Positions 1 through 64,000 of a DNA stretch of 64,000 nucleotides are shown here, piece after piece. This DNA comes from Leptolyngbya ohadii IS1 (GTDB taxonomy: Bacteria; Cyanobacteriota; Cyanobacteriia; Elainellales; Elainellaceae). Both the position numbers and the translations under genes were made by a program. The notes under the pieces are model-generated. The model saw nothing but the letters and a program-made list of their open reading frames with translations, made no database searches and was not told where the DNA came from. How positions within the stretch are numbered: position 1 is the stretch's first letter; each line of letters begins with the position of its first letter. The stretch spans positions 865,501-929,500 of the forward strand of contig NZ_NKFP01000001.1 in assembly GCF_002215035.1 (NCBI RefSeq). Direction: 5' to 3'.

Positions 1-1687
1 GATCGTCGGGATAGATTAAGGTGTAAAACTCCTCTGCGTTGCCCGCTTGAATCCCCCAAACCTCTGCTGCATTCGGAGAACACACCGTCCGCCGAGTTTG
101 TGGATCAAAATCCCAGGCAATCATTTGAGCCGATGAAAGGGCAAGCTGTAGGCGTTCTTCAGTCTGCCGCAGGCTCTCTTCAATTTGCTTGAGGCGAGTG
201 ACATCCTGAAACATGCCAATCCCGATCGCAGGATGCCCATGCATGGCTGGCAAAATTTCTCCCCAGCAAAGCGTTGCGCGAACGCCCCCCGGCGTGTACC
301 AGTTCATCTCATAGTTTTCTAGCCGTTTCCCCTGAGCGATCAAAACAGCAGGCATTCTTTCCGTCGGAATGCGATCGCCATTGCCATCGGTACAGTAATA
401 GACGTCGGTGTATTCATCCAGGGATTTATTCTTGGGTAAGTCTCCTCCTGCCAGTTCGTTCGCAATTCGGTTAGAGAAAGTGATAGCTGCGGTTTCCGGT
501 TCAATGAATACGGTTGGCGTTGGCATTAAATCCAGCACTGTCTGCAACCATTTCTGCTGGTTTTCCAAAGCCTCAGTTTGCTGCTGAAGCAGTAGTTCGG
601 TTTGCTTTCGCTCGGTAATATCCTGGAAAACTACAACGGCTGCCAGAATTTGCTTCTGCTGGTCTAAAATTGGCGTTGAATTGACTGCAATCGTGGTACG
701 GCTACCATCTTCCTGGCGCAGTTCCATCTCCTCATTGATGATAATTTCCCCGGTTTGGAGCGATCGCATTAACGGGTATTCGTGCGGCGCATAAGCCTGT
801 CCGTTGGGGCGAAATGATTGAAAGGGAGTCACCGAAGCATATTCTGCAAGCCCAAGAATCTGACCATAATCGTATCGGGAAATGCGTTTGGCTTGTTCGT
901 TTGCCAGAATCAATTTGCCTGAGATCGCATCGGCGATCAGTACCCCTGCGGGCATTTGTTGCAGGACGGTTTCAAATTGGGCACGTTCTGTTTCTAGCTC
1001 CTGGAGCAGCCGTTCTCGTTCTGCTTCTGCCTGCTTGCGCTCCGTTACGTCCCGGAAGTAGATCGCTATGCCCTCGCTGGAGGGGTAGGCATTGGCTTCC
1101 AGCCAAGATTGAATAGAATGCGAAAATTCTTCCCAGGCAACGGGAATCTGTTCAGTCACTGCCCGTTGCAGCGTCTTGTAGGCAATGCCACCGACTAATT
1201 CTGGAAAAACTTCGTCCCAAACGTGCTTGCCAATAAGCTGTTCCGGTGTTTTGTGCAGAATTCGAGCTGCTGCCCCATTGACATAGGTGTAGCGCCAGTC
1301 GCGATCGAAGGCAACAAATGCATCGGTTATGCTCTCCAAGATAGTAGCAACCTTACGCTCAGTGACTCTGGCAATCTCGCCCGGAGCTTTTTCGAGCTGA
1401 GCTTCCAGTTCCTGCTTTTGACGCTGTAGGGCTACAATCTGCTGCTGTTGCTCAAAAATCTGGTTTTGAAGCCGCTGAATGTCAATATTTGCCTGATTGG
1501 GGCTAGCCAGGTGTCCAGCCTCAAGAGTGCGAGCAAAATGCTCAATGACTTCAGAACGAGAAATTTCCCGTTTTTGAGCCTCCTGGTCAAGCGATCGCCA
1601 CGCTGTACTGGTGAGAGAGATACTGAATCGATGCTTTGCCTCAAGTTGCCACTTATTCACAAATTTTCCAGCAGCGTCACGTTTCAT
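1..1687 (-). CDS. PAS-domain sensor protein with RHH-like N-terminus, C-terminus beyond window
   Basis: This minus-strand gene reads open from an ATG at 1687 to the left edge, so its C-terminal part is missing. The first 55 or so residues (beginning MKRDAAGKFVNKW) resemble a ribbon-helix-helix-like segment found at the front of some cyanobacterial signalling proteins. A Gln-rich coiled coil follows. At least four PAS repeats come next, joined by the usual DVTERKQAE and DITERKQTE type linkers; the fourth begins after DVTRLKQIEESLRQTEERL. A histidine kinase module is likely beyond the edge but is not visible. No convincing Shine-Dalgarno sits near the ATG, and the frame stays open for some codons upstream, so the start is the least certain part. 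Role: probably a cytosolic sensor of redox, light or small ligands; the signal is unknown. Confidence 0.8.
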   Translation of the reverse strand, partial: MKRDAAGKFVNKWQLEAKHRFSISLTSTAWRSLDQEAQKREISRSEVIEHFARTLEAGHLASPNQANIDIQRLQNQIFEQQQQIVALQRQKQELEAQLEKAPGEIARVTERKVATILESITDAFVAFDRDWRYTYVNGAAARILHKTPEQLIGKHVWDEVFPELVGGIAYKTLQRAVTEQIPVAWEEFSHSIQSWLEANAYPSSEGIAIYFRDVTERKQAEAERERLLQELETERAQFETVLQQMPAGVLIADAISGKLILANEQAKRISRYDYGQILGLAEYASVTPFQSFRPNGQAYAPHEYPLMRSLQTGEIIINEEMELRQEDGSRTTIAVNSTPILDQQKQILAAVVVFQDITERKQTELLLQQQTEALENQQKWLQTVLDLMPTPTVFIEPETAAITFSNRIANELAGGDLPKNKSLDEYTDVYYCTDGNGDRIPTERMPAVLIAQGKRLENYEMNWYTPGGVRATLCWGEILPAMHGHPAIGIGMFQDVTRLKQIEESLRQTEERLQLALSSAQMIAWDFDPQTRRTVCSPNAAEVWGIQAGNAEEFYTLIYPDD

Positions 1688-1895
1688 GAAACACCAAACC
1701 GTGTACGTAAACGGGTACCTCCATTCAATCCAACTTTGCTGTGAATAAAAATCCTCCTTAGGACGGAGGCTTGCGTGACTTAACAGACATCAGCAGCAGG
1801 TTAGCTCTGTAAATCAGATACAGCCATCATGCAGTTGATGTTTGAACACTGTTTGAACACTGAATGCGGCTGGAGCAATGACACGGTTTGCAGGC

Positions 1896-4800
1896 TCATC
1901 TCGATTCGCTAAATTCCAATCCCTGGACAATGGCTTGCACAATCGCCTCTGAATCCACAGGCTTGCTCAGATGGGCTTGAAAACCCATTTGAAGTGCCTT
2001 TTGCCGATCGCCTTCTGACGCATAGGCAGTGAGGGCAATGGCTGGAATCGTTCTTCCCCCTGCAACAGAGCGCGATCGAATTTGCTGGATCAGCATATAG
2101 CCGTCCATCTCTGCCATGCCAATATCGCTCACCAGAATATCGGGAATCTCCCGATCCAGCACTTGCAGCGCTTCTAACCCAGACGCAACCGCTGTCACCC
2201 TTGCCCCACTCGATTCCAGTAAAAAGGCTTCAAACTCGCGGGTATCCAGTTCATCGTCTACCAGCAGCACATGAATGCCGCCTAACGGAGCCTCTTCGAG
2301 GGTTTCAGCTTGAATGAGTGGAGGGACGATTGGGGTTGCTTGGGACATGGTGGGCAATTGCACCGTAAAGGTTGCACCCTGTTCTTCTCCGGGACTCTCC
2401 ACCCCAACTCTGCCGCCGTGCAGTTCCACAATCTGCCGCACGATCGCGAGTCCTAAGCCTAACCCCCCAAACTGGCGCGTGGTTGAGCCATCTTCCTGCC
2501 GGAAATACTCAAATACATGGGGCAAGAACTGGGGGCTAATCCCTTTGCCCGTATCGACGACGCGAACTCGTGCCGTTTCGTTCATCTGCCTGAGTTCTAC
2601 TGTAACCTGTCCCCCCTGGGGCGTGAACTTCACAGCATTGCTCAATAAATTCCATACAACCTGCTGCAACCGGGCAGCATCGCCCCAGATCGGCGCAACC
2701 GTATCCTCCAGGTCAAGCTGCAATTGGATTTGCTTTGCCTCTGCGGATAAGCGTACCGTTTCGGCTGCGGCTGCAATGACAAACGGCAACCTGACTGGGG
2801 CTGCGGTGAGTGAAAGCTTGCCCTGCATAATGCGCGAGATATCCAGCAAGTCTTCAATCAACTGCGTTTGTAATTGGGCATTGCGTTCGATCGTCTTTAA
2901 GGCATTCACTTGTCGGACTGTATCCAGTTTGCCGTTGAGCAATAGCCGCGTCCATCCCAGGATGGGGTTCAGGGGAGATCGCAGTTCATGCGACAGCACT
3001 GCCAAAAACTCATCTTTGATCCGATTTGCCTGTGCCAGTTCTTCGGCTCGCTGCTGGAGGGTTTTGACAAGCTGCGATCGCTGTAGGGCAGTGGCAACCT
3101 GATTGCACAGCGTTTGCATCAGTTCCCGTTCATCTGGGGTAAAGCGATCGCGGTTGCGCGTGCCGAAACCAAGGGTGCCGACCGCACGATTGTTCACGAC
3201 CAGAGGATAGCTGGCATAGGCTCTGATCCCAATCGATTGAAGGGGAATTGCAAGCCAGCTCGGAGACTGTAGCGCCTGTTCAATCACGACTGGCTCATTA
3301 TGCTGAACCACATAGCCACACACTGCCTGTCCCAGTTCTAGAACACCTGCCGCGACTGCAATCTCATCGCTGATGCCGCTGTGGGCGTTGAGCCGTAAAG
3401 ATTGTCCGTCTTCTTGTAATAGGTAATTGACGTAAATTTCCAGGTTCAGGTGAGCCGAGAGCTTATGGAACAGGTTTTTCAGAAACGCCTGGGGATCTTC
3501 GCCAACTAGCAATTCATTCGTTGTTTCTGCAAGGAGTTTCAGTCGTTCATTGGTGGCTTGCAGCAGCTTTTCTGCCTGTTTGCGGTCAGTAATGTCGGTA
3601 TTGACCCCAACACAGCGCAGGGGCGAACCGTTTGCAGCAAACTCAAACTGTCCATTCAGCTCGATCCAGCGGGTTGTGCCGTCCTGGCGACAAATGCGGT
3701 AGGTAGCTTGGCGCAGGATGCCCGTTTGCATGGCTGCTTCCAGGTGGGCAGTGAAATCTGCTGCATCGGCGGGATGCAGGTACTGGGCAAAAAAGCCGCG
3801 GCTGGAAAGTGCGCCCTCTGCGTGAGTTCGTCCAAAGATTTCGTAGAGCCGATCGTTTTCCCAAATCGTGACATCTTCTGGGACTCTCCACTCAAATACA
3901 CCGAGCTGTGCTGCCTCAGTTGCAATGCTCAACCGCTGTTCTCGCTGGCGGAGGGCTTGTTCGACCTGCTTTTGTGGAGTGAGGTCAATCACAAAGAATA
4001 CGCCGCTCCCGGAATCATCCAGAAATGAAGCACCGCCAATCAAAATGGGAATGGATCTACCGTCTTTGTGAAGGTAAACCTTTTCAAAAGCCGCACAAAA
4101 GCCCTGGTGAGCCACTTCATCCAGCGCAGCTTGATCCAATGACCAGCACTCCTGGGGGGTTAAGCCCTGCCAGTTGACTTGTCCCGTTTCCAACTCTGTT
4201 CGCGTATAGCCAATGAGGTTGAGCAGTGCATCGTTGGCTTCTACAATATGCCCATCGATCGTCCAGATTCCCATTGGAATCATGTTGCACTCAAAGATGC
4301 GACGAAAGCGGGCTTCGCTGGCTTGCAAGGCTTGTTCGGTGCGTTTGCGCTCGGTAATGTCTTGAAAGACGCAGCCGACTCGTCTACTGTCGGCATCCCC
4401 AATCTTGAAGGTGTAAAGGCTAAACCAGGAGCCGAGCGGTTGGGCGTACAGCTCTTGCCGTTCAGCAATTCCGGTTTGCATCACCCGACCATAGGCTTCC
4501 CACCAGTAGGATTCATAGTTGGGGTCGATTTGGCGCAGCGATCGTCCAGCGAGGTCTAGACCTGTAATTCGTTTGACCGCCGGATTGGCTTCCAGGCAAA
4601 AGACATCGATCGGGCGGTCTTCTGCGTCAAGCATCACCTCGGCAATAAAGTAACCCTCGTCGATCGACTCAAACAGCATCCGGTACTTTGCTTCAGATTC
4701 GCGCAGTGCGACTTCCGCCTGGGCACGTTCGACGGCTGCCCATGTCCGCTCGGCGGTTTCTTCAACTTGTTTCACCTCAATTTCTGTCCACTGACGCGGT

Positions 4801-5453
4801 GTGGATTGCTGAACGGCAAGCAGGGCAACGAATTGATTGTTTTTGATCAGCGGCACATCAATGTGGGCAGCAATATCGATCGCGCGATATCTTGCCTTCT
4901 CAGCATCTGTGTAATCAGGATTATGAGGGATGTCGGTGACAACCTGCGTGCAACTAGCCCCATGATCAGCCGTCAAATTGCGGCGGTAGTCTTCCAGTCG
5001 GTATCGCCCGCTCAATGGAGCAACCCCATTGGTGTAGTTGCAGTGAACAACCACCTCTTGCTCACCGGACAAGACTTCGATATAAATGACCCGCGTGGCT
5101 TCCAGCGCTTCCCCTAAAATGCGAGCAGCAGCTTCCAGGATCTCTGGTGCATCGGTCAATGGGCGAAGCGCATCTGTCAGTTTGATGCAAAAAGCGTTGA
5201 GTTGAGCCGCCAGGGATAGGGCAACCAGGGCAGAGCTATCCGGTCGTGGATTAGCCTCTTGCGGTGTTGTTTCGGGCGACTTTGCTCGATCAAGCTCATT
5301 CAGGAGAATTTGTACGGCGGTCTTCAGGCTACCCGACCAGGTTTCCATTGCCCCCAGCGGCGTTTGCGACCAGTCCAGCGATTTGAGCAACGCGCCCATC
5401 TCGCCACCGCCCGTAAAAGCATTTTCAGCCGTTTCAAATTCCTCTGATCTCAC
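1896..5453 (-). CDS. Hybrid sensor histidine kinase, GAF-PAS-PAS-PAS-GAF-HisKA-HATPase-REC
   Basis: A 1185-residue cytosolic hybrid kinase starting at GTG 5453. After a short N-terminal segment of the MGALLKSLDWSQTPLG type come a GAF domain (about 90-250), three PAS/PAC modules (about 255-370, 380-495 and 505-620), a second GAF (about 640-790), a HisKA domain with the phosphorylated His in the motif SHELRSPL (about residue 821), an HATPase with GLGLGLAIV and a C-terminal receiver with its acceptor Asp in LVSDIGM (about residue 1108). No membrane segment is visible. It should autophosphorylate and pass phosphate to its own receiver; any downstream partner is not evident. The GAFs lack an obvious bilin Cys motif, so light sensing cannot be claimed. 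Same strand as the gene ending at 1687, 208 bases apart. Confidence 0.92.
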   Translation of the reverse strand: MRSEEFETAENAFTGGGEMGALLKSLDWSQTPLGAMETWSGSLKTAVQILLNELDRAKSPETTPQEANPRPDSSALVALSLAAQLNAFCIKLTDALRPLTDAPEILEAAARILGEALEATRVIYIEVLSGEQEVVVHCNYTNGVAPLSGRYRLEDYRRNLTADHGASCTQVVTDIPHNPDYTDAEKARYRAIDIAAHIDVPLIKNNQFVALLAVQQSTPRQWTEIEVKQVEETAERTWAAVERAQAEVALRESEAKYRMLFESIDEGYFIAEVMLDAEDRPIDVFCLEANPAVKRITGLDLAGRSLRQIDPNYESYWWEAYGRVMQTGIAERQELYAQPLGSWFSLYTFKIGDADSRRVGCVFQDITERKRTEQALQASEARFRRIFECNMIPMGIWTIDGHIVEANDALLNLIGYTRTELETGQVNWQGLTPQECWSLDQAALDEVAHQGFCAAFEKVYLHKDGRSIPILIGGASFLDDSGSGVFFVIDLTPQKQVEQALRQREQRLSIATEAAQLGVFEWRVPEDVTIWENDRLYEIFGRTHAEGALSSRGFFAQYLHPADAADFTAHLEAAMQTGILRQATYRICRQDGTTRWIELNGQFEFAANGSPLRCVGVNTDITDRKQAEKLLQATNERLKLLAETTNELLVGEDPQAFLKNLFHKLSAHLNLEIYVNYLLQEDGQSLRLNAHSGISDEIAVAAGVLELGQAVCGYVVQHNEPVVIEQALQSPSWLAIPLQSIGIRAYASYPLVVNNRAVGTLGFGTRNRDRFTPDERELMQTLCNQVATALQRSQLVKTLQQRAEELAQANRIKDEFLAVLSHELRSPLNPILGWTRLLLNGKLDTVRQVNALKTIERNAQLQTQLIEDLLDISRIMQGKLSLTAAPVRLPFVIAAAAETVRLSAEAKQIQLQLDLEDTVAPIWGDAARLQQVVWNLLSNAVKFTPQGGQVTVELRQMNETARVRVVDTGKGISPQFLPHVFEYFRQEDGSTTRQFGGLGLGLAIVRQIVELHGGRVGVESPGEEQGATFTVQLPTMSQATPIVPPLIQAETLEEAPLGGIHVLLVDDELDTREFEAFLLESSGARVTAVASGLEALQVLDREIPDILVSDIGMAEMDGYMLIQQIRSRSVAGGRTIPAIALTAYASEGDRQKALQMGFQAHLSKPVDSEAIVQAIVQGLEFSESR

Positions 5454-5475
5454 GCATTTTATTCCTTCGGGAAAA

Positions 5476-5796
5476 TTATGGACTGCGGATTTTCTGGTTA
5501 CGATGCTTTATTTTAGATCGGGGATAGGCAGCAGGGCTTCGTCTCCTTGCCAGATTTCTGTAGCTTCCAGCTCTTTTCCAGGTCTGTAGTTGCTCGTAGT
5601 AGTCGGCGCTCAGGGTGAAGTCGTAGGTGAAACAGGGAACGGTTGCCTGACAAAGGGCTTGTCGAATCTCCCCATCGGCATATGCTCCTGTGTGCGGGCT
5701 GTCAATGGCTTGTGCTGCTTCAGGATGCTTGTGGATAAAGTCAATAGTGTGGAAAAAACCGTTCAATCCTTTCTCCATCGCTAGGATTCGCCTCAT
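5476..5796 (-). CDS. Small conserved-looking hypothetical protein
   Basis: A 106-residue soluble protein that I do not recognise. A second in-frame ATG at 5778 (MEKGLNGFF) is an equally good start. The centre (HTGAYADGEIRQALCQ, then ATVPCFTYDF) has the even composition of a real protein, and the C-terminus is basic and low in complexity. It lies 22 bases upstream of the hybrid kinase start on the same strand, so the two may be co-transcribed. No catalytic motif or membrane segment is visible. Confidence 0.5.
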   Translation of the reverse strand: MRRILAMEKGLNGFFHTIDFIHKHPEAAQAIDSPHTGAYADGEIRQALCQATVPCFTYDFTLSADYYEQLQTWKRAGSYRNLARRRSPAAYPRSKIKHRNQKIRSP

Positions 5797-5837
5797 ATTC
5801 CGTAGACTCGCCTAACTTTTTTGGGCGTTGCTGATTT

Positions 5838-6023
5838 GGGCGTTGCTGAATTAAGGGATGAATGGTGCAAATCGAAGTCCTGCACGCCCCCTAAATCCCC
5901 CAAGTTTGGGGGACTTTGAAATCGGCAGAATTGCCTGCCGCTATGGAAATGCTGGCATTTGTTTGGTTTCCCCCAGAATTGGGGGATTAGGGGGGCGATT
6001 CATACGCCTATTCAGCAACGCCC
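5838..6023. mobile_element. MITE-like element with 26-bp imperfect terminal inverted repeats
   Basis: The left end begins GGGCGTTGCTGAATTAAG at 5838 and the right end is its imperfect reverse complement, ending CAGCAACGCCC at 6023; about 21 of 26 positions pair. Inside is a second palindromic pair of the kind common in cyanobacteria, CCCCCTAAATCCCCC near 5887 and GGGGGATTAGGGGG near 5983. It has no coding capacity. A partial extra copy of the terminal sequence (GGGCGTTGCTGATTT) sits directly to the left at 5823. It fills most of the 444-base gap between the hypothetical gene and the receiver gene. Confidence 0.7.
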
Positions 6024-6109
6024 TTTTTTGACCTTCCCTGGATTTTCAAACATCCTCTGATACATATCTGATACACAGTAGATTCTGATACACAATAGAT
6101 ATAGCAAGA

Positions 6110-6211
6110 TATAGCAATCCTTTCCGTCCTGTATTTGGAGTACACGAGTTCCACCCCTGCGTAGGGCAAAGCCCCACACCCTTTTCTCAAAAATCATCTG
6201 GGATTGCTATA
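6110..6211. repeat. 102-bp interspersed repeat, copy 1
   Basis: Bounded by TATAGCAATCC at 6110 and GGATTGCTATA at 6211, which are perfect 11-bp inverted repeats. The interior contains TGTATTTGGAGTACACG and GCGTAGGGCAAAGCCCCACACCC. A second copy with the same layout and length lies at 27337-27438, so this is a dispersed small element rather than unique sequence. It ends 30 bases before the receiver gene at 6241 and may contribute its leader. Confidence 0.75.
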
Positions 6212-6240
6212 GTTGATGATTGATCTAGCCAACGTTTTAC

Positions 6241-6681
6241 ATGGAACAAGCCACGCCCAAACCGTTTATCCTAGTCCTGGAAGACAATCCAGAGCAAGTA
6301 ATTTTGATTCAGAATGCCTTTCAGGAAGATGCGGCTTCTCCTCAAGTTGAATCGATCGCGGAAGGAACTGAAGCCCTTAATTTCATCCATCGCCGTGAAG
6401 GATATACGCAGGCGCAACGTCCAGATTTAATTCTGCTCAATCTGCATTTTGCCGGAGGGTATGGGCGGGTAATTTTGAAAGAATTAAAATCCAGTGTTGC
6501 TTTGAGGCGAATTCCAGTCGTTATTCTAACGGAATCGGACGATGAACAGGATATTTTTGAAAGCTATACGCTGCAAGGAAATAGCTATATCATCAAGTCG
6601 CTGGAGCACGATCGGCTTGAACAAAGCATTCAGCGAATTAAGGAGTTTTGGTTAGGAATTGTGACTTTGCCATTAGAGTAA
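6241..6681 (+). CDS. Rcp1-like receiver protein lacking the phospho-acceptor Asp
   Basis: A 146-residue stand-alone receiver of the cyanobacterial Rcp1 type. The acidic pair (E14, D15 in LVLEDNPEQ) and the conserved Lys (K119 in YIIKS) are present, and the C-terminal IKEFW helix matches its paralogue at 9346. The acceptor position is Asn: residues 63-68 read LILLNL where the paralogue has LILLDL, giving N67. The family is normally phosphorylated at that Asp by a phytochrome kinase, so this protein is probably a pseudo-receiver that binds partners without phosphotransfer; that is inference. It precedes the phytochrome by 404 bases on the same strand. No clear ribosome binding site is visible. 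Confidence 0.88.
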   Translation: MEQATPKPFILVLEDNPEQVILIQNAFQEDAASPQVESIAEGTEALNFIHRREGYTQAQRPDLILLNLHFAGGYGRVILKELKSSVALRRIPVVILTESDDEQDIFESYTLQGNSYIIKSLEHDRLEQSIQRIKEFWLGIVTLPLE

Positions 6682-7085
6682 AAATCGTTTCTCGTAAAAA
6701 CTTTTGTGAACTGCTTCTAATTTTTATTAACTAAAAGGCGCGTTTTTAATTGCTTCAGTTTAAGAAAAATCGATTTGTTTCAATCGAAGTAGACTTTTAC
6801 TTTATTTGACAGTTTTGCCCCAGGTTTAATGTTTTTTGCGCTATGCTTGCAATCGGAGAAAGAGAGTAGATATATCATTTTTCCTCCTGCCTAACTCAAT
6901 CAATTTCTTTTCACTTCTCTTCAGAAAGTTCGGAAGAAGTCTGATGAACGAAGTGGGTGTGAAAGCCTTTCGTTCTTCGCAGTTGCCCTTTAAATCTCTT
7001 GTTCTCCACCCCTAGCTGTATAGATATCGTCGCCCAACGATCGCCGTTTATAAGGCTGTGTGTTTTGCACAGCTAAGGAATTATC
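6682..7085 (+). promoter_or_regulatory. Phytochrome leader with a start-proximal hairpin
   Basis: No gene is visible in this 404-base stretch. Just before the phytochrome start there is a small hairpin (GCTGTG at 7055-7060 pairing with CACAGC at 7068-7073) followed at once by the AAGGA ribosome binding site (7075-7079). The hairpin could tune ribosome access or simply be chance; no promoter can be assigned with confidence. Confidence 0.35.
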
Positions 7086-9389
7086 ATGACCAATCCTAAT
7101 TTAGAAGCGCAGCACATTAACCTCACAAGTTTGAAACAGCCCGCAATTCATAGCCTGACTGGCGTTCAGCCGCATGGCGTTTTGCTGATTCTGGAGGAAG
7201 CTACGCTGACCATTTTGCAGGCAAGCACCAATACGTCGGCTCTGCTGCAACGATCGCCTGCCTCGCTGCTGGGTCAAACGCTTGATGAGATTTTTGATTC
7301 GTTTCAGGTCGATCGCTTCCGGGCAGGATTGGCTGAAGAGAACTTAGATTTTATCAATCCCAGCCGGGTCTGGATTCGACGCAAAGGCGATGATTATGCG
7401 GTGTTTGATGCGGTGTTTCATCGGAATGGAGATGGTTTCCTGATTCTGGAACTGGAGCCTGCTTTCACGCAGCAAAATATTCCGTTTTTAAGTTTTTATC
7501 ATCTGGCGAAAGCCTCGATTACTCAGCTTGAAGCCACCTCTAATCTCCAGGACTTCTGCAAGATCATTGTGCAGGAAGTGCGGAATGTGACGGATTTCGA
7601 TCGCGTGATGCTCTACAAATTCGACGCGGACGGACATGGGGAAGTGGTTGCCGAAGAAAAAGTAGATGAGATGGAGTCCTATCTTGGTCTGCATTTCCCC
7701 GAATCGGATATTCCTGTTCCGGCTCGCAAAATGTTTCTGTCCAACTGGATTCGGATTATTCCTGATGCCAGTGCTGAGCCAGCTTCGCTTTACCCCGTGC
7801 ATAACCCCGTTACGCAGCAGCCTACAGACCTAACGCTGTCGATTCTGCGGAGTCCCTACCATTGCCATACCGAATATCTGCACCACATGGGCGTGAGTGC
7901 GTCGCTGACGATTTCGCTGATGAAGGACGACAAGCTTTGGGGACTAATTGCCTGTCACCATCGATCGCCCAAGTATGTGTCCTACGAGCTGCGGAAAGCC
8001 TGCGAATTCCTGGGACGGGTAATTTTTGCAGAAATTTCGACGCGGGAAGAAACAGCGGATTATCACTACCGGATGCATTTAGCGCGGGTGCAGTCGGCAT
8101 TGATTGAATCGATGTCCGAAGCGGAGAGTTTTGTTGATGGACTGATGCAGTCGGAGCCGAATTTGCTTGATCTCGCGAATGCAAAGGGAGCGGCAATTTG
8201 CTTTGGCGGACGCTGGACGACGATCGGACAAACGCCTTCCGAAGAGGAGCTGAATTACCTGGTTCAATGGCTGGCGAAAACCGTTGACGAGGAGGTGTTC
8301 TATACGAGTTCGCTGCCTTTGGTTTATGCGGATGCCGAGCGGTTTAAGCACGTTGCGAGCGGGCTGCTGGCGATCCCGATTTCAAAGCGTAGCTATGTTC
8401 TGTGGTTCCGTCCGGAGGTAATTCAAACGGTAAACTGGGGCGGCGATCCCAACCATGCATACGAGCTACAGGAATCGGGCAATCGGCAGTGGCTCTGTCC
8501 CCGCAAGTCGTTTGAGCTTTGGAAGGAGACGGTTAGTCTGAACTCGCTGCCCTGGAAACCTGTAGAAGTTCAGGCAACGCTGGAATTGCGGAAAGCGATC
8601 GTGAACATTGTGCTGCGGCAGGCAGAAGAACTGGCATTGCTGGCACAGGATTTAGAGCGATCGAACGCAGAGCTGAAGAAGTTTGCCTATGTGGCATCCC
8701 ACGACTTACAGGAGCCGCTAAATCAGGTCGCGAATTATGTGCAGTTGCTTGAGATGCGCTATCACGATCAGCTCGATCAGGATGCTACTGAGTTCATCGA
8801 TTTTGCGGTGGAGGGCGTGAGCCTGATGCAAACGCTGATCGACGACGTGCTGATCTACTCGAAAGTTGACCTCAAGGGGATTGAATGGCAGCTCACAAAT
8901 TCTGAAACGGCTCTGAATCACGCACTGGGCAATTTACGCGGGCGGATTGCCGAAACCGAAGCCCAAGTCACCTATGATCCGATGCCGCAAATCGTCGCGG
9001 ACGGAACACAGCTCATGCAGCTCTTCCAGAACCTGATTGCCAACGCGATCAAGTTTAGAAGCAGCACCCCGCCGGAGATTCATGTAGGGGTTGAGCGTCA
9101 GGAAGACACCTGGCTGTTTTCAGTGCAGGACAACGGCATTGGCATTGATCCAAAATTTAGCGATCGTATCTTCGTGATTTTCCAGCGGCTTCATACCCGT
9201 GATGAATATCCCGGTTCAGGGATGGGACTGGCGATCTGCAAAAAGATTGTTGAGTGCCATCGCGGCACAATCTGGGTCGAGTCTGAGTTGGGTCAAGGCG
9301 CAACCTTCTATTTCACGATTCCGGTAGGCGGACGGGACTACAGCCATGCGATCGGACAGAAGAAAAACTATCTTCCTCGTCGAGGATAA
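7086..9389 (+). CDS. cphA: Cph1-type phytochrome histidine kinase
   Basis: A 767-residue red/far-red photoreceptor kinase. Domains in order: PAS (about 20-125), GAF (about 145-320), PHY (about 330-510), HisKA with H539 in VASHDLQEP, and HATPase with GMGLAICKK near the end. The bilin-binding Cys is C260 in SPYHCHTEY, the position used by Cph1, and there is no Cys near the N-terminus, so attachment of phycocyanobilin in the GAF domain is expected rather than biliverdin at the N-terminus. The photosensory motif SDIP (207-210) and the PHY tongue motif PRKSF (about 472-476) are intact. An AAGGA site lies 6 bases before the ATG. Its last 44 bases overlap the next gene, the usual arrangement for a phytochrome and its Rcp1 partner. 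Confidence 0.96.
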   Translation: MTNPNLEAQHINLTSLKQPAIHSLTGVQPHGVLLILEEATLTILQASTNTSALLQRSPASLLGQTLDEIFDSFQVDRFRAGLAEENLDFINPSRVWIRRKGDDYAVFDAVFHRNGDGFLILELEPAFTQQNIPFLSFYHLAKASITQLEATSNLQDFCKIIVQEVRNVTDFDRVMLYKFDADGHGEVVAEEKVDEMESYLGLHFPESDIPVPARKMFLSNWIRIIPDASAEPASLYPVHNPVTQQPTDLTLSILRSPYHCHTEYLHHMGVSASLTISLMKDDKLWGLIACHHRSPKYVSYELRKACEFLGRVIFAEISTREETADYHYRMHLARVQSALIESMSEAESFVDGLMQSEPNLLDLANAKGAAICFGGRWTTIGQTPSEEELNYLVQWLAKTVDEEVFYTSSLPLVYADAERFKHVASGLLAIPISKRSYVLWFRPEVIQTVNWGGDPNHAYELQESGNRQWLCPRKSFELWKETVSLNSLPWKPVEVQATLELRKAIVNIVLRQAEELALLAQDLERSNAELKKFAYVASHDLQEPLNQVANYVQLLEMRYHDQLDQDATEFIDFAVEGVSLMQTLIDDVLIYSKVDLKGIEWQLTNSETALNHALGNLRGRIAETEAQVTYDPMPQIVADGTQLMQLFQNLIANAIKFRSSTPPEIHVGVERQEDTWLFSVQDNGIGIDPKFSDRIFVIFQRLHTRDEYPGSGMGLAICKKIVECHRGTIWVESELGQGATFYFTIPVGGRDYSHAIGQKKNYLPRRG

Positions 9390-9774
9390 TCGAGGCGATA
9401 TTCGCCTGATCCAGGAAGCCTTCAAAAGTACGGCGATAGACTGTGATATCGTTGTTGCACGAGATGGCGTCGAAGCGATGGAATACCTTCAGCAGGATCA
9501 GGCAATCCGTCCCGATCTGATTCTGCTGGATCTGAATTTGCCCAGAAAAGATGGACGGGAAGTGTTAGCGGAGATCAAAGCGGATATGGTGCTGAAACAT
9601 ATTCCCGTCGTCGTTCTTACCACTTCGCGGAACGAAGAAGATATTACTAAAAGCTACGATTTGCACGTCAATTGCTATATTGCAAAATCACGTAATCTCA
9701 ATCAGCTTTTCAAAATTATTCGGGGGATTGAGGAATTTTGGTTAGAAACAGCGACGTTACCCATCCCGTTTTGA
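9346..9774 (+). CDS. rcp1: Rcp1-like phytochrome response regulator
   Basis: A 142-residue single-domain receiver with no output domain. The acidic pocket (FLVEDN), the acceptor D62 in LLDLNLP and the Lys in YIAKS are all present. It starts 44 bases inside the phytochrome gene and is followed, with overlap, by a hybrid kinase, so the three are very likely translated from one message. By family knowledge it receives phosphate from the phytochrome. The earlier gene at 6241 is a diverged paralogue without the Asp. Confidence 0.93.
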   Translation: MRSDRRKTIFLVEDNRGDIRLIQEAFKSTAIDCDIVVARDGVEAMEYLQQDQAIRPDLILLDLNLPRKDGREVLAEIKADMVLKHIPVVVLTTSRNEEDITKSYDLHVNCYIAKSRNLNQLFKIIRGIEEFWLETATLPIPF

Positions 9775-11786
9775 TAAAGGGATATGATTCCTCTGTAAAA
9801 GTGCTGCTCGTGGAGGACAATACGGCGGAGTTAAGACTGCTGCAAGAGATTCTAAAAAACACCGTGTACAAGCGGTTTTATCTTTCTCCCGCGAAGCGAA
9901 TGAGTGAAGCGATCGCCTATTTGCGAGCTGAGGAGTTTGACATTGTCTTACTCGATCTCACCCTCCCCGACAGTACCGGACTCGATTCCCTCGACACGAT
10001 TATTCGCGAATCTCCACATTTGCCGATCGTCGTGCTGACCAACACCAACAATGATGAACTGGCAATCCAGGCAGTCCGTCAGGGCGCACAGGACTATCTG
10101 GTGAAGCGGCAGATTAATCCGGATAGTTTAATTCGATCGATTCAATACGCGATCGAGCGCAAACAGGCTTCCGTTGCCCTTCACGAAGCGAACGAAATTC
10201 TGGAAGAACGAATTCAGGCAAGGACGATCGAACTCGAAACGGCAAACCAGCGGCTTCAGCAGGAGATCAGTCGCGCTCAGAAAATTCAGGAACGGCTGGA
10301 ACTCGCGCAAAAAGCTGGCAAAGCAGGTACATTTGAGTGGAATATTCAAACCAATACGGTGTCCTGGACGCCGGAAGTGGAAGCGCTCTATGGATTAGCG
10401 CCGGGCAGTTTCGACGGGCACTATGAAGATTGGATTCAAACGCTGCACCCGGACGATCGCAGCCGGATTGAACAGGAACTTCAGCAGGCGATCGAGGGCA
10501 AACATGGATTAGACACAGAATTTCGGATTCTCCATCCCAACGGCAATCCCCACTGGATCGCGGTCAAAAGCAGCCTGTTTTATGAAGGCAATCAGCCCTT
10601 GCGAATGCTGGGAATTCACATCGACATTACCGAGAAAAAGCAGCTTGAGGCACAGTTTCTCCGAGCGCAGCGCCTCGAAAGTTTGGGAACCCTTGCTGGA
10701 GGGATTGCCCATGATTTGAATAATGTTCTCACGCCCATTCTTGTGGTGATGCAGCTTCTACCGCTCAAGATCCCCGATCTCAGCAATCAAAATCGGGAGC
10801 TAATCAAGACGGCTGAATCAAGTGCCCGTCGTGGCGCAGATTTAGTGAAGCAAATCCTGACTTTTGCACGCGGGGTCGAAGGGCGGCGAGTTTGTATTCA
10901 GCTCAGCTATCTGCTGCAAGAAATCAAGCAAATTATTGAGCAGACGTTGCCCAAATCAATTGATATTCAAACCGAAATCGACCCTGATCTCTGGTTAACT
11001 TCTGGAGATGCGACCCAACTGCATCAGGTGCTCATGAATCTCTGTGTGAATGCCCGCGATGCCATGCCCAATGGCGGCACCCTGACGCTGAAAGCAGAAA
11101 ACCTGATCATCGATGAACAGTATGCCCGAATGCACCTCGATGCGATCGTCGGCTCCTATGCGGTTATCAATGTCACCGATACAGGAGTTGGAATTCCTCC
11201 AGAGCATTTGCATCGCATTTTCGATCCATTTTTTACCACTAAAGAAGTGGGCAAAGGAACGGGTTTAGGACTATCGGCGCTGCTGGGTATTGTGAAAAGC
11301 CACGGTGGATTCGTCGATGTTCACAGCGAAATGAATCAGGGCAGCCAATTTAGAATCTTTTTGCCCGCTACCTGCATGATTGCACCACCTGTAGATGAGG
11401 ATTTTGAATCCCGGTTAGGTCAGCAACAGTTAGTTTTAATTGTGGATGACGAAGCAGCCATTCGTGAGACGGTGCAGGAAACGCTGCTTGCCCAGGATTA
11501 TCAGGTTCTCACCGCCCAGAATGGGATTGAGGCGATCGCGCTGCTGGCTCAACATCAGGCAAGCATTCGCTGCGTCGTCATGGATTTAATGATGCCTACC
11601 CTGGATGGCTCAGCAACGTTACCGCTATTGCGTCGCTTTAATCCTGACCTCTGTGCGATCGCGATTAGTGGACTTGCCGCAACAGATGTGGTTGCCAAAG
11701 CCGAACAGTTGGGATTTCAAGGATTTTTGCAAAAGCCCTTCACGCGCCAGGACTTACTGCAAATGATCGGATCTCACCTCAACTAG
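9738..11786 (+). CDS. REC-PAS-HisKA-HATPase-REC hybrid histidine kinase
   Basis: A 682-residue protein that begins with a receiver (acceptor Asp in LLDLTLPDS, about residue 74), then a coiled coil (about 140-180), a PAS domain ending in the TLHPDDRS motif (about 185-305), a HisKA of the NtrB style (AGGIAHDLNNVL, His about residue 322), an HATPase with GTGLGLSAL and a second receiver (VVMDLMMP, Asp about residue 615). The open frame starts at TTG 9738 inside the previous gene; a TTG at 9771 that overlaps the previous stop codon is an alternative, and neither has a strong ribosome site. It probably extends the phytochrome output into a branched phosphorelay; that is inferred from gene order. 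Confidence 0.88.
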   Translation: MVRNSDVTHPVLIKGYDSSVKVLLVEDNTAELRLLQEILKNTVYKRFYLSPAKRMSEAIAYLRAEEFDIVLLDLTLPDSTGLDSLDTIIRESPHLPIVVLTNTNNDELAIQAVRQGAQDYLVKRQINPDSLIRSIQYAIERKQASVALHEANEILEERIQARTIELETANQRLQQEISRAQKIQERLELAQKAGKAGTFEWNIQTNTVSWTPEVEALYGLAPGSFDGHYEDWIQTLHPDDRSRIEQELQQAIEGKHGLDTEFRILHPNGNPHWIAVKSSLFYEGNQPLRMLGIHIDITEKKQLEAQFLRAQRLESLGTLAGGIAHDLNNVLTPILVVMQLLPLKIPDLSNQNRELIKTAESSARRGADLVKQILTFARGVEGRRVCIQLSYLLQEIKQIIEQTLPKSIDIQTEIDPDLWLTSGDATQLHQVLMNLCVNARDAMPNGGTLTLKAENLIIDEQYARMHLDAIVGSYAVINVTDTGVGIPPEHLHRIFDPFFTTKEVGKGTGLGLSALLGIVKSHGGFVDVHSEMNQGSQFRIFLPATCMIAPPVDEDFESRLGQQQLVLIVDDEAAIRETVQETLLAQDYQVLTAQNGIEAIALLAQHQASIRCVVMDLMMPTLDGSATLPLLRRFNPDLCAIAISGLAATDVVAKAEQLGFQGFLQKPFTRQDLLQMIGSHLN

Positions 11787-12049
11787 ACCCGCTGGATCTG
11801 AAAATGACCCGATCGTGCCACATCGGACACATCCCAACCTGAGAAATCGAGCCGTGCCTACTCATGAGGCGGAATGGGCTTATCCCCCGCTCTATTGGGC
11901 TGGGAATGGAAACTAGCGATTACTCAATTTCTCCCGCTTCTCCCCCTGCTATGCTGTGGCGACCTCTGGCACCGATTATTGGTAAACCCAAAATACGACA
12001 GGCGATAGATTTTGAATACGGCAGTCATTGTCTAGCCTAGTAGGGCAAT

Positions 12050-12811
12050 TTGAAAAAATCTCGCGTTCCCTTGGCAGCCAATTCCCCCTTGGATCTCCCG
12101 TTCCATCAAACCATCGCTACACCCCTGCGGCAGAAGGTGATACAAATTCACGATCGCCTCTGTGCTGTTTATGGTTGTCCCATTGCCTATTTCAGCAATC
12201 ACGATCCGCTCAGCGAGCTTATTTCAGCCCTGCTTTCTCACCGCACCAAAAACGCAGATTCCCATCGTGCCTTTCAGCAGCTTACCCGTCAATTTCCCAC
12301 CTGGCAGGCAGTTCGGGATGCACCGACATTAGAGGTTGAGCGGGCGATCGCGTCCTGTACCTGGGCAGAACAAAAAGCTCCTCGAATTCAACAAGTGTTG
12401 CGCCTAGTGGGAGAGCAAACCCAGGAGAAATGGTCACTCGATTTTCTGGGAGAAATGCCCGTTACGGAAGCAAGAGCATGGCTGGAATCTTTGCCCGGAG
12501 TGGGACCCAAAACCAGTGCAGCCGTCTTGTCCTTCAGTCGGTTGCGGCGACGGGCTTTAGCTGTTGATAGCCACCACCATCGTGTTGCAATCCGGCTTGG
12601 CTTGATTGCGGCTAACGTTGCCGTGGGAGCATCCCATGCCATTCTAGAGGCTCAATTGCCCGAAGACTGGACAGCCCAGCAGGTGTACGATAACCACGAA
12701 GTAATGATGCTGCACGGGCAAAAATGCTGCTACTACCGCAATCCGGCGTGCGATCGCTGTGCCGTTCTCGATCTGTGTCCAGTGGGTCAGGAACGGATGA
12801 AGCAAGCGTGA
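12050..12811 (+). CDS. nth: Endonuclease III-like DNA glycosylase
   Basis: A 253-residue HhH-GPD glycosylase. The helix-hairpin-helix LPGVGPKTSAAV carries the catalytic Lys and VDSHHHRVAIRLG carries the catalytic Asp. The C-terminus holds the four-Cys iron-sulphur loop, spaced C-x6-C-x2-C-x5-C, within CYYRNPACDRC and AVLDLC. The family removes oxidised pyrimidines from DNA and nicks the backbone. The frame opens at TTG 12050; there is no ATG close by, so the start is uncertain. E. coli Nth is 211 residues, and the extra length here is at the N-terminus. It is convergent with the response regulator, 20 bases apart. Confidence 0.9.
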   Translation: MKKSRVPLAANSPLDLPFHQTIATPLRQKVIQIHDRLCAVYGCPIAYFSNHDPLSELISALLSHRTKNADSHRAFQQLTRQFPTWQAVRDAPTLEVERAIASCTWAEQKAPRIQQVLRLVGEQTQEKWSLDFLGEMPVTEARAWLESLPGVGPKTSAAVLSFSRLRRRALAVDSHHHRVAIRLGLIAANVAVGASHAILEAQLPEDWTAQQVYDNHEVMMLHGQKCCYYRNPACDRCAVLDLCPVGQERMKQA

Positions 12812-12831
12812 TATTGCCTTGTTGTAACGGG

Positions 12832-13497
12832 TCAGGTACGGAGTCGATATCCTGTACCTCGAACGGTTTCAATGCGATCGTCTCCTAACTTCTTTCGCAG
12901 ATAGCCGACATAGACATTGACAATATTCGTACCAGGATCGTAGTCGTAGCCCCAGACGCGATCGAGGATTTGTTCACGGGTCAACACCTGCATAGGATGG
13001 CGCAGAAAAAACTCAACCAGCAAAAACTCCCGTGCAGAAAGGTCGATTAATCGATCGCCCACCCAGACCTGACGAGTGAGCAAATTCATTGTAATGTCTG
13101 CCACCTGCAATGAAATTTCTGGCTGAGTGCGGGGCAGCTGGTTGCGAAGTTGAACTCGGATGCGAGCCAGTAGTTCGTCAAAACTAAAGGGCTTGACCAT
13201 GTAGTCATCTGCTCCGCTCTCCAGTCCGGTGATGGTGTTCTGGATGCCGTCGCGTGCGGTCAGCACAATAATGGGGAGAGTATGTCCCTGTCCGCGCAAA
13301 GCTTTGAGAACCTTCAAACCATCCTGGTCAGGAAGTCCCAGATCGAGGATAGCCAGATTAAACGCTTCATCCTGGCAGACTCGTAACGCTTCCTGCCCCG
13401 TATTAACGGCGATGGTCGTGTAGCCGTGTGCCTGTAGTCCGGATTCCAGAAAGTCGATAATGCGGAGGTTGTCTTCGATAATGAGAATTCGACTCAT
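12832..13497 (-). CDS. OmpR-family response regulator
   Basis: A 221-residue two-domain regulator starting at ATG 13497 (MSRILIIEDN). The receiver has its acceptor Asp at about residue 52 in LAILDLGLPDQDG and a conserved Lys in YMVKPF. The C-terminal winged helix ends VRGTGYRL, typical of OmpR/PhoB DNA-binding domains. A longer frame exists upstream, but it runs inside the kinase gene and lacks receiver sequence, so 13497 is preferred. It overlaps the kinase by 95 bases on the same strand, so the pair should be translationally linked. The target genes are unknown. Confidence 0.93.
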   Translation of the reverse strand: MSRILIIEDNLRIIDFLESGLQAHGYTTIAVNTGQEALRVCQDEAFNLAILDLGLPDQDGLKVLKALRGQGHTLPIIVLTARDGIQNTITGLESGADDYMVKPFSFDELLARIRVQLRNQLPRTQPEISLQVADITMNLLTRQVWVGDRLIDLSAREFLLVEFFLRHPMQVLTREQILDRVWGYDYDPGTNIVNVYVGYLRKKLGDDRIETVRGTGYRLRT

Positions 13498-14941
13498 GAA
13501 TAGCCTGGTCTGGATTCGCTTCAAGGGGGATGACAATGGTAAACGTAGAACCTTGACCCAGACGGCTGGAGAGTTCAACCCAACCGCCATGTGCCTGAGC
13601 AATCGCTTCCACAATGGATAACCCTAACCCATAATTTTCGTCCCCGGTTTCACGGGAAGTGGCGCGGGCAAAGCGTTCAAAAATGCGGGTCTGGTCTTCG
13701 GGAGCAATTCCTTCTCCGGTATCCGTCACCCAAAAATGGGCATGGTTTTCGCGAATCGAAGATCCCAGCGCAATTGTATCTCCTTCTTCGGTATGGCGAA
13801 TTGCATTTTGCACTAGATTCAGGATGGCTTGAGTCAGACGTTGCCGATCGATCCAGAGTGGACTCAACCCTTTGGATTCTAGTTTCCACTGTCGATGGGC
13901 AAGCGATCGCACCTTCAGGAAAAGTTCTTCGGTCAGCCAGTCTAACTCCTCCCGTTGCAGGACGAGAAAATCTGGACGTTCGGCTTTTGCCAGCAGCAGC
14001 AGATCATTCACCAGTCGGGTCATGCGATCGAGTTCGTCAATTGCCAGCGCGATCGTTTGTTCCTGCCGATCTGGACGATATTGCAAGGTTTCGAGATAGC
14101 CTCGAATCACGGTAATGGGCGTTCGCAGTTCATGTCCAGCATCTTTAATAAAGTCTTGCTGACTCTCAAACGCTCCCTGAAGACGATCGAGCATCTGGTT
14201 AAAGGTCATCGTTAGTTCGGCAATTTCGCCCGTTCCCTCGACTGCAATGCGGCGCATCATGTCAGACTCGGTGATGGAATGGGCGGTTTGAGTCAATTCT
14301 TGCAGTGGAGCCAACACCCGTCCTGCGGTTGCCCAAGCAATTGCCGCCGCGACTGCCATTACGCCCAGCGTTGCAGGAATGATTAGGAGAACTGCCCCAT
14401 GCACAACTTCATACACCCCCGCAGCACAGTGGACAATCACTAAAACGCCCTGCGGTTGTCCATCAATCACAACGGGTTGTGCCATGTAAAACAGTTCTCC
14501 AACCCCGGTGCTAACGCTTCCCTGCTGGGCTTGAGTTAACTGTCCCCACTGCTGGATTAAAGCCGCTTCTTCAGCCAGCAATTGCGCTGGAAATGAGTCG
14601 GAATATCGATACACCTGCCCTTGTAATAGGGCGATCGCATAATCATCGCTATCGACGGGTTCGTACTGCGAAAAGAAAAGGTTAAAGATTGCCCTGGTAC
14701 GTTGATCGATCGAGAGCGATCCGGCGGTCATGTGCTGCGGGTTTTCCTGCTGGAACGTCTGAAGCTGCCGGGAAACATACTCCTGCGACTGGTCGCGAAT
14801 CCGCTCATCGAGAATGTGATGCGTCAGCAGAATCGACGCTACGCTGGAACCACTGGTAAGTAAAAAATACCAGACCAAGATGCGAGGACGGGTGCTGTTG
14901 AACCACCGTCGCCATGCTTTAAGCGGAGTGAAACCCTCCAT
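13403..14941 (-). CDS. Membrane sensor histidine kinase with HAMP domain
   Basis: A 512-residue kinase upstream of its OmpR partner. It has a membrane segment at about 22-42, an extracytoplasmic sensor of about 130 residues, a second membrane segment at about 172-200, then HAMP, HisKA with His in AGHELRTPI (about residue 269) and an HATPase containing NYGLGLSIV. The start is supported by GGAGG two to three bases before the ATG at 14941. The last 30 or so residues, after IVIPLEANP, lie inside the regulator gene and look like run-on sequence with no domain. It should phosphorylate the regulator at 12832. The stimulus is unknown; the cytochrome b561-like gene lies just upstream. Confidence 0.92.
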   Translation of the reverse strand: MEGFTPLKAWRRWFNSTRPRILVWYFLLTSGSSVASILLTHHILDERIRDQSQEYVSRQLQTFQQENPQHMTAGSLSIDQRTRAIFNLFFSQYEPVDSDDYAIALLQGQVYRYSDSFPAQLLAEEAALIQQWGQLTQAQQGSVSTGVGELFYMAQPVVIDGQPQGVLVIVHCAAGVYEVVHGAVLLIIPATLGVMAVAAAIAWATAGRVLAPLQELTQTAHSITESDMMRRIAVEGTGEIAELTMTFNQMLDRLQGAFESQQDFIKDAGHELRTPITVIRGYLETLQYRPDRQEQTIALAIDELDRMTRLVNDLLLLAKAERPDFLVLQREELDWLTEELFLKVRSLAHRQWKLESKGLSPLWIDRQRLTQAILNLVQNAIRHTEEGDTIALGSSIRENHAHFWVTDTGEGIAPEDQTRIFERFARATSRETGDENYGLGLSIVEAIAQAHGGWVELSSRLGQGSTFTIVIPLEANPDQAIHESNSHYRRQPPHYRLSGIRTTGTRLHDHRR

Positions 14942-15123
14942 TACCTCCTCCTTAATCCACGCGACAGCGCGATTTCTAAAATGTTCAGCGATCGAGCATC
15001 CTGAATCGAAGTCCCAATTGAGATTCTAGCTGTCTCAATCATGTGCTGCTGGACGTAACACAAATATTGTGCGATCGAAGTTTGTGGAGTGGGATATGTC
15101 ATGATGGGTTCTGACTCCTGGCA

Positions 15124-15735
15124 TCAGGATTGCTTAGGTAATGCTCTCTTAACGGTTTGATCTGCTCGTCGCCAAAGCGATCGGACGTACTTCCGCTGGT
15201 CGATCGTGTGCAGCACGATAAACGCCAGAAACGTATAGGCAATCCAGAAATGCAAGTTCCGTGCCAGATCTACGACTGCGGCATTTTGAGGAAACAGATC
15301 GGGGACGGTTGTCACCCAGAAGAACGGAACGTTACCGCTTTGATAGGAATTAGACAAAAAGAAACCGCTGAGAGGAACTGCCAGCATGAACACATAGATT
15401 GCGGCATGCAGGAAAAATGTGCGAATCCACTCTCCGTTAAACTTTGGCAGACGGCGGGTGTACTTACGCCACCAAACCCGCTGCAACCAGAAAATGCGCC
15501 AGGTTAACAGTGCCATTGTTAGGGCACCAAACGATTTGTGTAGTGTGTAAGCATTGTCTTGTAGAACCGTATCCTCAGGCATTCGCACCATGCCAAAGCC
15601 TCCTACAAAGAGTAGCAGGTAGCAACCTGCCATCCACCAGTGAATTGACCATAGCTGCTTGAAAGCAGAGTTCATTCTTGATCGCGGTTTTGGGGTTGGA
15701 GAAACTGTCTCTTGTGGAATCAGCGGAGAACTCAT
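15124..15735 (-). CDS. Cytochrome b561-family membrane protein
   Basis: A 203-residue protein with four predicted membrane helices. Candidate haem ligands are His residues in SIHWWMAG, TLHKSFG and near the end in LHFWIAYTF and FIVLHTI. The length and spacing fit bacterial di-haem b561 proteins, which move electrons in the membrane, often from quinol. The N-terminal 25 residues are polar and Pro-rich. It lies 182 bases upstream of the kinase/regulator pair on the same strand, so a redox link is possible but not shown. Confidence 0.8.
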   Translation of the reverse strand: MSSPLIPQETVSPTPKPRSRMNSAFKQLWSIHWWMAGCYLLLFVGGFGMVRMPEDTVLQDNAYTLHKSFGALTMALLTWRIFWLQRVWWRKYTRRLPKFNGEWIRTFFLHAAIYVFMLAVPLSGFFLSNSYQSGNVPFFWVTTVPDLFPQNAAVVDLARNLHFWIAYTFLAFIVLHTIDQRKYVRSLWRRADQTVKRALPKQS

Positions 15736-16226
15736 GAGATACCTCTTTGAGATGATGTTTGTTCACACTCATCTAATATCCACAAGTTCAATGAATCTAA
15801 AGTAAATGCTTGATAAGAAACTTTTTACATTTCTGACGTTTGCGGTCGCGTCTCACGCGATTTGACCTCGCTCCGGTTAATGGGCTTCAGGCATGAGTCA
15901 GTTCTTTCCAATGATGACCCTTCCGGGCACTGTTAAATCCGATCGGGGTCATGCTGATCGATCGCCTGTTCCAAGTCTGCTGCCGCAATCCCGTCCTGCT
16001 CAGAGTCCATCAGTCGGCTGGGTAGGAGGGATCGCAGTTTGAACTCATGGTAAGCCCGCCCTACCTGCGTCCGTTTCAAGGCTCCGGCAAGATGATTGAA
16101 AGGAAGATTGGGAAACGTTTCTGTCGCTCGATCGCTTTCCGCAGCGGGTTATGGCGGATTGCCCAGCCGCGAGACAGACCAGCTATAAAACCCCGACTCG
16201 ATCGGAAGTTAACGTGAGATATCCTA
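15736..16226. other. Intergenic stretch, no gene seen
   Basis: About 490 bases between the b561-like gene and the amidohydrolase with no credible coding frame. The only thing I note is GTCGCGTCTCACG at 15845-15857, which recurs exactly in the relic region at 35915-35927. Confidence 0.4.
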
Positions 16227-17633
16227 TTAAGGTTTCAACATTACCTTGCGATAATGAGATTCAATGTTGTCATACGCAGACCGTTTCTGCTCTGGAGTAG
16301 AAATACGCTGCTGTAGCACCTGATTCAATATGTTTGGATTCACCGTTAGCATTTGACCCTGGTTAACAATCTTTTGCCCGCGAATCCACACCGTTTCCAC
16401 AACCTCAGTCGGTCGTCCCAGTACCAAAAGCTGAAGCGGATTTGTACGCGGTAGCATTGAGGCATGGTTGAGATTGTAGAGGACTAGATCGGCTTCCATT
16501 CCAGAGGCAATTGTGCCAATGCGATCGCTTAAATGAACCCCCTTTGCACCACCGACTGTCGCCATTGCCAATGCCTGTTCGGGCGTAATCCAGTTTTCAT
16601 AATCGCTATCGGAAATCCGGTGCAAAATCGTACCCAGCTTAATCGCTTCAAGGAGGTTTTGAGCATCGTTACTGGCGGCTCCATCGCAGCCAAAGGACAC
16701 GTTTAGCCCTGCTTGCAGACAGTTGAGAATGGGAGCCAGACCGCTTCCCAGCCGCAAATTACTAACCGGATTATGGACTAGAGTTGCCCCCGTTGATGCC
16801 AGGAGCGCAATATCATTGTCGCTAATCCAAACTCCGTGCGCGAGAGACGTGCGTGAACTGAGGCAGCCCAGGTTAGAGAGATGCTGTACCGCACTCATGC
16901 CATAGCGTTCCTGTGCCACCCGATGCTGGGCGCGGGTTTCGAGCAGGTGCATATGGTAGCAAAGCTGATGGCGATCGCTCAGTTCCGCGCATCCCTGAAG
17001 TAAGGCGTCGGAGCAGCGGTGGAATCCGGTGGGTCCTAATCCGATATAGATGCCCTGATCCGGGTCATGAAATTCGGCAATTAATGCCTCCATGAGTGCT
17101 AGCTGTTGCTCGGCAGGCTTGGGCGAAGTGCCCTGAGGCAGCAGACAGCCCGACGGAAAGCCCGCTGCAAAAGGCATATCCTGAATTAATGGCGCAATCA
17201 CTGCTCGAATGCCAACCGATCGATAGCCCCGCACCAGCGCATCCATCGTTTCTATCTCTCGACCGGGAATGACGTAGGCGTGATCCATCAGGCAAGTGCC
17301 GCCGGACAGCACCGTATCGATCGCCGTACTCACCGCACCCCAGTAAAACTGCTCTAGCTGTTGTGGGGTGGAATCGAAGACGTCTGCCAGCCACAGTTCT
17401 AGCGGCAATTGGGGAATTAGCCCCCGCTGCCACACCTGAGATGAGTGCGTGTGACCGTTCACAAATCCCGGCAGCAGCAGTTTGTCCTGCCCCGATATAA
17501 TCTGGCGATCGGGAGTAGTGGGCAAAGTTCCAGCAGGGGCGACGGTATGAATCTGTTGACCATCCAAAAGCACATCAACGGATTCAAGGCTGGTATTTTG
17601 AAAGGCGAGGACGGACTGGATCAGGGTTTGCAT
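16227..17633 (-). CDS. Amidohydrolase-superfamily deaminase/hydrolase
   Basis: A 468-residue metal-dependent hydrolase of the group that includes guanine, 8-oxoguanine, cytosine and SAH deaminases and TrzN/AtzA-type chlorohydrolases. The metal site is complete: H61 and H63 in NGHTHSS, H229 followed by E232 in HMHLLET, H266 in LAHGVWIS and D317 in FGCDGAASND. Conserved HNPVSNLRL is also present. The substrate cannot be read from sequence. As the last gene of an operon with an NMT1-type ABC transporter and a Rieske oxygenase, it probably acts on an imported nitrogen heterocycle; this is inference from context. Confidence 0.88.
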   Translation of the reverse strand: MQTLIQSVLAFQNTSLESVDVLLDGQQIHTVAPAGTLPTTPDRQIISGQDKLLLPGFVNGHTHSSQVWQRGLIPQLPLELWLADVFDSTPQQLEQFYWGAVSTAIDTVLSGGTCLMDHAYVIPGREIETMDALVRGYRSVGIRAVIAPLIQDMPFAAGFPSGCLLPQGTSPKPAEQQLALMEALIAEFHDPDQGIYIGLGPTGFHRCSDALLQGCAELSDRHQLCYHMHLLETRAQHRVAQERYGMSAVQHLSNLGCLSSRTSLAHGVWISDNDIALLASTGATLVHNPVSNLRLGSGLAPILNCLQAGLNVSFGCDGAASNDAQNLLEAIKLGTILHRISDSDYENWITPEQALAMATVGGAKGVHLSDRIGTIASGMEADLVLYNLNHASMLPRTNPLQLLVLGRPTEVVETVWIRGQKIVNQGQMLTVNPNILNQVLQQRISTPEQKRSAYDNIESHYRKVMLKP

Positions 17634-17667
17634 TAGAAGATTGCACTAGAAGATATAGGGGTGCGGA

Positions 17668-17730
17668 TGAATTAGTCGAGTGAATTAGCCGGGTGAATTA
17701 GTCAAATAAATTAGTCGAGTGAATTAGAAA
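17668..17730. repeat. 13-bp tandem repeat in operon spacer
   Basis: Four to five imperfect copies of TGAATTAGTCGAG fill the spacer between the Rieske gene and the amidohydrolase. The last unit includes the Rieske stop codon. The repeats are AT-rich with variants TGAATTAGCCGGG and TGAATTAGTCAAA. Their effect on expression is unknown. Confidence 0.8.
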
Positions 17731-18812
17731 GTCTGGATCTTCTCTAAGCTCTGGGATGCCTTTACTGTCCTGTTGGCATTTTCCTGTGCAAGATCAGACC
17801 GTCGCTGTTCCACTTCGCCATGTTCGCGCAGCAGTTTTGCTAGCCGATGCCGCATAATGATGCCCGGACGATCGCTTGCCATGTGCTGCTCCTCGGCAGG
17901 ACTGAGGGGTGCGTCGTAGTCGGTTCCTTCGATAATAATCTGGTCTTCCAGAGTTACCTGGCGATCGAAGGCAATGATATCGGCGGCGGGGGCATCGGCT
18001 TCAGTATCGTTGCGGAGGCAGAACTGAATCACCTGCGAGTGCTGATCGTCGATCGGTGTGTAGGCAGTGAAAATGAGATGCTCTAATCCGTTGGGGTATT
18101 GAATTCTGAGCGTTCGGGCAAAGGGCATATACCAGATGCGCTCGTTCGTGCGGATCGTTTTTTCGGCGGCGATGCCCAGGTTTTTCTTTTGTAGATCGGG
18201 GTTGAGCACTTCCAGCCAGTGCTTCATCACAAAGCCAAAGTCGGTTTCGATCACTTCGTCGATCGGCGGCGGTGCGGGATTCGACTGATCGCCCCAGGAG
18301 TTGGCATGAACAAAATGTCCGTGGGCACTGTCAAAGGAATTCTCGATCGCCCGTAAGCCGCTCACTTTCCACGGCTCATAAAATTCGCGGATAAACCGGA
18401 AGCTGGGATCAGCAAACTGGGCAATTTCGGGGATGGGCTGTAGCGGGTTCTCGTCCAGACAAACCCAGACGTAGCCATATCGCTCCACACAAAGGAAGGC
18501 TGACACGCGGTAGTTTTTGGGAATGGCGGCTCCCGCATCCAACTGGGGCACGGCGACACAGCTTCCCTCGGTGTTAAACTCCCAGCCGTGATAGGGACAG
18601 CGCACGCAGCCATTTTTAATGATTCCCTTTGAAAGTTGGGCGGAACGGTGACAGCAGCGATCGGCTAGGGCAGCCGGTTGACCGTTATCATCGAGCCACA
18701 GCACCAGGGGTTGACCCATCAGGGTAAAGGATTGCGATCCGTTGAACAAATGATCGATCGGGATAACAGGATACCAGAAGCGTCGCAGTACGGGCTGTTG
18801 AGTCGTCAACAT
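17724..18812 (-). CDS. Rieske non-haem iron oxygenase
   Basis: A 362-residue aromatic-ring-hydroxylating type oxygenase subunit starting at ATG 18812 (MLTTQQPVLRR), supported by GGAG about 8 bases upstream; a longer frame to 18860 exists. The Rieske 2Fe-2S ligands are C53 and H55 in DRCCHR and C72 and H75 in RCPYHGW. The mononuclear iron site is ENSFDSAHGHFVH, with D161, H164 and H169. The organisation fits single-component PaO/vanillate demethylase-like oxygenases that borrow an external reductase; no reductase is visible nearby. It sits between the permease and the amidohydrolase in one operon, which suggests oxidation of the imported compound before or after deamination. The substrate is unknown. 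Confidence 0.9.
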   Translation of the reverse strand: MLTTQQPVLRRFWYPVIPIDHLFNGSQSFTLMGQPLVLWLDDNGQPAALADRCCHRSAQLSKGIIKNGCVRCPYHGWEFNTEGSCVAVPQLDAGAAIPKNYRVSAFLCVERYGYVWVCLDENPLQPIPEIAQFADPSFRFIREFYEPWKVSGLRAIENSFDSAHGHFVHANSWGDQSNPAPPPIDEVIETDFGFVMKHWLEVLNPDLQKKNLGIAAEKTIRTNERIWYMPFARTLRIQYPNGLEHLIFTAYTPIDDQHSQVIQFCLRNDTEADAPAADIIAFDRQVTLEDQIIIEGTDYDAPLSPAEEQHMASDRPGIIMRHRLAKLLREHGEVEQRRSDLAQENANRTVKASQSLEKIQTF

Positions 18813-18828
18813 AACAGGTTCTCCGAAG

Positions 18829-18887
18829 AAATGAGCAGGATCACAAATAAGCGAGATCAAATGAGCAGAATTAAGATGAGCAAAGGC
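18829..18887. repeat. 15-bp imperfect tandem repeat in operon spacer
   Basis: Three to four imperfect copies of AAATGAGCAGGATCA, including AAATAAGCGAGATC and AAATGAGCAGAATT, lie between the permease stop codon and the Rieske ribosome site. The array resembles the tandem repeats in the other spacers of this operon in style, not in sequence. Confidence 0.65.
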
Positions 18888-19723
18888 TAGTTTTCGTGGT
18901 GTACTGCGCTGGCGTGCCAGTCTTTCAGCAAAAAAGTTGATAGGGCAGAAAGGGCAGCGAAAATGCCAATACCGGATACCGTAATCAGCAGCAGGGCAGC
19001 AAACATACGCGGGATTTGTAGGTTATAGCCTGCCATTAGGATCTGATACGCCAATCCTGAATTGGTGCCGCCTGTCCCTGCAACAAATTCGGCAACGACA
19101 GCCCCAATTAATGCCAGTCCACCGCTAATTCGCAGTCCTGCCAGGAAGTAGGGCAATCCACCCGGTAGACGTAAATAGCGCAGGGTTTGCCAGCGACTTG
19201 CCCGGTTGAGCTGAAACAAATTCACCAGCAGCGGATCGGTGCTATTGAGTCCCAGTACAGTGTTCGAGACGATCGGGAAAAAGGCAACAATCCAGGCACA
19301 AACGACCAGAGCCGCAAAGGTATTGTTTTTGAGCCAGATGATAATCAGGGGAGCCACTGCGACGATCGGTGTGGTTTGCAGCAGTACCGCATAGGGAAAG
19401 AAGCTGCGCTCGATCCATTTGCTTTGGGCAAACAGAATGGCAACCAGCAGTCCGGATGTCGTTGCACCGAGTAGTGCCGTGAACGCAATTTTGAGAGTGT
19501 ACATCCAGGCGGGAAACAGCTCAGACCAATCTTTCGCCAGGGTTTGCAGAATTAGCGCAGGTCCAGGCAACAGATAAATGGGTATATGGGTGAGCCGTAC
19601 TCCCAGTTCCCAGGCAGCCAGGATGAGCAGACCAACCGTAACCGGAGCCAAAACCGTCGGCTTAAGGAGCGATCGCATCCGGTTAGGACGCGCATTTGAT
19701 TGTTGAGCAGCAAGAGAGATCAT
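18887..19723 (-). CDS. ABC transporter permease (SsuC/TauC/ThiX-like)
   Basis: A 278-residue inner-membrane permease with about six hydrophobic helices. The cytoplasmic loop that docks to the ATPase is recognisable around the stretch ISGGLALIGAVVAEF. The family imports alkanesulfonates, taurine, pyrimidine precursors or related small molecules with an NMT1-type binding protein. Same strand, 51 bases after the ATPase gene. Confidence 0.9.
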   Translation of the reverse strand: MISLAAQQSNARPNRMRSLLKPTVLAPVTVGLLILAAWELGVRLTHIPIYLLPGPALILQTLAKDWSELFPAWMYTLKIAFTALLGATTSGLLVAILFAQSKWIERSFFPYAVLLQTTPIVAVAPLIIIWLKNNTFAALVVCAWIVAFFPIVSNTVLGLNSTDPLLVNLFQLNRASRWQTLRYLRLPGGLPYFLAGLRISGGLALIGAVVAEFVAGTGGTNSGLAYQILMAGYNLQIPRMFAALLLITVSGIGIFAALSALSTFLLKDWHASAVHHEN

Positions 19724-19773
19724 GATTAACCTTTCAAGTTCACCGTTAGAGTTCGCGTTCTTAAATAGCCCGC

Positions 19774-20607
19774 TTAAAGAGCCAGAACCAGCGATTCGCC
19801 CATCGCTTCGGATAAGGCATGGGAAACATTGCGGCAGTAGCGGTTAAACTGCGCTGAGGTACGGTAGTCTGGGTCGCGGGGATGGGGACTCTCGATCGCA
19901 ATTTCTGCCACGACTCGCCCCGGCTTTGATGCCATGACAACCACACGATGCCCCAAATACACCGCTTCGTAAATGCTGTGGGTGACAAACAAAATGGTGA
20001 GCTGTCGCTGGTGTTGAAGCGTTAGCAAATCCTGATTGAGCTTGCCGCGTGTCATTTCGTCCAGTGCGCCAAACGGTTCATCCATCAGCAGCACATTGGG
20101 CTTTGTCACTAGGGCACGGGCAAGCGAGACGCGCATTTTCATCCCGCCGGACAGTTCACGGGGGTAGACACGCTCAAATCCCTCAAGACCAACCTGGGCG
20201 ATCGCCTCTGACACCAACTCCATCGTTTGTCGTTTAGAAACTCCGGCAAGCTTTAGCGGTAGCCTGACATTGTCCAAAGCCGTTGCCCAGGGCATCAACG
20301 CCGCTTCCTGAAAAACGTAGGCAAGTTTATGTTCAGGGCGGTTGCGTTGTCGTTCACGCAGGTCATAATCGTCACCCCAAACGAGTTGTCCAGTGCTGAG
20401 GTTTCCCAGTCCAGACACAATTCGCAGCACGGTACTCTTACCGCAGCCCGATGGTCCGACAAGACTGGTAATGGTTCCTGGCTGTACGGTCAGATTAAAG
20501 TTTTGAAGGGCGATCGTGCCATTGGCGTAGGTTTTGCCGACCTGCTCTAGCGTCAGCATTGGCTTACGGTCCAAGACGATCGGCTCAGTGGGAGGAGAGA
20601 TAGTCAT
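19774..20607 (-). CDS. ABC transporter ATPase (SsuB/TauB-like)
   Basis: A 277-residue nucleotide-binding subunit with Walker [10 protein letters not shown], the Q-loop in [11 protein letters not shown], signature [15 protein letters not shown], Walker [13 protein letters not shown] and switch His in FVTHSIYEA. The sequence class is the nitrate/sulfonate/taurine group. It pairs with the permease downstream and the lipoprotein upstream. The spacer before it contains an 8-bp tandem repeat. Confidence 0.95.
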
Positions 20608-20632
20608 TGGGAGGGTTGTGGGGTGAGAGGAG

Positions 20633-20697
20633 TGGATGGGTGGATGGGTGGATGGGTGGATGGGTGGATGAGTGGATGGGTGGATGAGTGGATGGGT
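20633..20697. repeat. 8-bp tandem repeat in operon spacer
   Basis: About eight near-perfect copies of GGATGGGT, with occasional GGATGAGT, fill most of the 90-base spacer between the binding-protein stop codon and the ATPase. Such short arrays expand and contract by slippage, so length may vary between isolates and could alter coupling between the two genes. Confidence 0.85.
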
Positions 20698-21791
20698 TAG
20701 CTTTGGTAGGCTGTGGTTCCTTTGTTCACAAATTGGAGGGTATAGGCGTCTTTGTAGGATACGGAGTTGGGGAATGCACCCAGGTCAGACATGGTGGTGA
20801 AAATTTCTTTCCAGCGATCGTCGGTCATGGCACCAATGCCTTTCGTTTCTGCGTCACCGCTGGTGATAATGCCGTATTGCTTCAGCTTTTCCAGCCCAAA
20901 GGCAAGCTGTCCATCGGTCATTTCGGGGTTGTCTCGTTTGATGAGCGCATTACCCGGTGCAGGATCTTTGAGATAGCTGTACCAGCCTTTGATTGAGGCA
21001 TCGACAAACCGCTGAACGAGATCGGGGTTGTTCTGCACAATTTCGCTGCGCGTTTCGATCGTCGTTGTGTAGTTGGGATAGCCGTGATCCGCCATCAGCA
21101 GAATCACCGGGTCAAAGCCGCCCGCTTGCTTAATCGCATAGGGTTCAGACGTAATATAGCCCTGCTGCACCAGGTTCTTGTCTGCGACAAAGGGACCCAC
21201 GTTAAAGGTATAGACGCCTTTTTGGTTATCGTCTAACCCGTACTTCGCCTTCAGGAAGGGCCAGAAAGTGGTTTGGGCACTGGTTGAAAGCAAGATCCGC
21301 TTGCCCTTCAGGTCTTCAAACGAATCCACCCCCACGCCCGGATGTGCCATTAATCCCTGCGGGTCTTTCTGGAAGATTGCTGCAACGGTGACTTTGGGCA
21401 AGCCTTCTTTGATGGCGTTAATTGCGTCGATCGCATAGCCCATTTTGAAATCGATCGCCTTTCCCATCAAAAGCTGATTGCCATTGACTTGAGGACCACC
21501 CATCTGAATCGTCACATCTAGCCCGTGGTCTCTGTAGATACCGTTGGCAACTGCCTGATAGAATCCGCCGTGTTCAGCCTGGGCAAACCAGCTTGTGCCA
21601 AGCGTAATCCGATCCAATTCTTTGGAAGCTGAGGCTGGGGCAGAGGCAGTATCAGAAGTTTCATTTTGAGCGGTATTAGAAGCGGTATTAGAACAGGCAG
21701 CAAGCATTCCGGTTCCAACTGCCAGAGAGCCATAGCGCAAAAAACGGCGACGGTTGAGCTGGAGCGATGCAAAATCATGAGGAATTGTCAT
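20697..21791 (-). CDS. NMT1/THI5-like ABC substrate-binding lipoprotein
   Basis: A 364-residue binding protein, first gene of the operon. The N-terminus has a twin-arginine-like stretch ([11 protein letters not shown]) followed by a hydrophobic segment and the lipobox LAAC, so it is probably exported and lipid-anchored at the outer face of the inner membrane. The core motifs [16 protein letters not shown] and [16 protein letters not shown] match the NMT1/SsuA-like family. The ligand is unknown. Confidence 0.9.
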
Positions 21792-21909
21792 GGTTAGAGA
21801 TCCTAAAGACAGAAGGACAACGGAAAAATCAAACCAAATTGAGGGACAAAACAGGATCCCCTAGAAATGCTCAAGGCACTGTGACGAAAGCAAGAAATTC
21901 GGGTATACT

Positions 21910-21957
21910 CTTAAATACAAGAATGAATACCTTTTTGCATTTACTCTTGTATACAAG
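21910..21957. promoter_or_regulatory. Probable GntR operator pair in the divergent promoter
   Basis: The perfect palindrome CTTGTATACAAG (21946-21957) and a related half-matching copy CTTAAATACAAG (21910-21921) lie between the lipoprotein operon and the GntR gene, 36 bases centre to centre. GntR-family FCD regulators commonly bind TNGTNNNACNA-type palindromes, which this fits. It is the best candidate for control of both directions. Confidence 0.65.
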
Positions 21958-22030
21958 AAGTTAATGGCTCCAGTAAGGCTTTTCTGTATTCTTGACTACA
22001 ATCCTTGAATATTTTCTTTGGAGTTCTTCA

Positions 22031-22729
22031 GTGGCGAAAGCAAATCAGGTATCCGGAGCAGAACGAAAATCGGGCAGCAGTGTCGATCGCATTTATGAGC
22101 AAATTAAGCTAATGGCGATGAACTACAAGTTTCGTCCCGGTGAGCCGCTAAACGAAGTTGAGTTAGCTGCCTCGCTAGAAGTGAGCCGAACTCCCCTGCG
22201 CGAAGTACTCAATCGTCTGGTGGCAGAGGGACTGCTCGATTTTGTGCCGCGTAAAGGCTTTTCCTGCAAGCCATTAGACACCAAGCGAGTTTTTGATCTC
22301 TACGAAATTCGCTGCGGCTTAGAAATGATGAGTGCCCGCCTCGCAACTGAACGGGCAACCGACGAGGAAGTGCAGGATTTGCTGCAATTTTGGCAAGACA
22401 CCGCCCAATCTTTTAACAGCCTGACCCCCTTAGAATGTGCCCTGTGCGATGAGCAGTTTCATGAACGGCTTGCCCAACTTGCCCGCAACACCGAACTACT
22501 ACACACCCTGAAAAACATTAACGCCCGCGCCCACTATCTGCGACTCATTTCGATGGAGGAAGAGTCCTTCCGCCGCAACACCTGCGCTGAGCATTTCGTT
22601 ATTTTGCAGGCAATTTGCGATCGCAATGTAGAAGCTGCGGTTCGGTGTATGTCTGCTCACGTTACCTTGCGTCAGGAACAGCTCGTAGAAGTCATCAAAG
22701 AGGGAGTAGCACGTTTGTATATGACGTGA
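22031..22729 (+). CDS. GntR/FCD-family transcriptional regulator
   Basis: A 232-residue regulator with an N-terminal winged helix (LNEVELAASLEVSRTPLREV) and an all-helical FCD ligand domain with the metal-type His residues in FHERL and the later H in CAEHFVIL and SAHVTL. The GTG at 22031 is preferred because GGAG lies 7 bases upstream; the frame also opens at TTG 21992. It is divergent from the transporter/oxygenase operon and probably controls it in response to the substrate or a product. Confidence 0.9.
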   Translation: MAKANQVSGAERKSGSSVDRIYEQIKLMAMNYKFRPGEPLNEVELAASLEVSRTPLREVLNRLVAEGLLDFVPRKGFSCKPLDTKRVFDLYEIRCGLEMMSARLATERATDEEVQDLLQFWQDTAQSFNSLTPLECALCDEQFHERLAQLARNTELLHTLKNINARAHYLRLISMEEESFRRNTCAEHFVILQAICDRNVEAAVRCMSAHVTLRQEQLVEVIKEGVARLYMT

Positions 22730-22961
22730 AGGTTTAGTCCTGGCAGTAAAAAACTGAGTGCTTGCGGATAAAAGCGAATCCTCTTCCTGCTCTGAATAGG
22801 GGATAATTAGAATACGTGTAATTAAGTCTAACGAAACGCTGTAATGCTCATTTCATTTGGCTTTTCAGCAATGTCGATTGACGGAGTAGTAGTCCTTCTA
22901 ATGGTTGTGGTTCCAAGTTAATTTAACGCGCTACCGAACGTTTTACTGCTCAGCCACACCT

Positions 22962-25454
22962 TCACAAGCGGTTGACCAAATTGGCAACAACTGTAATAAA
23001 TTCTGCTGGCTCAACTGGCTTTGGCACATGCGAATTAAAGCCTGATGACAGCGCTTTGATCCGGTCTTCCGTTCTGGCATAAGCGGTCAGCGCGATCGCT
23101 AGAATTTTACCCCCCTGTTCTGGAGCCAACTTCCGAATCTCCTGAATCAGCGTATAGCCGTCTTTCTCAGGCATCCCAATATCACTGACCAGAATATTGG
23201 GTCGTTGCCCAGGAGTGCTTTGAGAGACGATCGCTAAAGCCTCGATTGCCGATCCTGCGGTGACGACTTTTGCGCCGTTTTGCTGGAGCAGCTCAGCTAA
23301 TAGCTCACGAGCATCTGGTTCATCATCCACCACTAATACAGTTAAGCCCTCTAACTGCAATGTCTGAATCAGGGGCACTTGGTCACTGACGGTCGGATGC
23401 ACTCGCTCTGTGTCTGATGAAGCTGGACGAAAAATGGTAATGGGCAGAACCACTGTAAACGTTGCTCCCTTCCCTTCCCCATCGCTATCTGCCCGCACGC
23501 TGCCTCCATGCAGTTCTACCAGGTGTCGAACGATTGCTAGCCCTAACCCCAACCCACCATGCACGCGGGTCGTTGAGCTATCTGCTTGCTGTAAGCGATC
23601 GAACGCATAGGGCAAAAAGTCAGGACGAATACCCTGTCCTGTATCGCTCACAATCACTTCAATGTGGGAATTGATCCGCTCCAATCGGATTTGCACTCGC
23701 CCACCCTTGGGAGTAAATTTCACCGCATTGGATAGCAGGTTCCAAAACACCTGTTGCAGGCGATCCGAATCCCCAGAAATAGGTCCAGCGTCTGGATCTA
23801 AAACACTTTGGATGCGGATATTTTTTGCATCTGCGGCAGGGCGAATTGAATCGATTGCTGCCTCAATCACGGAGACCAGCACCACAGGGCGTACGTTGAG
23901 TCGTAGCTTGCCAGAAATAATGCGAGAAATGTCCAATAAGTCTTCAATCAGCTGATTTTGAACTCTGGCATTGCGCTCGATCGTCTCTAAAGCGCGGTTT
24001 GCCATTGCTTCATCCAGTTTCTTAGAGCGCAGCATCGTTGACCAGCCCAGAATGGCATTCAGCGGTGTGCGTAACTCGTGGGAAACGGTTGCTAAGAACT
24101 CATCCTTGAGGCGATTTGCCTTGGCTAGCTCCTCGGTTTGCTGTCTCAGTAAAGCTTCTACCCGTTTGCTCTCCGTCAGGTTGAGGACAAAACAAACCCA
24201 CGGAGCTTGCTTGCCCTCCAGCACTGCGGCTCCAATCAGAACAGGTATCCGGCTACTGTCTTTGCGAATGTATTCCTTTTCAAACGGAGTGCAGCGCCCC
24301 GTGTTCTGGAGTTCCTGGATGACTCGTTGATCCTGCTCCTGATACTCAGGCGGGGTCATATTAGACCAGCGAACCAATCCATTGTGCAAGTCTTCACGGC
24401 TATAGCCGATCATCTCCAGAAACTCATCATTCGCTTCGATAATAGCCCCACTCGGATCAGCCAGAATCACGCCAATAATGTTTGACTCAACCAAGCGACG
24501 AAAACGGGCTTCGCTTTGCTTTAAGGCAATTTGCTCAACTCTCAGATCTTCTGCTAGAGCTTCAGCCCTGCGTCGCGCCACAACCTGGTCAGTGACTTCA
24601 AAAGCAAAGGTAATGATCCCTTCTATGCGTCCATGAATATCGTAGGTGGGTTGGTAGATGAAGTTGAAAAACCCTTCCTCGATCGTGCCATCCCCTCGAC
24701 GATCAAAATGAACCTCAACCTCCGTTCCCGCAAAAGGTTCCTCAGTTCTAAACACATTATCCAGCAAATCAAAAATGCCTTGCCCTTCCAAGTCGGGAAA
24801 CGCTTCTCGCATGGTTTTTCCAAGCAGTTCACGATTGCCAACCGCCTGGCAATAAGATGGATTGGCAAACTCAAAGACATGTTCAGGACCGCATTGAATA
24901 CAAATTAATGCCGGGGCTTGCATCAGCAGAGAGTAGAGACGATTGCGCTGAACTTCTGCTTCTTGCCGTAGCAATTGCTCCCGCTGTGCTGCTTCCTGTT
25001 GTGCCTGCTCTACCAATTTTTGCTCAGAAATGTCTCGCACTTCGATAATCGTCCCGATCGTGCGATTCCCCTCACGAATAGGGCTAGCGGTAAAAGCAAC
25101 CGGATAGAAATGACCGTCTTTGTGGACGAAGACCTCTTCTCCCTGTTCCCGATTGTTCTTGGGAAACGCCTGGTCGATCGGGCATTCACACAGCGGATAA
25201 GGACGACCATCTGGGCGCGTATGGTGAACTACATCATGCAGCGCTCGTCCCTTTGTCTCGGAGAGGCGATAGCCGGTCAAAGCTTCTGCTGCTGGATTCA
25301 TATAAACGCATTCCTGGCGTTCATCCATGATAAACAGAGCCAGGGTGGCGTTATTACAAACCACTTCCAACAGACGCTTGTAAAAGTCATCCGTGGGGGC
25401 TGCTTGTGGCAACCGCTGGTACTCGCTCAACGAAAAAGTTGGCTCAGCTGTCAT
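22962..25454 (-). CDS. Hybrid sensor histidine kinase, three PAS domains plus receiver
   Basis: An 830-residue protein starting at ATG 25454, which overlaps the previous stop in ATGA. PAS domains lie at about 30-160, 175-305 and 310-430, then HisKA with His in SHELRTPLN (about residue 456), HATPase with GLGLGLAIV, and a C-terminal receiver with Asp in [12 protein letters not shown] (about residue 759). A longer frame reaches 25559 but runs through the upstream gene. No membrane segments. The HisKA-HATPase-REC half closely resembles the kinase at 1896, so the two are probably paralogues. Confidence 0.93.
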
Positions 25455-25834
25455 GCCTGCTGTTCTTGCACCTCTTGATAATCTTTGTCCCCGGCTGGCT
25501 CTGCGACTGAAGGAGGGAGTTGACCAATTCCAACCTGGTCTACTGCTAAAGGTTGCCATCCTCGTGAAGTGCTAGCTATGCTAACCAGTCCCCCGTTGCG
25601 TAAAGCACTCAGCACCTGACAAGCTGTATTTTTGCTAACTTCTGCCGCTGCTGCAATTTCCACCAGTGAGCGGTACTCAGAACCGTCGCAACAATCCATC
25701 AGCTTTAATGCGAGTTGATAGGGCTGATCCAGATAAGGACGGATTCGGTGTTGAATTGCACTGGGGAAACAGGAACGAAACCACTGTAGAAAAGGAGTAG
25801 CTGCCTGGATTTTCGCAAGACTTTTAGGGTTCAA
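25451..25834 (-). CDS. Small winged-helix-like protein coupled to the hybrid kinase
   Basis: A 127-residue protein with a central helix-turn-helix-like stretch (SLVEIAAAAEVSKNTACQVL followed by SALRNGGLVS), reminiscent of MarR/IclR-type winged helices. The C-terminus is acidic and Gln-rich. Its stop codon overlaps the start of the kinase by four bases, so the two are almost certainly translated together. It could be the output or a regulator of the kinase; this is inference. I do not recognise a named family. Confidence 0.75.
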   Translation of the reverse strand: MNPKSLAKIQAATPFLQWFRSCFPSAIQHRIRPYLDQPYQLALKLMDCCDGSEYRSLVEIAAAAEVSKNTACQVLSALRNGGLVSIASTSRGWQPLAVDQVGIGQLPPSVAEPAGDKDYQEVQEQQA

Positions 25835-25956
25835 TTGAAAATCTCCTTGAGTTCAGCAAGTGGAGAAGCCGGTTATTCTCCTCAAAGAAAAATAAGGACA
25901 TATCCCCAACAGGGATACGACCTCCTGACGAAGTTAGGTTCTTCTAAAGCTCGTGT

Positions 25957-25976
25957 AATCTATCTTTAGATAGATT
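25957..25976. terminator. Hairpin between lysR-type gene and the small HTH gene
   Basis: AATCTATC and GATAGATT form an 8-bp perfect stem around a TTTA loop, followed by CTTTAAG. It lies after the end of the LysR-type gene and upstream of the small HTH gene, both on the minus strand. It could stop lysR transcription or be an operator; the A/T-rich stem makes a strong terminator doubtful. Confidence 0.35.
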
Positions 25977-26044
25977 CTTTAAGTAAATATTATTCTGACG
26001 AAGCCTATCTTCGAGCAAAGCGCCATGCTCCGCCACCCGCACCC

Positions 26045-27004
26045 CTACGAGAGTGCAAGCTCGGTTTTTACGACACAGCTTGCTCGGCTCCGGATCACTT
26101 CTACCATCTTCTCCGCAGCTAAACTTAGATGCTGCCTATGGTTTGTAATCAAAACAGCCGATCGCGATAAGGAACAATCGGACACTTCGATCGCAACCAA
26201 TCTGCCAGCTTCTAAATCCTCTTGAACTAAGGAATAAGGCGCAAATGAGGCACCAAAGTTTGAGAGTAAAAGTTGCCGTACTGACTGAAAACCTTTAACT
26301 TCGGCAACAATCTTGAAGCGATGCTGATGAATTTGATAAACCTTGTCAACGATATTTCCAATTCCACAGGGGCTACTGCCAAAGGTTGATTTCTGCCGAT
26401 GCAAAACAAGCGGTAGCGTTTCGATATCTTCTAAGTAGAGCTTCTTAGAGGTGGCTAAAGGATGGGTTCTGCCAATCACGAGCAGAATGGGTTCTTCGTA
26501 AAGAACCTCGTAAGTAACATGATTCTGAGGAAAAGGAAGCGATAAGATTGCGAGATCGAGCAAGCCTTGCTCTATTTGCCGGATAAGTCCCTCTGTGTAA
26601 TCTTCTAAAATTTTTACATGAACTTGAGGATACTGTTGATGATAAAAGCTCAACACTCTGGACAGAAATCGCTGTGATGAGGAAGGTGTTAACCCTAACG
26701 TAACAATGCCAGTCACCGCTTGAGACATTTTTGCAAGGGCAAAGGCACCCTCTTGCATGGCTTGTAAAGAATCTCGGCAATAGCGAATGAATACCCTGCC
26801 TTCCTCTGTTAAATAAGCCCCATTCGGTCTCCGGTGCAAAAGCTGGACGCCCAAAAACCGCTCAAGTCTCTGAATGTGCTGACTCACAGTAGGCTGCGAT
26901 AGGTTCAGCGCAACTGCTGCGTCTGTAAAACTATTTTTCTCTGCAACTTCAACAAACGAAATCAAGGCTGAAAAGTCTAGATGCCCCACCTTATATCTAT
27001 TCAT
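26045..27004 (-). CDS. LysR-family transcriptional regulator
   Basis: A 319-residue LTTR. The N-terminal winged helix is clear (SFTDAAVALNLSQPTVSQHI, residues about 25-44), followed by the linker helix and a two-lobed effector domain. It is divergent from the ABC transporter operon at 27490 across a 485-base gap, the classic arrangement for an LTTR and its target. The inducer is unknown; the nitrogen-related neighbours suggest an amide or a nitrogen-status signal. Confidence 0.92.
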   Translation of the reverse strand: MNRYKVGHLDFSALISFVEVAEKNSFTDAAVALNLSQPTVSQHIQRLERFLGVQLLHRRPNGAYLTEEGRVFIRYCRDSLQAMQEGAFALAKMSQAVTGIVTLGLTPSSSQRFLSRVLSFYHQQYPQVHVKILEDYTEGLIRQIEQGLLDLAILSLPFPQNHVTYEVLYEEPILLVIGRTHPLATSKKLYLEDIETLPLVLHRQKSTFGSSPCGIGNIVDKVYQIHQHRFKIVAEVKGFQSVRQLLLSNFGASFAPYSLVQEDLEAGRLVAIEVSDCSLSRSAVLITNHRQHLSLAAEKMVEVIRSRASCVVKTELALS

Positions 27005-27336
27005 TTTTTTGATGCTCTTCAGGTGAATGTATTTGCCTAAATTGTATTTGCCTACAATAATCCTTCTAAAGATAAAATTGTATCCATTAGCTTAAAACAG
27101 GCTGAGCAGGGTATTTTTAGGACAATCTAAAACTGTCGAACCCACTTTTCTGTATTGCTAAGTACATTTCTGTATTGCTAAATACATTCAGGTCAGTCGA
27201 TTTTTCTAAGCTGAGGAGGGTTCCCTTTTGTTGTAATATTGCTCAAGCTATGAAAAGATGTAGGCAAAATTCTAGAGAATTTCGTACTAACCGTGCAACA
27301 CCGAAGGGTGGAAAACAATATTAAATTCGCAAATAA

Positions 27337-27438
27337 TATAGCAATCCTTTCTGTCTTGTATTTGGGGTGCAGGGGTTTCACGCTCGCGTAGGGCGAAGCC
27401 CCACACCCCCTTTCTCACCAATCATTTGTGATTACTAG
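27337..27438. repeat. 102-bp interspersed repeat, copy 2
   Basis: Starts TATAGCAATCC at 27337 and ends in a decayed terminal repeat (GATTACTAGA). The interior shares TGTATTTGG, GCGTAGGGC and AAGCCCCACACCC with the copy at 6110-6211. It sits in the 485-base divergent region between lysR and the ABC operon, 51 bases before the ATPase start, and so probably contributes to that leader. Nothing else definite is seen in the gap. Confidence 0.75.
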
Positions 27439-27489
27439 AGGAATTTTGAAACGTAATTGGAATTGTTGTAGAAGGAAACATGACGAAAG

Positions 27490-28323
27490 ATGAACTGGCT
27501 TTCTAGCAAAATAGAGCTACGTGAAATCAGCCATGTTTTTCAAAGCCGCGATCGCAAGCCAATTCACGCTTTGGAGGACATCAGCCTGCAAGTCTCGGCA
27601 GGTCGCTTTGTCAGTTTGATCGGACCCTCTGGAAGCGGAAAGACAACGCTGTTTAACATTATTGCGGGTTTGCAGCAGCCTACGGCGGGGCAAGTTTTTC
27701 TTGACGAGCAGGATGTGACTGGGAAGATTGGTCTGGTTAGCTACATGCTGCAAAAAGATCTGCTCCTCCCCTGGCGAACGGTTTTAGACAACGTTGTTTT
27801 GGGGATGGAACTTCAGGGATTTTCCATTCGCAAAGCCAGGCAGTTAGCTCTACCCTATTTCTATCAGTACGGGCTGGGCGGGTTTGAGCATCACTATCCG
27901 GCTGAATTATCCGGTGGAATGCGGCAGCGAGCAGCCTTGCTACGGACTTTGCTCTGTCATTCGGAGTTAATTTTGCTCGATGAACCTTTTGGAGCCTTAG
28001 ATGCACAAACTCGTGCTCAAATGCAGGAATGGCTGCTTCAGCTCTGGAGTGACTTCGGCAAAACTGTTTTGTTTGTAACGCACGATGTAGACGAAGCAAT
28101 TTACCTTTCTGATGAAGTGTTTGTCCTAACCGCTCGCCCTGGAACCATCAAAGCACGGATTGAAATATCGCTCGATCGCCCTCGCCCGCGTCAGATTGTG
28201 ACCGATCCAAGCTTCATTCGTCTCAAGGAAACTTGCCTTGCCTTATTAGCGGATGAAGACATTGCAGGATCAATTTCAAAACTCAGTCGGGATATGGCAA
28301 GAAAAGGAAAAGTGCAGCGATGA
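27490..28323 (+). CDS. ABC transporter ATPase (nitrate/sulfonate/taurine class)
   Basis: A 277-residue nucleotide-binding subunit with Walker A GPSGSGKTT, Q-loop SYMLQKDLLLPW, signature LSGGMRQRAALLRTL, Walker [13 protein letters not shown] and switch His FVTHDVDEA. First gene of a four-gene import operon; its stop overlaps the permease start in ATGA. The substrate is unknown but neighbours act on amides. Confidence 0.95.
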   Translation: MNWLSSKIELREISHVFQSRDRKPIHALEDISLQVSAGRFVSLIGPSGSGKTTLFNIIAGLQQPTAGQVFLDEQDVTGKIGLVSYMLQKDLLLPWRTVLDNVVLGMELQGFSIRKARQLALPYFYQYGLGGFEHHYPAELSGGMRQRAALLRTLLCHSELILLDEPFGALDAQTRAQMQEWLLQLWSDFGKTVLFVTHDVDEAIYLSDEVFVLTARPGTIKARIEISLDRPRPRQIVTDPSFIRLKETCLALLADEDIAGSISKLSRDMARKGKVQR

Positions 28324-29183
28324 CCAAGCTCCCCAGTTCAGTTGAATCACTACACTGGATGAGACAGGCTCCAGATCAAGGGCGATCCCTGCCGCGTGAG
28401 CGGCTTTGGTCTAAACGCACAATTGTGCTCTGGCAGCTAGGTATCACCGTCGGCTTGTTGACGCTGTGGGAAGCTGGAACTCGCATTGGCTGGATCGACG
28501 CTTTTTTCTGGTCTTCTCCATTGACCATCTTAAAAACTGGAATTGTTTTCTTTCGCCAGGGCAGCGCAATTCGCGATATTGGGTTTACTTTTCGCTCAAC
28601 GATCGTCGGGTTTTTCCTAGGGACAGGTCTGGGAACAGCAATTGGATTAACCTTCTGGTGGTCACGCAACTATGCGGCAATCGCTCAACCGCTGATTATT
28701 GCTTTTCATGCGACTCCTAAATTAGCATTGGGTCCGCTGGTTATCCTGGTTTTTGGCATGGGATTCGCTTCTAAAGTGGCAATGGCAGTGGCGCTAACGA
28801 TCGTCATATCTGTTCTGACCACCTACAGCGGCGTTCAAGCGGTCGATCGCGATTTGCAGCAGCTGATGTACTCAATGGGAGCAACTCGGTGGCAGGTCTT
28901 TACAAAAGTTGTCATCCCATCGGCGCTACCCTGGATTATTTCATCGCTACGAGTCAACATTGGGCTTTCCCTTTCTGGCGCGATCGTCGGTGAGTTTCTT
29001 GGCTCCCAGGCGGGGCTGGGACGGTTAATTCTTTATGCGGGGCAAACCTACGACATCGCTCTGGTCTGGGTCGGAGTGCTCGTTCTCGCTGCCCTTTCAG
29101 TTGTAATGTATGTCCTGGTGCAACGTCTTGAGCGGGTTTTGTTAAAAGGAGTGATGCATGAAACTCAGTCGGTCGGGGAATGA
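28320..29183 (+). CDS. ABC transporter permease
   Basis: A 287-residue membrane subunit with about six helices. The EAA-like loop region is around SGAIVGEFLGSQAGLG. It overlaps the ATPase by four bases and the binding protein by 26 bases, so the three subunits are tightly coupled in translation. Confidence 0.93.
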   Translation: MTKLPSSVESLHWMRQAPDQGRSLPRERLWSKRTIVLWQLGITVGLLTLWEAGTRIGWIDAFFWSSPLTILKTGIVFFRQGSAIRDIGFTFRSTIVGFFLGTGLGTAIGLTFWWSRNYAAIAQPLIIAFHATPKLALGPLVILVFGMGFASKVAMAVALTIVISVLTTYSGVQAVDRDLQQLMYSMGATRWQVFTKVVIPSALPWIISSLRVNIGLSLSGAIVGEFLGSQAGLGRLILYAGQTYDIALVWVGVLVLAALSVVMYVLVQRLERVLLKGVMHETQSVGE

Positions 29184-30303
29184 AGCTGTGATCCAGGGGG
29201 AAGGACGAAAGCGAGGATTCCCGAGTGGGTGGAGTTTTAGCTGCTTTGCCTGGAGCTTTGTAAACTGGCAGTTTCAGTGGAGACGCTGGAAACAGTTTGG
29301 GCTGGTTTTGCTTGCCTTGACGGCATTTAGCTGTAGCGTGGCGATCGTTCCGGACGATAACAGTAATTTAACTAAACTTGCAATTGCAGAACCCTTGCAT
29401 GGAACTGGATACCTGCCGCTCTATGTGGGCATTCATCAAAAGTTCTTTGAAAAAGAAGGGCTGGATGTTGAAGCTGTGACGTTTCAGGCTGGGGGGGCAC
29501 ATATCAATGCGGTACTGGCAGGAGATGCCTGGGCGTTTATTGGTGGACCTGAACGCAATGCCATCGCCAAATTAAAAGGAGCTGAATTACGGGCGATCGC
29601 GCATGTGGTCGATCGGGGAAATGTTTATCTTGTTGCAGGGAGTCATCTCAACATTGCGCCAGAAAAGCGTCAGCAAAATTTAGCGGAGCTGTTGCAGGGA
29701 AAGCGAATTGCCGTCAGTTCCTATGGCAGCACTCCAAATTCTATCCTCCGCTACGTTCTGTCAAAGCAGGAGCTAGACCCGCAGAAGGACGTAACGCTGA
29801 TTGAAGGAGAACATACAGCAGCCCTTGCCGCAGTGAAAACACAGCAGTCAGATTTCGCACTGACGACAGAGCCAATCTTAACGCAAGGGATTCGTCAGGG
29901 AATTTGGGGCGAGCCTGTTTACAGCGTTCCCGAAGAACTGGGGTCGTATGCTTTCTCGACGATTAATGTCCGTCAACAGACGATCGACCAGGAACCAGAG
30001 ACGATAGAACGGTTTACTCGCGCCCTGTATCAATCTATTCGATTTGTTTATGACCACCCGGACAAAACGTTTGAGATTGCAGCGAAAGAATTTCCGATGA
30101 TGTCGAAGGATGATCTCAAAGCAACCCTTGATCGCGCATTTGCCGATCGGCTCTGGAGTCCGGACGGAATCGTTAAGCCGGAAGCCTGGAAGACAGGACA
30201 TGACGTTGTGCGAAGGGCAAATATTTTGAAAGAGGATGTTTCCTACGATGCGATCATGGATATGCGTTTTATGAAATCGGCAATTCCCGGTTCCCGCTTA
30301 TAG
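29158..30303 (+). CDS. NMT1/SsuA-like substrate-binding lipoprotein
   Basis: A 381-residue binding protein. An unusually long and basic N-terminal lead (about 45 residues, Trp-rich) precedes the hydrophobic stretch and a lipobox-like LTAFSC at about residues 54-59, so the true start may lie further in than the ATG at 29158. The core matches the family (YLPLYVGIHQKFFEKEGLDV and AGGAHINAVLAGDAW). It delivers substrate to the permease/ATPase pair. Confidence 0.88.
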   Translation: MKLSRSGNEAVIQGEGRKRGFPSGWSFSCFAWSFVNWQFQWRRWKQFGLVLLALTAFSCSVAIVPDDNSNLTKLAIAEPLHGTGYLPLYVGIHQKFFEKEGLDVEAVTFQAGGAHINAVLAGDAWAFIGGPERNAIAKLKGAELRAIAHVVDRGNVYLVAGSHLNIAPEKRQQNLAELLQGKRIAVSSYGSTPNSILRYVLSKQELDPQKDVTLIEGEHTAALAAVKTQQSDFALTTEPILTQGIRQGIWGEPVYSVPEELGSYAFSTINVRQQTIDQEPETIERFTRALYQSIRFVYDHPDKTFEIAAKEFPMMSKDDLKATLDRAFADRLWSPDGIVKPEAWKTGHDVVRRANILKEDVSYDAIMDMRFMKSAIPGSRL

Positions 30304-30340
30304 GACAATTATCCTTAGTTTCTACCCTTCAATCAGATTC

Positions 30341-31051
30341 ATGGTGCAGCCCTGGGACGATATTATTCCAAATGCGGATAGGATGAGCTTTCGCTCTGGC
30401 TCGCGAGGGGTGGAATGCACCCTAGAAGCGGGAATAAAGCCTGCTCTGCTGGTTGTAGACATGACGCGAGCCTTTGTTGACAGCCGCTATCCGACCGGGT
30501 GGAGTGAAACAGGTGATCCCGCAGTTGAAGCAAACTATAGGCTGTTGAATGCTGCCCGCAACGCGGCGATCCCCATTTATTTCACGAAGGGTTATGCAGA
30601 GCCAGACTATAAACCTAAACCCGCCCAGCGAGGACGATGGAAAACCGGAAAACGACCTCCTGTTGATCCCGCTTTACCGCCTGGCGATGTGATTGTGGAA
30701 AAGCTCACTCCCTTTCCAGAAGAAATCGTAATTGATAAGCAGTCAAAGCCCAGCGGCTTTTTTGGGACAGCGCTAGCATCCTATCTGATTTATGAAGGCG
30801 TGGATACGGTGATTGTTACTGGAATGACGACGAGTGGCTGCGTGAGGGCAACGGTGCTTGATGCCTTTCAGTACAATTTTAATGTCATTATTCCCCACGA
30901 GTGCTGCGCTGATCGCAGTCAAATTTCCCACAAAGTCAGCCTGTTTGATCTGCACATGAAATATGCAGATGTGGTTTCTGTAGATATGGCGATCGATTAC
31001 CTGATGAAAATTAAAGACAAATTACAAAAAGACAAATTACAAAAAGAATAG
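30341..31051 (+). CDS. Isochorismatase-fold cysteine hydrolase (N-carbamoylsarcosine amidase-like)
   Basis: A 236-residue cytosolic hydrolase. The catalytic triad of the fold is visible: D40 in LVVDMTRAF, a Lys in the segment IDKQSKPSGFFGT (K133 or K136) and C167 in GMTTSGCVRAT. The family cleaves C-N bonds in carbamoyl or amide compounds such as N-carbamoylsarcosine, maleamate or biuret. The C-terminus ends in a duplicated KDKLQK run. It follows the transporter by 37 bases on the same strand and probably releases ammonium from the imported compound; the substrate is inferred only by context. Confidence 0.88.
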   Translation: MVQPWDDIIPNADRMSFRSGSRGVECTLEAGIKPALLVVDMTRAFVDSRYPTGWSETGDPAVEANYRLLNAARNAAIPIYFTKGYAEPDYKPKPAQRGRWKTGKRPPVDPALPPGDVIVEKLTPFPEEIVIDKQSKPSGFFGTALASYLIYEGVDTVIVTGMTTSGCVRATVLDAFQYNFNVIIPHECCADRSQISHKVSLFDLHMKYADVVSVDMAIDYLMKIKDKLQKDKLQKE

Positions 31052-31188
31052 ATGTTGCTAACCCAATATAGGCAGTTTCTTATACTAGCTATATAAAATT
31101 GCTTTAGAATTAGCAAAACTTGCAGCACAAGGCAGCGATCGTGAATGTCCTTAGTGCCCTGCTTCCCATTAGAACAATCTATTTCTCC

Positions 31189-32430
31189 ATGCGACATCAT
31201 CCTGAAAGCACAGGATTTATGCTGGTTCTCCGACAGCAGCCAGCCTTAATTCCTCTGCTAATCATTGTCATGTGCGTCATGATGGGTATGGGATTGCTGA
31301 TTCCCGTACTTTCTCTTTATGCTTCCAGTTTTAATGTCAGTACTGTAATGGTTGGAATGACTGTTACCGTATTTGGATTGGCTCGCCTGATAGTTGACAT
31401 TCCGGCAGGAACGCTTTCAGAGCGATATGGACGACGGAAATTATTGTGGAGTGGTCCGGGACTTTTAGCAATTGCATCGTTTGCAGCAGGGGCAACGCAT
31501 AGCTTCACCTGGCTTTTAATTTGGCGATTTGTTCAGGGTATCGGTTCAGCCCTTTATATGACTGCGGCAATGGCAGCCGTTGCAGATCTCAGCACCCCTG
31601 AAACGCGTGGGCGAACCATGGCTCTTTACCAAACTGCACTGCTAACAGGCACTTCTATTGGACCCGTGGTAGGTGGTTTTGCTGCCAGGATTTGGGGATA
31701 TACTGCTCCGTTCTGGCTATTCGGTATCGTTTCCTCGATCGGGGCACTGGTTGCATTCTGCTTGGTTGCAGAAACCCTCAACCGGGACTTAACAGCCAGC
31801 TCTGCTTCCGGAGAAGAGACACCTCTCGGAGGACTCAAAGATTTGCGCTTACTGCTTTCCAGCCGCAGATTTTTGCTGATCACCGTCGTGTCATTTGCTA
31901 TCTTTTTTACCCGAACGGCTGCAAAATTTACGCTGATCCCCTTAATCGGACTCGATCGGTTTCAGATGAACTCAGATACGATCGGGCTAATTTTGACGGT
32001 TGCAACACTGGCTAACTTTCTAACGCTGCCGCTTGCAGGAAAATTAATGGACAGATACGGCAGAAGGATTGCGATCGTTCCTGCTCAAATCGCCTGTGCT
32101 GTCGCTTTAATTCTCGTTGCCTGGGCACCGTTCCCTGGTCTTTTCTGGATTGCCATCGTTATCCTGGGGATTGCCATGGGAGTTAGTTCTCCGGCTGCTG
32201 CTGCCTATGCTGCCGATGTTGCGCCTCAAGCGAAGTTTGGACCTGCGATGGGACTGTTAAGAGCAATTAGCGATTTGGGATTTATGGCTGGACCCGTTTT
32301 TGTCGGAACAGTTGCCGATCTCACCCCTTATGCTCATGCCGGTGGACTCCTGTTTAACAGTATCTTGGTGATTATCTCAACCCTGCTTTTTGCAGTTTTG
32401 ACCAGAGAGCCACGGTCTACTGAAGTCTAA
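31189..32430 (+). CDS. Major facilitator superfamily transporter
   Basis: About 413 residues with some 12 membrane helices. The loop 2-3 MFS motif is present as GTLSERYGRRKLLW, and a second-half counterpart appears as GKLMDRYGRRIAIV. The frame opens at TTG 31120, but the ATG at 31189 places a short leader before the first helix and is preferred; no strong ribosome site is visible for either. It resembles drug or metabolite exporters of the MFS_1 type. The substrate is unknown. Confidence 0.88.
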   Translation: MRHHPESTGFMLVLRQQPALIPLLIIVMCVMMGMGLLIPVLSLYASSFNVSTVMVGMTVTVFGLARLIVDIPAGTLSERYGRRKLLWSGPGLLAIASFAAGATHSFTWLLIWRFVQGIGSALYMTAAMAAVADLSTPETRGRTMALYQTALLTGTSIGPVVGGFAARIWGYTAPFWLFGIVSSIGALVAFCLVAETLNRDLTASSASGEETPLGGLKDLRLLLSSRRFLLITVVSFAIFFTRTAAKFTLIPLIGLDRFQMNSDTIGLILTVATLANFLTLPLAGKLMDRYGRRIAIVPAQIACAVALILVAWAPFPGLFWIAIVILGIAMGVSSPAAAAYAADVAPQAKFGPAMGLLRAISDLGFMAGPVFVGTVADLTPYAHAGGLLFNSILVIISTLLFAVLTREPRSTEV

Positions 32431-32713
32431 GCCAGACTTGGATCTGCCCAGATATTGGCTTGTTTGCAAAATTGATTTCCAATTTATCGACTTCAGCTGA
32501 TCGATCGTATCAGGTTCACCTTCTTTGCGTTTTATCTCCGGTGAACATTCGATTGCAGCGTTGTTCCGTTCATTGAGAAGCGGCATACGGCTCATTGCTA
32601 AATCTAATTGCATCTGTCACTCCATACACTATTCCCATGAATGCGTTCATACAATAATTGCGCTGACTTCAAAACTAGTTTGAAGTAAAGATTAAGTGAG
32701 GAGTGAATTAGCA

Positions 32714-33865
32714 ATGTCCAAAGTGATGCACAAGCTCATCCATCGGCTGTTTCCAGGAATATTTTTAGTGAGTCCTGCTGTTCTTGCTGTTCCACTGGCG
32801 GTTCACTCTCTACCCGTGACTGCCTTAGCCGCCAACTCCTCTGAAGTGCGAATTGCTCAAGCCGAAGCAGCGACCGAATTGCCAAAGGTTAAAATCCTGA
32901 CAACAGGAGGGACGATCGCCAGTCGTGGAGCAACACCGCTCACCCTATCAGACTATACGGCTGGTCGAGTGCAGGGAAACGCGCTAGTCGAAGCTGTACC
33001 GGAAATTCAGAACTTTGCCAACGTGGAAGTTGAAGAAATTGCCAATATTGGGAGTCCCAATATGACCGGCGAAATTTGGCTGCAAATGGCAAATCGAATC
33101 AACGAAATTTTTGCCACTGAACCGGATGTGGCAGGGGTTGTGATTACCCACGGAACGAACACGCTGGAAGAAACTTCCTTCTTTCTACACCTCACTGTTA
33201 AATCAGATAAGCCCGTCGTGCTGGTTGGGGCGCAACGACCCGCAACGGCAATTAGTGCCGATGGTCCACTCAATTTGATTAATGCTGTTCGGGTTGCTGC
33301 TGCGCCTCAGTCTCGTGGCATGGGCACACTGCTCGTCATGAACGACCAAATCAACTCTGCCAGAGATGTAACGAAAACAAATACCTTTCGTCTGGAAACG
33401 TTTCAGTCTGGGGAATTAGGATTTCTTGGATATGCAGACTCCGATCGTGTCGTGTACTATCGCGCTCCAATGCGTCGCCATACAGTGCAGTCGGAATTTG
33501 ATATCACCAATATCACGGAACTACCGAGAGTCGATATTGTTTACTCCTATGCTGAAGCCCCTCGTGAAACCGTTGATGTACTCGTTGAAGCAGGAGCGAA
33601 GGGAATTATTCTGGCAGGAACAGGAGCAGGCGGAGCGGCACCCCGTGAGTTTGAAGGGCTACAGGAAGCGGTTCAAAATGGAGTTGCGGTGATCGCATCA
33701 AGCCGTGTTGGTAATGGTCGAGTTCTCGATCGCCAAAGGTATAACGATGCAGGAATTATTCCTGGTGATAATCTGCTGCCTCAAAAAGCTCGTATTTTGC
33801 TGATGCTTGCGTTAACGCAAACCAGCGATCCGGCTGAGATTCGCCGAATTTTTGAGGAATACTAA
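32714..33865 (+). CDS. Exported type II L-asparaginase/glutaminase-like protein
   Basis: A 383-residue asparaginase starting at ATG 32714, with GAGGAG about nine bases upstream; a GTG 18 bases earlier is possible. The N-terminus is a signal peptide with a likely cleavage after VTALA, so it acts in the periplasm. The first catalytic Thr is T67 in TTGGTIAS. The second motif reads HGTNTLEET, where the well-studied enzymes have GTDT, so the substrate-binding Asp is Asn here. The Lys in RDVTKTNT is intact. The family hydrolyses Asn, and often Gln, to release ammonium. Amidase and transporter neighbours point to nitrogen scavenging. Confidence 0.9.
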   Translation: MSKVMHKLIHRLFPGIFLVSPAVLAVPLAVHSLPVTALAANSSEVRIAQAEAATELPKVKILTTGGTIASRGATPLTLSDYTAGRVQGNALVEAVPEIQNFANVEVEEIANIGSPNMTGEIWLQMANRINEIFATEPDVAGVVITHGTNTLEETSFFLHLTVKSDKPVVLVGAQRPATAISADGPLNLINAVRVAAAPQSRGMGTLLVMNDQINSARDVTKTNTFRLETFQSGELGFLGYADSDRVVYYRAPMRRHTVQSEFDITNITELPRVDIVYSYAEAPRETVDVLVEAGAKGIILAGTGAGGAAPREFEGLQEAVQNGVAVIASSRVGNGRVLDRQRYNDAGIIPGDNLLPQKARILLMLALTQTSDPAEIRRIFEEY

Positions 33866-33994
33866 TCGGCTAATTTAACCTTTGCTCTGAAGATTCGACC
33901 CGTTCAACGCATTCTAAAAGCTGCAAAAGGCATAGTTTCCTGCTTCTAGCGACCCATATTCCTACCCATATTCCTAATTGAGGAGATTCATTTC

Positions 33995-35830
33995 ATGACA
34001 TCTAAGCCTTCATTGCTGGACTTGACCATTTCAGAAGCTCAGGCTGCAATGGCGAGTGGAGAACTTTCAGCCGTAGAGCTAACCCAGTACTATCTCGATC
34101 GAATTTCGGTCTACGACGATGAACTTACAGGAACCTACCTCAACGCCGTTGCCACTCTCAGTCCCGATGCGCTTGCACAGGCTGAAAGACTAGACCAGCT
34201 GCGTGCCGAGGGCACAATCCTTGGACCCATGCACGGTATTCCTGTGATGGTTAAGGATTCATACAACGTAGCAGGGCTGGCAACCACAGGGGCAGTGCGA
34301 GGCTTTGAGAATTTTGTTTCAGACGATGATGCATTTGTCGTTGAGAAATTGCGAGAAGCAGGCGCAATTATTCTAGGCAAAACAAACATGGACAGCTTTG
34401 CCAGCGGTGTTCGCGGCGCTAGCAACTTGTTTGGCAGCACCCGCAATCCCTACAACCTGAATAAGGAAACAGGCGGCTCAAGTTCGGGCAGTGGATCGGC
34501 GATCGCAGCCAACTTTGCAATGGCAGGAACGGGAGGTGAGACGGGAGGATCGATCGTGATCCCCAGCGCAGCAAACTCGCTGGTTGGCATTAAGCCGAGC
34601 CGGGGACTGGTCTCAGTAGATGGCACGATTCCCCTTTCCCCCTTCCGGGATGTGATCGGTCCCATGACGCGCAGTGTCACCGACACGGCAATCATGATGG
34701 ATGTCATGGCGCAGGAAGACCCGGAGGATCTGTGGTTTTCCTATAAGCCGGAGGGGGCTAACGATCGTCCAGAGTCCTACGCATCGCTAGAGGTTCTGAG
34801 TGACAAGGCGTTGGAAGGAAAAGTTCTTGCTGTTCCCAAAATCTATGTGGGCAAGGATCAAAAGCTGGGACCAGGATTTAAGCTTGATCCTGAGATTGAA
34901 AAGCTATTTGAGGATGCCAAGCAAACGCTGATCGAGCAGGGCGCAACGGTTATTGAGGTAGATACAGCTCCTTACCTTTCCAAGTGGATTAACCTTCGGG
35001 AAGAGTGGGATTATGGCTGGCCCGATGAACAGTTTCCAAATTGGAACCGAGAGAATGCCGCCTTCTATCTGGAAAAATTCATCAAAGATCTCAATAATCC
35101 AGAAATTGATTCGCTTCTGGATGTCAAAACTGCGATTACTGGAGAGTTTTCTGATACTGCTCTGGTTCAAACTCTGAGAGCCCTTGAAGAAGGAACGCCT
35201 CGCTCCTTTGAGGATGAAGCCCTACAAACTGTTCTGAAAGCGTTGGAACAATGGCGTGTTAATGATTTTGAACCTTTTGTGAAAGAAAACGGGATTGATG
35301 CGTTTGTCTTTCCGACCCTACGGGCTGCAATACCGAATGAATCTGGACCAACAGGACCCGTTCCGTTCGATCGCAATGCCGATGCTGAATCGAATGTAAT
35401 GGGATTGCCTGTTATCACTGTTCCAATGGGATACACAAAGGGGAATACTCCTGCTTCCCTCAGCTTCATGGGTGACTACTACGGTGAAGCAGAGATTTTA
35501 GGCTACGCCTATGATTTTGAGCAAGCCACGAAGTATCGCAAAGTACCTGGCACAACGCCCGACCTCGCATCTGTGGATGAATTGCTCTATGGAGGAACGA
35601 GCGATCGAAACATAGGCAAGACATTTACTCTGAAGATGGGATCAGGAAGGGAAGTAATTGCAGATTACAAAGTTGAACTGGATCAGCTTGAACTAGACCA
35701 GGAAATTCAGTTTACTGACTTGGCAATTATTCAAGTGGGACAGAATACTCGCATTCAGCTAGATAAAGATGTGTTGGCAGTTTTAAAAGGAGTTAATGCT
35801 GATCTGATTACGGCAAGTGAATTTGCCTAA
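33995..35830 (+). CDS. Amidase-signature hydrolase with a C-terminal secretion-type tail
   Basis: A 611-residue amidase-signature enzyme. The Ser-cisSer-Lys triad is K87 in VMVKDSYN, a Ser in GGSSSGSGSA (about 163) and S186 in GGETGGSIVIP. Catalytic domain about 1-540. The last 70 residues are a separate module (DLAIIQVGQNTRIQL, then VLAVLKGVNADLITASEF) that resembles the C-terminal ends of cyanobacterial RTX-type proteins exported by type I secretion. There is no N-terminal signal peptide. An extracellular amidase is therefore likely by inference. GAGGAG precedes the ATG. The nucleophile loop reads GTGGETGGS where GTDTGGS is common. Confidence 0.9.
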   Translation: MTSKPSLLDLTISEAQAAMASGELSAVELTQYYLDRISVYDDELTGTYLNAVATLSPDALAQAERLDQLRAEGTILGPMHGIPVMVKDSYNVAGLATTGAVRGFENFVSDDDAFVVEKLREAGAIILGKTNMDSFASGVRGASNLFGSTRNPYNLNKETGGSSSGSGSAIAANFAMAGTGGETGGSIVIPSAANSLVGIKPSRGLVSVDGTIPLSPFRDVIGPMTRSVTDTAIMMDVMAQEDPEDLWFSYKPEGANDRPESYASLEVLSDKALEGKVLAVPKIYVGKDQKLGPGFKLDPEIEKLFEDAKQTLIEQGATVIEVDTAPYLSKWINLREEWDYGWPDEQFPNWNRENAAFYLEKFIKDLNNPEIDSLLDVKTAITGEFSDTALVQTLRALEEGTPRSFEDEALQTVLKALEQWRVNDFEPFVKENGIDAFVFPTLRAAIPNESGPTGPVPFDRNADAESNVMGLPVITVPMGYTKGNTPASLSFMGDYYGEAEILGYAYDFEQATKYRKVPGTTPDLASVDELLYGGTSDRNIGKTFTLKMGSGREVIADYKVELDQLELDQEIQFTDLAIIQVGQNTRIQLDKDVLAVLKGVNADLITASEFA

Positions 35831-35946
35831 ATGCAACAAACCACTCCACTGCAAATTCTACCCTCAATAACCCAGGAGAGATCTGGTGTCACGTAACACG
35901 CTTTATATCCTCGTGTCGCGTCTCACGTTCTACCTCGTTAATCTCC

Positions 35947-36200
35947 CCACGAGATGTGCAAGAGGTTAGCCCGATCGCCCTAAAAGTGTTGTGGAGCGCG
36001 TATGCGATCAGCGGAGAGAAGAACCTTGGCAGATTTCTTCCAATCCGTGGCGCCTGTAAAGGAAGTGTTCATGAGTGTATGGGGACGGTCGCGATGTCCA
36101 TCGGCATCGAGTTTGAGTCGATTTCTGGCGGCCGTCAACCCAGAAGCGGTAGGACTGGTAAGCGATCGGGCAAGCAGCAACCGAGGCAATTCAAACCCAG
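35947..36200 (+). pseudogene. Relic of an IS related to the 36559-39117 element
   Basis: CCACGAGATGTGCAAGAGG at 35947-35965 matches the left terminal repeat of the intact insertion sequence. It is followed by a broken transposase start: one frame gives SAYAISGEKN, the next, after a frameshift near 36002, gives TLADFFQSVAPVKEVFMSVW and CPSASSLSRFLAAV. The intact transposase reads NAYAISGERTIADFYRALEP and CPSASSLSRFLGSV at the equivalent place. About 60 residues of homology remain before it decays. Confidence 0.85.
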
Positions 36201-36242
36201 TGGATTGAATTCACTCAAGCTTCTAATCCCTCTTCAGTCACT

Positions 36243-36525
36243 CTATGCGGAAGAAAAGAGAAGTCTATCCAAGTTGAGCCAACGCACTGCCGGACAAACA
36301 AACTGATTCATCTGCTCAATGAGCCGCGCAAATCCGATTGAGAGGTGGGGAATGATAAAGACCTCTAACCATCGCTTCAGCCAGTTGTAGCAAATTAACG
36401 GTTGGATGATTAAGCGCAGGTTGTTGAGCAAATTCTTCCAACCCTTCTGATTATCCCACCAAGGATGTCGCGCCAAAACTTGATGGGACAAAGGGCAACA
36501 ATCATTGAACTGCTCGGCGAACAGG
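36243..36525 (-). pseudogene. C-terminal fragment of an IS701-like transposase cut by the Tn7-like end
   Basis: The minus-strand frame from about 36525 reads LFAEQFNDCCPLSHQVL, HPWWDNQKGWKNLLNNL, RLIIQPLICYNWLKRWLEVF and IPHLSIGFARLIEQMNQF. The pattern of a WWDN/GWKNLLNNLRLIIQP block followed by an amphipathic end is what I recall for C-termini of IS701-type cyanobacterial transposases; the family name is tentative. Homology stops at 36525, exactly where the transposon end TGTCGCGT begins on the other strand, so the transposon appears to have landed inside this gene. The upstream part of the open frame (to 36776) is not transposase. Confidence 0.7.
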
Positions 36526-36558
36526 TGTCGCGTACGGCGATAAGTGACCGTGATCCGC
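36526..36558 (+). repeat. Outer transposon terminus, split from the rest by an IS
   Basis: TGTCGCGT marks the terminus. The segment GATAAGTGACCGTG (36538-36551) matches the inner TnsB-type repeats TAAATGACCGCAG and TAATTGACCGCG. GATCCGC at 36552-36558 is the left copy of the 7-bp duplication made by the insertion sequence; the right copy is 39118-39124, so removing the IS joins this terminus to GTTTCTTTGACCGCGACC. Confidence 0.75.
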
Positions 36559-39117
36559 CCACGGGATGCGCAACGAGGTTGAGGGGAGAGGGGTAGAAAG
36601 GTTACCAGGAGCGGAATTGAGGGGTTAGTTGTTGAGAGAATAGCTCCTAAATCGAGAGAAGCAGGAGTCATGAGATGGGAAGGAGGAAAGGGAGAACGGG
36701 GGTTGCCGTCGAAGCGGGAAGGGAAAGTGTCCAGCGAATCCCCGCGTGGTTTGGTGAAGCGGTACTGTACGGACAATATTGGCTGGAAAGTGGGCTAGTG
36801 GGGTATTTGGAAGAAGAAGTGCGTGTCGTGCGGGGGCGGATGGGGCGGTATGAAGTGATGGACTTTGTGCTGCTGTTGAATGCGTATGCCATTAGTGGGG
36901 AACGGACGATCGCAGATTTCTATCGAGCGTTGGAGCCGGTGAAGGAAGTCTTGATGAGCCAGTGGGGGCGAGAGCGGTGTCCCTCGGCATCGAGTTTGAG
37001 TCGGTTTTTAGGGAGTGTGGGAGTTAGTGCGGTAGAAGCATTGCGAAGTCTGTTTGAGAGCGATTTGCAGCGGAACAGCGTGCGAGTGAAACAGGCAATT
37101 GGGATGTTTGACCGGGTGAGCGACCATTCTGTGGTGTTTGATATAGATGGGACGGTCTGTGCTGTGCGGCAGCGGTCGATTACGACGGATGCCAGGAACG
37201 ATCCGCCCGCCGTGCGACGGAGCGAAGGAGCGTGTGCGCCAGGGTACACGGGGCGGAAGCGGGGGGAAGTGATTCGGAATCGGACGACGGTCTGTGTTGC
37301 CCAAACGGGAGAATGGTTGGGAAGCTATGGGAGCGCTGGAAATGGAGCAGCCAAGCTGGAGCTAGAGCGGTGTTGTGGGGTGATTGTGCGGTATTTGGAG
37401 CAGCAGGGCTTAGTGGTTGGGCATGGGTTGGTGCGCCTGGATGGCCTGTACGGCACTGCGGCGTTGGTCAGTGTGGTGCAGGCAACGGGGCTGGGATACC
37501 TATTGCGGTGTCGAGACTATCACATTCTGAAGAGCGAAAAGGTGAAGCGGCGGCTGGAGGATGCGGATGCAACCCACTGGCAGCGGATTGAGAACAGTGC
37601 CAGCCAACTATTGGATCTAGGCTACATCGAGGAAGTTGGGCGAGGGTACCCGGCACCAATGCGCGTGATTGTGGTGCGAACGCCGCATCAGGAGCATGGG
37701 GCAAAGATTGGGAAACGAGACAAGGATCAAGTGTATGAATTGTTTCTGACCTCGCAATCAGTGGCAAGTTTGAGTGGGATGGAAGTGTTGAGTTTGTATC
37801 GAGGGCGAGGCGGGTTTGAACAACGACTGAGTGAGGAGGATCAGGAACAAGATTACGACCGCTGGTGCAGTTGGAATGGGGCAGGGCAAGAGTTGTGGCA
37901 GATATTAGGGCAATGGAGTTGGAACTGGCGGTTGTGGATGGGCTGCCAGCAAGAGACAGTGGAGTTGCGGCAGACGGTGTGGGCAGAGTGCGAGGTTGAA
38001 TCAGAGACACAGCAGAGAAGTGAAGAGTCGAAGTGTGCAATTGCGGAGTTGCCCGCATCGTTAGCGGTTTTGCAAGGCGTAAAAGAACTTTCAGCGGTGA
38101 AATCAGGTTCTGAGGTGGCAAGTGGAGAGTTATACGGAGCGATGAGGATTTCCACAGAATGGGGGTCTGGATTGACAGGGAAGAACCGATTTGGCAATAG
38201 CGACTTTCAAATAGTCAATGACCAAACAGTATTGTGTCCTGCGGGACATCAGATGTATCGCCGCATGAGACATCAGAAACCGAATGGGGATATCAAGATG
38301 CAGTATGGGATCAATCCCAAGCATTGCCAGAAGTGTCCTGTCAAAAGGCGGTGTTTAGCACCTGGAAGCAAAGCAGATCGGGGTCGGGGTCGGCGAGTCA
38401 CAGTGATCCGTCCGCTGATCAGTGAGATAACAGCGGACCTGCCGCGAGTCGAGCTATCGAAAGATTCAGCAATTGTGCGGTCAGTAGTGCAGTGGGTGGG
38501 TGGGAAAGCCCAGCAAGCGGCGCAGCCTATTTTATGGTGTGACATAGCAGCAACTCGATTACGGCGCGGATGGCACGAGGAGTTGGCGTTATTTGAGGTC
38601 AAGATTGTGGAAAATTCTGCCCTGCATAAGACTGTTCCAAGTGAAGCAACGAAATTAACCAGCCGACGAGAACGAGAGCATCACCGTTTGAGTTGGTGGG
38701 AGAGGAACGAGCGGAATATGCGAAAAGGGGAGCAGGAGCGATGGAGAATCGTTTTGCCAGAAGTGGCAACAAAACTACTAAAAGGGTTAGAGCAATTGAG
38801 TAAACGTTCGTTCGTAGCAACAGGATAGCTTCAGATAATTGGGACTTGAATAGTAACTGCCATGCTATGAATTAAAGCAGTATAAGTAATTGAAGCGGGT
38901 ACTGCTAATTCAACATGATAAAGAACAAATTAGATAACAAGTTGATAACAGAAATAAGCAAATAAAGATAACGAAAAAGTGAAAATAGAAGCTATTGATA
39001 AATCATTAGGAATTTGAGCTGAAAACGGCAGGATCAGGGTGAAGCTTGTAGCGGCTCTAAGCCTTATATAGCAGGAGTTTGAAGCTTATAAGTGTCAATT
39101 CGTTGTGCATCTCGTGG
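36559..39117 (+). mobile_element. Insertion sequence, about 2.56 kb, inside the transposon end
   Basis: Terminal inverted repeats: CCACGGGATGCGCAACGAGG at the left and the reverse complement of CCACGAGATGCACAACGAAT at the right, 16 of 20 matching. Both sides are flanked by the same seven bases, GATCCGC (36552-36558 and 39118-39124). One large transposase gene fills it. About 290 bases between the transposase stop and the right end are AT-rich and non-coding. A relic of a related copy is at 35947. The mirror copy occupies 62928 to beyond the window end. Confidence 0.88.
36675..38828 (+). CDS. Large DDE-type transposase of the inserted IS
   Basis: A 717-residue transposase starting at ATG 36675, with AGGAG 7 bases upstream. 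The N-terminal third contains YAISGERTIADFYRALEP and CPSASSLSRFLGSV. Candidate catalytic Asp residues are in VVFDIDGTVCA and LVRLDGLYGTA, and a later YRGRGGFEQRLSE segment matches the YREK-like Glu region of IS4/IS1182-type DDE enzymes. Near residue 560 there is a zinc-like cluster (CPAGHQMY, then CQKCPVKRRCL) also typical of IS1182-like transposases. Family assignment beyond a large DDE transposase is uncertain. The gene is intact here; the mirror copy is cut by the window end. Confidence 0.85.
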   Translation: MGRRKGRTGVAVEAGRESVQRIPAWFGEAVLYGQYWLESGLVGYLEEEVRVVRGRMGRYEVMDFVLLLNAYAISGERTIADFYRALEPVKEVLMSQWGRERCPSASSLSRFLGSVGVSAVEALRSLFESDLQRNSVRVKQAIGMFDRVSDHSVVFDIDGTVCAVRQRSITTDARNDPPAVRRSEGACAPGYTGRKRGEVIRNRTTVCVAQTGEWLGSYGSAGNGAAKLELERCCGVIVRYLEQQGLVVGHGLVRLDGLYGTAALVSVVQATGLGYLLRCRDYHILKSEKVKRRLEDADATHWQRIENSASQLLDLGYIEEVGRGYPAPMRVIVVRTPHQEHGAKIGKRDKDQVYELFLTSQSVASLSGMEVLSLYRGRGGFEQRLSEEDQEQDYDRWCSWNGAGQELWQILGQWSWNWRLWMGCQQETVELRQTVWAECEVESETQQRSEESKCAIAELPASLAVLQGVKELSAVKSGSEVASGELYGAMRISTEWGSGLTGKNRFGNSDFQIVNDQTVLCPAGHQMYRRMRHQKPNGDIKMQYGINPKHCQKCPVKRRCLAPGSKADRGRGRRVTVIRPLISEITADLPRVELSKDSAIVRSVVQWVGGKAQQAAQPILWCDIAATRLRRGWHEELALFEVKIVENSALHKTVPSEATKLTSRREREHHRLSWWERNERNMRKGEQERWRIVLPEVATKLLKGLEQLSKRSFVATG

Positions 39118-39402
39118 GATCCGCGTTTCTTTGACCGCGACCGATCGAGCATAGAATGCTGACTGGGGGCGGATTTGAGCAATGTAACACGGTTTTTTTG
39201 GGTCGTACCGCGCTAAATGACCGCAGATTCAGGGGGTTTAAATTCCACGGTAATTGACCGCGCCTTTGGAAAATTGCTTAGGCTGTAACGGAATAGATCG
39301 AGATGTTGAGCGGGGTTGAGAATCTGGACCCAATGAAAACGTTCCACGGTAATTGACCGCGCTCCTTTTATAATCAGGTATTCTTTCGATGGAGGTTGCG
39401 CG
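39118..39402 (+). promoter_or_regulatory. Inner TnsB-binding repeats and tnsB promoter region
   Basis: Four repeats with the core TGACCGCG or TGACCGCA lie at 39132-39139, 39218-39225, 39255-39262 and 39354-39361. The last two are identical over 21 bases (39243-39263 and 39342-39362, containing CCACGGTAATTGACCGCG). TATAAT at 39369-39374, seven bases after the last repeat, is a good -10 element, and GGAGG at 39391-39395 is the tnsB ribosome site. Binding of TnsB here would cover its own promoter, so autorepression is expected. Confidence 0.78.
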
Positions 39403-41169
39403 ATGGACCCTGCAACCGAACTGATTTCAGTCTCGCCTGCTGCTCCTGGAATGCAGCTTGCTCTGAGGTTGCCCACCCCTGACACAGACGATTCGTGGTT
39501 GATCGTCGATGGCAGCAGCGAACTGCCGGATTATGTGCAACAGCGAATGCGTATAATTCAGCAGCTATTGGCAGCACGCGGGACGAAAACATATACGCAA
39601 GTGCAGCGACAAGCTGCCCGCAGCTTAGGGATGAGTGTGCGAAGTCTGCGACGACTGGTGAAAGCGTGGCAGGAATTAGGCGTTGCCGGGTTGTCACGAC
39701 AACCGCGATCAGACCAGGGCAGCATCAAAGCGAGCCAGGAGTGGCAGGACTTTATTGTGAAAACATATAAGGATGGGAATCGTGGGAGTCGGCAAATGAG
39801 TCCGGCCCAGGTTGCCGTTCAAGTACAGGCGCGTGCCCAAACGCTTGGGGTGGAGGACTACCCTGGACGCACAACCGTTTATCGCATTTTGCGTCCGTAT
39901 ATTGAGAAGGTTCAGCAAAAGCGATCGTTAGGGTGGCGACAGGATCGGTTGACGCTGCACACGCGGGAAGGATTAGCGATCGCGATCGAGTGGTCAAATC
40001 AAGTGTGGCAGGTGGATCACACCCGTGCAGATGTGCTAGTGGTGGATCAGTCTGGGGAAGTGCTAGGGCGACCGTGGCTAACGATTGTGGTGGATACCTA
40101 CTCACGCTGCATTATGGGCATTTATCTCGGCTTTGATGCACCCAGTTCTGCTGTGGTGTGTTTAGCCTTACGTCATGCCATTATGCCCAAGCAATACAGT
40201 TCAGCCTATGAATTGCAAGGGAACTGGGGGACGTATGGGCTACCGCAGTATTTGTATACCGATGGGGGCAAAGACTTTCGCTCGCAGCATCTAGAGCAGG
40301 TGGCAACGGAACTAGGAATTGTGCTGTGTCTGCGGCGCAAGCCCTCAGATGGCGGGATTGTGGAGCGACCATTTGGGACATTCAACACGCAGTTTTTCTC
40401 TACTCTTCCCGGCTACGTGAGCAGTAACGTGGAGACCCGATCGCCAGCGGCAGAATCGGAAGCTTGCCTCACCTTGATGCAGCTAGAGCAAATGCTGGTG
40501 CGCTACATCGTGGATCACTACAACCCGGCAGTCGATGCGCGAATGGGGGATCAAAGTCGGATAGGACGATGGGAAGCGGGACGGATTGCTCAACTGCCCC
40601 TGTTGGTCGATCGAGAGTTAGATTTGTGCTTGATGCGACGGGACCAGCGCAAAGTGTATCGCAGTGGCTATATTCAGTTTGCGAATCTAACGTATCAGGG
40701 TGAACATTTAGCGGCTTATGCGGGAGAAAGCGTGATTCTGCGATATGACCCCCGCGACATCACAACAGTCTTGGTCTACCAGGGGAAGGGGTCAAAAGAA
40801 GAGTTTCTCACTCGTGCCCATGCTCAAGGCTGGGAGACGGAAACCTTGTCGTATGCAGAAGCACAGGCAATTAGCGAGCGGAAACGCGAAGCAGGCAGAG
40901 CGATTAGCAATCGAACAATGCTAGAGGAAGTGCGGGATCGTGAGACTCGCATCAGGAAGCTCCAGAAGCAGCAGAAACAACAGGAGAACGTTTCTGTAAC
41001 CCCGGATGTTGCGGTAATTGATGTGTTGGCAGTTCAGGTGAATGCGACCGTAACCGAACCTATCGTTCAGCCAGAGCCAGAAGTTGAGGTCGAGAAGCCG
41101 AAGAAGCCCGTGCCGTATGTGCGGGTGGTGGACTATGAAGAGCTGAAACGAGGAGCAGGGTTGTTATGA
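39403..41169 (+). CDS. tnsB: TnsB-like DDE transposase
   Basis: A 588-residue transposase of the Mu/TniA/TnsB class. N-terminal helix-turn-helix domains (about 40-160) contain SLGMSVRSLRRLVKAW. The RNase H-fold core has catalytic D205 in VWQVDHTRAD, D287 in LYTDGGKDF and E321 in GIVERPFGTF. These are the same residue numbers I recall for the type V-K transposase ShTnsB, which is of nearly equal length. A Mu-C type beta-barrel and a C-terminal tail rich in Glu/Pro, likely to contact TnsC, follow. It cleaves and joins the transposon ends. Its stop overlaps tnsC in ATGA. Confidence 0.96.
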   Translation: MDPATELISVSPAAPGMQLALRLPTPDTDDSWLIVDGSSELPDYVQQRMRIIQQLLAARGTKTYTQVQRQAARSLGMSVRSLRRLVKAWQELGVAGLSRQPRSDQGSIKASQEWQDFIVKTYKDGNRGSRQMSPAQVAVQVQARAQTLGVEDYPGRTTVYRILRPYIEKVQQKRSLGWRQDRLTLHTREGLAIAIEWSNQVWQVDHTRADVLVVDQSGEVLGRPWLTIVVDTYSRCIMGIYLGFDAPSSAVVCLALRHAIMPKQYSSAYELQGNWGTYGLPQYLYTDGGKDFRSQHLEQVATELGIVLCLRRKPSDGGIVERPFGTFNTQFFSTLPGYVSSNVETRSPAAESEACLTLMQLEQMLVRYIVDHYNPAVDARMGDQSRIGRWEAGRIAQLPLLVDRELDLCLMRRDQRKVYRSGYIQFANLTYQGEHLAAYAGESVILRYDPRDITTVLVYQGKGSKEEFLTRAHAQGWETETLSYAEAQAISERKREAGRAISNRTMLEEVRDRETRIRKLQKQQKQQENVSVTPDVAVIDVLAVQVNATVTEPIVQPEPEVEVEKPKKPVPYVRVVDYEELKRGAGLL

Positions 41170-41993
41170 CATTAGAGGGTCGAGAACAGATTACGTTACC
41201 TGCCCGATTGATTGAGCCAGGAGCGCAAGAGTCGATCGCCCGACTTCAACGGCAATGCTTTGTGGAACTGGGGACGGTACAGCAGTTTCACGCCTGGTTA
41301 GATGACAAGCGGCAGTGTCGGCAGGCTTGTCGAGTGATTGGGGACTCCCGCACGGGAAAGACGATAGCCTGTGATGCATATCGGCTGAAATATGCGAGTC
41401 AAACTGCGAGTGGGGATGCGCCGATTGTGCCTGTGATCTACTGGCACGCGACGACGGAGACGGGGCAGCGGGAATTGTTCGTGGGGCTGCTGGAGCATTT
41501 GAAATATCGCATTACGAATGGCACAATTTCTGACTTACGCGAGCGAGTGTATCGCTTATTGCGATCGTGTCAGGTGGAGATGATCATTTTGGACGAAGCG
41601 CATCGGTTTCGCCCCAAAACCTTTTCGGAGATTCGGGACATCTTCGATTTGCTGGGGATTGCCGTGGTGCTGGTGGGAACGGATCGCCTCGATGTCGTAG
41701 TCCGACGGGATGAACAGGTGCATAACCGCTTCATGGCGTGTCACCGCTTTCATCGATTTGATAGCCAAGCTTTGGAGGATACGACAGCCATTTGGGAGGA
41801 ATATGTATTGCGACTGCCCCAGCCCTCCGATCTGACCAGTGCAACGATGCAGAAGATTCTGGCAGCGACCACACGCGGATACCTGGGCACCCTCGATGAG
41901 ATATTACGAAACGCGGCTCGACGTGCTTTAGAGAGCGGGCAATCTCGAATTGAAGCATCCTTGCTGAATCAAGTTGCGCTGGAGTACAAGTGA
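41166..41993 (+). CDS. tnsC: TnsC/TniB-like AAA+ regulator ATPase
   Basis: A 275-residue AAA+ protein. Walker A is GDSRTGKT (59-66, K65), Walker B is MIILDE (139-144), followed by the sensor-like VVLVGTDRL and an arginine-rich C-terminal helical part. In this family TnsC polymerises on target DNA and recruits the transposase. The size matches type V-K TnsC (about 276). It overlaps tnsB by four bases and is four bases upstream of the tniQ ATG, a single translational unit. Confidence 0.95.
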   Translation: MTLEGREQITLPARLIEPGAQESIARLQRQCFVELGTVQQFHAWLDDKRQCRQACRVIGDSRTGKTIACDAYRLKYASQTASGDAPIVPVIYWHATTETGQRELFVGLLEHLKYRITNGTISDLRERVYRLLRSCQVEMIILDEAHRFRPKTFSEIRDIFDLLGIAVVLVGTDRLDVVVRRDEQVHNRFMACHRFHRFDSQALEDTTAIWEEYVLRLPQPSDLTSATMQKILAATTRGYLGTLDEILRNAARRALESGQSRIEASLLNQVALEYK

Positions 41994-41997
41994 CCCA

Positions 41998-42546
41998 ATG
42001 CCTGACGAGAGCTGGGTATTTCGAGTTGTACCTGCGCCGGGAGAAAGCTTGGGACACTTCCTGGGGCGGTTTCGCCGTGCGAATCATTTGAGCCATCGCG
42101 CGATCGCGGATCATTTGGGCGTGCGTGTGAAGTGGGTTGAAGACTGGGAGCTGCCGTCGAAGCGACGAAACCCGACCGAGTTGCAACTGATCGCCCTGTC
42201 AAAATTAGTAGAGGTTGACCCCAAACAACTGGCAAAGATGCTGCCGCCTGCTCGCCTGCACCTACAAACCCGCCTGTGTTCAGCTTGCTATGCAAAAACT
42301 TCGGTACATTTAGCGGTGTGGCAGCGATCGGGGAGAACGGGGTGCGACCGTCATGCCCTGCGTCTCTTGTCAGTTTGTCCGGTTTGCAAGCATGGGTATC
42401 GCACCCCTGCCCTGTGGGAAGACGAACACTGTGAAGGGTGTGGGCTGGCATTTGGACAAATGCAGTCGTATCAGGAACCGATTCGCAAGCGTGGACAATC
42501 GACTCCATCAACCGCCTCGCCTGACGAGCTAGACGGTCGCCAGTAG
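41998..42546 (+). CDS. tniQ: TniQ-family target-selection protein
   Basis: A 182-residue TniQ protein. The ATG at 41998 is preferred over the TTG at 41974, which lies inside tnsC. The N-terminal part has the TniQ signature (FRVVPAPGESLGHFLGRFRR) and an HTH-like HRAIADHLGV. Two zinc-finger-like clusters follow: C94, C97, C116, H119 and C127, C130, C145, C148. In V-K elements TniQ links Cas12k to TnsC; with no Cas12k here, its partner for target choice is unknown. The last bases overlap the convergent small gene by 18. Confidence 0.92.
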   Translation: MPDESWVFRVVPAPGESLGHFLGRFRRANHLSHRAIADHLGVRVKWVEDWELPSKRRNPTELQLIALSKLVEVDPKQLAKMLPPARLHLQTRLCSACYAKTSVHLAVWQRSGRTGCDRHALRLLSVCPVCKHGYRTPALWEDEHCEGCGLAFGQMQSYQEPIRKRGQSTPSTASPDELDGRQ

Positions 42547-42894
42547 GAATTTGATCATCCAGTAAACTTCCCTGCCGCCAATCGGCTCATGGGCTTGCTG
42601 AAACTGGGATTTGAGCTGCTTGAGCAGATCGTCCTGCTCGATAATCTCGTCGGAGTAGTCCCACTTGCCGGGGGTGAGTCTGCGAGAAATGGTGGCACGA
42701 TCGGTTGCAATCTTTTCTAGCTGGAGTGCAGCACAGGCGGCGTAGAAGGTAGGTTGGAGCGCATCGACTTGCTGTTGGAGTTCCGTTAGTTGAGCGCGGA
42801 GGTCGAGCATCGCATTGATGATTTCGAGTGGATCGAGAAAGTCAGAGGCGGAGGAGTCGATCGTGGTAATTGGTGGCTGAACGTCTAGCTTCAT
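42529..42894 (-). CDS. Small coiled-coil hypothetical protein, first cargo gene
   Basis: A 121-residue protein convergent with tniQ and overlapping its end by 18 bases. The middle has heptad-like leucines (DLRAQLTELQQQVDALQ), followed by a helical stretch and an HEPIGGREVYW motif near the end. I do not recognise the family. It could be a plasmid- or element-specific DNA-binding or structural factor; there is no evidence for either. Confidence 0.6.
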   Translation of the reverse strand: MKLDVQPPITTIDSSASDFLDPLEIINAMLDLRAQLTELQQQVDALQPTFYAACAALQLEKIATDRATISRRLTPGKWDYSDEIIEQDDLLKQLKSQFQQAHEPIGGREVYWMIKFLLATV

Positions 42895-43381
42895 AATTTA
42901 CCAACGTGAAGAGAGTGAAGCTACTGTAGAGCCGATTGGGGCAGGGGGTGGAGGAAGAAACTGTTAAAGTTGCCTATCTTCAATTTCAAGCTCTACGAAG
43001 CCGGAGCAGTGGCAGAATGATTTGTTCTTAGAATCTGTGCCAGGTGGTCAATAGGCGCTCATGTGCGATCGGTGAAGCTGCACCTTGATCTGATTACACT
43101 CCACCAGTCGAGTTGCTTCCTAATCGAACGGTGTTTGCTTTTAGGTAATTTCTCTCTTAAGTGGAATTACGGTCTAATTATTGTTATTTAAATATTCAGT
43201 AATATTTCACAAGTCCTGGAAATCAGGAAGGTTGTTGGGGAATCATAATTTAAGGAAGGAAAATGCCAATCGAAGTTATTATCTGGCTGTTATTAGAAGC
43301 CCTTTGATTGCATCGATTGATTCCACTGCCGCTAATCTACCGTTTTAGCGACTGTCGTTCATTTCTTCACTCAGTCAGGCA
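42895..43381. promoter_or_regulatory. Divergent promoter region between cargo genes
   Basis: About 487 bases between the small cargo gene (leftward) and the DUF4347 gene (rightward). It contains an AT-rich tract around 43170-43215. Only one weak resemblance to a reversed TnsB site (GTGGTCAAT, 43026-43034) was seen. No gene is visible. Confidence 0.4.
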
Positions 43382-46300
43382 ATGATAGTGCAACCGCTCG
43401 TTCGTCCAGAGCAATCGCCTTCCTCGCGTCCAAGTTTAGAAACGGGGCGATCGATCGTCATCATCGACACCGCTCTTGCAGACTATCAAAGCCTCTTTGC
43501 GGGTGTCACGCCAAGCTATGAAGTGTATTTAGTCAATGCGAACCAGTGCGGCGTTGCTCAAATCACTGAGATGCTGCGCCAACAGAGCGGCATTGCCCAA
43601 CTGCATCTTCTATCGCATGGGAGCGCGGGGGAACTGCTCCTGGGCAAGAGCGTGCTGTCTTTGGAAACTTTGCCTGCTCATGCGGTTCAACTGCAAACCT
43701 GGCGCAGTGCCCTGAGTCAATCCGCCGAGATTCTCCTGTATGGCTGCGAAGTGGCGCAGGGGGATCGCGGACAACAGTTTGTGCAGCAGTTGAGTAAGTT
43801 GACCGGAGCGAGTATTGCTGCGGCTTCGACAAAAATTGGCAACTCCAGTTTAGGGGGAACCTGGACTCTGGATACGGTCATTGGCACTGTTACTGGTTCC
43901 TTGGCATCACAGCCAATCGCGATCGAGGCGTATGCGGGGATTTTGAGTTCTAACCCAGTGCAGTACAACCTGAACCCGTCAACCCAAAGCGCTTTCCCTC
44001 GTCACTTAATCAACGTGGATGGCACGCTCTACTTCACCGCCAGTCCAGACGGGGATGAATTTTCCTGGGAACGGGAACTGTGGAAGCTTGATCCGACTAC
44101 AGATCGTTTGGTCCGCATTGAACTTGAACCGGGAGTCTATAGTTTTTCTCCGACTCATTTCGCTCGTATTAATAGCACGGTGTACTTTGCTGCAACCAAC
44201 AGCACGAATGGACGGGAGATTTGGAAGATTGATCCTGCGATCGATGCTCCGGTGCGTCTTACCGATATTGAACCGGGGACAGGCAGTTCTTCTCCCACCA
44301 ATCTCACCAATGTCAACGGCACCCTGTACCTTGTCGCAACAAACAGTGCTACCGGACGAGAACTGTGGAAGCTTGATCCGACTACAGGAGCTTCAGAGCG
44401 ACTCACAGACATTGAACCGGGTGCAGGTAATTCTTCCCCCTCTGATCTCACTAACGTCAATGGCACCCTGTACTTTGTCGCGACGAACAGTGCGAGTGGA
44501 CGAGAACTGTGGAAGCTTGATCCAAGCTCAGGAACTCCCGTGCGGCTTACAGAAATTGAGCCAGGTGCAGCCAGTTCCGATCTCTTTAATCTCACCAATG
44601 TCAACGGAACACTTTATTTCATCGCAGTCGATCGCCGCAGCGAACGGCACTTGTGGAAGGTTGACCCTGTAACAGGCAGCCCAGTCCGAGTCGAATCTGC
44701 ATCGGGAGGAAGCATTGCCGGGGTTCGCAATCTCACTAACGTGAATGGCACGCTGTACTTTGTAGCCAGACAAGGCATTGGCGGCAACGAGCTGTGGAAG
44801 GTTGATCCGACGACAGGCGATCCGGTGCAGGTGGATTTTGAGCCAAGGGTATCTAGCTCCTCGCTTGAACATCTCACCAATGTCAACGGCACGCTCTACT
44901 TTTTCTCGATATCGAGTGCCTCTGGACAAGGACTCTGGAAAATCGATCCGGTCACAGGTAATCCTGCGCGAGTCGAACTTGCACCAGGGTCATTCATTTC
45001 TTCATCCCCCAGGATGACCAACGTGAACGGCACGCTGTACTTCAACGTCATCAGTGCCAACGGAAATGAACTGTGGCGGATTGATCCAGCGACCGGCAAT
45101 CCTATGCGAGTGAATGTTGAGCTGGGGGCAAACATTTTCTTGCCTCAGCCTCTCACCACCGTCAACGGGACACTCTACACGGTAGCGACAAATCGCGATA
45201 TTGGGCAGGAGCTGTGGCGGCTTGATTTAACCACGGGCAATCAATCGCTGATCGACATCAATACTCACGGTGTAGGCTCCTCTCCTGCCAATCTGATCAA
45301 CATTAACGGGACGCTATACTTTGCAGCAACGGATGCTGCTACTGGACGAGAGCTGTGGCGAATTGATCCGACGACTGGCAATCCCATTCGTATTACCGAT
45401 ATTGAACCAGGTCCAGCAGGTTCTTTCCCGGCAAACTTCGTCAACATCAACGGCACGCTCTACTTCAGTGCCAACCGCCTCGACCCCTCTAGTGGTGCTA
45501 ACAGACGGGAACTGTGGCGGGTTGATCCTGCTACCGGCAATCCCATCCGGGTTGAAGTGCATCCGGGAGTTGGCATCTCTCGTCCTAGAGTGAACCTTGG
45601 TTGGGAAGTCGATTTCTTCCTGCCTGAAAATTCCATCAACGTCAATGGCACACTGTACTTCCGGGCGAATAGCAGTGTTACAGGACAGGAACTGTGGCGG
45701 ATTAACGCGACGACCGGTAACGTGGAGCTGCTTGACATTGAACCCGGTGCAACGGGGTCTTCTCCCCACAGCTTCGTCAACGTCAACGGCACGCTCTATT
45801 TTATTGCCCGCAGCCGAGCGAACAGAGAAGAACTGTGGAAAATTAATCCTGCAACAGGCAATCCGGTATTAATCGAAATTGAACCAGGGACGGACAGTTC
45901 CTCTCCTAGCTCTTTCGGCAACATTAACGGTCTTATTGGCAACATTAACGGCACCTTGTACTTTGCTGCCTACAACAAAGCCAGCGAACTAGAATTGTGG
46001 AAGCTTGACCCAACCACAGACACCCCGGTACGACTTACCCGTATCGATCCAAGAGGAGACGGTTCCAGTTTTCACACCCTTATCAACGTCAACGGCACCG
46101 ACTACCTTAGTGTTTCTAACAACGCAGGAGGCAGAGAGCTGTGGAAGTTTGACTTGACGACCGGAAACGCGGCACGAATCGAAACTGCTTCAGGAGCCGT
46201 CCTTTCTTCTCCACAAGAAATAACGAATGTCAATGGCACTCTGTACCTCATTGCCAATCGAGGAGAACTGTGGAAGCTTGACCCGACGACTGGAAATCCA

Positions 46301-48226
46301 TCATTGATAGGGGCGACTGATGGCTACAATCTCACTAACGTTAACGGCACGCTCTACTTTGTTGTTAACGGTAATGAACTGTGGCGAGTTCATCCAACGA
46401 CAGGCAACCTGGAACGGCTTGAAATAGAAGCATTCGGAGGAACACCTTCGTTCTCCAATTTCACTAACGTTAACGGTACGCTCTACTTCAGTGCCTTCAA
46501 TCGTGCAAATGGCAATGAACTGTGGCGGGTTGACCCAACCACGGGTGATTTAGTCCGACTCGAAATCGAACTAGGAGTAGACGGTTCTTCTCCTCACAGT
46601 CTGACGAATGTCAACGGCACACTCTACTTTAGTGCCTACACTCGTGCGAATGGACGATCGCTGTGGCGCATTAATCCGAGTACGAACCAGCCAGAACGGG
46701 TGATTGACTTTAATCCAGGTGCGGATAATTCTGATCTTTTCGTCCTCGGCTTTGAAAACGGCAGGCTTTATCTCTCAGCGGGTAGTCGAACTGATGGTGC
46801 AGAGCTTTGGACGTTGGACCTGTCCAGGACGATCGACTCACTGAATGCTGCTCCAACTATCGTGGCTCCGATTGCAAACCAAATAGCAGCAGAAGATGCC
46901 GCATTTCGCTTCACTATTTCAACCAACAGCTTCGCAGACCCCGATCCGGGAGATCGTCTTACCTATACCGCAACGCTGGCAGATGGGCGAGTTCTTCCAG
47001 ACTGGCTGCGATTTGATGCTGTAACTCGAACCCTGAGCGGTACGGCATCGAATGAGAACGTGGGGACAATCAGTGTCAGGATAACCGCCACCGATCGAGC
47101 GGGTGATGCGGTCAGCAACACTTTCAACTTAACCGTTACCAATACCAACGATGCTCCTGTCCTAACAAAGGCAATTCCAGATCAGGTTGCCGCAGTGGAA
47201 ACATTGTTTAGCCTTACCCTGCCAAGCGATACTTTTAACGACACAGACGCGATCGATGCACTGACCCTGAGTGCTACGCTTGCAAATGGAAGTCCGCTTC
47301 CTGCGTGGCTTCGCTTTGACGCAGCCACACGTACTTTGAGTGGAACCCCTCCTCAGGGAAGTGCAGGGCGACTCAATCTCAGAATCATTGCTATAGATCA
47401 GGCGAGCGAATTGGTTAGCGATGAGTTTGAGCTTGTCATTACTGACAATCACTCCGATCGCAATGGCAGTACAAGCGGGTCTGAAGCTTCTGGCAATAAC
47501 GGGACCGGTAGCAATCCTGGCAGCGGTGGTAGTAATCCTGGCGGCAGTTCTGGTGGCATTCCTGGCACCGATTTCAATCGTCGTGATCAGGCTCAAGCCG
47601 ACCGCTCTCCCGTGCAGCCCCTGCCGCAAACCTTTGTCGGTACCCCGCAATCTGATCGGTTGGAAGGCAGTGAGGCAGCAGATATTTTGCTGGGTCAAGC
47701 GGGTAACGATATGCTGCTCGGTAACGGCGGTGACGATCACTTGGTCGGGGGTACAGGTAGAGATATTTTGAGCGGGGGGGCTGGTGCTGATCGCTTCGTC
47801 TACAACGTGGGAAGTCTGGCAAAGCAGCAGCGCAATTCTATCTTGCCTAACCTCGAACGCCTCATTGACTTGAATCCGACCGAGGGCGATAGGATTGTGC
47901 TTAATTTCGACGCAAACCCATCTTCGGTCGAGCAACCTCGCGGCTTGTTTAATGCTGGGCATCAGCGAGGTCGTCGATTAGAGAACGCCATTCAATCGGC
48001 TTTCCAGGACAAGAATCAACGGCAACGGGGCAAGCAAAAGCTTGAAGCAAACGAGGCAGTGTTCCTAACTTGGAAAAGGCGCACTTTTCTAGCTATCAAC
48101 GATAGTGTTCGTTCTCGAAATAGCGCAGGTGTCAATTTTTCACCTCACCGTGATTTGGTGATTGATGTTACGGGCATCTCTTCGATCGCGACTGGAACCC
48201 TTAACGTAGAAACTTACTTTGCCTAA
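43382..48226 (+). CDS. Giant DUF4347 / ELW-repeat / RTX surface or secreted protein
   Basis: A 1614-residue protein. Residues about 22-188 are a DUF4347 domain, with a His-Cys pair (H79 in LLSHGSAG, C122 in LLYGCEVAQG) that recalls the dyad of caspase/CHAT-like folds. Some 20 repeats of about 47 residues follow (about 190-1145), each built on VNGTLYF, GRELWKLDPTTG and IEPGXXSSSP. Next come two cadherin-like Ig modules (about 1145-1355, each with LPDWLRFD or LPAWLRFD), a Gly/Ser linker, and RTX calcium repeats (GNDMLLGNGGDDHLVGG, about 1425-1465). The RTX part predicts type I secretion. Known relatives are large exported cyanobacterial proteins; the function of this one is unknown, with adhesion or a protease-like role possible. 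Confidence 0.9.
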   Translation: MIVQPLVRPEQSPSSRPSLETGRSIVIIDTALADYQSLFAGVTPSYEVYLVNANQCGVAQITEMLRQQSGIAQLHLLSHGSAGELLLGKSVLSLETLPAHAVQLQTWRSALSQSAEILLYGCEVAQGDRGQQFVQQLSKLTGASIAAASTKIGNSSLGGTWTLDTVIGTVTGSLASQPIAIEAYAGILSSNPVQYNLNPSTQSAFPRHLINVDGTLYFTASPDGDEFSWERELWKLDPTTDRLVRIELEPGVYSFSPTHFARINSTVYFAATNSTNGREIWKIDPAIDAPVRLTDIEPGTGSSSPTNLTNVNGTLYLVATNSATGRELWKLDPTTGASERLTDIEPGAGNSSPSDLTNVNGTLYFVATNSASGRELWKLDPSSGTPVRLTEIEPGAASSDLFNLTNVNGTLYFIAVDRRSERHLWKVDPVTGSPVRVESASGGSIAGVRNLTNVNGTLYFVARQGIGGNELWKVDPTTGDPVQVDFEPRVSSSSLEHLTNVNGTLYFFSISSASGQGLWKIDPVTGNPARVELAPGSFISSSPRMTNVNGTLYFNVISANGNELWRIDPATGNPMRVNVELGANIFLPQPLTTVNGTLYTVATNRDIGQELWRLDLTTGNQSLIDINTHGVGSSPANLININGTLYFAATDAATGRELWRIDPTTGNPIRITDIEPGPAGSFPANFVNINGTLYFSANRLDPSSGANRRELWRVDPATGNPIRVEVHPGVGISRPRVNLGWEVDFFLPENSINVNGTLYFRANSSVTGQELWRINATTGNVELLDIEPGATGSSPHSFVNVNGTLYFIARSRANREELWKINPATGNPVLIEIEPGTDSSSPSSFGNINGLIGNINGTLYFAAYNKASELELWKLDPTTDTPVRLTRIDPRGDGSSFHTLINVNGTDYLSVSNNAGGRELWKFDLTTGNAARIETASGAVLSSPQEITNVNGTLYLIANRGELWKLDPTTGNPSLIGATDGYNLTNVNGTLYFVVNGNELWRVHPTTGNLERLEIEAFGGTPSFSNFTNVNGTLYFSAFNRANGNELWRVDPTTGDLVRLEIELGVDGSSPHSLTNVNGTLYFSAYTRANGRSLWRINPSTNQPERVIDFNPGADNSDLFVLGFENGRLYLSAGSRTDGAELWTLDLSRTIDSLNAAPTIVAPIANQIAAEDAAFRFTISTNSFADPDPGDRLTYTATLADGRVLPDWLRFDAVTRTLSGTASNENVGTISVRITATDRAGDAVSNTFNLTVTNTNDAPVLTKAIPDQVAAVETLFSLTLPSDTFNDTDAIDALTLSATLANGSPLPAWLRFDAATRTLSGTPPQGSAGRLNLRIIAIDQASELVSDEFELVITDNHSDRNGSTSGSEASGNNGTGSNPGSGGSNPGGSSGGIPGTDFNRRDQAQADRSPVQPLPQTFVGTPQSDRLEGSEAADILLGQAGNDMLLGNGGDDHLVGGTGRDILSGGAGADRFVYNVGSLAKQQRNSILPNLERLIDLNPTEGDRIVLNFDANPSSVEQPRGLFNAGHQRGRRLENAIQSAFQDKNQRQRGKQKLEANEAVFLTWKRRTFLAINDSVRSRNSAGVNFSPHRDLVIDVTGISSIATGTLNVETYFA

Positions 48227-48245
48227 TGTAGAGTTGTCAGCTATT

Positions 48246-50384
48246 TCAGTCCGTTTGATTCTCAAACTTTTGTACGATCGCCCGTAGTTCCTCGATCGCC
48301 TTCCCCTCAATGAACTGCTGATAAATGGGTTTAAGCTGTCCCCGGTCTTTATCTTTACCATTGCTTCTGGCATTGAGACCGATTGCGGCATTGTGCTGGT
48401 CGAGCTGTTCGACAGCGATCGGGTGACTCTGAAGCCAGGGCGTGACGACGAGGGCGGGGTTTGCCCCAGCAGCGGTGGCAATGACGTTCCCGGACAGATA
48501 CCAGCGATCGTGGGGAGGGCAGTTTTGGTTGTGGTGGATGAGGGCTGCGATCGCCAGCGGCACTCGGTCGGAGGGTGAAAGCTTCCCGAATGACGGTCTA
48601 CCCAGAGCGGGGCGGGGCGTTGGTGCTGGCTGTTGCACGGGTGGCTGATTGACGGGTGGCGGCTGAATTGGCGCGGGTTGGGGGACTGGCGTAAGTTGAA
48701 CTCCTGCCAGTCCTTGAGCGGCGGCGGCAATTTGAGCAAGGCGATCGTGCGCGGTCTGGAGTTCGGTGCGGAGGCGGTCGATTTCCTGCTGTTGTTGTTC
48801 GGTTTGCTGGCGTAACTGCTCCAGTTCTTCGGCTTGCTGACCGACAGATACCTGCTGTTTGATAGCCGCGAGTTCCTGTAACAGGGGAGCCAGGAGATGA
48901 TTGGGGTCAGGTATTGCCTGCTCAGTCGGAGCGGAGGGGACGGTTAGTAGCACCCGATCGAGCAGGGATTGATAGCCTGTTCTACCGGAGGAGTCAAGAC
49001 CGAGACGATCGGCAGCGGCAGACAGATCTACCAGATTTACCCGCAACTCCCGATAGCGGGGTTTGCTGCGCTTCGGCTTGCTGGGCTGGTGAGCAGCCGG
49101 TGCAGCTTCGGTCGGCTCTTGCGTCGTCGAGGATGGCAGAGATTCTTTTTCCGGTAAGGTTTGCAGGTCTATGGCAACTTCTTCAACTTCGTGCTGTGTG
49201 GGAGACATAACTGCTTCCTCTGGGCGGGTAAAGTCTAGTTCTGTGGTGTCCGAGTCCAAGCGGTCGTTCGCTGCCTGCTGCTGCTGCACCTGGCGATCGG
49301 AGAGACTGGGCAGCGGGTTCGCCATGAGCTTGATGCCCGTCACCGTGATCGGCTTACCCTGGTCGTTCACCAGGCAATAGCCGAAATAGTGGGAGGCGGA
49401 ATTGCTGTTAGCGGCATCGCGCATCTCCCCAGGGGTGACGTGCCCCAGATAGAACTGCAACCATCGCTGCTCATTCACCCCCTGCCCTGGCAGCCAGTAG
49501 TGAATCGCCACCCGTGCATAAGCCGCCCGAAGCCTGTGAACGCTGACACTCCCAAACCCTGGTAGCAGCGGCAGGATTTGGGAGTCCTGAAAATGATGTC
49601 TAACTCTGGTGTTGACCCTTGCCCGAAAAGCCGCCACTTCCCGGTCGGCACTGGTGAGTCCGGCTAGTGCTTGCACCTGGGGAAAGGCTCTAAAGCGATC
49701 GATCGCCTCCAGCACTGCTTGAGCCGGAAGTAGGGTGAGAATCGTGTACGCGATAGGATCAGCCTTTTTGAGTTGCCCGTCGAAGGTGAGCAGATAGGAA
49801 TGCCGGGTTGAGGAGAAGCGACCAGAGACGGCAACCTCCGTGTGCCGCCTGCCCGTCACAGCAGCGATGCCCACCGCCAATGTTTCCGGCTCCTGTGCTT
49901 GCAGTAGTTGCTCTGCCTTTCCCAAATAGCGATCGGGGTTGAAAGGCTGGGGGTTGTCCTGACGTTCGTTGTTGCCGATGTTGGTTTGTTTCCGGTTAGA
50001 GAGGTAAACGGAATTGTCATAGCGCATCAAGTCAAACGCGAGATGCTGAAGTGCCTGGATCGGCTTCCCCGTCCGTTTGCGCCCCTTGAACATAAAAGAG
50101 GTGGCATCGGTCATCGGTAGCTTGCCCGCCTCGGTTGCTTGGGCTATAGCCGTTCGGTACTTGCTCAAGTAGTTGACCGTGCTGTTTGTGCCCTTGCCGT
50201 AACCCAACTCCAGCAGTTCGATCTCATCCTGGCACAGTTGCTCTATTGCCTCAGCCGATAGGAGGGATTGCAGCCGATCGATAAAAGCTTGCACCAGGAA
50301 GTCCCGCTCCTGGGTGCTGAGTTTTTGCCTGTCCCCGCGCTGGAGGCGATCGTGATAGTTGCTAATAATCTCATCCCGATTCAT
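48246..50384 (-). CDS. Candidate telomere resolvase (protelomerase), tyrosine-recombinase fold
   Basis: A 712-residue protein reading away from the palindrome axis; its start codon is 638 bases from it. The tyrosine-recombinase set is visible: R180 in AVTGRRHTEV, K206/K207 in FDGQLKK, H283 and R286 in SVHRLRAAYA, H315 in FYLGHVTP and a nucleophile Tyr at Y333 (or Y336) in SASHYFGY. The TGRRxxEV plus xGQxK pairing is, as I recall, characteristic of the TelN/TelK/TelA protelomerase group (Telomere_res) rather than of phage integrases. The N-terminal 165 residues are helical. From about 500 there is a coiled coil (LEQLRQQTEQQQQEIDRLRT), then a Pro-rich linker and a separate C-terminal domain of about 110 residues. 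Such enzymes cut a palindrome and reseal each side as a hairpin. Confidence 0.8.
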   Translation of the reverse strand: MNRDEIISNYHDRLQRGDRQKLSTQERDFLVQAFIDRLQSLLSAEAIEQLCQDEIELLELGYGKGTNSTVNYLSKYRTAIAQATEAGKLPMTDATSFMFKGRKRTGKPIQALQHLAFDLMRYDNSVYLSNRKQTNIGNNERQDNPQPFNPDRYLGKAEQLLQAQEPETLAVGIAAVTGRRHTEVAVSGRFSSTRHSYLLTFDGQLKKADPIAYTILTLLPAQAVLEAIDRFRAFPQVQALAGLTSADREVAAFRARVNTRVRHHFQDSQILPLLPGFGSVSVHRLRAAYARVAIHYWLPGQGVNEQRWLQFYLGHVTPGEMRDAANSNSASHYFGYCLVNDQGKPITVTGIKLMANPLPSLSDRQVQQQQAANDRLDSDTTELDFTRPEEAVMSPTQHEVEEVAIDLQTLPEKESLPSSTTQEPTEAAPAAHQPSKPKRSKPRYRELRVNLVDLSAAADRLGLDSSGRTGYQSLLDRVLLTVPSAPTEQAIPDPNHLLAPLLQELAAIKQQVSVGQQAEELEQLRQQTEQQQQEIDRLRTELQTAHDRLAQIAAAAQGLAGVQLTPVPQPAPIQPPPVNQPPVQQPAPTPRPALGRPSFGKLSPSDRVPLAIAALIHHNQNCPPHDRWYLSGNVIATAAGANPALVVTPWLQSHPIAVEQLDQHNAAIGLNARSNGKDKDRGQLKPIYQQFIEGKAIEELRAIVQKFENQTD

Positions 50385-50396
50385 ATTGATGCTCTC

Positions 50397-50787
50397 GTAT
50401 TCATATACATATTATATATGCATACTCAACTTATACACAACAGGATAAACGGACGATCGCTCCCTTCTGAGGCGCAGCCCAAACCGTTCCATGCTGGAGA
50501 CGATCGTGGAACGGGCAGGACGATCCGGCTTCACCGCAGCATAAGAGGCGATCGCCCCTTACTCTGTGCAATAGTGCAGCAACAAGCGACAGCGCAGCCC
50601 TAAGCCGACCCACCTGCGGCATATCGTGGGGCGATCGTTTCACGCTACGACCTAGAGTGCCTCGACAGGCGATCGCCGCAGAAAGCCCAGTGCTTATCGA
50701 AGCTCTCATCCTTGTACCACTGATACAAATTGCTTATACGCCCTTGTTCTGTATATGCAATTCGATTTGATGTTTGTATTCATATAC
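50397..50787 (+). repeat. Repeated 12-mer GTATTCATATAC in the subtelomeric region
   Basis: Exact copies at 50397-50408 and 50776-50787, both followed by further TATA-rich sequence, one overlapping the resolvase leader and one about 240 bases from the axis. Mirror copies are at 51637-51648 and 51258-51269. Candidate binding sites for the resolvase or a replication factor. Confidence 0.6.
50411..50440 (-). promoter_or_regulatory. Likely resolvase promoter
   Basis: Reading leftward, TTGTGT (50440-50435) and TATAAT (50416-50411) are 18 bases apart and lie 27 bases before the resolvase ATG. One copy of the repeat GTATTCATATAC (50397-50408) sits between the -10 element and the start codon, where a bound protein would block transcription. 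Confidence 0.55.
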
Positions 50788-51604
50788 GCATATAGGACAA
50801 AATCTCTTATGTGTATAATATAGGACGGCGATCGTTGTATATATCCACAAAACACTATAACGTTCACACAGTAATACTTTCAACAATTTCGCTGTCTGTT
50901 TGCCTGCATTTATACATATACAAACACAAGAAGCGATCGCCTTTTATACATAAGATATTTGTATATATAAGAATATGCTATATGCGATCTTGTGTATTAG
51001 TATACGTATATGTAATATAGAATTCTATATTACATATACGTATACTAATACACAAGATCGCATATAGCATATTCTTATATATACAAATATCTTATGTATA
51101 AAAGGCGATCGCTTCTTGTGTTTGTATATGTATAAATGCAGGCAAACAGACAGCGAAATTGTTGAAAGTATTACTGTGTGAACGTTATAGTGTTTTGTGG
51201 ATATATACAACGATCGCCGTCCTATATTATACACATAAGAGATTTTGTCCTATATGCGTATATGAATACAAACATCAAATCGAATTGCATATACAGAACA
51301 AGGGCGTATAAGCAATTTGTATCAGTGGTACAAGGATGAGAGCTTCGATAAGCACTGGGCTTTCTGCGGCGATCGCCTGTCGAGGCACTCTAGGTCGTAG
51401 CGTGAAACGATCGCCCCACGATATGCCGCAGGTGGGTCGGCTTAGGGCTGCGCTGTCGCTTGTTGCTGCACTATTGCACAGAGTAAGGGGCGATCGCCTC
51501 TTATGCTGCGGTGAAGCCGGATCGTCCTGCCCGTTCCACGATCGTCTCCAGCATGGAACGGTTTGGGCTGCGCCTCAGAAGGGAGCGATCGTCCGTTTAT
51601 CCTG

Positions 51605-51634
51605 TTGTGTATAAGTTGAGTATGCATATATAAT
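51605..51634 (+). promoter_or_regulatory. Likely resolvase promoter, mirror copy
   Basis: Mirror of 50411-50440: TTGTGT at 51605 and TATAAT at 51629-51634, with GTATATGAATAC at 51637-51648 before the ATG at 51661. Confidence 0.55.
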
Positions 51635-51660
51635 ATGTATATGAATACGAGAGCATCAAT

Positions 51661-53799
51661 ATGAATCGGGATGAGATTATTAGCAACTATCACGATCGCC
51701 TCCAGCGCGGGGACAGGCAAAAACTCAGCACCCAGGAGCGGGACTTCCTGGTGCAAGCTTTTATCGATCGGCTGCAATCCCTCCTATCGGCTGAGGCAAT
51801 AGAGCAACTGTGCCAGGATGAGATCGAACTGCTGGAGTTGGGTTACGGCAAGGGCACAAACAGCACGGTCAACTACTTGAGCAAGTACCGAACGGCTATA
51901 GCCCAAGCAACCGAGGCGGGCAAGCTACCGATGACCGATGCCACCTCTTTTATGTTCAAGGGGCGCAAACGGACGGGGAAGCCGATCCAGGCACTTCAGC
52001 ATCTCGCGTTTGACTTGATGCGCTATGACAATTCCGTTTACCTCTCTAACCGGAAACAAACCAACATCGGCAACAACGAACGTCAGGACAACCCCCAGCC
52101 TTTCAACCCCGATCGCTATTTGGGAAAGGCAGAGCAACTACTGCAAGCACAGGAGCCGGAAACATTGGCGGTGGGCATCGCTGCTGTGACGGGCAGGCGG
52201 CACACGGAGGTTGCCGTCTCTGGTCGCTTCTCCTCAACCCGGCATTCCTATCTGCTCACCTTCGACGGGCAACTCAAAAAGGCTGATCCTATCGCGTACA
52301 CGATTCTCACCCTACTTCCGGCTCAAGCAGTGCTGGAGGCGATCGATCGCTTTAGAGCCTTTCCCCAGGTGCAAGCACTAGCCGGACTCACCAGTGCCGA
52401 CCGGGAAGTGGCGGCTTTTCGGGCAAGGGTCAACACCAGAGTTAGACATCATTTTCAGGACTCCCAAATCCTGCCGCTGCTACCAGGGTTTGGGAGTGTC
52501 AGCGTTCACAGGCTTCGGGCGGCTTATGCACGGGTGGCGATTCACTACTGGCTGCCAGGGCAGGGGGTGAATGAGCAGCGATGGTTGCAGTTCTATCTGG
52601 GGCACGTCACCCCTGGGGAGATGCGCGATGCCGCTAACAGCAATTCCGCCTCCCACTATTTCGGCTATTGCCTGGTGAACGACCAGGGTAAGCCGATCAC
52701 GGTGACGGGCATCAAGCTCATGGCGAACCCGCTGCCCAGTCTCTCCGATCGCCAGGTGCAGCAGCAGCAGGCAGCGAACGACCGCTTGGACTCGGACACC
52801 ACAGAACTAGACTTTACCCGCCCAGAGGAAGCAGTTATGTCTCCCACACAGCACGAAGTTGAAGAAGTTGCCATAGACCTGCAAACCTTACCGGAAAAAG
52901 AATCTCTGCCATCCTCGACGACGCAAGAGCCGACCGAAGCTGCACCGGCTGCTCACCAGCCCAGCAAGCCGAAGCGCAGCAAACCCCGCTATCGGGAGTT
53001 GCGGGTAAATCTGGTAGATCTGTCTGCCGCTGCCGATCGTCTCGGTCTTGACTCCTCCGGTAGAACAGGCTATCAATCCCTGCTCGATCGGGTGCTACTA
53101 ACCGTCCCCTCCGCTCCGACTGAGCAGGCAATACCTGACCCCAATCATCTCCTGGCTCCCCTGTTACAGGAACTCGCGGCTATCAAACAGCAGGTATCTG
53201 TCGGTCAGCAAGCCGAAGAACTGGAGCAGTTACGCCAGCAAACCGAACAACAACAGCAGGAAATCGACCGCCTCCGCACCGAACTCCAGACCGCGCACGA
53301 TCGCCTTGCTCAAATTGCCGCCGCCGCTCAAGGACTGGCAGGAGTTCAACTTACGCCAGTCCCCCAACCCGCGCCAATTCAGCCGCCACCCGTCAATCAG
53401 CCACCCGTGCAACAGCCAGCACCAACGCCCCGCCCCGCTCTGGGTAGACCGTCATTCGGGAAGCTTTCACCCTCCGACCGAGTGCCGCTGGCGATCGCAG
53501 CCCTCATCCACCACAACCAAAACTGCCCTCCCCACGATCGCTGGTATCTGTCCGGGAACGTCATTGCCACCGCTGCTGGGGCAAACCCCGCCCTCGTCGT
53601 CACGCCCTGGCTTCAGAGTCACCCGATCGCTGTCGAACAGCTCGACCAGCACAATGCCGCAATCGGTCTCAATGCCAGAAGCAATGGTAAAGATAAAGAC
53701 CGGGGACAGCTTAAACCCATTTATCAGCAGTTCATTGAGGGGAAGGCGATCGAGGAACTACGGGCGATCGTACAAAAGTTTGAGAATCAAACGGACTGA
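51661..53799 (+). CDS. Candidate telomere resolvase, mirror copy
   Basis: Identical in translated sequence to the gene at 48246-50384, on the other strand. If the right arm is a read-through of a hairpin end, this is the same physical gene seen twice. If the palindrome is real DNA, the cell has two divergent copies facing away from the axis. Confidence 0.8.
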   Translation: MNRDEIISNYHDRLQRGDRQKLSTQERDFLVQAFIDRLQSLLSAEAIEQLCQDEIELLELGYGKGTNSTVNYLSKYRTAIAQATEAGKLPMTDATSFMFKGRKRTGKPIQALQHLAFDLMRYDNSVYLSNRKQTNIGNNERQDNPQPFNPDRYLGKAEQLLQAQEPETLAVGIAAVTGRRHTEVAVSGRFSSTRHSYLLTFDGQLKKADPIAYTILTLLPAQAVLEAIDRFRAFPQVQALAGLTSADREVAAFRARVNTRVRHHFQDSQILPLLPGFGSVSVHRLRAAYARVAIHYWLPGQGVNEQRWLQFYLGHVTPGEMRDAANSNSASHYFGYCLVNDQGKPITVTGIKLMANPLPSLSDRQVQQQQAANDRLDSDTTELDFTRPEEAVMSPTQHEVEEVAIDLQTLPEKESLPSSTTQEPTEAAPAAHQPSKPKRSKPRYRELRVNLVDLSAAADRLGLDSSGRTGYQSLLDRVLLTVPSAPTEQAIPDPNHLLAPLLQELAAIKQQVSVGQQAEELEQLRQQTEQQQQEIDRLRTELQTAHDRLAQIAAAAQGLAGVQLTPVPQPAPIQPPPVNQPPVQQPAPTPRPALGRPSFGKLSPSDRVPLAIAALIHHNQNCPPHDRWYLSGNVIATAAGANPALVVTPWLQSHPIAVEQLDQHNAAIGLNARSNGKDKDRGQLKPIYQQFIEGKAIEELRAIVQKFENQTD

Positions 53800-53818
53800 A
53801 ATAGCTGACAACTCTACA

Positions 53819-56800
53819 TTAGGCAAAGTAAGTTTCTACGTTAAGGGTTCCAGTCGCGATCGAAGAGATGCCCGTAACATCAATCACCAAATCACGGTGA
53901 GGTGAAAAATTGACACCTGCGCTATTTCGAGAACGAACACTATCGTTGATAGCTAGAAAAGTGCGCCTTTTCCAAGTTAGGAACACTGCCTCGTTTGCTT
54001 CAAGCTTTTGCTTGCCCCGTTGCCGTTGATTCTTGTCCTGGAAAGCCGATTGAATGGCGTTCTCTAATCGACGACCTCGCTGATGCCCAGCATTAAACAA
54101 GCCGCGAGGTTGCTCGACCGAAGATGGGTTTGCGTCGAAATTAAGCACAATCCTATCGCCCTCGGTCGGATTCAAGTCAATGAGGCGTTCGAGGTTAGGC
54201 AAGATAGAATTGCGCTGCTGCTTTGCCAGACTTCCCACGTTGTAGACGAAGCGATCAGCACCAGCCCCCCCGCTCAAAATATCTCTACCTGTACCCCCGA
54301 CCAAGTGATCGTCACCGCCGTTACCGAGCAGCATATCGTTACCCGCTTGACCCAGCAAAATATCTGCTGCCTCACTGCCTTCCAACCGATCAGATTGCGG
54401 GGTACCGACAAAGGTTTGCGGCAGGGGCTGCACGGGAGAGCGGTCGGCTTGAGCCTGATCACGACGATTGAAATCGGTGCCAGGAATGCCACCAGAACTG
54501 CCGCCAGGATTACTACCACCGCTGCCAGGATTGCTACCGGTCCCGTTATTGCCAGAAGCTTCAGACCCGCTTGTACTGCCATTGCGATCGGAGTGATTGT
54601 CAGTAATGACAAGCTCAAACTCATCGCTAACCAATTCGCTCGCCTGATCTATAGCAATGATTCTGAGATTGAGTCGCCCTGCACTTCCCTGAGGAGGGGT
54701 TCCACTCAAAGTACGTGTGGCTGCGTCAAAGCGAAGCCACGCAGGAAGCGGACTTCCATTTGCAAGCGTAGCACTCAGGGTCAGTGCATCGATCGCGTCT
54801 GTGTCGTTAAAAGTATCGCTTGGCAGGGTAAGGCTAAACAATGTTTCCACTGCGGCAACCTGATCTGGAATTGCCTTTGTTAGGACAGGAGCATCGTTGG
54901 TATTGGTAACGGTTAAGTTGAAAGTGTTGCTGACCGCATCACCCGCTCGATCGGTGGCGGTTATCCTGACACTGATTGTCCCCACGTTCTCATTCGATGC
55001 CGTACCGCTCAGGGTTCGAGTTACAGCATCAAATCGCAGCCAGTCTGGAAGAACTCGCCCATCTGCCAGCGTTGCGGTATAGGTAAGACGATCTCCCGGA
55101 TCGGGGTCTGCGAAGCTGTTGGTTGAAATAGTGAAGCGAAATGCGGCATCTTCTGCTGCTATTTGGTTTGCAATCGGAGCCACGATAGTTGGAGCAGCAT
55201 TCAGTGAGTCGATCGTCCTGGACAGGTCCAACGTCCAAAGCTCTGCACCATCAGTTCGACTACCCGCTGAGAGATAAAGCCTGCCGTTTTCAAAGCCGAG
55301 GACGAAAAGATCAGAATTATCCGCACCTGGATTAAAGTCAATCACCCGTTCTGGCTGGTTCGTACTCGGATTAATGCGCCACAGCGATCGTCCATTCGCA
55401 CGAGTGTAGGCACTAAAGTAGAGTGTGCCGTTGACATTCGTCAGACTGTGAGGAGAAGAACCGTCTACTCCTAGTTCGATTTCGAGTCGGACTAAATCAC
55501 CCGTGGTTGGGTCAACCCGCCACAGTTCATTGCCATTTGCACGATTGAAGGCACTGAAGTAGAGCGTACCGTTAACGTTAGTGAAATTGGAGAACGAAGG
55601 TGTTCCTCCGAATGCTTCTATTTCAAGCCGTTCCAGGTTGCCTGTCGTTGGATGAACTCGCCACAGTTCATTACCGTTAACAACAAAGTAGAGCGTGCCG
55701 TTAACGTTAGTGAGATTGTAGCCATCAGTCGCCCCTATCAATGATGGATTTCCAGTCGTCGGGTCAAGCTTCCACAGTTCTCCTCGATTGGCAATGAGGT
55801 ACAGAGTGCCATTGACATTCGTTATTTCTTGTGGAGAAGAAAGGACGGCTCCTGAAGCAGTTTCGATTCGTGCCGCGTTTCCGGTCGTCAAGTCAAACTT
55901 CCACAGCTCTCTGCCTCCTGCGTTGTTAGAAACACTAAGGTAGTCGGTGCCGTTGACGTTGATAAGGGTGTGAAAACTGGAACCGTCTCCTCTTGGATCG
56001 ATACGGGTAAGTCGTACCGGGGTGTCTGTGGTTGGGTCAAGCTTCCACAATTCTAGTTCGCTGGCTTTGTTGTAGGCAGCAAAGTACAAGGTGCCGTTAA
56101 TGTTGCCAATAAGACCGTTAATGTTGCCGAAAGAGCTAGGAGAGGAACTGTCCGTCCCTGGTTCAATTTCGATTAATACCGGATTGCCTGTTGCAGGATT
56201 AATTTTCCACAGTTCTTCTCTGTTCGCTCGGCTGCGGGCAATAAAATAGAGCGTGCCGTTGACGTTGACGAAGCTGTGGGGAGAAGACCCCGTTGCACCG
56301 GGTTCAATGTCAAGCAGCTCCACGTTACCGGTCGTCGCGTTAATCCGCCACAGTTCCTGTCCTGTAACACTGCTATTCGCCCGGAAGTACAGTGTGCCAT
56401 TGACGTTGATGGAATTTTCAGGCAGGAAGAAATCGACTTCCCAACCAAGGTTCACTCTAGGACGAGAGATGCCAACTCCCGGATGCACTTCAACCCGGAT
56501 GGGATTGCCGGTAGCAGGATCAACCCGCCACAGTTCCCGTCTGTTAGCACCACTAGAGGGGTCGAGGCGGTTGGCACTGAAGTAGAGCGTGCCGTTGATG
56601 TTGACGAAGTTTGCCGGGAAAGAACCTGCTGGACCTGGTTCAATATCGGTAATACGAATGGGATTGCCAGTCGTCGGATCAATTCGCCACAGCTCTCGTC
56701 CAGTAGCAGCATCCGTTGCTGCAAAGTATAGCGTCCCGTTAATGTTGATCAGATTGGCAGGAGAGGAGCCTACACCGTGAGTATTGATGTCGATCAGCGA

Positions 56801-58663
56801 TTGATTGCCCGTGGTTAAATCAAGCCGCCACAGCTCCTGCCCAATATCGCGATTTGTCGCTACCGTGTAGAGTGTCCCGTTGACGGTGGTGAGAGGCTGA
56901 GGCAAGAAAATGTTTGCCCCCAGCTCAACATTCACTCGCATAGGATTGCCGGTCGCTGGATCAATCCGCCACAGTTCATTTCCGTTGGCACTGATGACGT
57001 TGAAGTACAGCGTGCCGTTCACGTTGGTCATCCTGGGGGATGAAGAAATGAATGACCCTGGTGCAAGTTCGACTCGCGCAGGATTACCTGTGACCGGATC
57101 GATTTTCCAGAGTCCTTGTCCAGAGGCACTCGATATCGAGAAAAAGTAGAGCGTGCCGTTGACATTGGTGAGATGTTCAAGCGAGGAGCTAGATACCCTT
57201 GGCTCAAAATCCACCTGCACCGGATCGCCTGTCGTCGGATCAACCTTCCACAGCTCGTTGCCGCCAATGCCTTGTCTGGCTACAAAGTACAGCGTGCCAT
57301 TCACGTTAGTGAGATTGCGAACCCCGGCAATGCTTCCTCCCGATGCAGATTCGACTCGGACTGGGCTGCCTGTTACAGGGTCAACCTTCCACAAGTGCCG
57401 TTCGCTGCGGCGATCGACTGCGATGAAATAAAGTGTTCCGTTGACATTGGTGAGATTAAAGAGATCGGAACTGGCTGCACCTGGCTCAATTTCTGTAAGC
57501 CGCACGGGAGTTCCTGAGCTTGGATCAAGCTTCCACAGTTCTCGTCCACTCGCACTGTTCGTCGCGACAAAGTACAGGGTGCCATTGACGTTAGTGAGAT
57601 CAGAGGGGGAAGAATTACCTGCACCCGGTTCAATGTCTGTGAGTCGCTCTGAAGCTCCTGTAGTCGGATCAAGCTTCCACAGTTCTCGTCCGGTAGCACT
57701 GTTTGTTGCGACAAGGTACAGGGTGCCGTTGACATTGGTGAGATTGGTGGGAGAAGAACTGCCTGTCCCCGGTTCAATATCGGTAAGACGCACCGGAGCA
57801 TCGATCGCAGGATCAATCTTCCAAATCTCCCGTCCATTCGTGCTGTTGGTTGCAGCAAAGTACACCGTGCTATTAATACGAGCGAAATGAGTCGGAGAAA
57901 AACTATAGACTCCCGGTTCAAGTTCAATGCGGACCAAACGATCTGTAGTCGGATCAAGCTTCCACAGTTCCCGTTCCCAGGAAAATTCATCCCCGTCTGG
58001 ACTGGCGGTGAAGTAGAGCGTGCCATCCACGTTGATTAAGTGACGAGGGAAAGCGCTTTGGGTTGACGGGTTCAGGTTGTACTGCACTGGGTTAGAACTC
58101 AAAATCCCCGCATACGCCTCGATCGCGATTGGCTGTGATGCCAAGGAACCAGTAACAGTGCCAATGACCGTATCCAGAGTCCAGGTTCCCCCTAAACTGG
58201 AGTTGCCAATTTTTGTCGAAGCCGCAGCAATACTCGCTCCGGTCAACTTACTCAACTGCTGCACAAACTGTTGTCCGCGATCCCCCTGCGCCACTTCGCA
58301 GCCATACAGGAGAATCTCGGCGGATTGACTCAGGGCACTGCGCCAGGTTTGCAGTTGAACCGCATGAGCAGGCAAAGTTTCCAAAGACAGCACGCTCTTG
58401 CCCAGGAGCAGTTCCCCCGCGCTCCCATGCGATAGAAGATGCAGTTGGGCAATGCCGCTCTGTTGGCGCAGCATCTCAGTGATTTGAGCAACGCCGCACT
58501 GGTTCGCATTGACTAAATACACTTCATAGCTTGGCGTGACACCCGCAAAGAGGCTTTGATAGTCTGCAAGAGCGGTGTCGATGATGACGATCGATCGCCC
58601 CGTTTCTAAACTTGGACGCGAGGAAGGCGATTGCTCTGGACGAACGAGCGGTTGCACTATCAT
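53819..58663 (-). CDS. DUF4347 / ELW-repeat / RTX protein, mirror copy
   Basis: Identical 1614-residue mirror copy of the gene at 43382-48226. Its internal repeats are also identical between arms. Repeats of this kind normally drift by recombination, so the absence of any difference argues that the two copies are the same DNA or were made very recently. Confidence 0.9.
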   Translation of the reverse strand: MIVQPLVRPEQSPSSRPSLETGRSIVIIDTALADYQSLFAGVTPSYEVYLVNANQCGVAQITEMLRQQSGIAQLHLLSHGSAGELLLGKSVLSLETLPAHAVQLQTWRSALSQSAEILLYGCEVAQGDRGQQFVQQLSKLTGASIAAASTKIGNSSLGGTWTLDTVIGTVTGSLASQPIAIEAYAGILSSNPVQYNLNPSTQSAFPRHLINVDGTLYFTASPDGDEFSWERELWKLDPTTDRLVRIELEPGVYSFSPTHFARINSTVYFAATNSTNGREIWKIDPAIDAPVRLTDIEPGTGSSSPTNLTNVNGTLYLVATNSATGRELWKLDPTTGASERLTDIEPGAGNSSPSDLTNVNGTLYFVATNSASGRELWKLDPSSGTPVRLTEIEPGAASSDLFNLTNVNGTLYFIAVDRRSERHLWKVDPVTGSPVRVESASGGSIAGVRNLTNVNGTLYFVARQGIGGNELWKVDPTTGDPVQVDFEPRVSSSSLEHLTNVNGTLYFFSISSASGQGLWKIDPVTGNPARVELAPGSFISSSPRMTNVNGTLYFNVISANGNELWRIDPATGNPMRVNVELGANIFLPQPLTTVNGTLYTVATNRDIGQELWRLDLTTGNQSLIDINTHGVGSSPANLININGTLYFAATDAATGRELWRIDPTTGNPIRITDIEPGPAGSFPANFVNINGTLYFSANRLDPSSGANRRELWRVDPATGNPIRVEVHPGVGISRPRVNLGWEVDFFLPENSINVNGTLYFRANSSVTGQELWRINATTGNVELLDIEPGATGSSPHSFVNVNGTLYFIARSRANREELWKINPATGNPVLIEIEPGTDSSSPSSFGNINGLIGNINGTLYFAAYNKASELELWKLDPTTDTPVRLTRIDPRGDGSSFHTLINVNGTDYLSVSNNAGGRELWKFDLTTGNAARIETASGAVLSSPQEITNVNGTLYLIANRGELWKLDPTTGNPSLIGATDGYNLTNVNGTLYFVVNGNELWRVHPTTGNLERLEIEAFGGTPSFSNFTNVNGTLYFSAFNRANGNELWRVDPTTGDLVRLEIELGVDGSSPHSLTNVNGTLYFSAYTRANGRSLWRINPSTNQPERVIDFNPGADNSDLFVLGFENGRLYLSAGSRTDGAELWTLDLSRTIDSLNAAPTIVAPIANQIAAEDAAFRFTISTNSFADPDPGDRLTYTATLADGRVLPDWLRFDAVTRTLSGTASNENVGTISVRITATDRAGDAVSNTFNLTVTNTNDAPVLTKAIPDQVAAVETLFSLTLPSDTFNDTDAIDALTLSATLANGSPLPAWLRFDAATRTLSGTPPQGSAGRLNLRIIAIDQASELVSDEFELVITDNHSDRNGSTSGSEASGNNGTGSNPGSGGSNPGGSSGGIPGTDFNRRDQAQADRSPVQPLPQTFVGTPQSDRLEGSEAADILLGQAGNDMLLGNGGDDHLVGGTGRDILSGGAGADRFVYNVGSLAKQQRNSILPNLERLIDLNPTEGDRIVLNFDANPSSVEQPRGLFNAGHQRGRRLENAIQSAFQDKNQRQRGKQKLEANEAVFLTWKRRTFLAINDSVRSRNSAGVNFSPHRDLVIDVTGISSIATGTLNVETYFA

Positions 58664-59150
58664 TGCCTGACTGAGTGAAGAAATGAACGACAGTCGCTAA
58701 AACGGTAGATTAGCGGCAGTGGAATCAATCGATGCAATCAAAGGGCTTCTAATAACAGCCAGATAATAACTTCGATTGGCATTTTCCTTCCTTAAATTAT
58801 GATTCCCCAACAACCTTCCTGATTTCCAGGACTTGTGAAATATTACTGAATATTTAAATAACAATAATTAGACCGTAATTCCACTTAAGAGAGAAATTAC
58901 CTAAAAGCAAACACCGTTCGATTAGGAAGCAACTCGACTGGTGGAGTGTAATCAGATCAAGGTGCAGCTTCACCGATCGCACATGAGCGCCTATTGACCA
59001 CCTGGCACAGATTCTAAGAACAAATCATTCTGCCACTGCTCCGGCTTCGTAGAGCTTGAAATTGAAGATAGGCAACTTTAACAGTTTCTTCCTCCACCCC
59101 CTGCCCCAATCGGCTCTACAGTAGCTTCACTCTCTTCACGTTGGTAAATT
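58664..59150. promoter_or_regulatory. Divergent promoter region, mirror copy
   Basis: Mirror of 42895-43381; no gene seen. Confidence 0.4.
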
Positions 59151-59516
59151 ATGAAGCTAGACGTTCAGCCACCAATTACCACGATCGACTCCTCCGCCTC
59201 TGACTTTCTCGATCCACTCGAAATCATCAATGCGATGCTCGACCTCCGCGCTCAACTAACGGAACTCCAACAGCAAGTCGATGCGCTCCAACCTACCTTC
59301 TACGCCGCCTGTGCTGCACTCCAGCTAGAAAAGATTGCAACCGATCGTGCCACCATTTCTCGCAGACTCACCCCCGGCAAGTGGGACTACTCCGACGAGA
59401 TTATCGAGCAGGACGATCTGCTCAAGCAGCTCAAATCCCAGTTTCAGCAAGCCCATGAGCCGATTGGCGGCAGGGAAGTTTACTGGATGATCAAATTCCT
59501 ACTGGCGACCGTCTAG
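59151..59516 (+). CDS. Small coiled-coil hypothetical protein, mirror copy
   Basis: Identical to the 121-residue protein at 42529-42894, convergent with the mirror tniQ. Confidence 0.6.
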   Translation: MKLDVQPPITTIDSSASDFLDPLEIINAMLDLRAQLTELQQQVDALQPTFYAACAALQLEKIATDRATISRRLTPGKWDYSDEIIEQDDLLKQLKSQFQQAHEPIGGREVYWMIKFLLATV

Positions 59517-60047
59517 CTCGTCAGGCGAGGCGGTTGATGGAGTCGATTGTCCACGCTTGCGAATCGGTTCCTGATACGACTGCATTTGTCCAAATGCCAG
59601 CCCACACCCTTCACAGTGTTCGTCTTCCCACAGGGCAGGGGTGCGATACCCATGCTTGCAAACCGGACAAACTGACAAGAGACGCAGGGCATGACGGTCG
59701 CACCCCGTTCTCCCCGATCGCTGCCACACCGCTAAATGTACCGAAGTTTTTGCATAGCAAGCTGAACACAGGCGGGTTTGTAGGTGCAGGCGAGCAGGCG
59801 GCAGCATCTTTGCCAGTTGTTTGGGGTCAACCTCTACTAATTTTGACAGGGCGATCAGTTGCAACTCGGTCGGGTTTCGTCGCTTCGACGGCAGCTCCCA
59901 GTCTTCAACCCACTTCACACGCACGCCCAAATGATCCGCGATCGCGCGATGGCTCAAATGATTCGCACGGCGAAACCGCCCCAGGAAGTGTCCCAAGCTT
60001 TCTCCCGGCGCAGGTACAACTCGAAATACCCAGCTCTCGTCAGGCAT
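59499..60047 (-). CDS. tniQ: TniQ-family protein, mirror copy
   Basis: Identical to the tniQ gene at 41998-42546, including both zinc-finger-like clusters. Confidence 0.92.
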   Translation of the reverse strand: MPDESWVFRVVPAPGESLGHFLGRFRRANHLSHRAIADHLGVRVKWVEDWELPSKRRNPTELQLIALSKLVEVDPKQLAKMLPPARLHLQTRLCSACYAKTSVHLAVWQRSGRTGCDRHALRLLSVCPVCKHGYRTPALWEDEHCEGCGLAFGQMQSYQEPIRKRGQSTPSTASPDELDGRQ

Positions 60048-60051
60048 TGGG

Positions 60052-60879
60052 TCACTTGTACTCCAGCGCAACTTGATTCAGCAAGGATGCTTCAATTCGA
60101 GATTGCCCGCTCTCTAAAGCACGTCGAGCCGCGTTTCGTAATATCTCATCGAGGGTGCCCAGGTATCCGCGTGTGGTCGCTGCCAGAATCTTCTGCATCG
60201 TTGCACTGGTCAGATCGGAGGGCTGGGGCAGTCGCAATACATATTCCTCCCAAATGGCTGTCGTATCCTCCAAAGCTTGGCTATCAAATCGATGAAAGCG
60301 GTGACACGCCATGAAGCGGTTATGCACCTGTTCATCCCGTCGGACTACGACATCGAGGCGATCCGTTCCCACCAGCACCACGGCAATCCCCAGCAAATCG
60401 AAGATGTCCCGAATCTCCGAAAAGGTTTTGGGGCGAAACCGATGCGCTTCGTCCAAAATGATCATCTCCACCTGACACGATCGCAATAAGCGATACACTC
60501 GCTCGCGTAAGTCAGAAATTGTGCCATTCGTAATGCGATATTTCAAATGCTCCAGCAGCCCCACGAACAATTCCCGCTGCCCCGTCTCCGTCGTCGCGTG
60601 CCAGTAGATCACAGGCACAATCGGCGCATCCCCACTCGCAGTTTGACTCGCATATTTCAGCCGATATGCATCACAGGCTATCGTCTTTCCCGTGCGGGAG
60701 TCCCCAATCACTCGACAAGCCTGCCGACACTGCCGCTTGTCATCTAACCAGGCGTGAAACTGCTGTACCGTCCCCAGTTCCACAAAGCATTGCCGTTGAA
60801 GTCGGGCGATCGACTCTTGCGCTCCTGGCTCAATCAATCGGGCAGGTAACGTAATCTGTTCTCGACCCTCTAATGTCAT
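60052..60879 (-). CDS. tnsC: TnsC-like AAA+ ATPase, mirror copy
   Basis: Identical to the tnsC gene at 41166-41993, with the same ATGA overlap with tnsB. Confidence 0.95.
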   Translation of the reverse strand: MTLEGREQITLPARLIEPGAQESIARLQRQCFVELGTVQQFHAWLDDKRQCRQACRVIGDSRTGKTIACDAYRLKYASQTASGDAPIVPVIYWHATTETGQRELFVGLLEHLKYRITNGTISDLRERVYRLLRSCQVEMIILDEAHRFRPKTFSEIRDIFDLLGIAVVLVGTDRLDVVVRRDEQVHNRFMACHRFHRFDSQALEDTTAIWEEYVLRLPQPSDLTSATMQKILAATTRGYLGTLDEILRNAARRALESGQSRIEASLLNQVALEYK

Positions 60880-62642
60880 AACAACCCTGCTCCTCGTTTC
60901 AGCTCTTCATAGTCCACCACCCGCACATACGGCACGGGCTTCTTCGGCTTCTCGACCTCAACTTCTGGCTCTGGCTGAACGATAGGTTCGGTTACGGTCG
61001 CATTCACCTGAACTGCCAACACATCAATTACCGCAACATCCGGGGTTACAGAAACGTTCTCCTGTTGTTTCTGCTGCTTCTGGAGCTTCCTGATGCGAGT
61101 CTCACGATCCCGCACTTCCTCTAGCATTGTTCGATTGCTAATCGCTCTGCCTGCTTCGCGTTTCCGCTCGCTAATTGCCTGTGCTTCTGCATACGACAAG
61201 GTTTCCGTCTCCCAGCCTTGAGCATGGGCACGAGTGAGAAACTCTTCTTTTGACCCCTTCCCCTGGTAGACCAAGACTGTTGTGATGTCGCGGGGGTCAT
61301 ATCGCAGAATCACGCTTTCTCCCGCATAAGCCGCTAAATGTTCACCCTGATACGTTAGATTCGCAAACTGAATATAGCCACTGCGATACACTTTGCGCTG
61401 GTCCCGTCGCATCAAGCACAAATCTAACTCTCGATCGACCAACAGGGGCAGTTGAGCAATCCGTCCCGCTTCCCATCGTCCTATCCGACTTTGATCCCCC
61501 ATTCGCGCATCGACTGCCGGGTTGTAGTGATCCACGATGTAGCGCACCAGCATTTGCTCTAGCTGCATCAAGGTGAGGCAAGCTTCCGATTCTGCCGCTG
61601 GCGATCGGGTCTCCACGTTACTGCTCACGTAGCCGGGAAGAGTAGAGAAAAACTGCGTGTTGAATGTCCCAAATGGTCGCTCCACAATCCCGCCATCTGA
61701 GGGCTTGCGCCGCAGACACAGCACAATTCCTAGTTCCGTTGCCACCTGCTCTAGATGCTGCGAGCGAAAGTCTTTGCCCCCATCGGTATACAAATACTGC
61801 GGTAGCCCATACGTCCCCCAGTTCCCTTGCAATTCATAGGCTGAACTGTATTGCTTGGGCATAATGGCATGACGTAAGGCTAAACACACCACAGCAGAAC
61901 TGGGTGCATCAAAGCCGAGATAAATGCCCATAATGCAGCGTGAGTAGGTATCCACCACAATCGTTAGCCACGGTCGCCCTAGCACTTCCCCAGACTGATC
62001 CACCACTAGCACATCTGCACGGGTGTGATCCACCTGCCACACTTGATTTGACCACTCGATCGCGATCGCTAATCCTTCCCGCGTGTGCAGCGTCAACCGA
62101 TCCTGTCGCCACCCTAACGATCGCTTTTGCTGAACCTTCTCAATATACGGACGCAAAATGCGATAAACGGTTGTGCGTCCAGGGTAGTCCTCCACCCCAA
62201 GCGTTTGGGCACGCGCCTGTACTTGAACGGCAACCTGGGCCGGACTCATTTGCCGACTCCCACGATTCCCATCCTTATATGTTTTCACAATAAAGTCCTG
62301 CCACTCCTGGCTCGCTTTGATGCTGCCCTGGTCTGATCGCGGTTGTCGTGACAACCCGGCAACGCCTAATTCCTGCCACGCTTTCACCAGTCGTCGCAGA
62401 CTTCGCACACTCATCCCTAAGCTGCGGGCAGCTTGTCGCTGCACTTGCGTATATGTTTTCGTCCCGCGTGCTGCCAATAGCTGCTGAATTATACGCATTC
62501 GCTGTTGCACATAATCCGGCAGTTCGCTGCTGCCATCGACGATCAACCACGAATCGTCTGTGTCAGGGGTGGGCAACCTCAGAGCAAGCTGCATTCCAGG
62601 AGCAGCAGGCGAGACTGAAATCAGTTCGGTTGCAGGGTCCAT
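60876..62642 (-). CDS. tnsB: TnsB-like DDE transposase, mirror copy
   Basis: Identical to the tnsB gene at 39403-41169. With the left copy, the two tnsB genes are in inverted orientation, each next to an identical transposon end, so the whole palindrome is bounded by two tnsB-proximal ends. Confidence 0.96.
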   Translation of the reverse strand: MDPATELISVSPAAPGMQLALRLPTPDTDDSWLIVDGSSELPDYVQQRMRIIQQLLAARGTKTYTQVQRQAARSLGMSVRSLRRLVKAWQELGVAGLSRQPRSDQGSIKASQEWQDFIVKTYKDGNRGSRQMSPAQVAVQVQARAQTLGVEDYPGRTTVYRILRPYIEKVQQKRSLGWRQDRLTLHTREGLAIAIEWSNQVWQVDHTRADVLVVDQSGEVLGRPWLTIVVDTYSRCIMGIYLGFDAPSSAVVCLALRHAIMPKQYSSAYELQGNWGTYGLPQYLYTDGGKDFRSQHLEQVATELGIVLCLRRKPSDGGIVERPFGTFNTQFFSTLPGYVSSNVETRSPAAESEACLTLMQLEQMLVRYIVDHYNPAVDARMGDQSRIGRWEAGRIAQLPLLVDRELDLCLMRRDQRKVYRSGYIQFANLTYQGEHLAAYAGESVILRYDPRDITTVLVYQGKGSKEEFLTRAHAQGWETETLSYAEAQAISERKREAGRAISNRTMLEEVRDRETRIRKLQKQQKQQENVSVTPDVAVIDVLAVQVNATVTEPIVQPEPEVEVEKPKKPVPYVRVVDYEELKRGAGLL

Positions 62643-62927
62643 CGCGCAACCTCCATCGAAAGAATACCTGATTATAAAAGGAGCGCGGTCAATTACCGTG
62701 GAACGTTTTCATTGGGTCCAGATTCTCAACCCCGCTCAACATCTCGATCTATTCCGTTACAGCCTAAGCAATTTTCCAAAGGCGCGGTCAATTACCGTGG
62801 AATTTAAACCCCCTGAATCTGCGGTCATTTAGCGCGGTACGACCCAAAAAAACCGTGTTACATTGCTCAAATCCGCCCCCAGTCAGCATTCTATGCTCGA
62901 TCGGTCGCGGTCAAAGAAACGCGGATC
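62643..62927 (-). promoter_or_regulatory. TnsB-binding repeats and tnsB promoter region, mirror copy
   Basis: Mirror of 39118-39402. CGCGGTCA cores at 62684-62691, 62783-62790 and 62906-62913, with TGCGGTCA at 62820-62827; ATTATA at 62671-62676 is the -10 element on this strand. Confidence 0.78.
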
Positions 62928-64000
62928 CCACGAGATGCACAACGAATTGACACTTATAAGCTTCAAACTCCTGCTATATAAGGCTTAGAGCCGCTACAAG
63001 CTTCACCCTGATCCTGCCGTTTTCAGCTCAAATTCCTAATGATTTATCAATAGCTTCTATTTTCACTTTTTCGTTATCTTTATTTGCTTATTTCTGTTAT
63101 CAACTTGTTATCTAATTTGTTCTTTATCATGTTGAATTAGCAGTACCCGCTTCAATTACTTATACTGCTTTAATTCATAGCATGGCAGTTACTATTCAAG
63201 TCCCAATTATCTGAAGCTATCCTGTTGCTACGAACGAACGTTTACTCAATTGCTCTAACCCTTTTAGTAGTTTTGTTGCCACTTCTGGCAAAACGATTCT
63301 CCATCGCTCCTGCTCCCCTTTTCGCATATTCCGCTCGTTCCTCTCCCACCAACTCAAACGGTGATGCTCTCGTTCTCGTCGGCTGGTTAATTTCGTTGCT
63401 TCACTTGGAACAGTCTTATGCAGGGCAGAATTTTCCACAATCTTGACCTCAAATAACGCCAACTCCTCGTGCCATCCGCGCCGTAATCGAGTTGCTGCTA
63501 TGTCACACCATAAAATAGGCTGCGCCGCTTGCTGGGCTTTCCCACCCACCCACTGCACTACTGACCGCACAATTGCTGAATCTTTCGATAGCTCGACTCG
63601 CGGCAGGTCCGCTGTTATCTCACTGATCAGCGGACGGATCACTGTGACTCGCCGACCCCGACCCCGATCTGCTTTGCTTCCAGGTGCTAAACACCGCCTT
63701 TTGACAGGACACTTCTGGCAATGCTTGGGATTGATCCCATACTGCATCTTGATATCCCCATTCGGTTTCTGATGTCTCATGCGGCGATACATCTGATGTC
63801 CCGCAGGACACAATACTGTTTGGTCATTGACTATTTGAAAGTCGCTATTGCCAAATCGGTTCTTCCCTGTCAATCCAGACCCCCATTCTGTGGAAATCCT
63901 CATCGCTCCGTATAACTCTCCACTTGCCACCTCAGAACCTGATTTCACCGCTGAAAGTTCTTTTACGCCTTGCAAAACCGCTAACGATGCGGGCAACTCC
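62928..64000 (-). mobile_element. Insertion sequence, mirror copy, cut by window end
   Basis: The end CCACGAGATGCACAACGAAT is at 62928, and the 7-bp flank GCGGATC precedes it. The element should extend to 65486 if the symmetry holds. 62928-63216 is AT-rich and non-coding. Because the IS is present in both arms at the same place, it inserted before the palindrome arose, or the arms are one molecule read twice. Confidence 0.85.
63217..64000 (-). CDS. Large DDE-type transposase, mirror copy, partial
   Basis: C-terminal 260 or so residues of the transposase found whole at 36675-38828, including the CQKCPVKRRCL zinc-like motif. The N-terminal part lies beyond the window. Confidence 0.85.
   Translation of the reverse strand, partial: ELPASLAVLQGVKELSAVKSGSEVASGELYGAMRISTEWGSGLTGKNRFGNSDFQIVNDQTVLCPAGHQMYRRMRHQKPNGDIKMQYGINPKHCQKCPVKRRCLAPGSKADRGRGRRVTVIRPLISEITADLPRVELSKDSAIVRSVVQWVGGKAQQAAQPILWCDIAATRLRRGWHEELALFEVKIVENSALHKTVPSEATKLTSRREREHHRLSWWERNERNMRKGEQERWRIVLPEVATKLLKGLEQLSKRSFVATG

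Follow-up and report, generated by a model that had tools for sequence, protein, structure and literature searches.

The window, which is the whole stretch of 64,000 nucleotides analysed here (C1:865501-929500 of a 7.9-Mb host genome in 8 contigs), contains a tnsB-tnsC-tniQ set that probably belongs to a Tn7-like element which, though of V-K CAST descent, no longer has Cas12k and resides at hairpin telomeres. That the element is telomeric and comes from a Cas12k-losing line we regard as very probable. The detailed mechanism proposed below, in which two left termini (LE) would be joined, the telomere would serve as the second end and the telomere resolvase TelR would carry out the resolution, is tentative and falls somewhat short of an even chance. 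The features on which this reading is based are the following (window positions):

35914..35945, + strand: older left-terminus relic, TGTCGCGTCTCACG..., like that of the C7 element (see below), internal to the present LE; extent read from the sequence
36526..36557, + strand: left terminus (LE), TGTCGCGTACGGCGATAAGTGACCG...
36558..39118, + strand: IS1380-like insertion sequence inside the LE, with near-matching ends and a 5-bp duplication, ATCCG; within it, at 36675-38828, an IS1380-like transposase of 717 aa
39206..39362, + strand: repeated 20-21-bp motifs at 39206, 39243 and 39342, likely TnsB sites
39403..41169, + strand: tnsB, 588 aa, V-K lineage
41166..41993, + strand: tnsC, 275 aa, V-K lineage
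41974..42546, + strand: tniQ, short V-K type, 190 aa from TTG 41974 or 182 aa from ATG 41998
42529..42894, - strand: orf121, small, convergent with tniQ, kept across the telomeric clade
43382..48226, + strand: surface protein of 1,614 aa with ELWxxDGT repeats, DUF4347 and bluetail; subtelomeric cargo
48246..50384, - strand: telomere resolvase TelR, 712 aa (PF16684, 153 bits)
50983..51062: telomere, with the palindrome centre GAA/TTC between 51022 and 51023
51023..64000, - strand: the arm in mirror image (copy at the second chromosome end), running past the window to C1:930987

The three transposition proteins are all of the V-K lineage. In phmmer the proteins of ShCAST (Scytonema hofmannii, type V-K) are the top solved-structure matches (TnsB 607, TnsC 278 and TniQ 136 bits), the next-best TnsB structure is of type I-F3 at 118 bits, with I-F3/Tn7 TnsB at 118 bits or less, and the PADLOC V-K models agree with the assignment of all three. 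Scored against ShTnsB, the window TnsB reaches 607 bits, a TnsB of a deep Cas12k-linked lineage 470 and one of the main Cas12k clade 839. The genes are intact. An earlier sequence-only reading of this DNA gave sizes of 588 and 275 residues for TnsB and TnsC, which the reading frames bear out, and 182 for TniQ, which is correct from the ATG and becomes 190 if the TTG is used. The ATGA overlaps that it described exist for tnsB/tnsC but not for tnsC/tniQ, where the stop (41991-41993) and the ATG at 41998 are 4 nt apart. The TnsB catalytic residues D205, D287 and E321, which it had numbered, are the same in the window TnsB and in its paralogue on contig C7. As in ShCAST, TnsB, TnsC and the short TniQ stand in the same order, and no TnsA is seen adjoining the set.

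Unlike ShCAST, the window element is without Cas12k, CRISPR array or known RNA, and is telomeric, with orf121 and telR instead. Cas12k has no match anywhere on C1, no CRISPR-like direct repeats were found in 33000-51022, and Rfam, which may lack the relevant RNA, gave no match in 36000-51022. These searches uphold the earlier statement that nothing like Cas12k, CRISPR or a tracrRNA follows tniQ; together with the structure matches, PADLOC and the TnsB tree, they also support the assignment to a V-K lineage without Cas12k. Orf121 has no family match in Pfam, NCBIfam, PADLOC or PHROGs, and its predicted fold, modelled alone, is helical (pLDDT 62). In the window the 1,614-aa ELWxxDGT protein separates orf121 from telR; at the C7 end it is absent between them.

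From 38045 to 64000 the window is a single perfect palindrome centred on 51022/51023, which reads ...TATAGAA/TTCTATA..., with inverted repeat arms of 14,465 bp each, no spacer, and outer flanks that differ. Hence all the sequence past 51022 mirrors the first arm. This palindrome was overlooked by the sequence-only reading, which described a telomere resolvase and other cargo beyond tniQ. A PF16684 gene is indeed present, as the last large gene ahead of the palindrome centre, but it is not loose cargo: the resolvase and the telomere define the niche, and the transposition set lies 9.9 kb from the centre. Telomere resolvases have a catalytic domain that is tyrosine-recombinase-like. Judged from its sequence, TelR resembles TelA, ResT and TelK in having the PF16684 catalytic domain and a palindromic, target-like centre; against the NCBIfam TelA model it scores just 28.9 bits (cut-off 800). 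A resolvase catalytic domain and a perfect palindrome at the replicated junction are what a hairpin telomere is expected to show, and both are found here. We infer that the palindrome represents a hairpin telomere, where the assembly joined two chromosome ends that share a 14.5-kb terminal repeat.

The same centre is found on plasmids of other cyanobacteria. Both ends of the Gloeocapsa PCC 7428 plasmid pGLO7428.02, which was deposited as linear, read ...TATTGGAATTCCAATA..., a palindrome on the same GAATTC centre, and its terminal repeat of 1,340 bp is identical at both ends. The "circular" Gloeocapsopsis dulcis plasmid NZ_CP119970.1 has this centre at about position 211060, in a perfect palindrome with 1,738-bp arms. 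Since this palindrome is perfect and shares its telomere centre with a linear relative, the plasmid is probably linear and was misassembled as circular. The Gloeothece verrucosa PCC 7822 plasmid Cy782202, also deposited as linear, carries a protelomerase, an orf121-like gene, TniQ, TniB and TnsB, ordered as in the window; unlike in the window, 12-15 kb separate its set from the end of the record, and its TnsB is ~60% identical. In two drafts (G095:C54 and G018), a pair of inverted telR copies encloses a perfect palindrome whose centre differs. A TelR scan of genome contigs and three scans of viral contigs yielded no relatives.

Two other contigs of the same genome bear on how the unit spreads. 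C7 (292,274 bp) terminates in a diverged copy of the window arrangement (identity 62% for TnsB, 53% for TnsC, 53% for TniQ, 74% for orf121 and 79% for TelR), and the DNA homology reaches within ~50 bp of the window palindrome centre. The C7 element is 3,966 bp long, from its LE TGTCGCGTCTCACGCTTTTCGTCG at C7:285405 to a right end that finishes at 289370; its ends are near-matching (22/24 bp), and it lies beside telR and interrupts the tniQ belonging to an older set. From the first base of the LE TGTCGCG to inside telR, where C2 breaks off, C2:1-5436 matches C7 at 100% identity over 5,436 bp. The C2 and C7 flanks outside the LE are unlike, and the identical sequence also continues past the C7 right end. 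The unit from the LE telomere-ward therefore stands intact at two sites and, as the two replicon ends are identical from the LE into telR, appears to move together with its telomere. No 5-bp target duplication was found at the C2/C7 or window termini.

In the window only a left terminus was found of the two TGT..ACA ends and 5-bp duplication of V-K elements; a right end of the TGTCGCG type was not found in 41169-51022, from tnsB to the telomere. An LE at 39093 or 39183 was considered and rejected when the IS was recognised within the LE, which puts the true LE at 36526. The identity of the two palindrome arms ends exactly at the outer edge of this IS1380-like element, and on the opposite arm a C7-type LE (TGTCGCGTCTCACGATATTTGTCG, ending at C1:931019) abuts the same element. 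This is most simply explained if the two chromosome ends formerly carried separate elements and recombination through the IS overwrote one arm with the other. Roughly 1 kb outside the right-hand LE, an amidohydrolase-like gene (C1:931981-932904) looks N-terminally truncated, with 307 aa against open frames of at least 510 aa in relatives. The left-flank amidase and this right-flank gene are on one contig in none of the five other genomes with a match to each, and a comparison of the left and right flanks as those of a linearised circle found no duplication.

We surveyed a sample of 388 cyanobacterial genomes with a TnsB threshold of E 1e-60 or better. As TnsB was scored on the best three candidates per genome and Cas12k among the matches listed (88 of 90 genomes in the table), the counts are lower bounds. 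TnsB occurs in at least 87 genomes and at least 139 places, TelR in 95 genomes and Cas12k in 90. Of the 139 TnsB places, at least 16 have TelR no more than 40 kb away and at least 61 have Cas12k no more than 60 kb away, and among the matches listed not one place is near both (5e-5 by chance). The telomeric clade, whose membership in the TelR-presence, contig-end and LE counts was taken from the TnsB tree, is found in at least 19 genomes. TelR is present in 16 of these 19; for the remaining TnsB genomes the figure is 26 of 68, and for all genomes outside the clade 79 of 369. Of the 27 telomeric-clade copies, 26 have a downstream contig end no more than 15 kb away, against 3 of 41 Cas12k-linked copies (those of the 61 places with contig size known); on contigs of at least 50 kb the figures are 12 of 13 and 1 of 38, where it should be remembered that draft contig ends can be repeat breaks. 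In one exception, G115:C3, the set points away from its nearer contig end. The LE heptamer TGTCGCG was found within 450 bp upstream of tnsB at 13 of 24 telomeric loci, with three near-identical G302 copies counted separately, and at 1 of 52 others.

As far as the sequence goes, residence at the ends of linear replicons is thus seen for this clade. In genome G302 the set is located at the tips of a 498-kb contig with terminal inverted repeats of 6.88 kb (99.9%) and of a 5.46-Mb contig with terminal inverted repeats of 6.56 kb (99.98%). A chromosomal copy in the same genome has inverted tip-like sequence ahead of its LE, which we read as a putative fossil telomere. At G025, G288, G200 and G302 telR lies on the inward side of the set; with several loci of this kind, telR does not belong to every unit.

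The careful TnsB tree has 64 rows: sequences below 420 aa were excluded, and 14 of 78 rows, near-copies or else long or short, were removed. Its root consists of two distant rows only. Telomeric TnsBs form one clade of 22 rows (100/100). The TnsC tree repeats the telomeric clade (27 rows, 97, zero Cas12k-linked rows), and in the TniQ tree, with few Cas12k rows, the telomeric set is not a single group. The phylogeny suggested by the sequence-only reading thus places TnsB and TnsC in the V-K neighbourhood but does not unite the TniQ set. That reading had left two options, early branching or a CRISPR module lost or replaced, and the TnsB tree and AU test favour the latter. A primitive non-CRISPR relative that split off before the gain of Cas12k is unlikely in our view. 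It would fit a telomeric clade that holds no Cas12k-linked TnsB and whose sister is one large Cas12k clade (the main one, 24 rows, 96/94), and a late single gain is possible if the outer lineages gained Cas12k separately. Yet Cas12k linkage is also seen in the further-out branches (3, 4 and 9 rows), and the AU test rejects a tree in which all Cas12k-lineage rows are held together (p-AU 0.001). The deep split of the Cas12k tree roughly matches the TnsB lineages and sets the deep ones mostly apart from the main set, except for G347, which falls inside it. Because the telomeric clade is nested among Cas12k-linked lineages and the AU test gives 0.001, loss is favoured: most likely, judging from these trees, the CRISPR module was lost by an ancestor that carried it, and repeated gains of Cas12k from one source are possible. 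A set that uses a Cas12k encoded elsewhere in the genome is hardly credible. The proposed search of the host genome did find three Cas12k loci on C6 (2782959, 3433424 and 1468771-1471050), but nothing favours action in trans, as the locus with a full TnsB-TnsC-TniQ, at 2782959, is just 37% (TnsB) and 26% (TnsC) identical to the window, and the other two loci supplied five spacer-like segments, none with a convincing match to the telomeric sites; moreover, 12 of 19 telomeric-clade genomes have no Cas12k among the matches listed. The locus at C6:3433424 has a 3-repeat CRISPR array and no TnsB match within its 20 kb, and that at C6:1468771-1471050 has only a partial TnsB match.

A different explanation, quite possible though well short of probable, is that the element has two ends like any other Tn7-like transposon and simply favours subtelomeric sites close to telR, the shared telomere sequence having come about by homologous exchange from one end to another. 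The clean 3,966-bp C7 element with its 24-bp ends beside telR speaks for it, as does the position of TelR, convergent and 4.1-4.8 kb downstream at no fewer than six TnsB places, and homogenisation of terminal repeats can occur. As a right end is retained between orf121 and telR in the C7 element and in G099, a two-ended transposon is possible at these loci. On the other hand, the C2/C7 identity begins exactly at the LE between unlike flanks and continues past that right end, a matching duplication was not found, and neither the window nor most loci showed a TGTCGCG-type right end. It is very unlikely that we are looking at a disabled CAST relic at a genome end whose palindrome is an assembly fold-back. 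Some clade members are broken (e.g., G222 and G321) and an IS interrupts the window LE, but tnsB, tnsC and tniQ are intact there, the differing flanks past the arms exclude a pure fold-back, and the clade recurs in at least 19 of the 388 genomes.

For the telomeric element that we prefer, the arrangement itself suggests a mechanism. LE-tnsB-tnsC-tniQ-orf121 points telomere-ward and is followed by telR and the perfect palindrome; replicons that look linear carry related sets at each end, older copies occur in tandem or nested, and a right end is rarely found. After replication the ends would be joined telomere to telomere as a dimer, with an inverted pair of LEs flanking the element. TnsB may then connect this LE pair to a new site, in most cases subtelomeric, and the telomere would stand in for the right end. 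TelR would resolve the palindrome, by which the target gains a new telomere and the old tip is discarded, and would double as the cointegrate resolvase of a TnsA-less system. TniQ, perhaps with orf121, might pick the target in place of Cas12k, which is a guess. The full picture of a guide-less CAST that became a telomere, with one transposase end plus a hairpin, a palindromic dimer, TelR as resolvase and orf121/TniQ targeting, we consider doubtful; if true, such a unit can replace chromosome ends or linearise replicons.

Telomeric transposons as such are already published: judging by its title and its citation in PMC12669027, the study of Hsieh et al. (2025, Science 387:eadp1973) concerns transposons resident at the telomeres of linear bacterial genomes, and the window element likewise appears to stand at linear replicon ends. 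PMC12669027 also associates a CAST variety without TniQ with telomeric transposons, whereas the window element has TniQ and no CRISPR part. A search of open papers, outside which most subscription papers lay, found none describing this telomeric V-K clade. According to PMC11406308, TnsA-less Tn7-like elements usually carry a serine or tyrosine resolvase, none is known for V-K elements, and how TnsA-less V-K-type elements handle cointegrates in native hosts is an open question. TelR would fit this gap, and a telomere resolvase that could settle cointegrates in this V-K branch offers a testable answer. The clade also represents a likely evolutionary exit from RNA-guided transposition and suggests how linear cyanobacterial chromosomes may have come about.

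Orf121 provides a fourth gene that marks such ends in draft genomes. It occurs in 30 of the 388 genomes, mostly adjoining the telomeric TnsB clade, with exceptions that include G013, G033 and G047, where the surrounding 20 kb showed no TnsB set. A lone chromosomal homologue of this kind is a possible host source of the transposon gene. Homologues at a chromosomal site were seen in G033, G047 and G072 and also in G013 (L206 11774-12151), where the neighbours, named from their translations, look like ribosomal L25 and tilS.

Follow-up and report, generated by a model that had tools for sequence, protein, structure and literature searches.

Probable joined hairpin telomeres, with a telomere resolvase gene beside their axis, in a large contig of the cyanobacterium Leptolyngbya ohadii IS1

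The 7.9-Mb genome of Leptolyngbya ohadii IS1 is assembled in eight contigs, and the stretch of DNA analyzed here (the window, 64,000 nucleotides, C1:865501-929500) lies inside contig C1 of 1,546,434 bp, where it raises the question of why a bacterial contig should fold back on itself as a perfect palindrome right beside a gene resembling a protelomerase. Self-comparison of the window returned an inverted repeat that is 100% complementary and spacer-free, and extension into C1 showed it to be perfect over 14,465 bp per arm (28.9 kb), from window position 36558 to C1:930987. Both arms stop abruptly at their outer edges, and the flanks beyond them are unrelated to each other. A palindrome this large and perfect cannot have originated by chance. 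Its axis falls at 51022/51023 and the resolvase ATG lies 638 bp away, exactly where a first-pass annotation of this DNA had put the axis and the reading frame. The elements of the palindrome are as follows.

36558..51022, no strand: left palindrome arm, the terminal inverted repeat in the reading below, 14,465 bp
51023..64000, no strand: right palindrome arm up to the window end, extending to C1:930987
51013..51032, no strand: palindrome center TAATATAGAATTCTATATTA, putative resolution site; its GAATTC center is common to other cyanobacterial telomere tips
50950..50964, plus strand: telomeric box ATAAGATATTTGTAT, 58 bp from the axis
51081..51095, minus strand: mirror copy of the telomeric box
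50723..50737, minus strand: second, divergent box ATAAGCAATTTGTAT, with its mirror at 51308-51322

Around the axis, the 15-mer ATAAGATATTTGTAT is matched four times with up to two mismatches, compared to 0.10 expected from shuffles, and the axis itself is the putative site of cleavage by the resolvase, whose gene and domains are listed here.

48246..50384, minus strand: telomere resolvase (protelomerase) gene, 712 aa, read away from the axis
51661..53799, plus strand: identical mirror copy of the resolvase gene
49377..49949, minus strand: catalytic domain, residues 146-336 (Pfam range and conservation), with R180, K206, H283xxR286, H315 and Y333
48708..48833, minus strand: long coiled-coil-like helix, residues 518-559 (AlphaFold2 model)
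48252..48575, minus strand: C-terminal six-helix domain, residues 604-711 (pLDDT 90 folded alone)

The first-pass annotation had called this a protelomerase-like gene and had proposed a profile search against PF16684 and a structure comparison with TelK and TelA, and both now agree with that reading. In the Pfam search, the protein matched PF16684, the catalytic domain of the telomere resolvases ResT and TelK, with 153.2 bits against a cut-off of 27 (E 7.1e-45), covering positions 3-181 of the 181 in the profile, and no integrase Pfam family matched at E up to 0.1. Against the NF052462 equivalog for TelA of Agrobacterium it scored 28.9 bits, far below the 800-bit cut-off. A profile of 28 homologues searched against the PDB found TelA (8e-21), TelK (1.5e-16), and ResT (1.7e-6), with nothing beyond these three at E up to 0.001. 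When the AlphaFold2 model (mean pLDDT 77.8, with residues 1-350 mostly at 80-98 per ten-residue block) was used in a fold search, TelA (Z 23.9), TelK (18.0), and ResT (14.3) ranked first, while Xer, Cre, and Int proteins reached at most 9.8 (XerA, 9.8). The R...K...HxxR...H...Y tyrosine-recombinase set read earlier from the letters is conserved, as R180, K206, R286, and Y333 are invariant across 27-28 cyanobacterial homologues and H283 and H315 vary little or not at all. R180, K206, H283, R286, and H315 correspond to R255, K286, Y363, R366, and H394 of TelA (active-site residues from PMC3558466), and Y333, judging by its invariance and position, would pair with TelA Y405. Family, fold, and active site together support the prediction that the gene product is a telomere resolvase of the TelA/TelK/ResT class.

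Beyond residue 360, the AlphaFold2 model continues with a disordered linker, the long helix, and then the six-helix domain. This C-terminal half had been described as unlike anything recognized in known resolvases, and it does differ from the solved ones, as the six-helix domain was without a match in Pfam, PHROG, or solved structures (best Z 4.0, too weak for use). A C-terminal stirrup domain is present in TelK and absent from TelA (PMC3558466). The cyanobacterial domain appears to be new.

Taken together, these data are best explained, at a probability of roughly 0.88, if the window holds two hairpin telomeres, joined in assembly, of a megabase-sized linear replicon that has terminal repeats of 14.5 kb and a resolvase targeting the axis. 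A resolvase gene would begin 638 bp in from the tip of each terminal inverted repeat, and the two identical 14,465-bp arms meeting at the axis would be the replicon ends. Replication of such a molecule would copy around each hairpin and produce a palindromic joint, at which a resolvase dimer, using Tyr333, would break the two strands a few bases to each side of the axis and reseal each as a hairpin. Both ends would appear joined in the contig as a result of reads passing around the hairpin and of 14.5 kb of identity between the ends; nanopore reads that run around hairpins are described for linear plasmids of Rhizobiaceae (PMC13293297). The earlier idea that the enzyme acts on a perfect palindrome holds for the sequence, which is exact, and needs amending for the cell, where the intact 29-kb form is probably absent and two hairpin ends have rather been joined in assembly.

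Of 390 species genomes sampled from this cyanobacterial class, 86 have members of the PF16684 family, and the pairing of gene and palindrome recurs among them. Fold-back palindromes were found at 7 of 31 contig ends upstream of the resolvase gene, the remaining 24 being without one, compared to none of 12 downstream ends. Such upstream ends occur on short-read contigs of Oculatella (two contigs), Phormidium tenue FACHB-1052, Nodosilinea, FACHB-60, and Crocosphaera, and one more relative, beyond these seven ends, also has one. In P. tenue FACHB-1052, both ends of a single 172,842-bp contig fold back, and each has a resolvase gene close by. Whole palindromes around mirrored resolvase genes are present in P. 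priestleyi BC1401 (17,482 bp, centered between the two genes) and in ULC007, where the center is unread (N). A third case lies within the single 4.68-Mb contig of another cyanobacterial genome, G053, which starts at dnaA and contains a 6,159-bp palindrome (G053:C1:2110111-2116269, axis at 2.113 Mb) with one odd central base, centered between mirrored resolvase genes that encode two resolvase-like domains. At every telomere seen, the resolvase gene faces the tip. This recurrence at independent telomeres bears out the first-pass view that the pairing is unlikely to be an assembly artefact.

The clearest view of how such ends are deposited comes from comparing two plasmid records. The record of pGLO7428.02, submitted as a linear plasmid, has identical terminal repeats of 1,340 bp and 36-bp fold-back tips centered on GGAATTCC, and the same tip lies inside a 3,476-bp spacer-free palindrome (NZ_CP119970.1:209323-212798) of a Gloeocapsopsis dulcis plasmid that was deposited as circular and is probably linear. 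The two records indicate that an assembler can turn a linear molecule of this kind into a false circle, and this would account for the window. The tip centers read GAATTC in P. tenue, Nodosilinea, Crocosphaera, pGLO7428.02, and G. dulcis, GATATC in FACHB-60, and GTTAAC in Oculatella and one further relative. An exact copy of the box ATAAGATATTTGTAT lies 26 bp from the tip of this last relative, and Oculatella and P. priestleyi have copies with one mismatch close to their tips. Some family members are on records deposited as circular or distant from any end, so the gene alone is no proof of an adjacent telomere, and the ends of Cy782202, which was deposited as linear, showed no fold-back tip. 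Short (about 400 aa) and weak PF16684 proteins were seen in two small cyanobacterial genomes (G046:C1:2077179 and G065:C1:1196145), and a Synechococcus elongatus control gives a PF16684 signal as they do. The viral contigs searched held no relative of the 712-aa protein and no copy of the TTTTTTGGAATTCCAAAAAA tip.

Within the L. ohadii genome itself, a further telomere-like end is found on contig C7, whose sequence ends 643 bp upstream of the start codon of a resolvase 81% identical to that of the window. An exact copy of the box ATAAGATATTTGTAT lies about 13 bp from the contig end, and C7 falls roughly 50-60 bp short of the expected tip. The first 5,436 bp of contig C2 (C2:1-5436) are 100% identical to this terminal region in inverted orientation. 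A second resolvase gene was also noted on C7 (C7:251532-252104), 40 kb from the C7 end, and no palindrome was found near it. As for the nature of C1, its start lies within an rRNA operon, it carries one tRNA gene compared to 14 on C4 and 53 on C6, DnaA and ribosomal protein S13 are encoded on C6, and C1:77317-79001 encodes a plasmid-type ParA/ParB pair with an adjoining tyrosine integrase. Among ten proteins from each arm, none was named as a universal core gene, an rRNA scan of contig ends gave no link between C1, C4, and C6, and GC skew along C1 is flat and locates no terminus. Broken 23S rRNA fragments were observed at C1:300634-302501, in a 20-kb sample whose GC content of 38% sets it apart from the rest of C1. 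In FACHB-502, of the same genus, the left flank runs into other, non-telomeric DNA and the right flank is on a different contig, so the position of the telomere is not conserved. C1 may belong to the main chromosome as its arms, form a second chromosome, or be a chimera of two telomeres. We see an even chance that the main chromosomes of L. ohadii IS1 and of the 4.68-Mb G053 are linear, with hairpin telomeres and a resolvase in each terminal repeat, and go unrecognized in databases, where they stand as circles or as contigs containing a large internal palindrome.

That the flanks differ while the terminal repeats are identical would also be expected if they came from two different linear replicons sharing the 14.5-kb telomeric repeat, with the contig a chimera at the shared telomere; the mechanism would be as above, and the genome map alone would differ. 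At least one more linear candidate exists in the genome (C7/C2), and the plasmid-type parA/parB at 77-79 kb and the single tRNA gene of C1 fit such an origin. However, the telomeric DNA of C7/C2 is only about 80% identical to that of C1, so that repeat is not shared, and the 14.5-kb repeat was on no other contig end examined, which leaves the chimera unlikely, if still a serious contender for the genome map.

Taken literally, the contig describes a circular replicon in which the 28.9-kb palindrome is real and its target site stays unresolved. However, bacteria do not stably maintain long, perfect palindromes that lack a spacer, an active enzyme made from the gene 638 bp away would resolve this one, and the tip that is internal in G. 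dulcis is terminal in pGLO7428.02, deposited as linear, so we hold a true circle to be very improbable. Fold-back chimeras are known in long-read data, and a random inversion in assembly or library could by coincidence have landed beside a resolvase gene, but the outer flanks here differ, unlike those of simple fold-back chimeras, and the axis-to-gene layout and telomeric box recur across independent genomes and sequencing types, making such an accident barely credible. The protein could finally be a relative used otherwise, in integration, dimer resolution, or DNA annealing, and not act on the axis, given that family members also occur away from ends and that a strand-annealing activity of resolvases is named in the title of PMC7861564; the fully kept active-site residues, the TelA-like fold, and the gene facing the tip at every telomere seen speak against this, and we consider such a use highly doubtful.

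If the window does hold joined hairpin telomeres, the 14.5-kb arm is a terminal repeat, and it contains, besides the resolvase gene, a Tn7-like module that may be telomere-linked and worth study.

39403-41169, plus strand: Tn7-like TnsB-like gene (Pfam Mu-transpos_C/rve)
41166-41993, plus strand: TnsC/TniB-like gene (Pfam TniB)
41974-42546, plus strand: TniQ-like gene (Pfam TniQ)

DNA homologous to this module (39403-42546) is also located after the resolvase, with the order preserved, in C7/C2 and in the FACHB-502 end contig. A gene at 43382-48226 for a 1614-aa protein with DUF4347, Ig-like, and RTX repeats takes up most of the interval that separates the resolvase from the Tn7-like genes. 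At the left edge, a transposase remnant (36243-36557) abuts the terminal repeat, and its 226-bp end is found again at C1:1350035 and C1:1537620, which suggests a part for insertion sequences in shaping the chromosome ends.

To our knowledge, the characterized telomere resolvases come from a few phages, Borrelia, and Agrobacterium. Target sites that can be read in several genera provide natural enzyme-site pairs for biochemistry and linear-DNA technology, and a spacer-free palindrome near a PF16684 gene offers a simple test for linear replicons misdeposited as circles. If C1 and the 4.68-Mb contig are main chromosomes, cyanobacteria would join the few bacteria with linear chromosomes. Cyanobacteria were named among hairpin-ended bacteria, without detail, in 2013 (PMC3558466), and a 2018 paper deduced hairpin ends from reads for three linear plasmids of Nostoc N6, without mention of a telomere resolvase and with 'telomer' absent from its text (PMC5987646); all three plasmid records encode the PF16684-type resolvase family. 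In the non-subscription literature searched, we found no description of a telomere resolvase and its site on a chromosome-sized cyanobacterial replicon. Cyanobacterial hairpin linear plasmids are already published, and telomeres on chromosome-sized replicons, with their site sequences, appear to be new.

Among known systems, TelA of the Agrobacterium linear chromid resembles the cyanobacterial resolvase in the fold of its catalytic and core-binding parts (Z 23.9 across 276 residues at 24% identity), its active-site residues, a palindromic target (putative here) with a short center, and its use on a large replicon, but has no counterpart of the C-terminal coiled coil, the Pro-rich linker, or the helical domain, and its target center is TCATGA rather than GAATTC. 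TelK and TelN of the plasmid-prophages phiKO2 and N15 share the catalytic fold (TelK Z 18.0) and a gene near the palindromic site, but are phage-borne, whereas no relative of the cyanobacterial enzyme was in the viral contigs searched, and differ in the C-terminal region, with a stirrup domain in TelK (PMC3558466). ResT of Borrelia is alike in its catalytic domain (Z 14.3) and, in the reading proposed here, in serving linear, chromosome-scale replicons; however, a single resT, carried by a circular plasmid, acts for both the linear chromosome and the plasmids (PMC4379921), whereas here the gene lies inside each putative terminal repeat. The Nostoc sp. N6 hairpin linear plasmids (PMC5987646) and pGLO7428.02 share the family gene with the L. 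ohadii locus and, in the reading proposed here, also terminal inverted repeats and hairpin or fold-back tips, but they are plasmids of 22-202 kb, unlike C1, and the Nostoc tips read AAATTAACRGAC.
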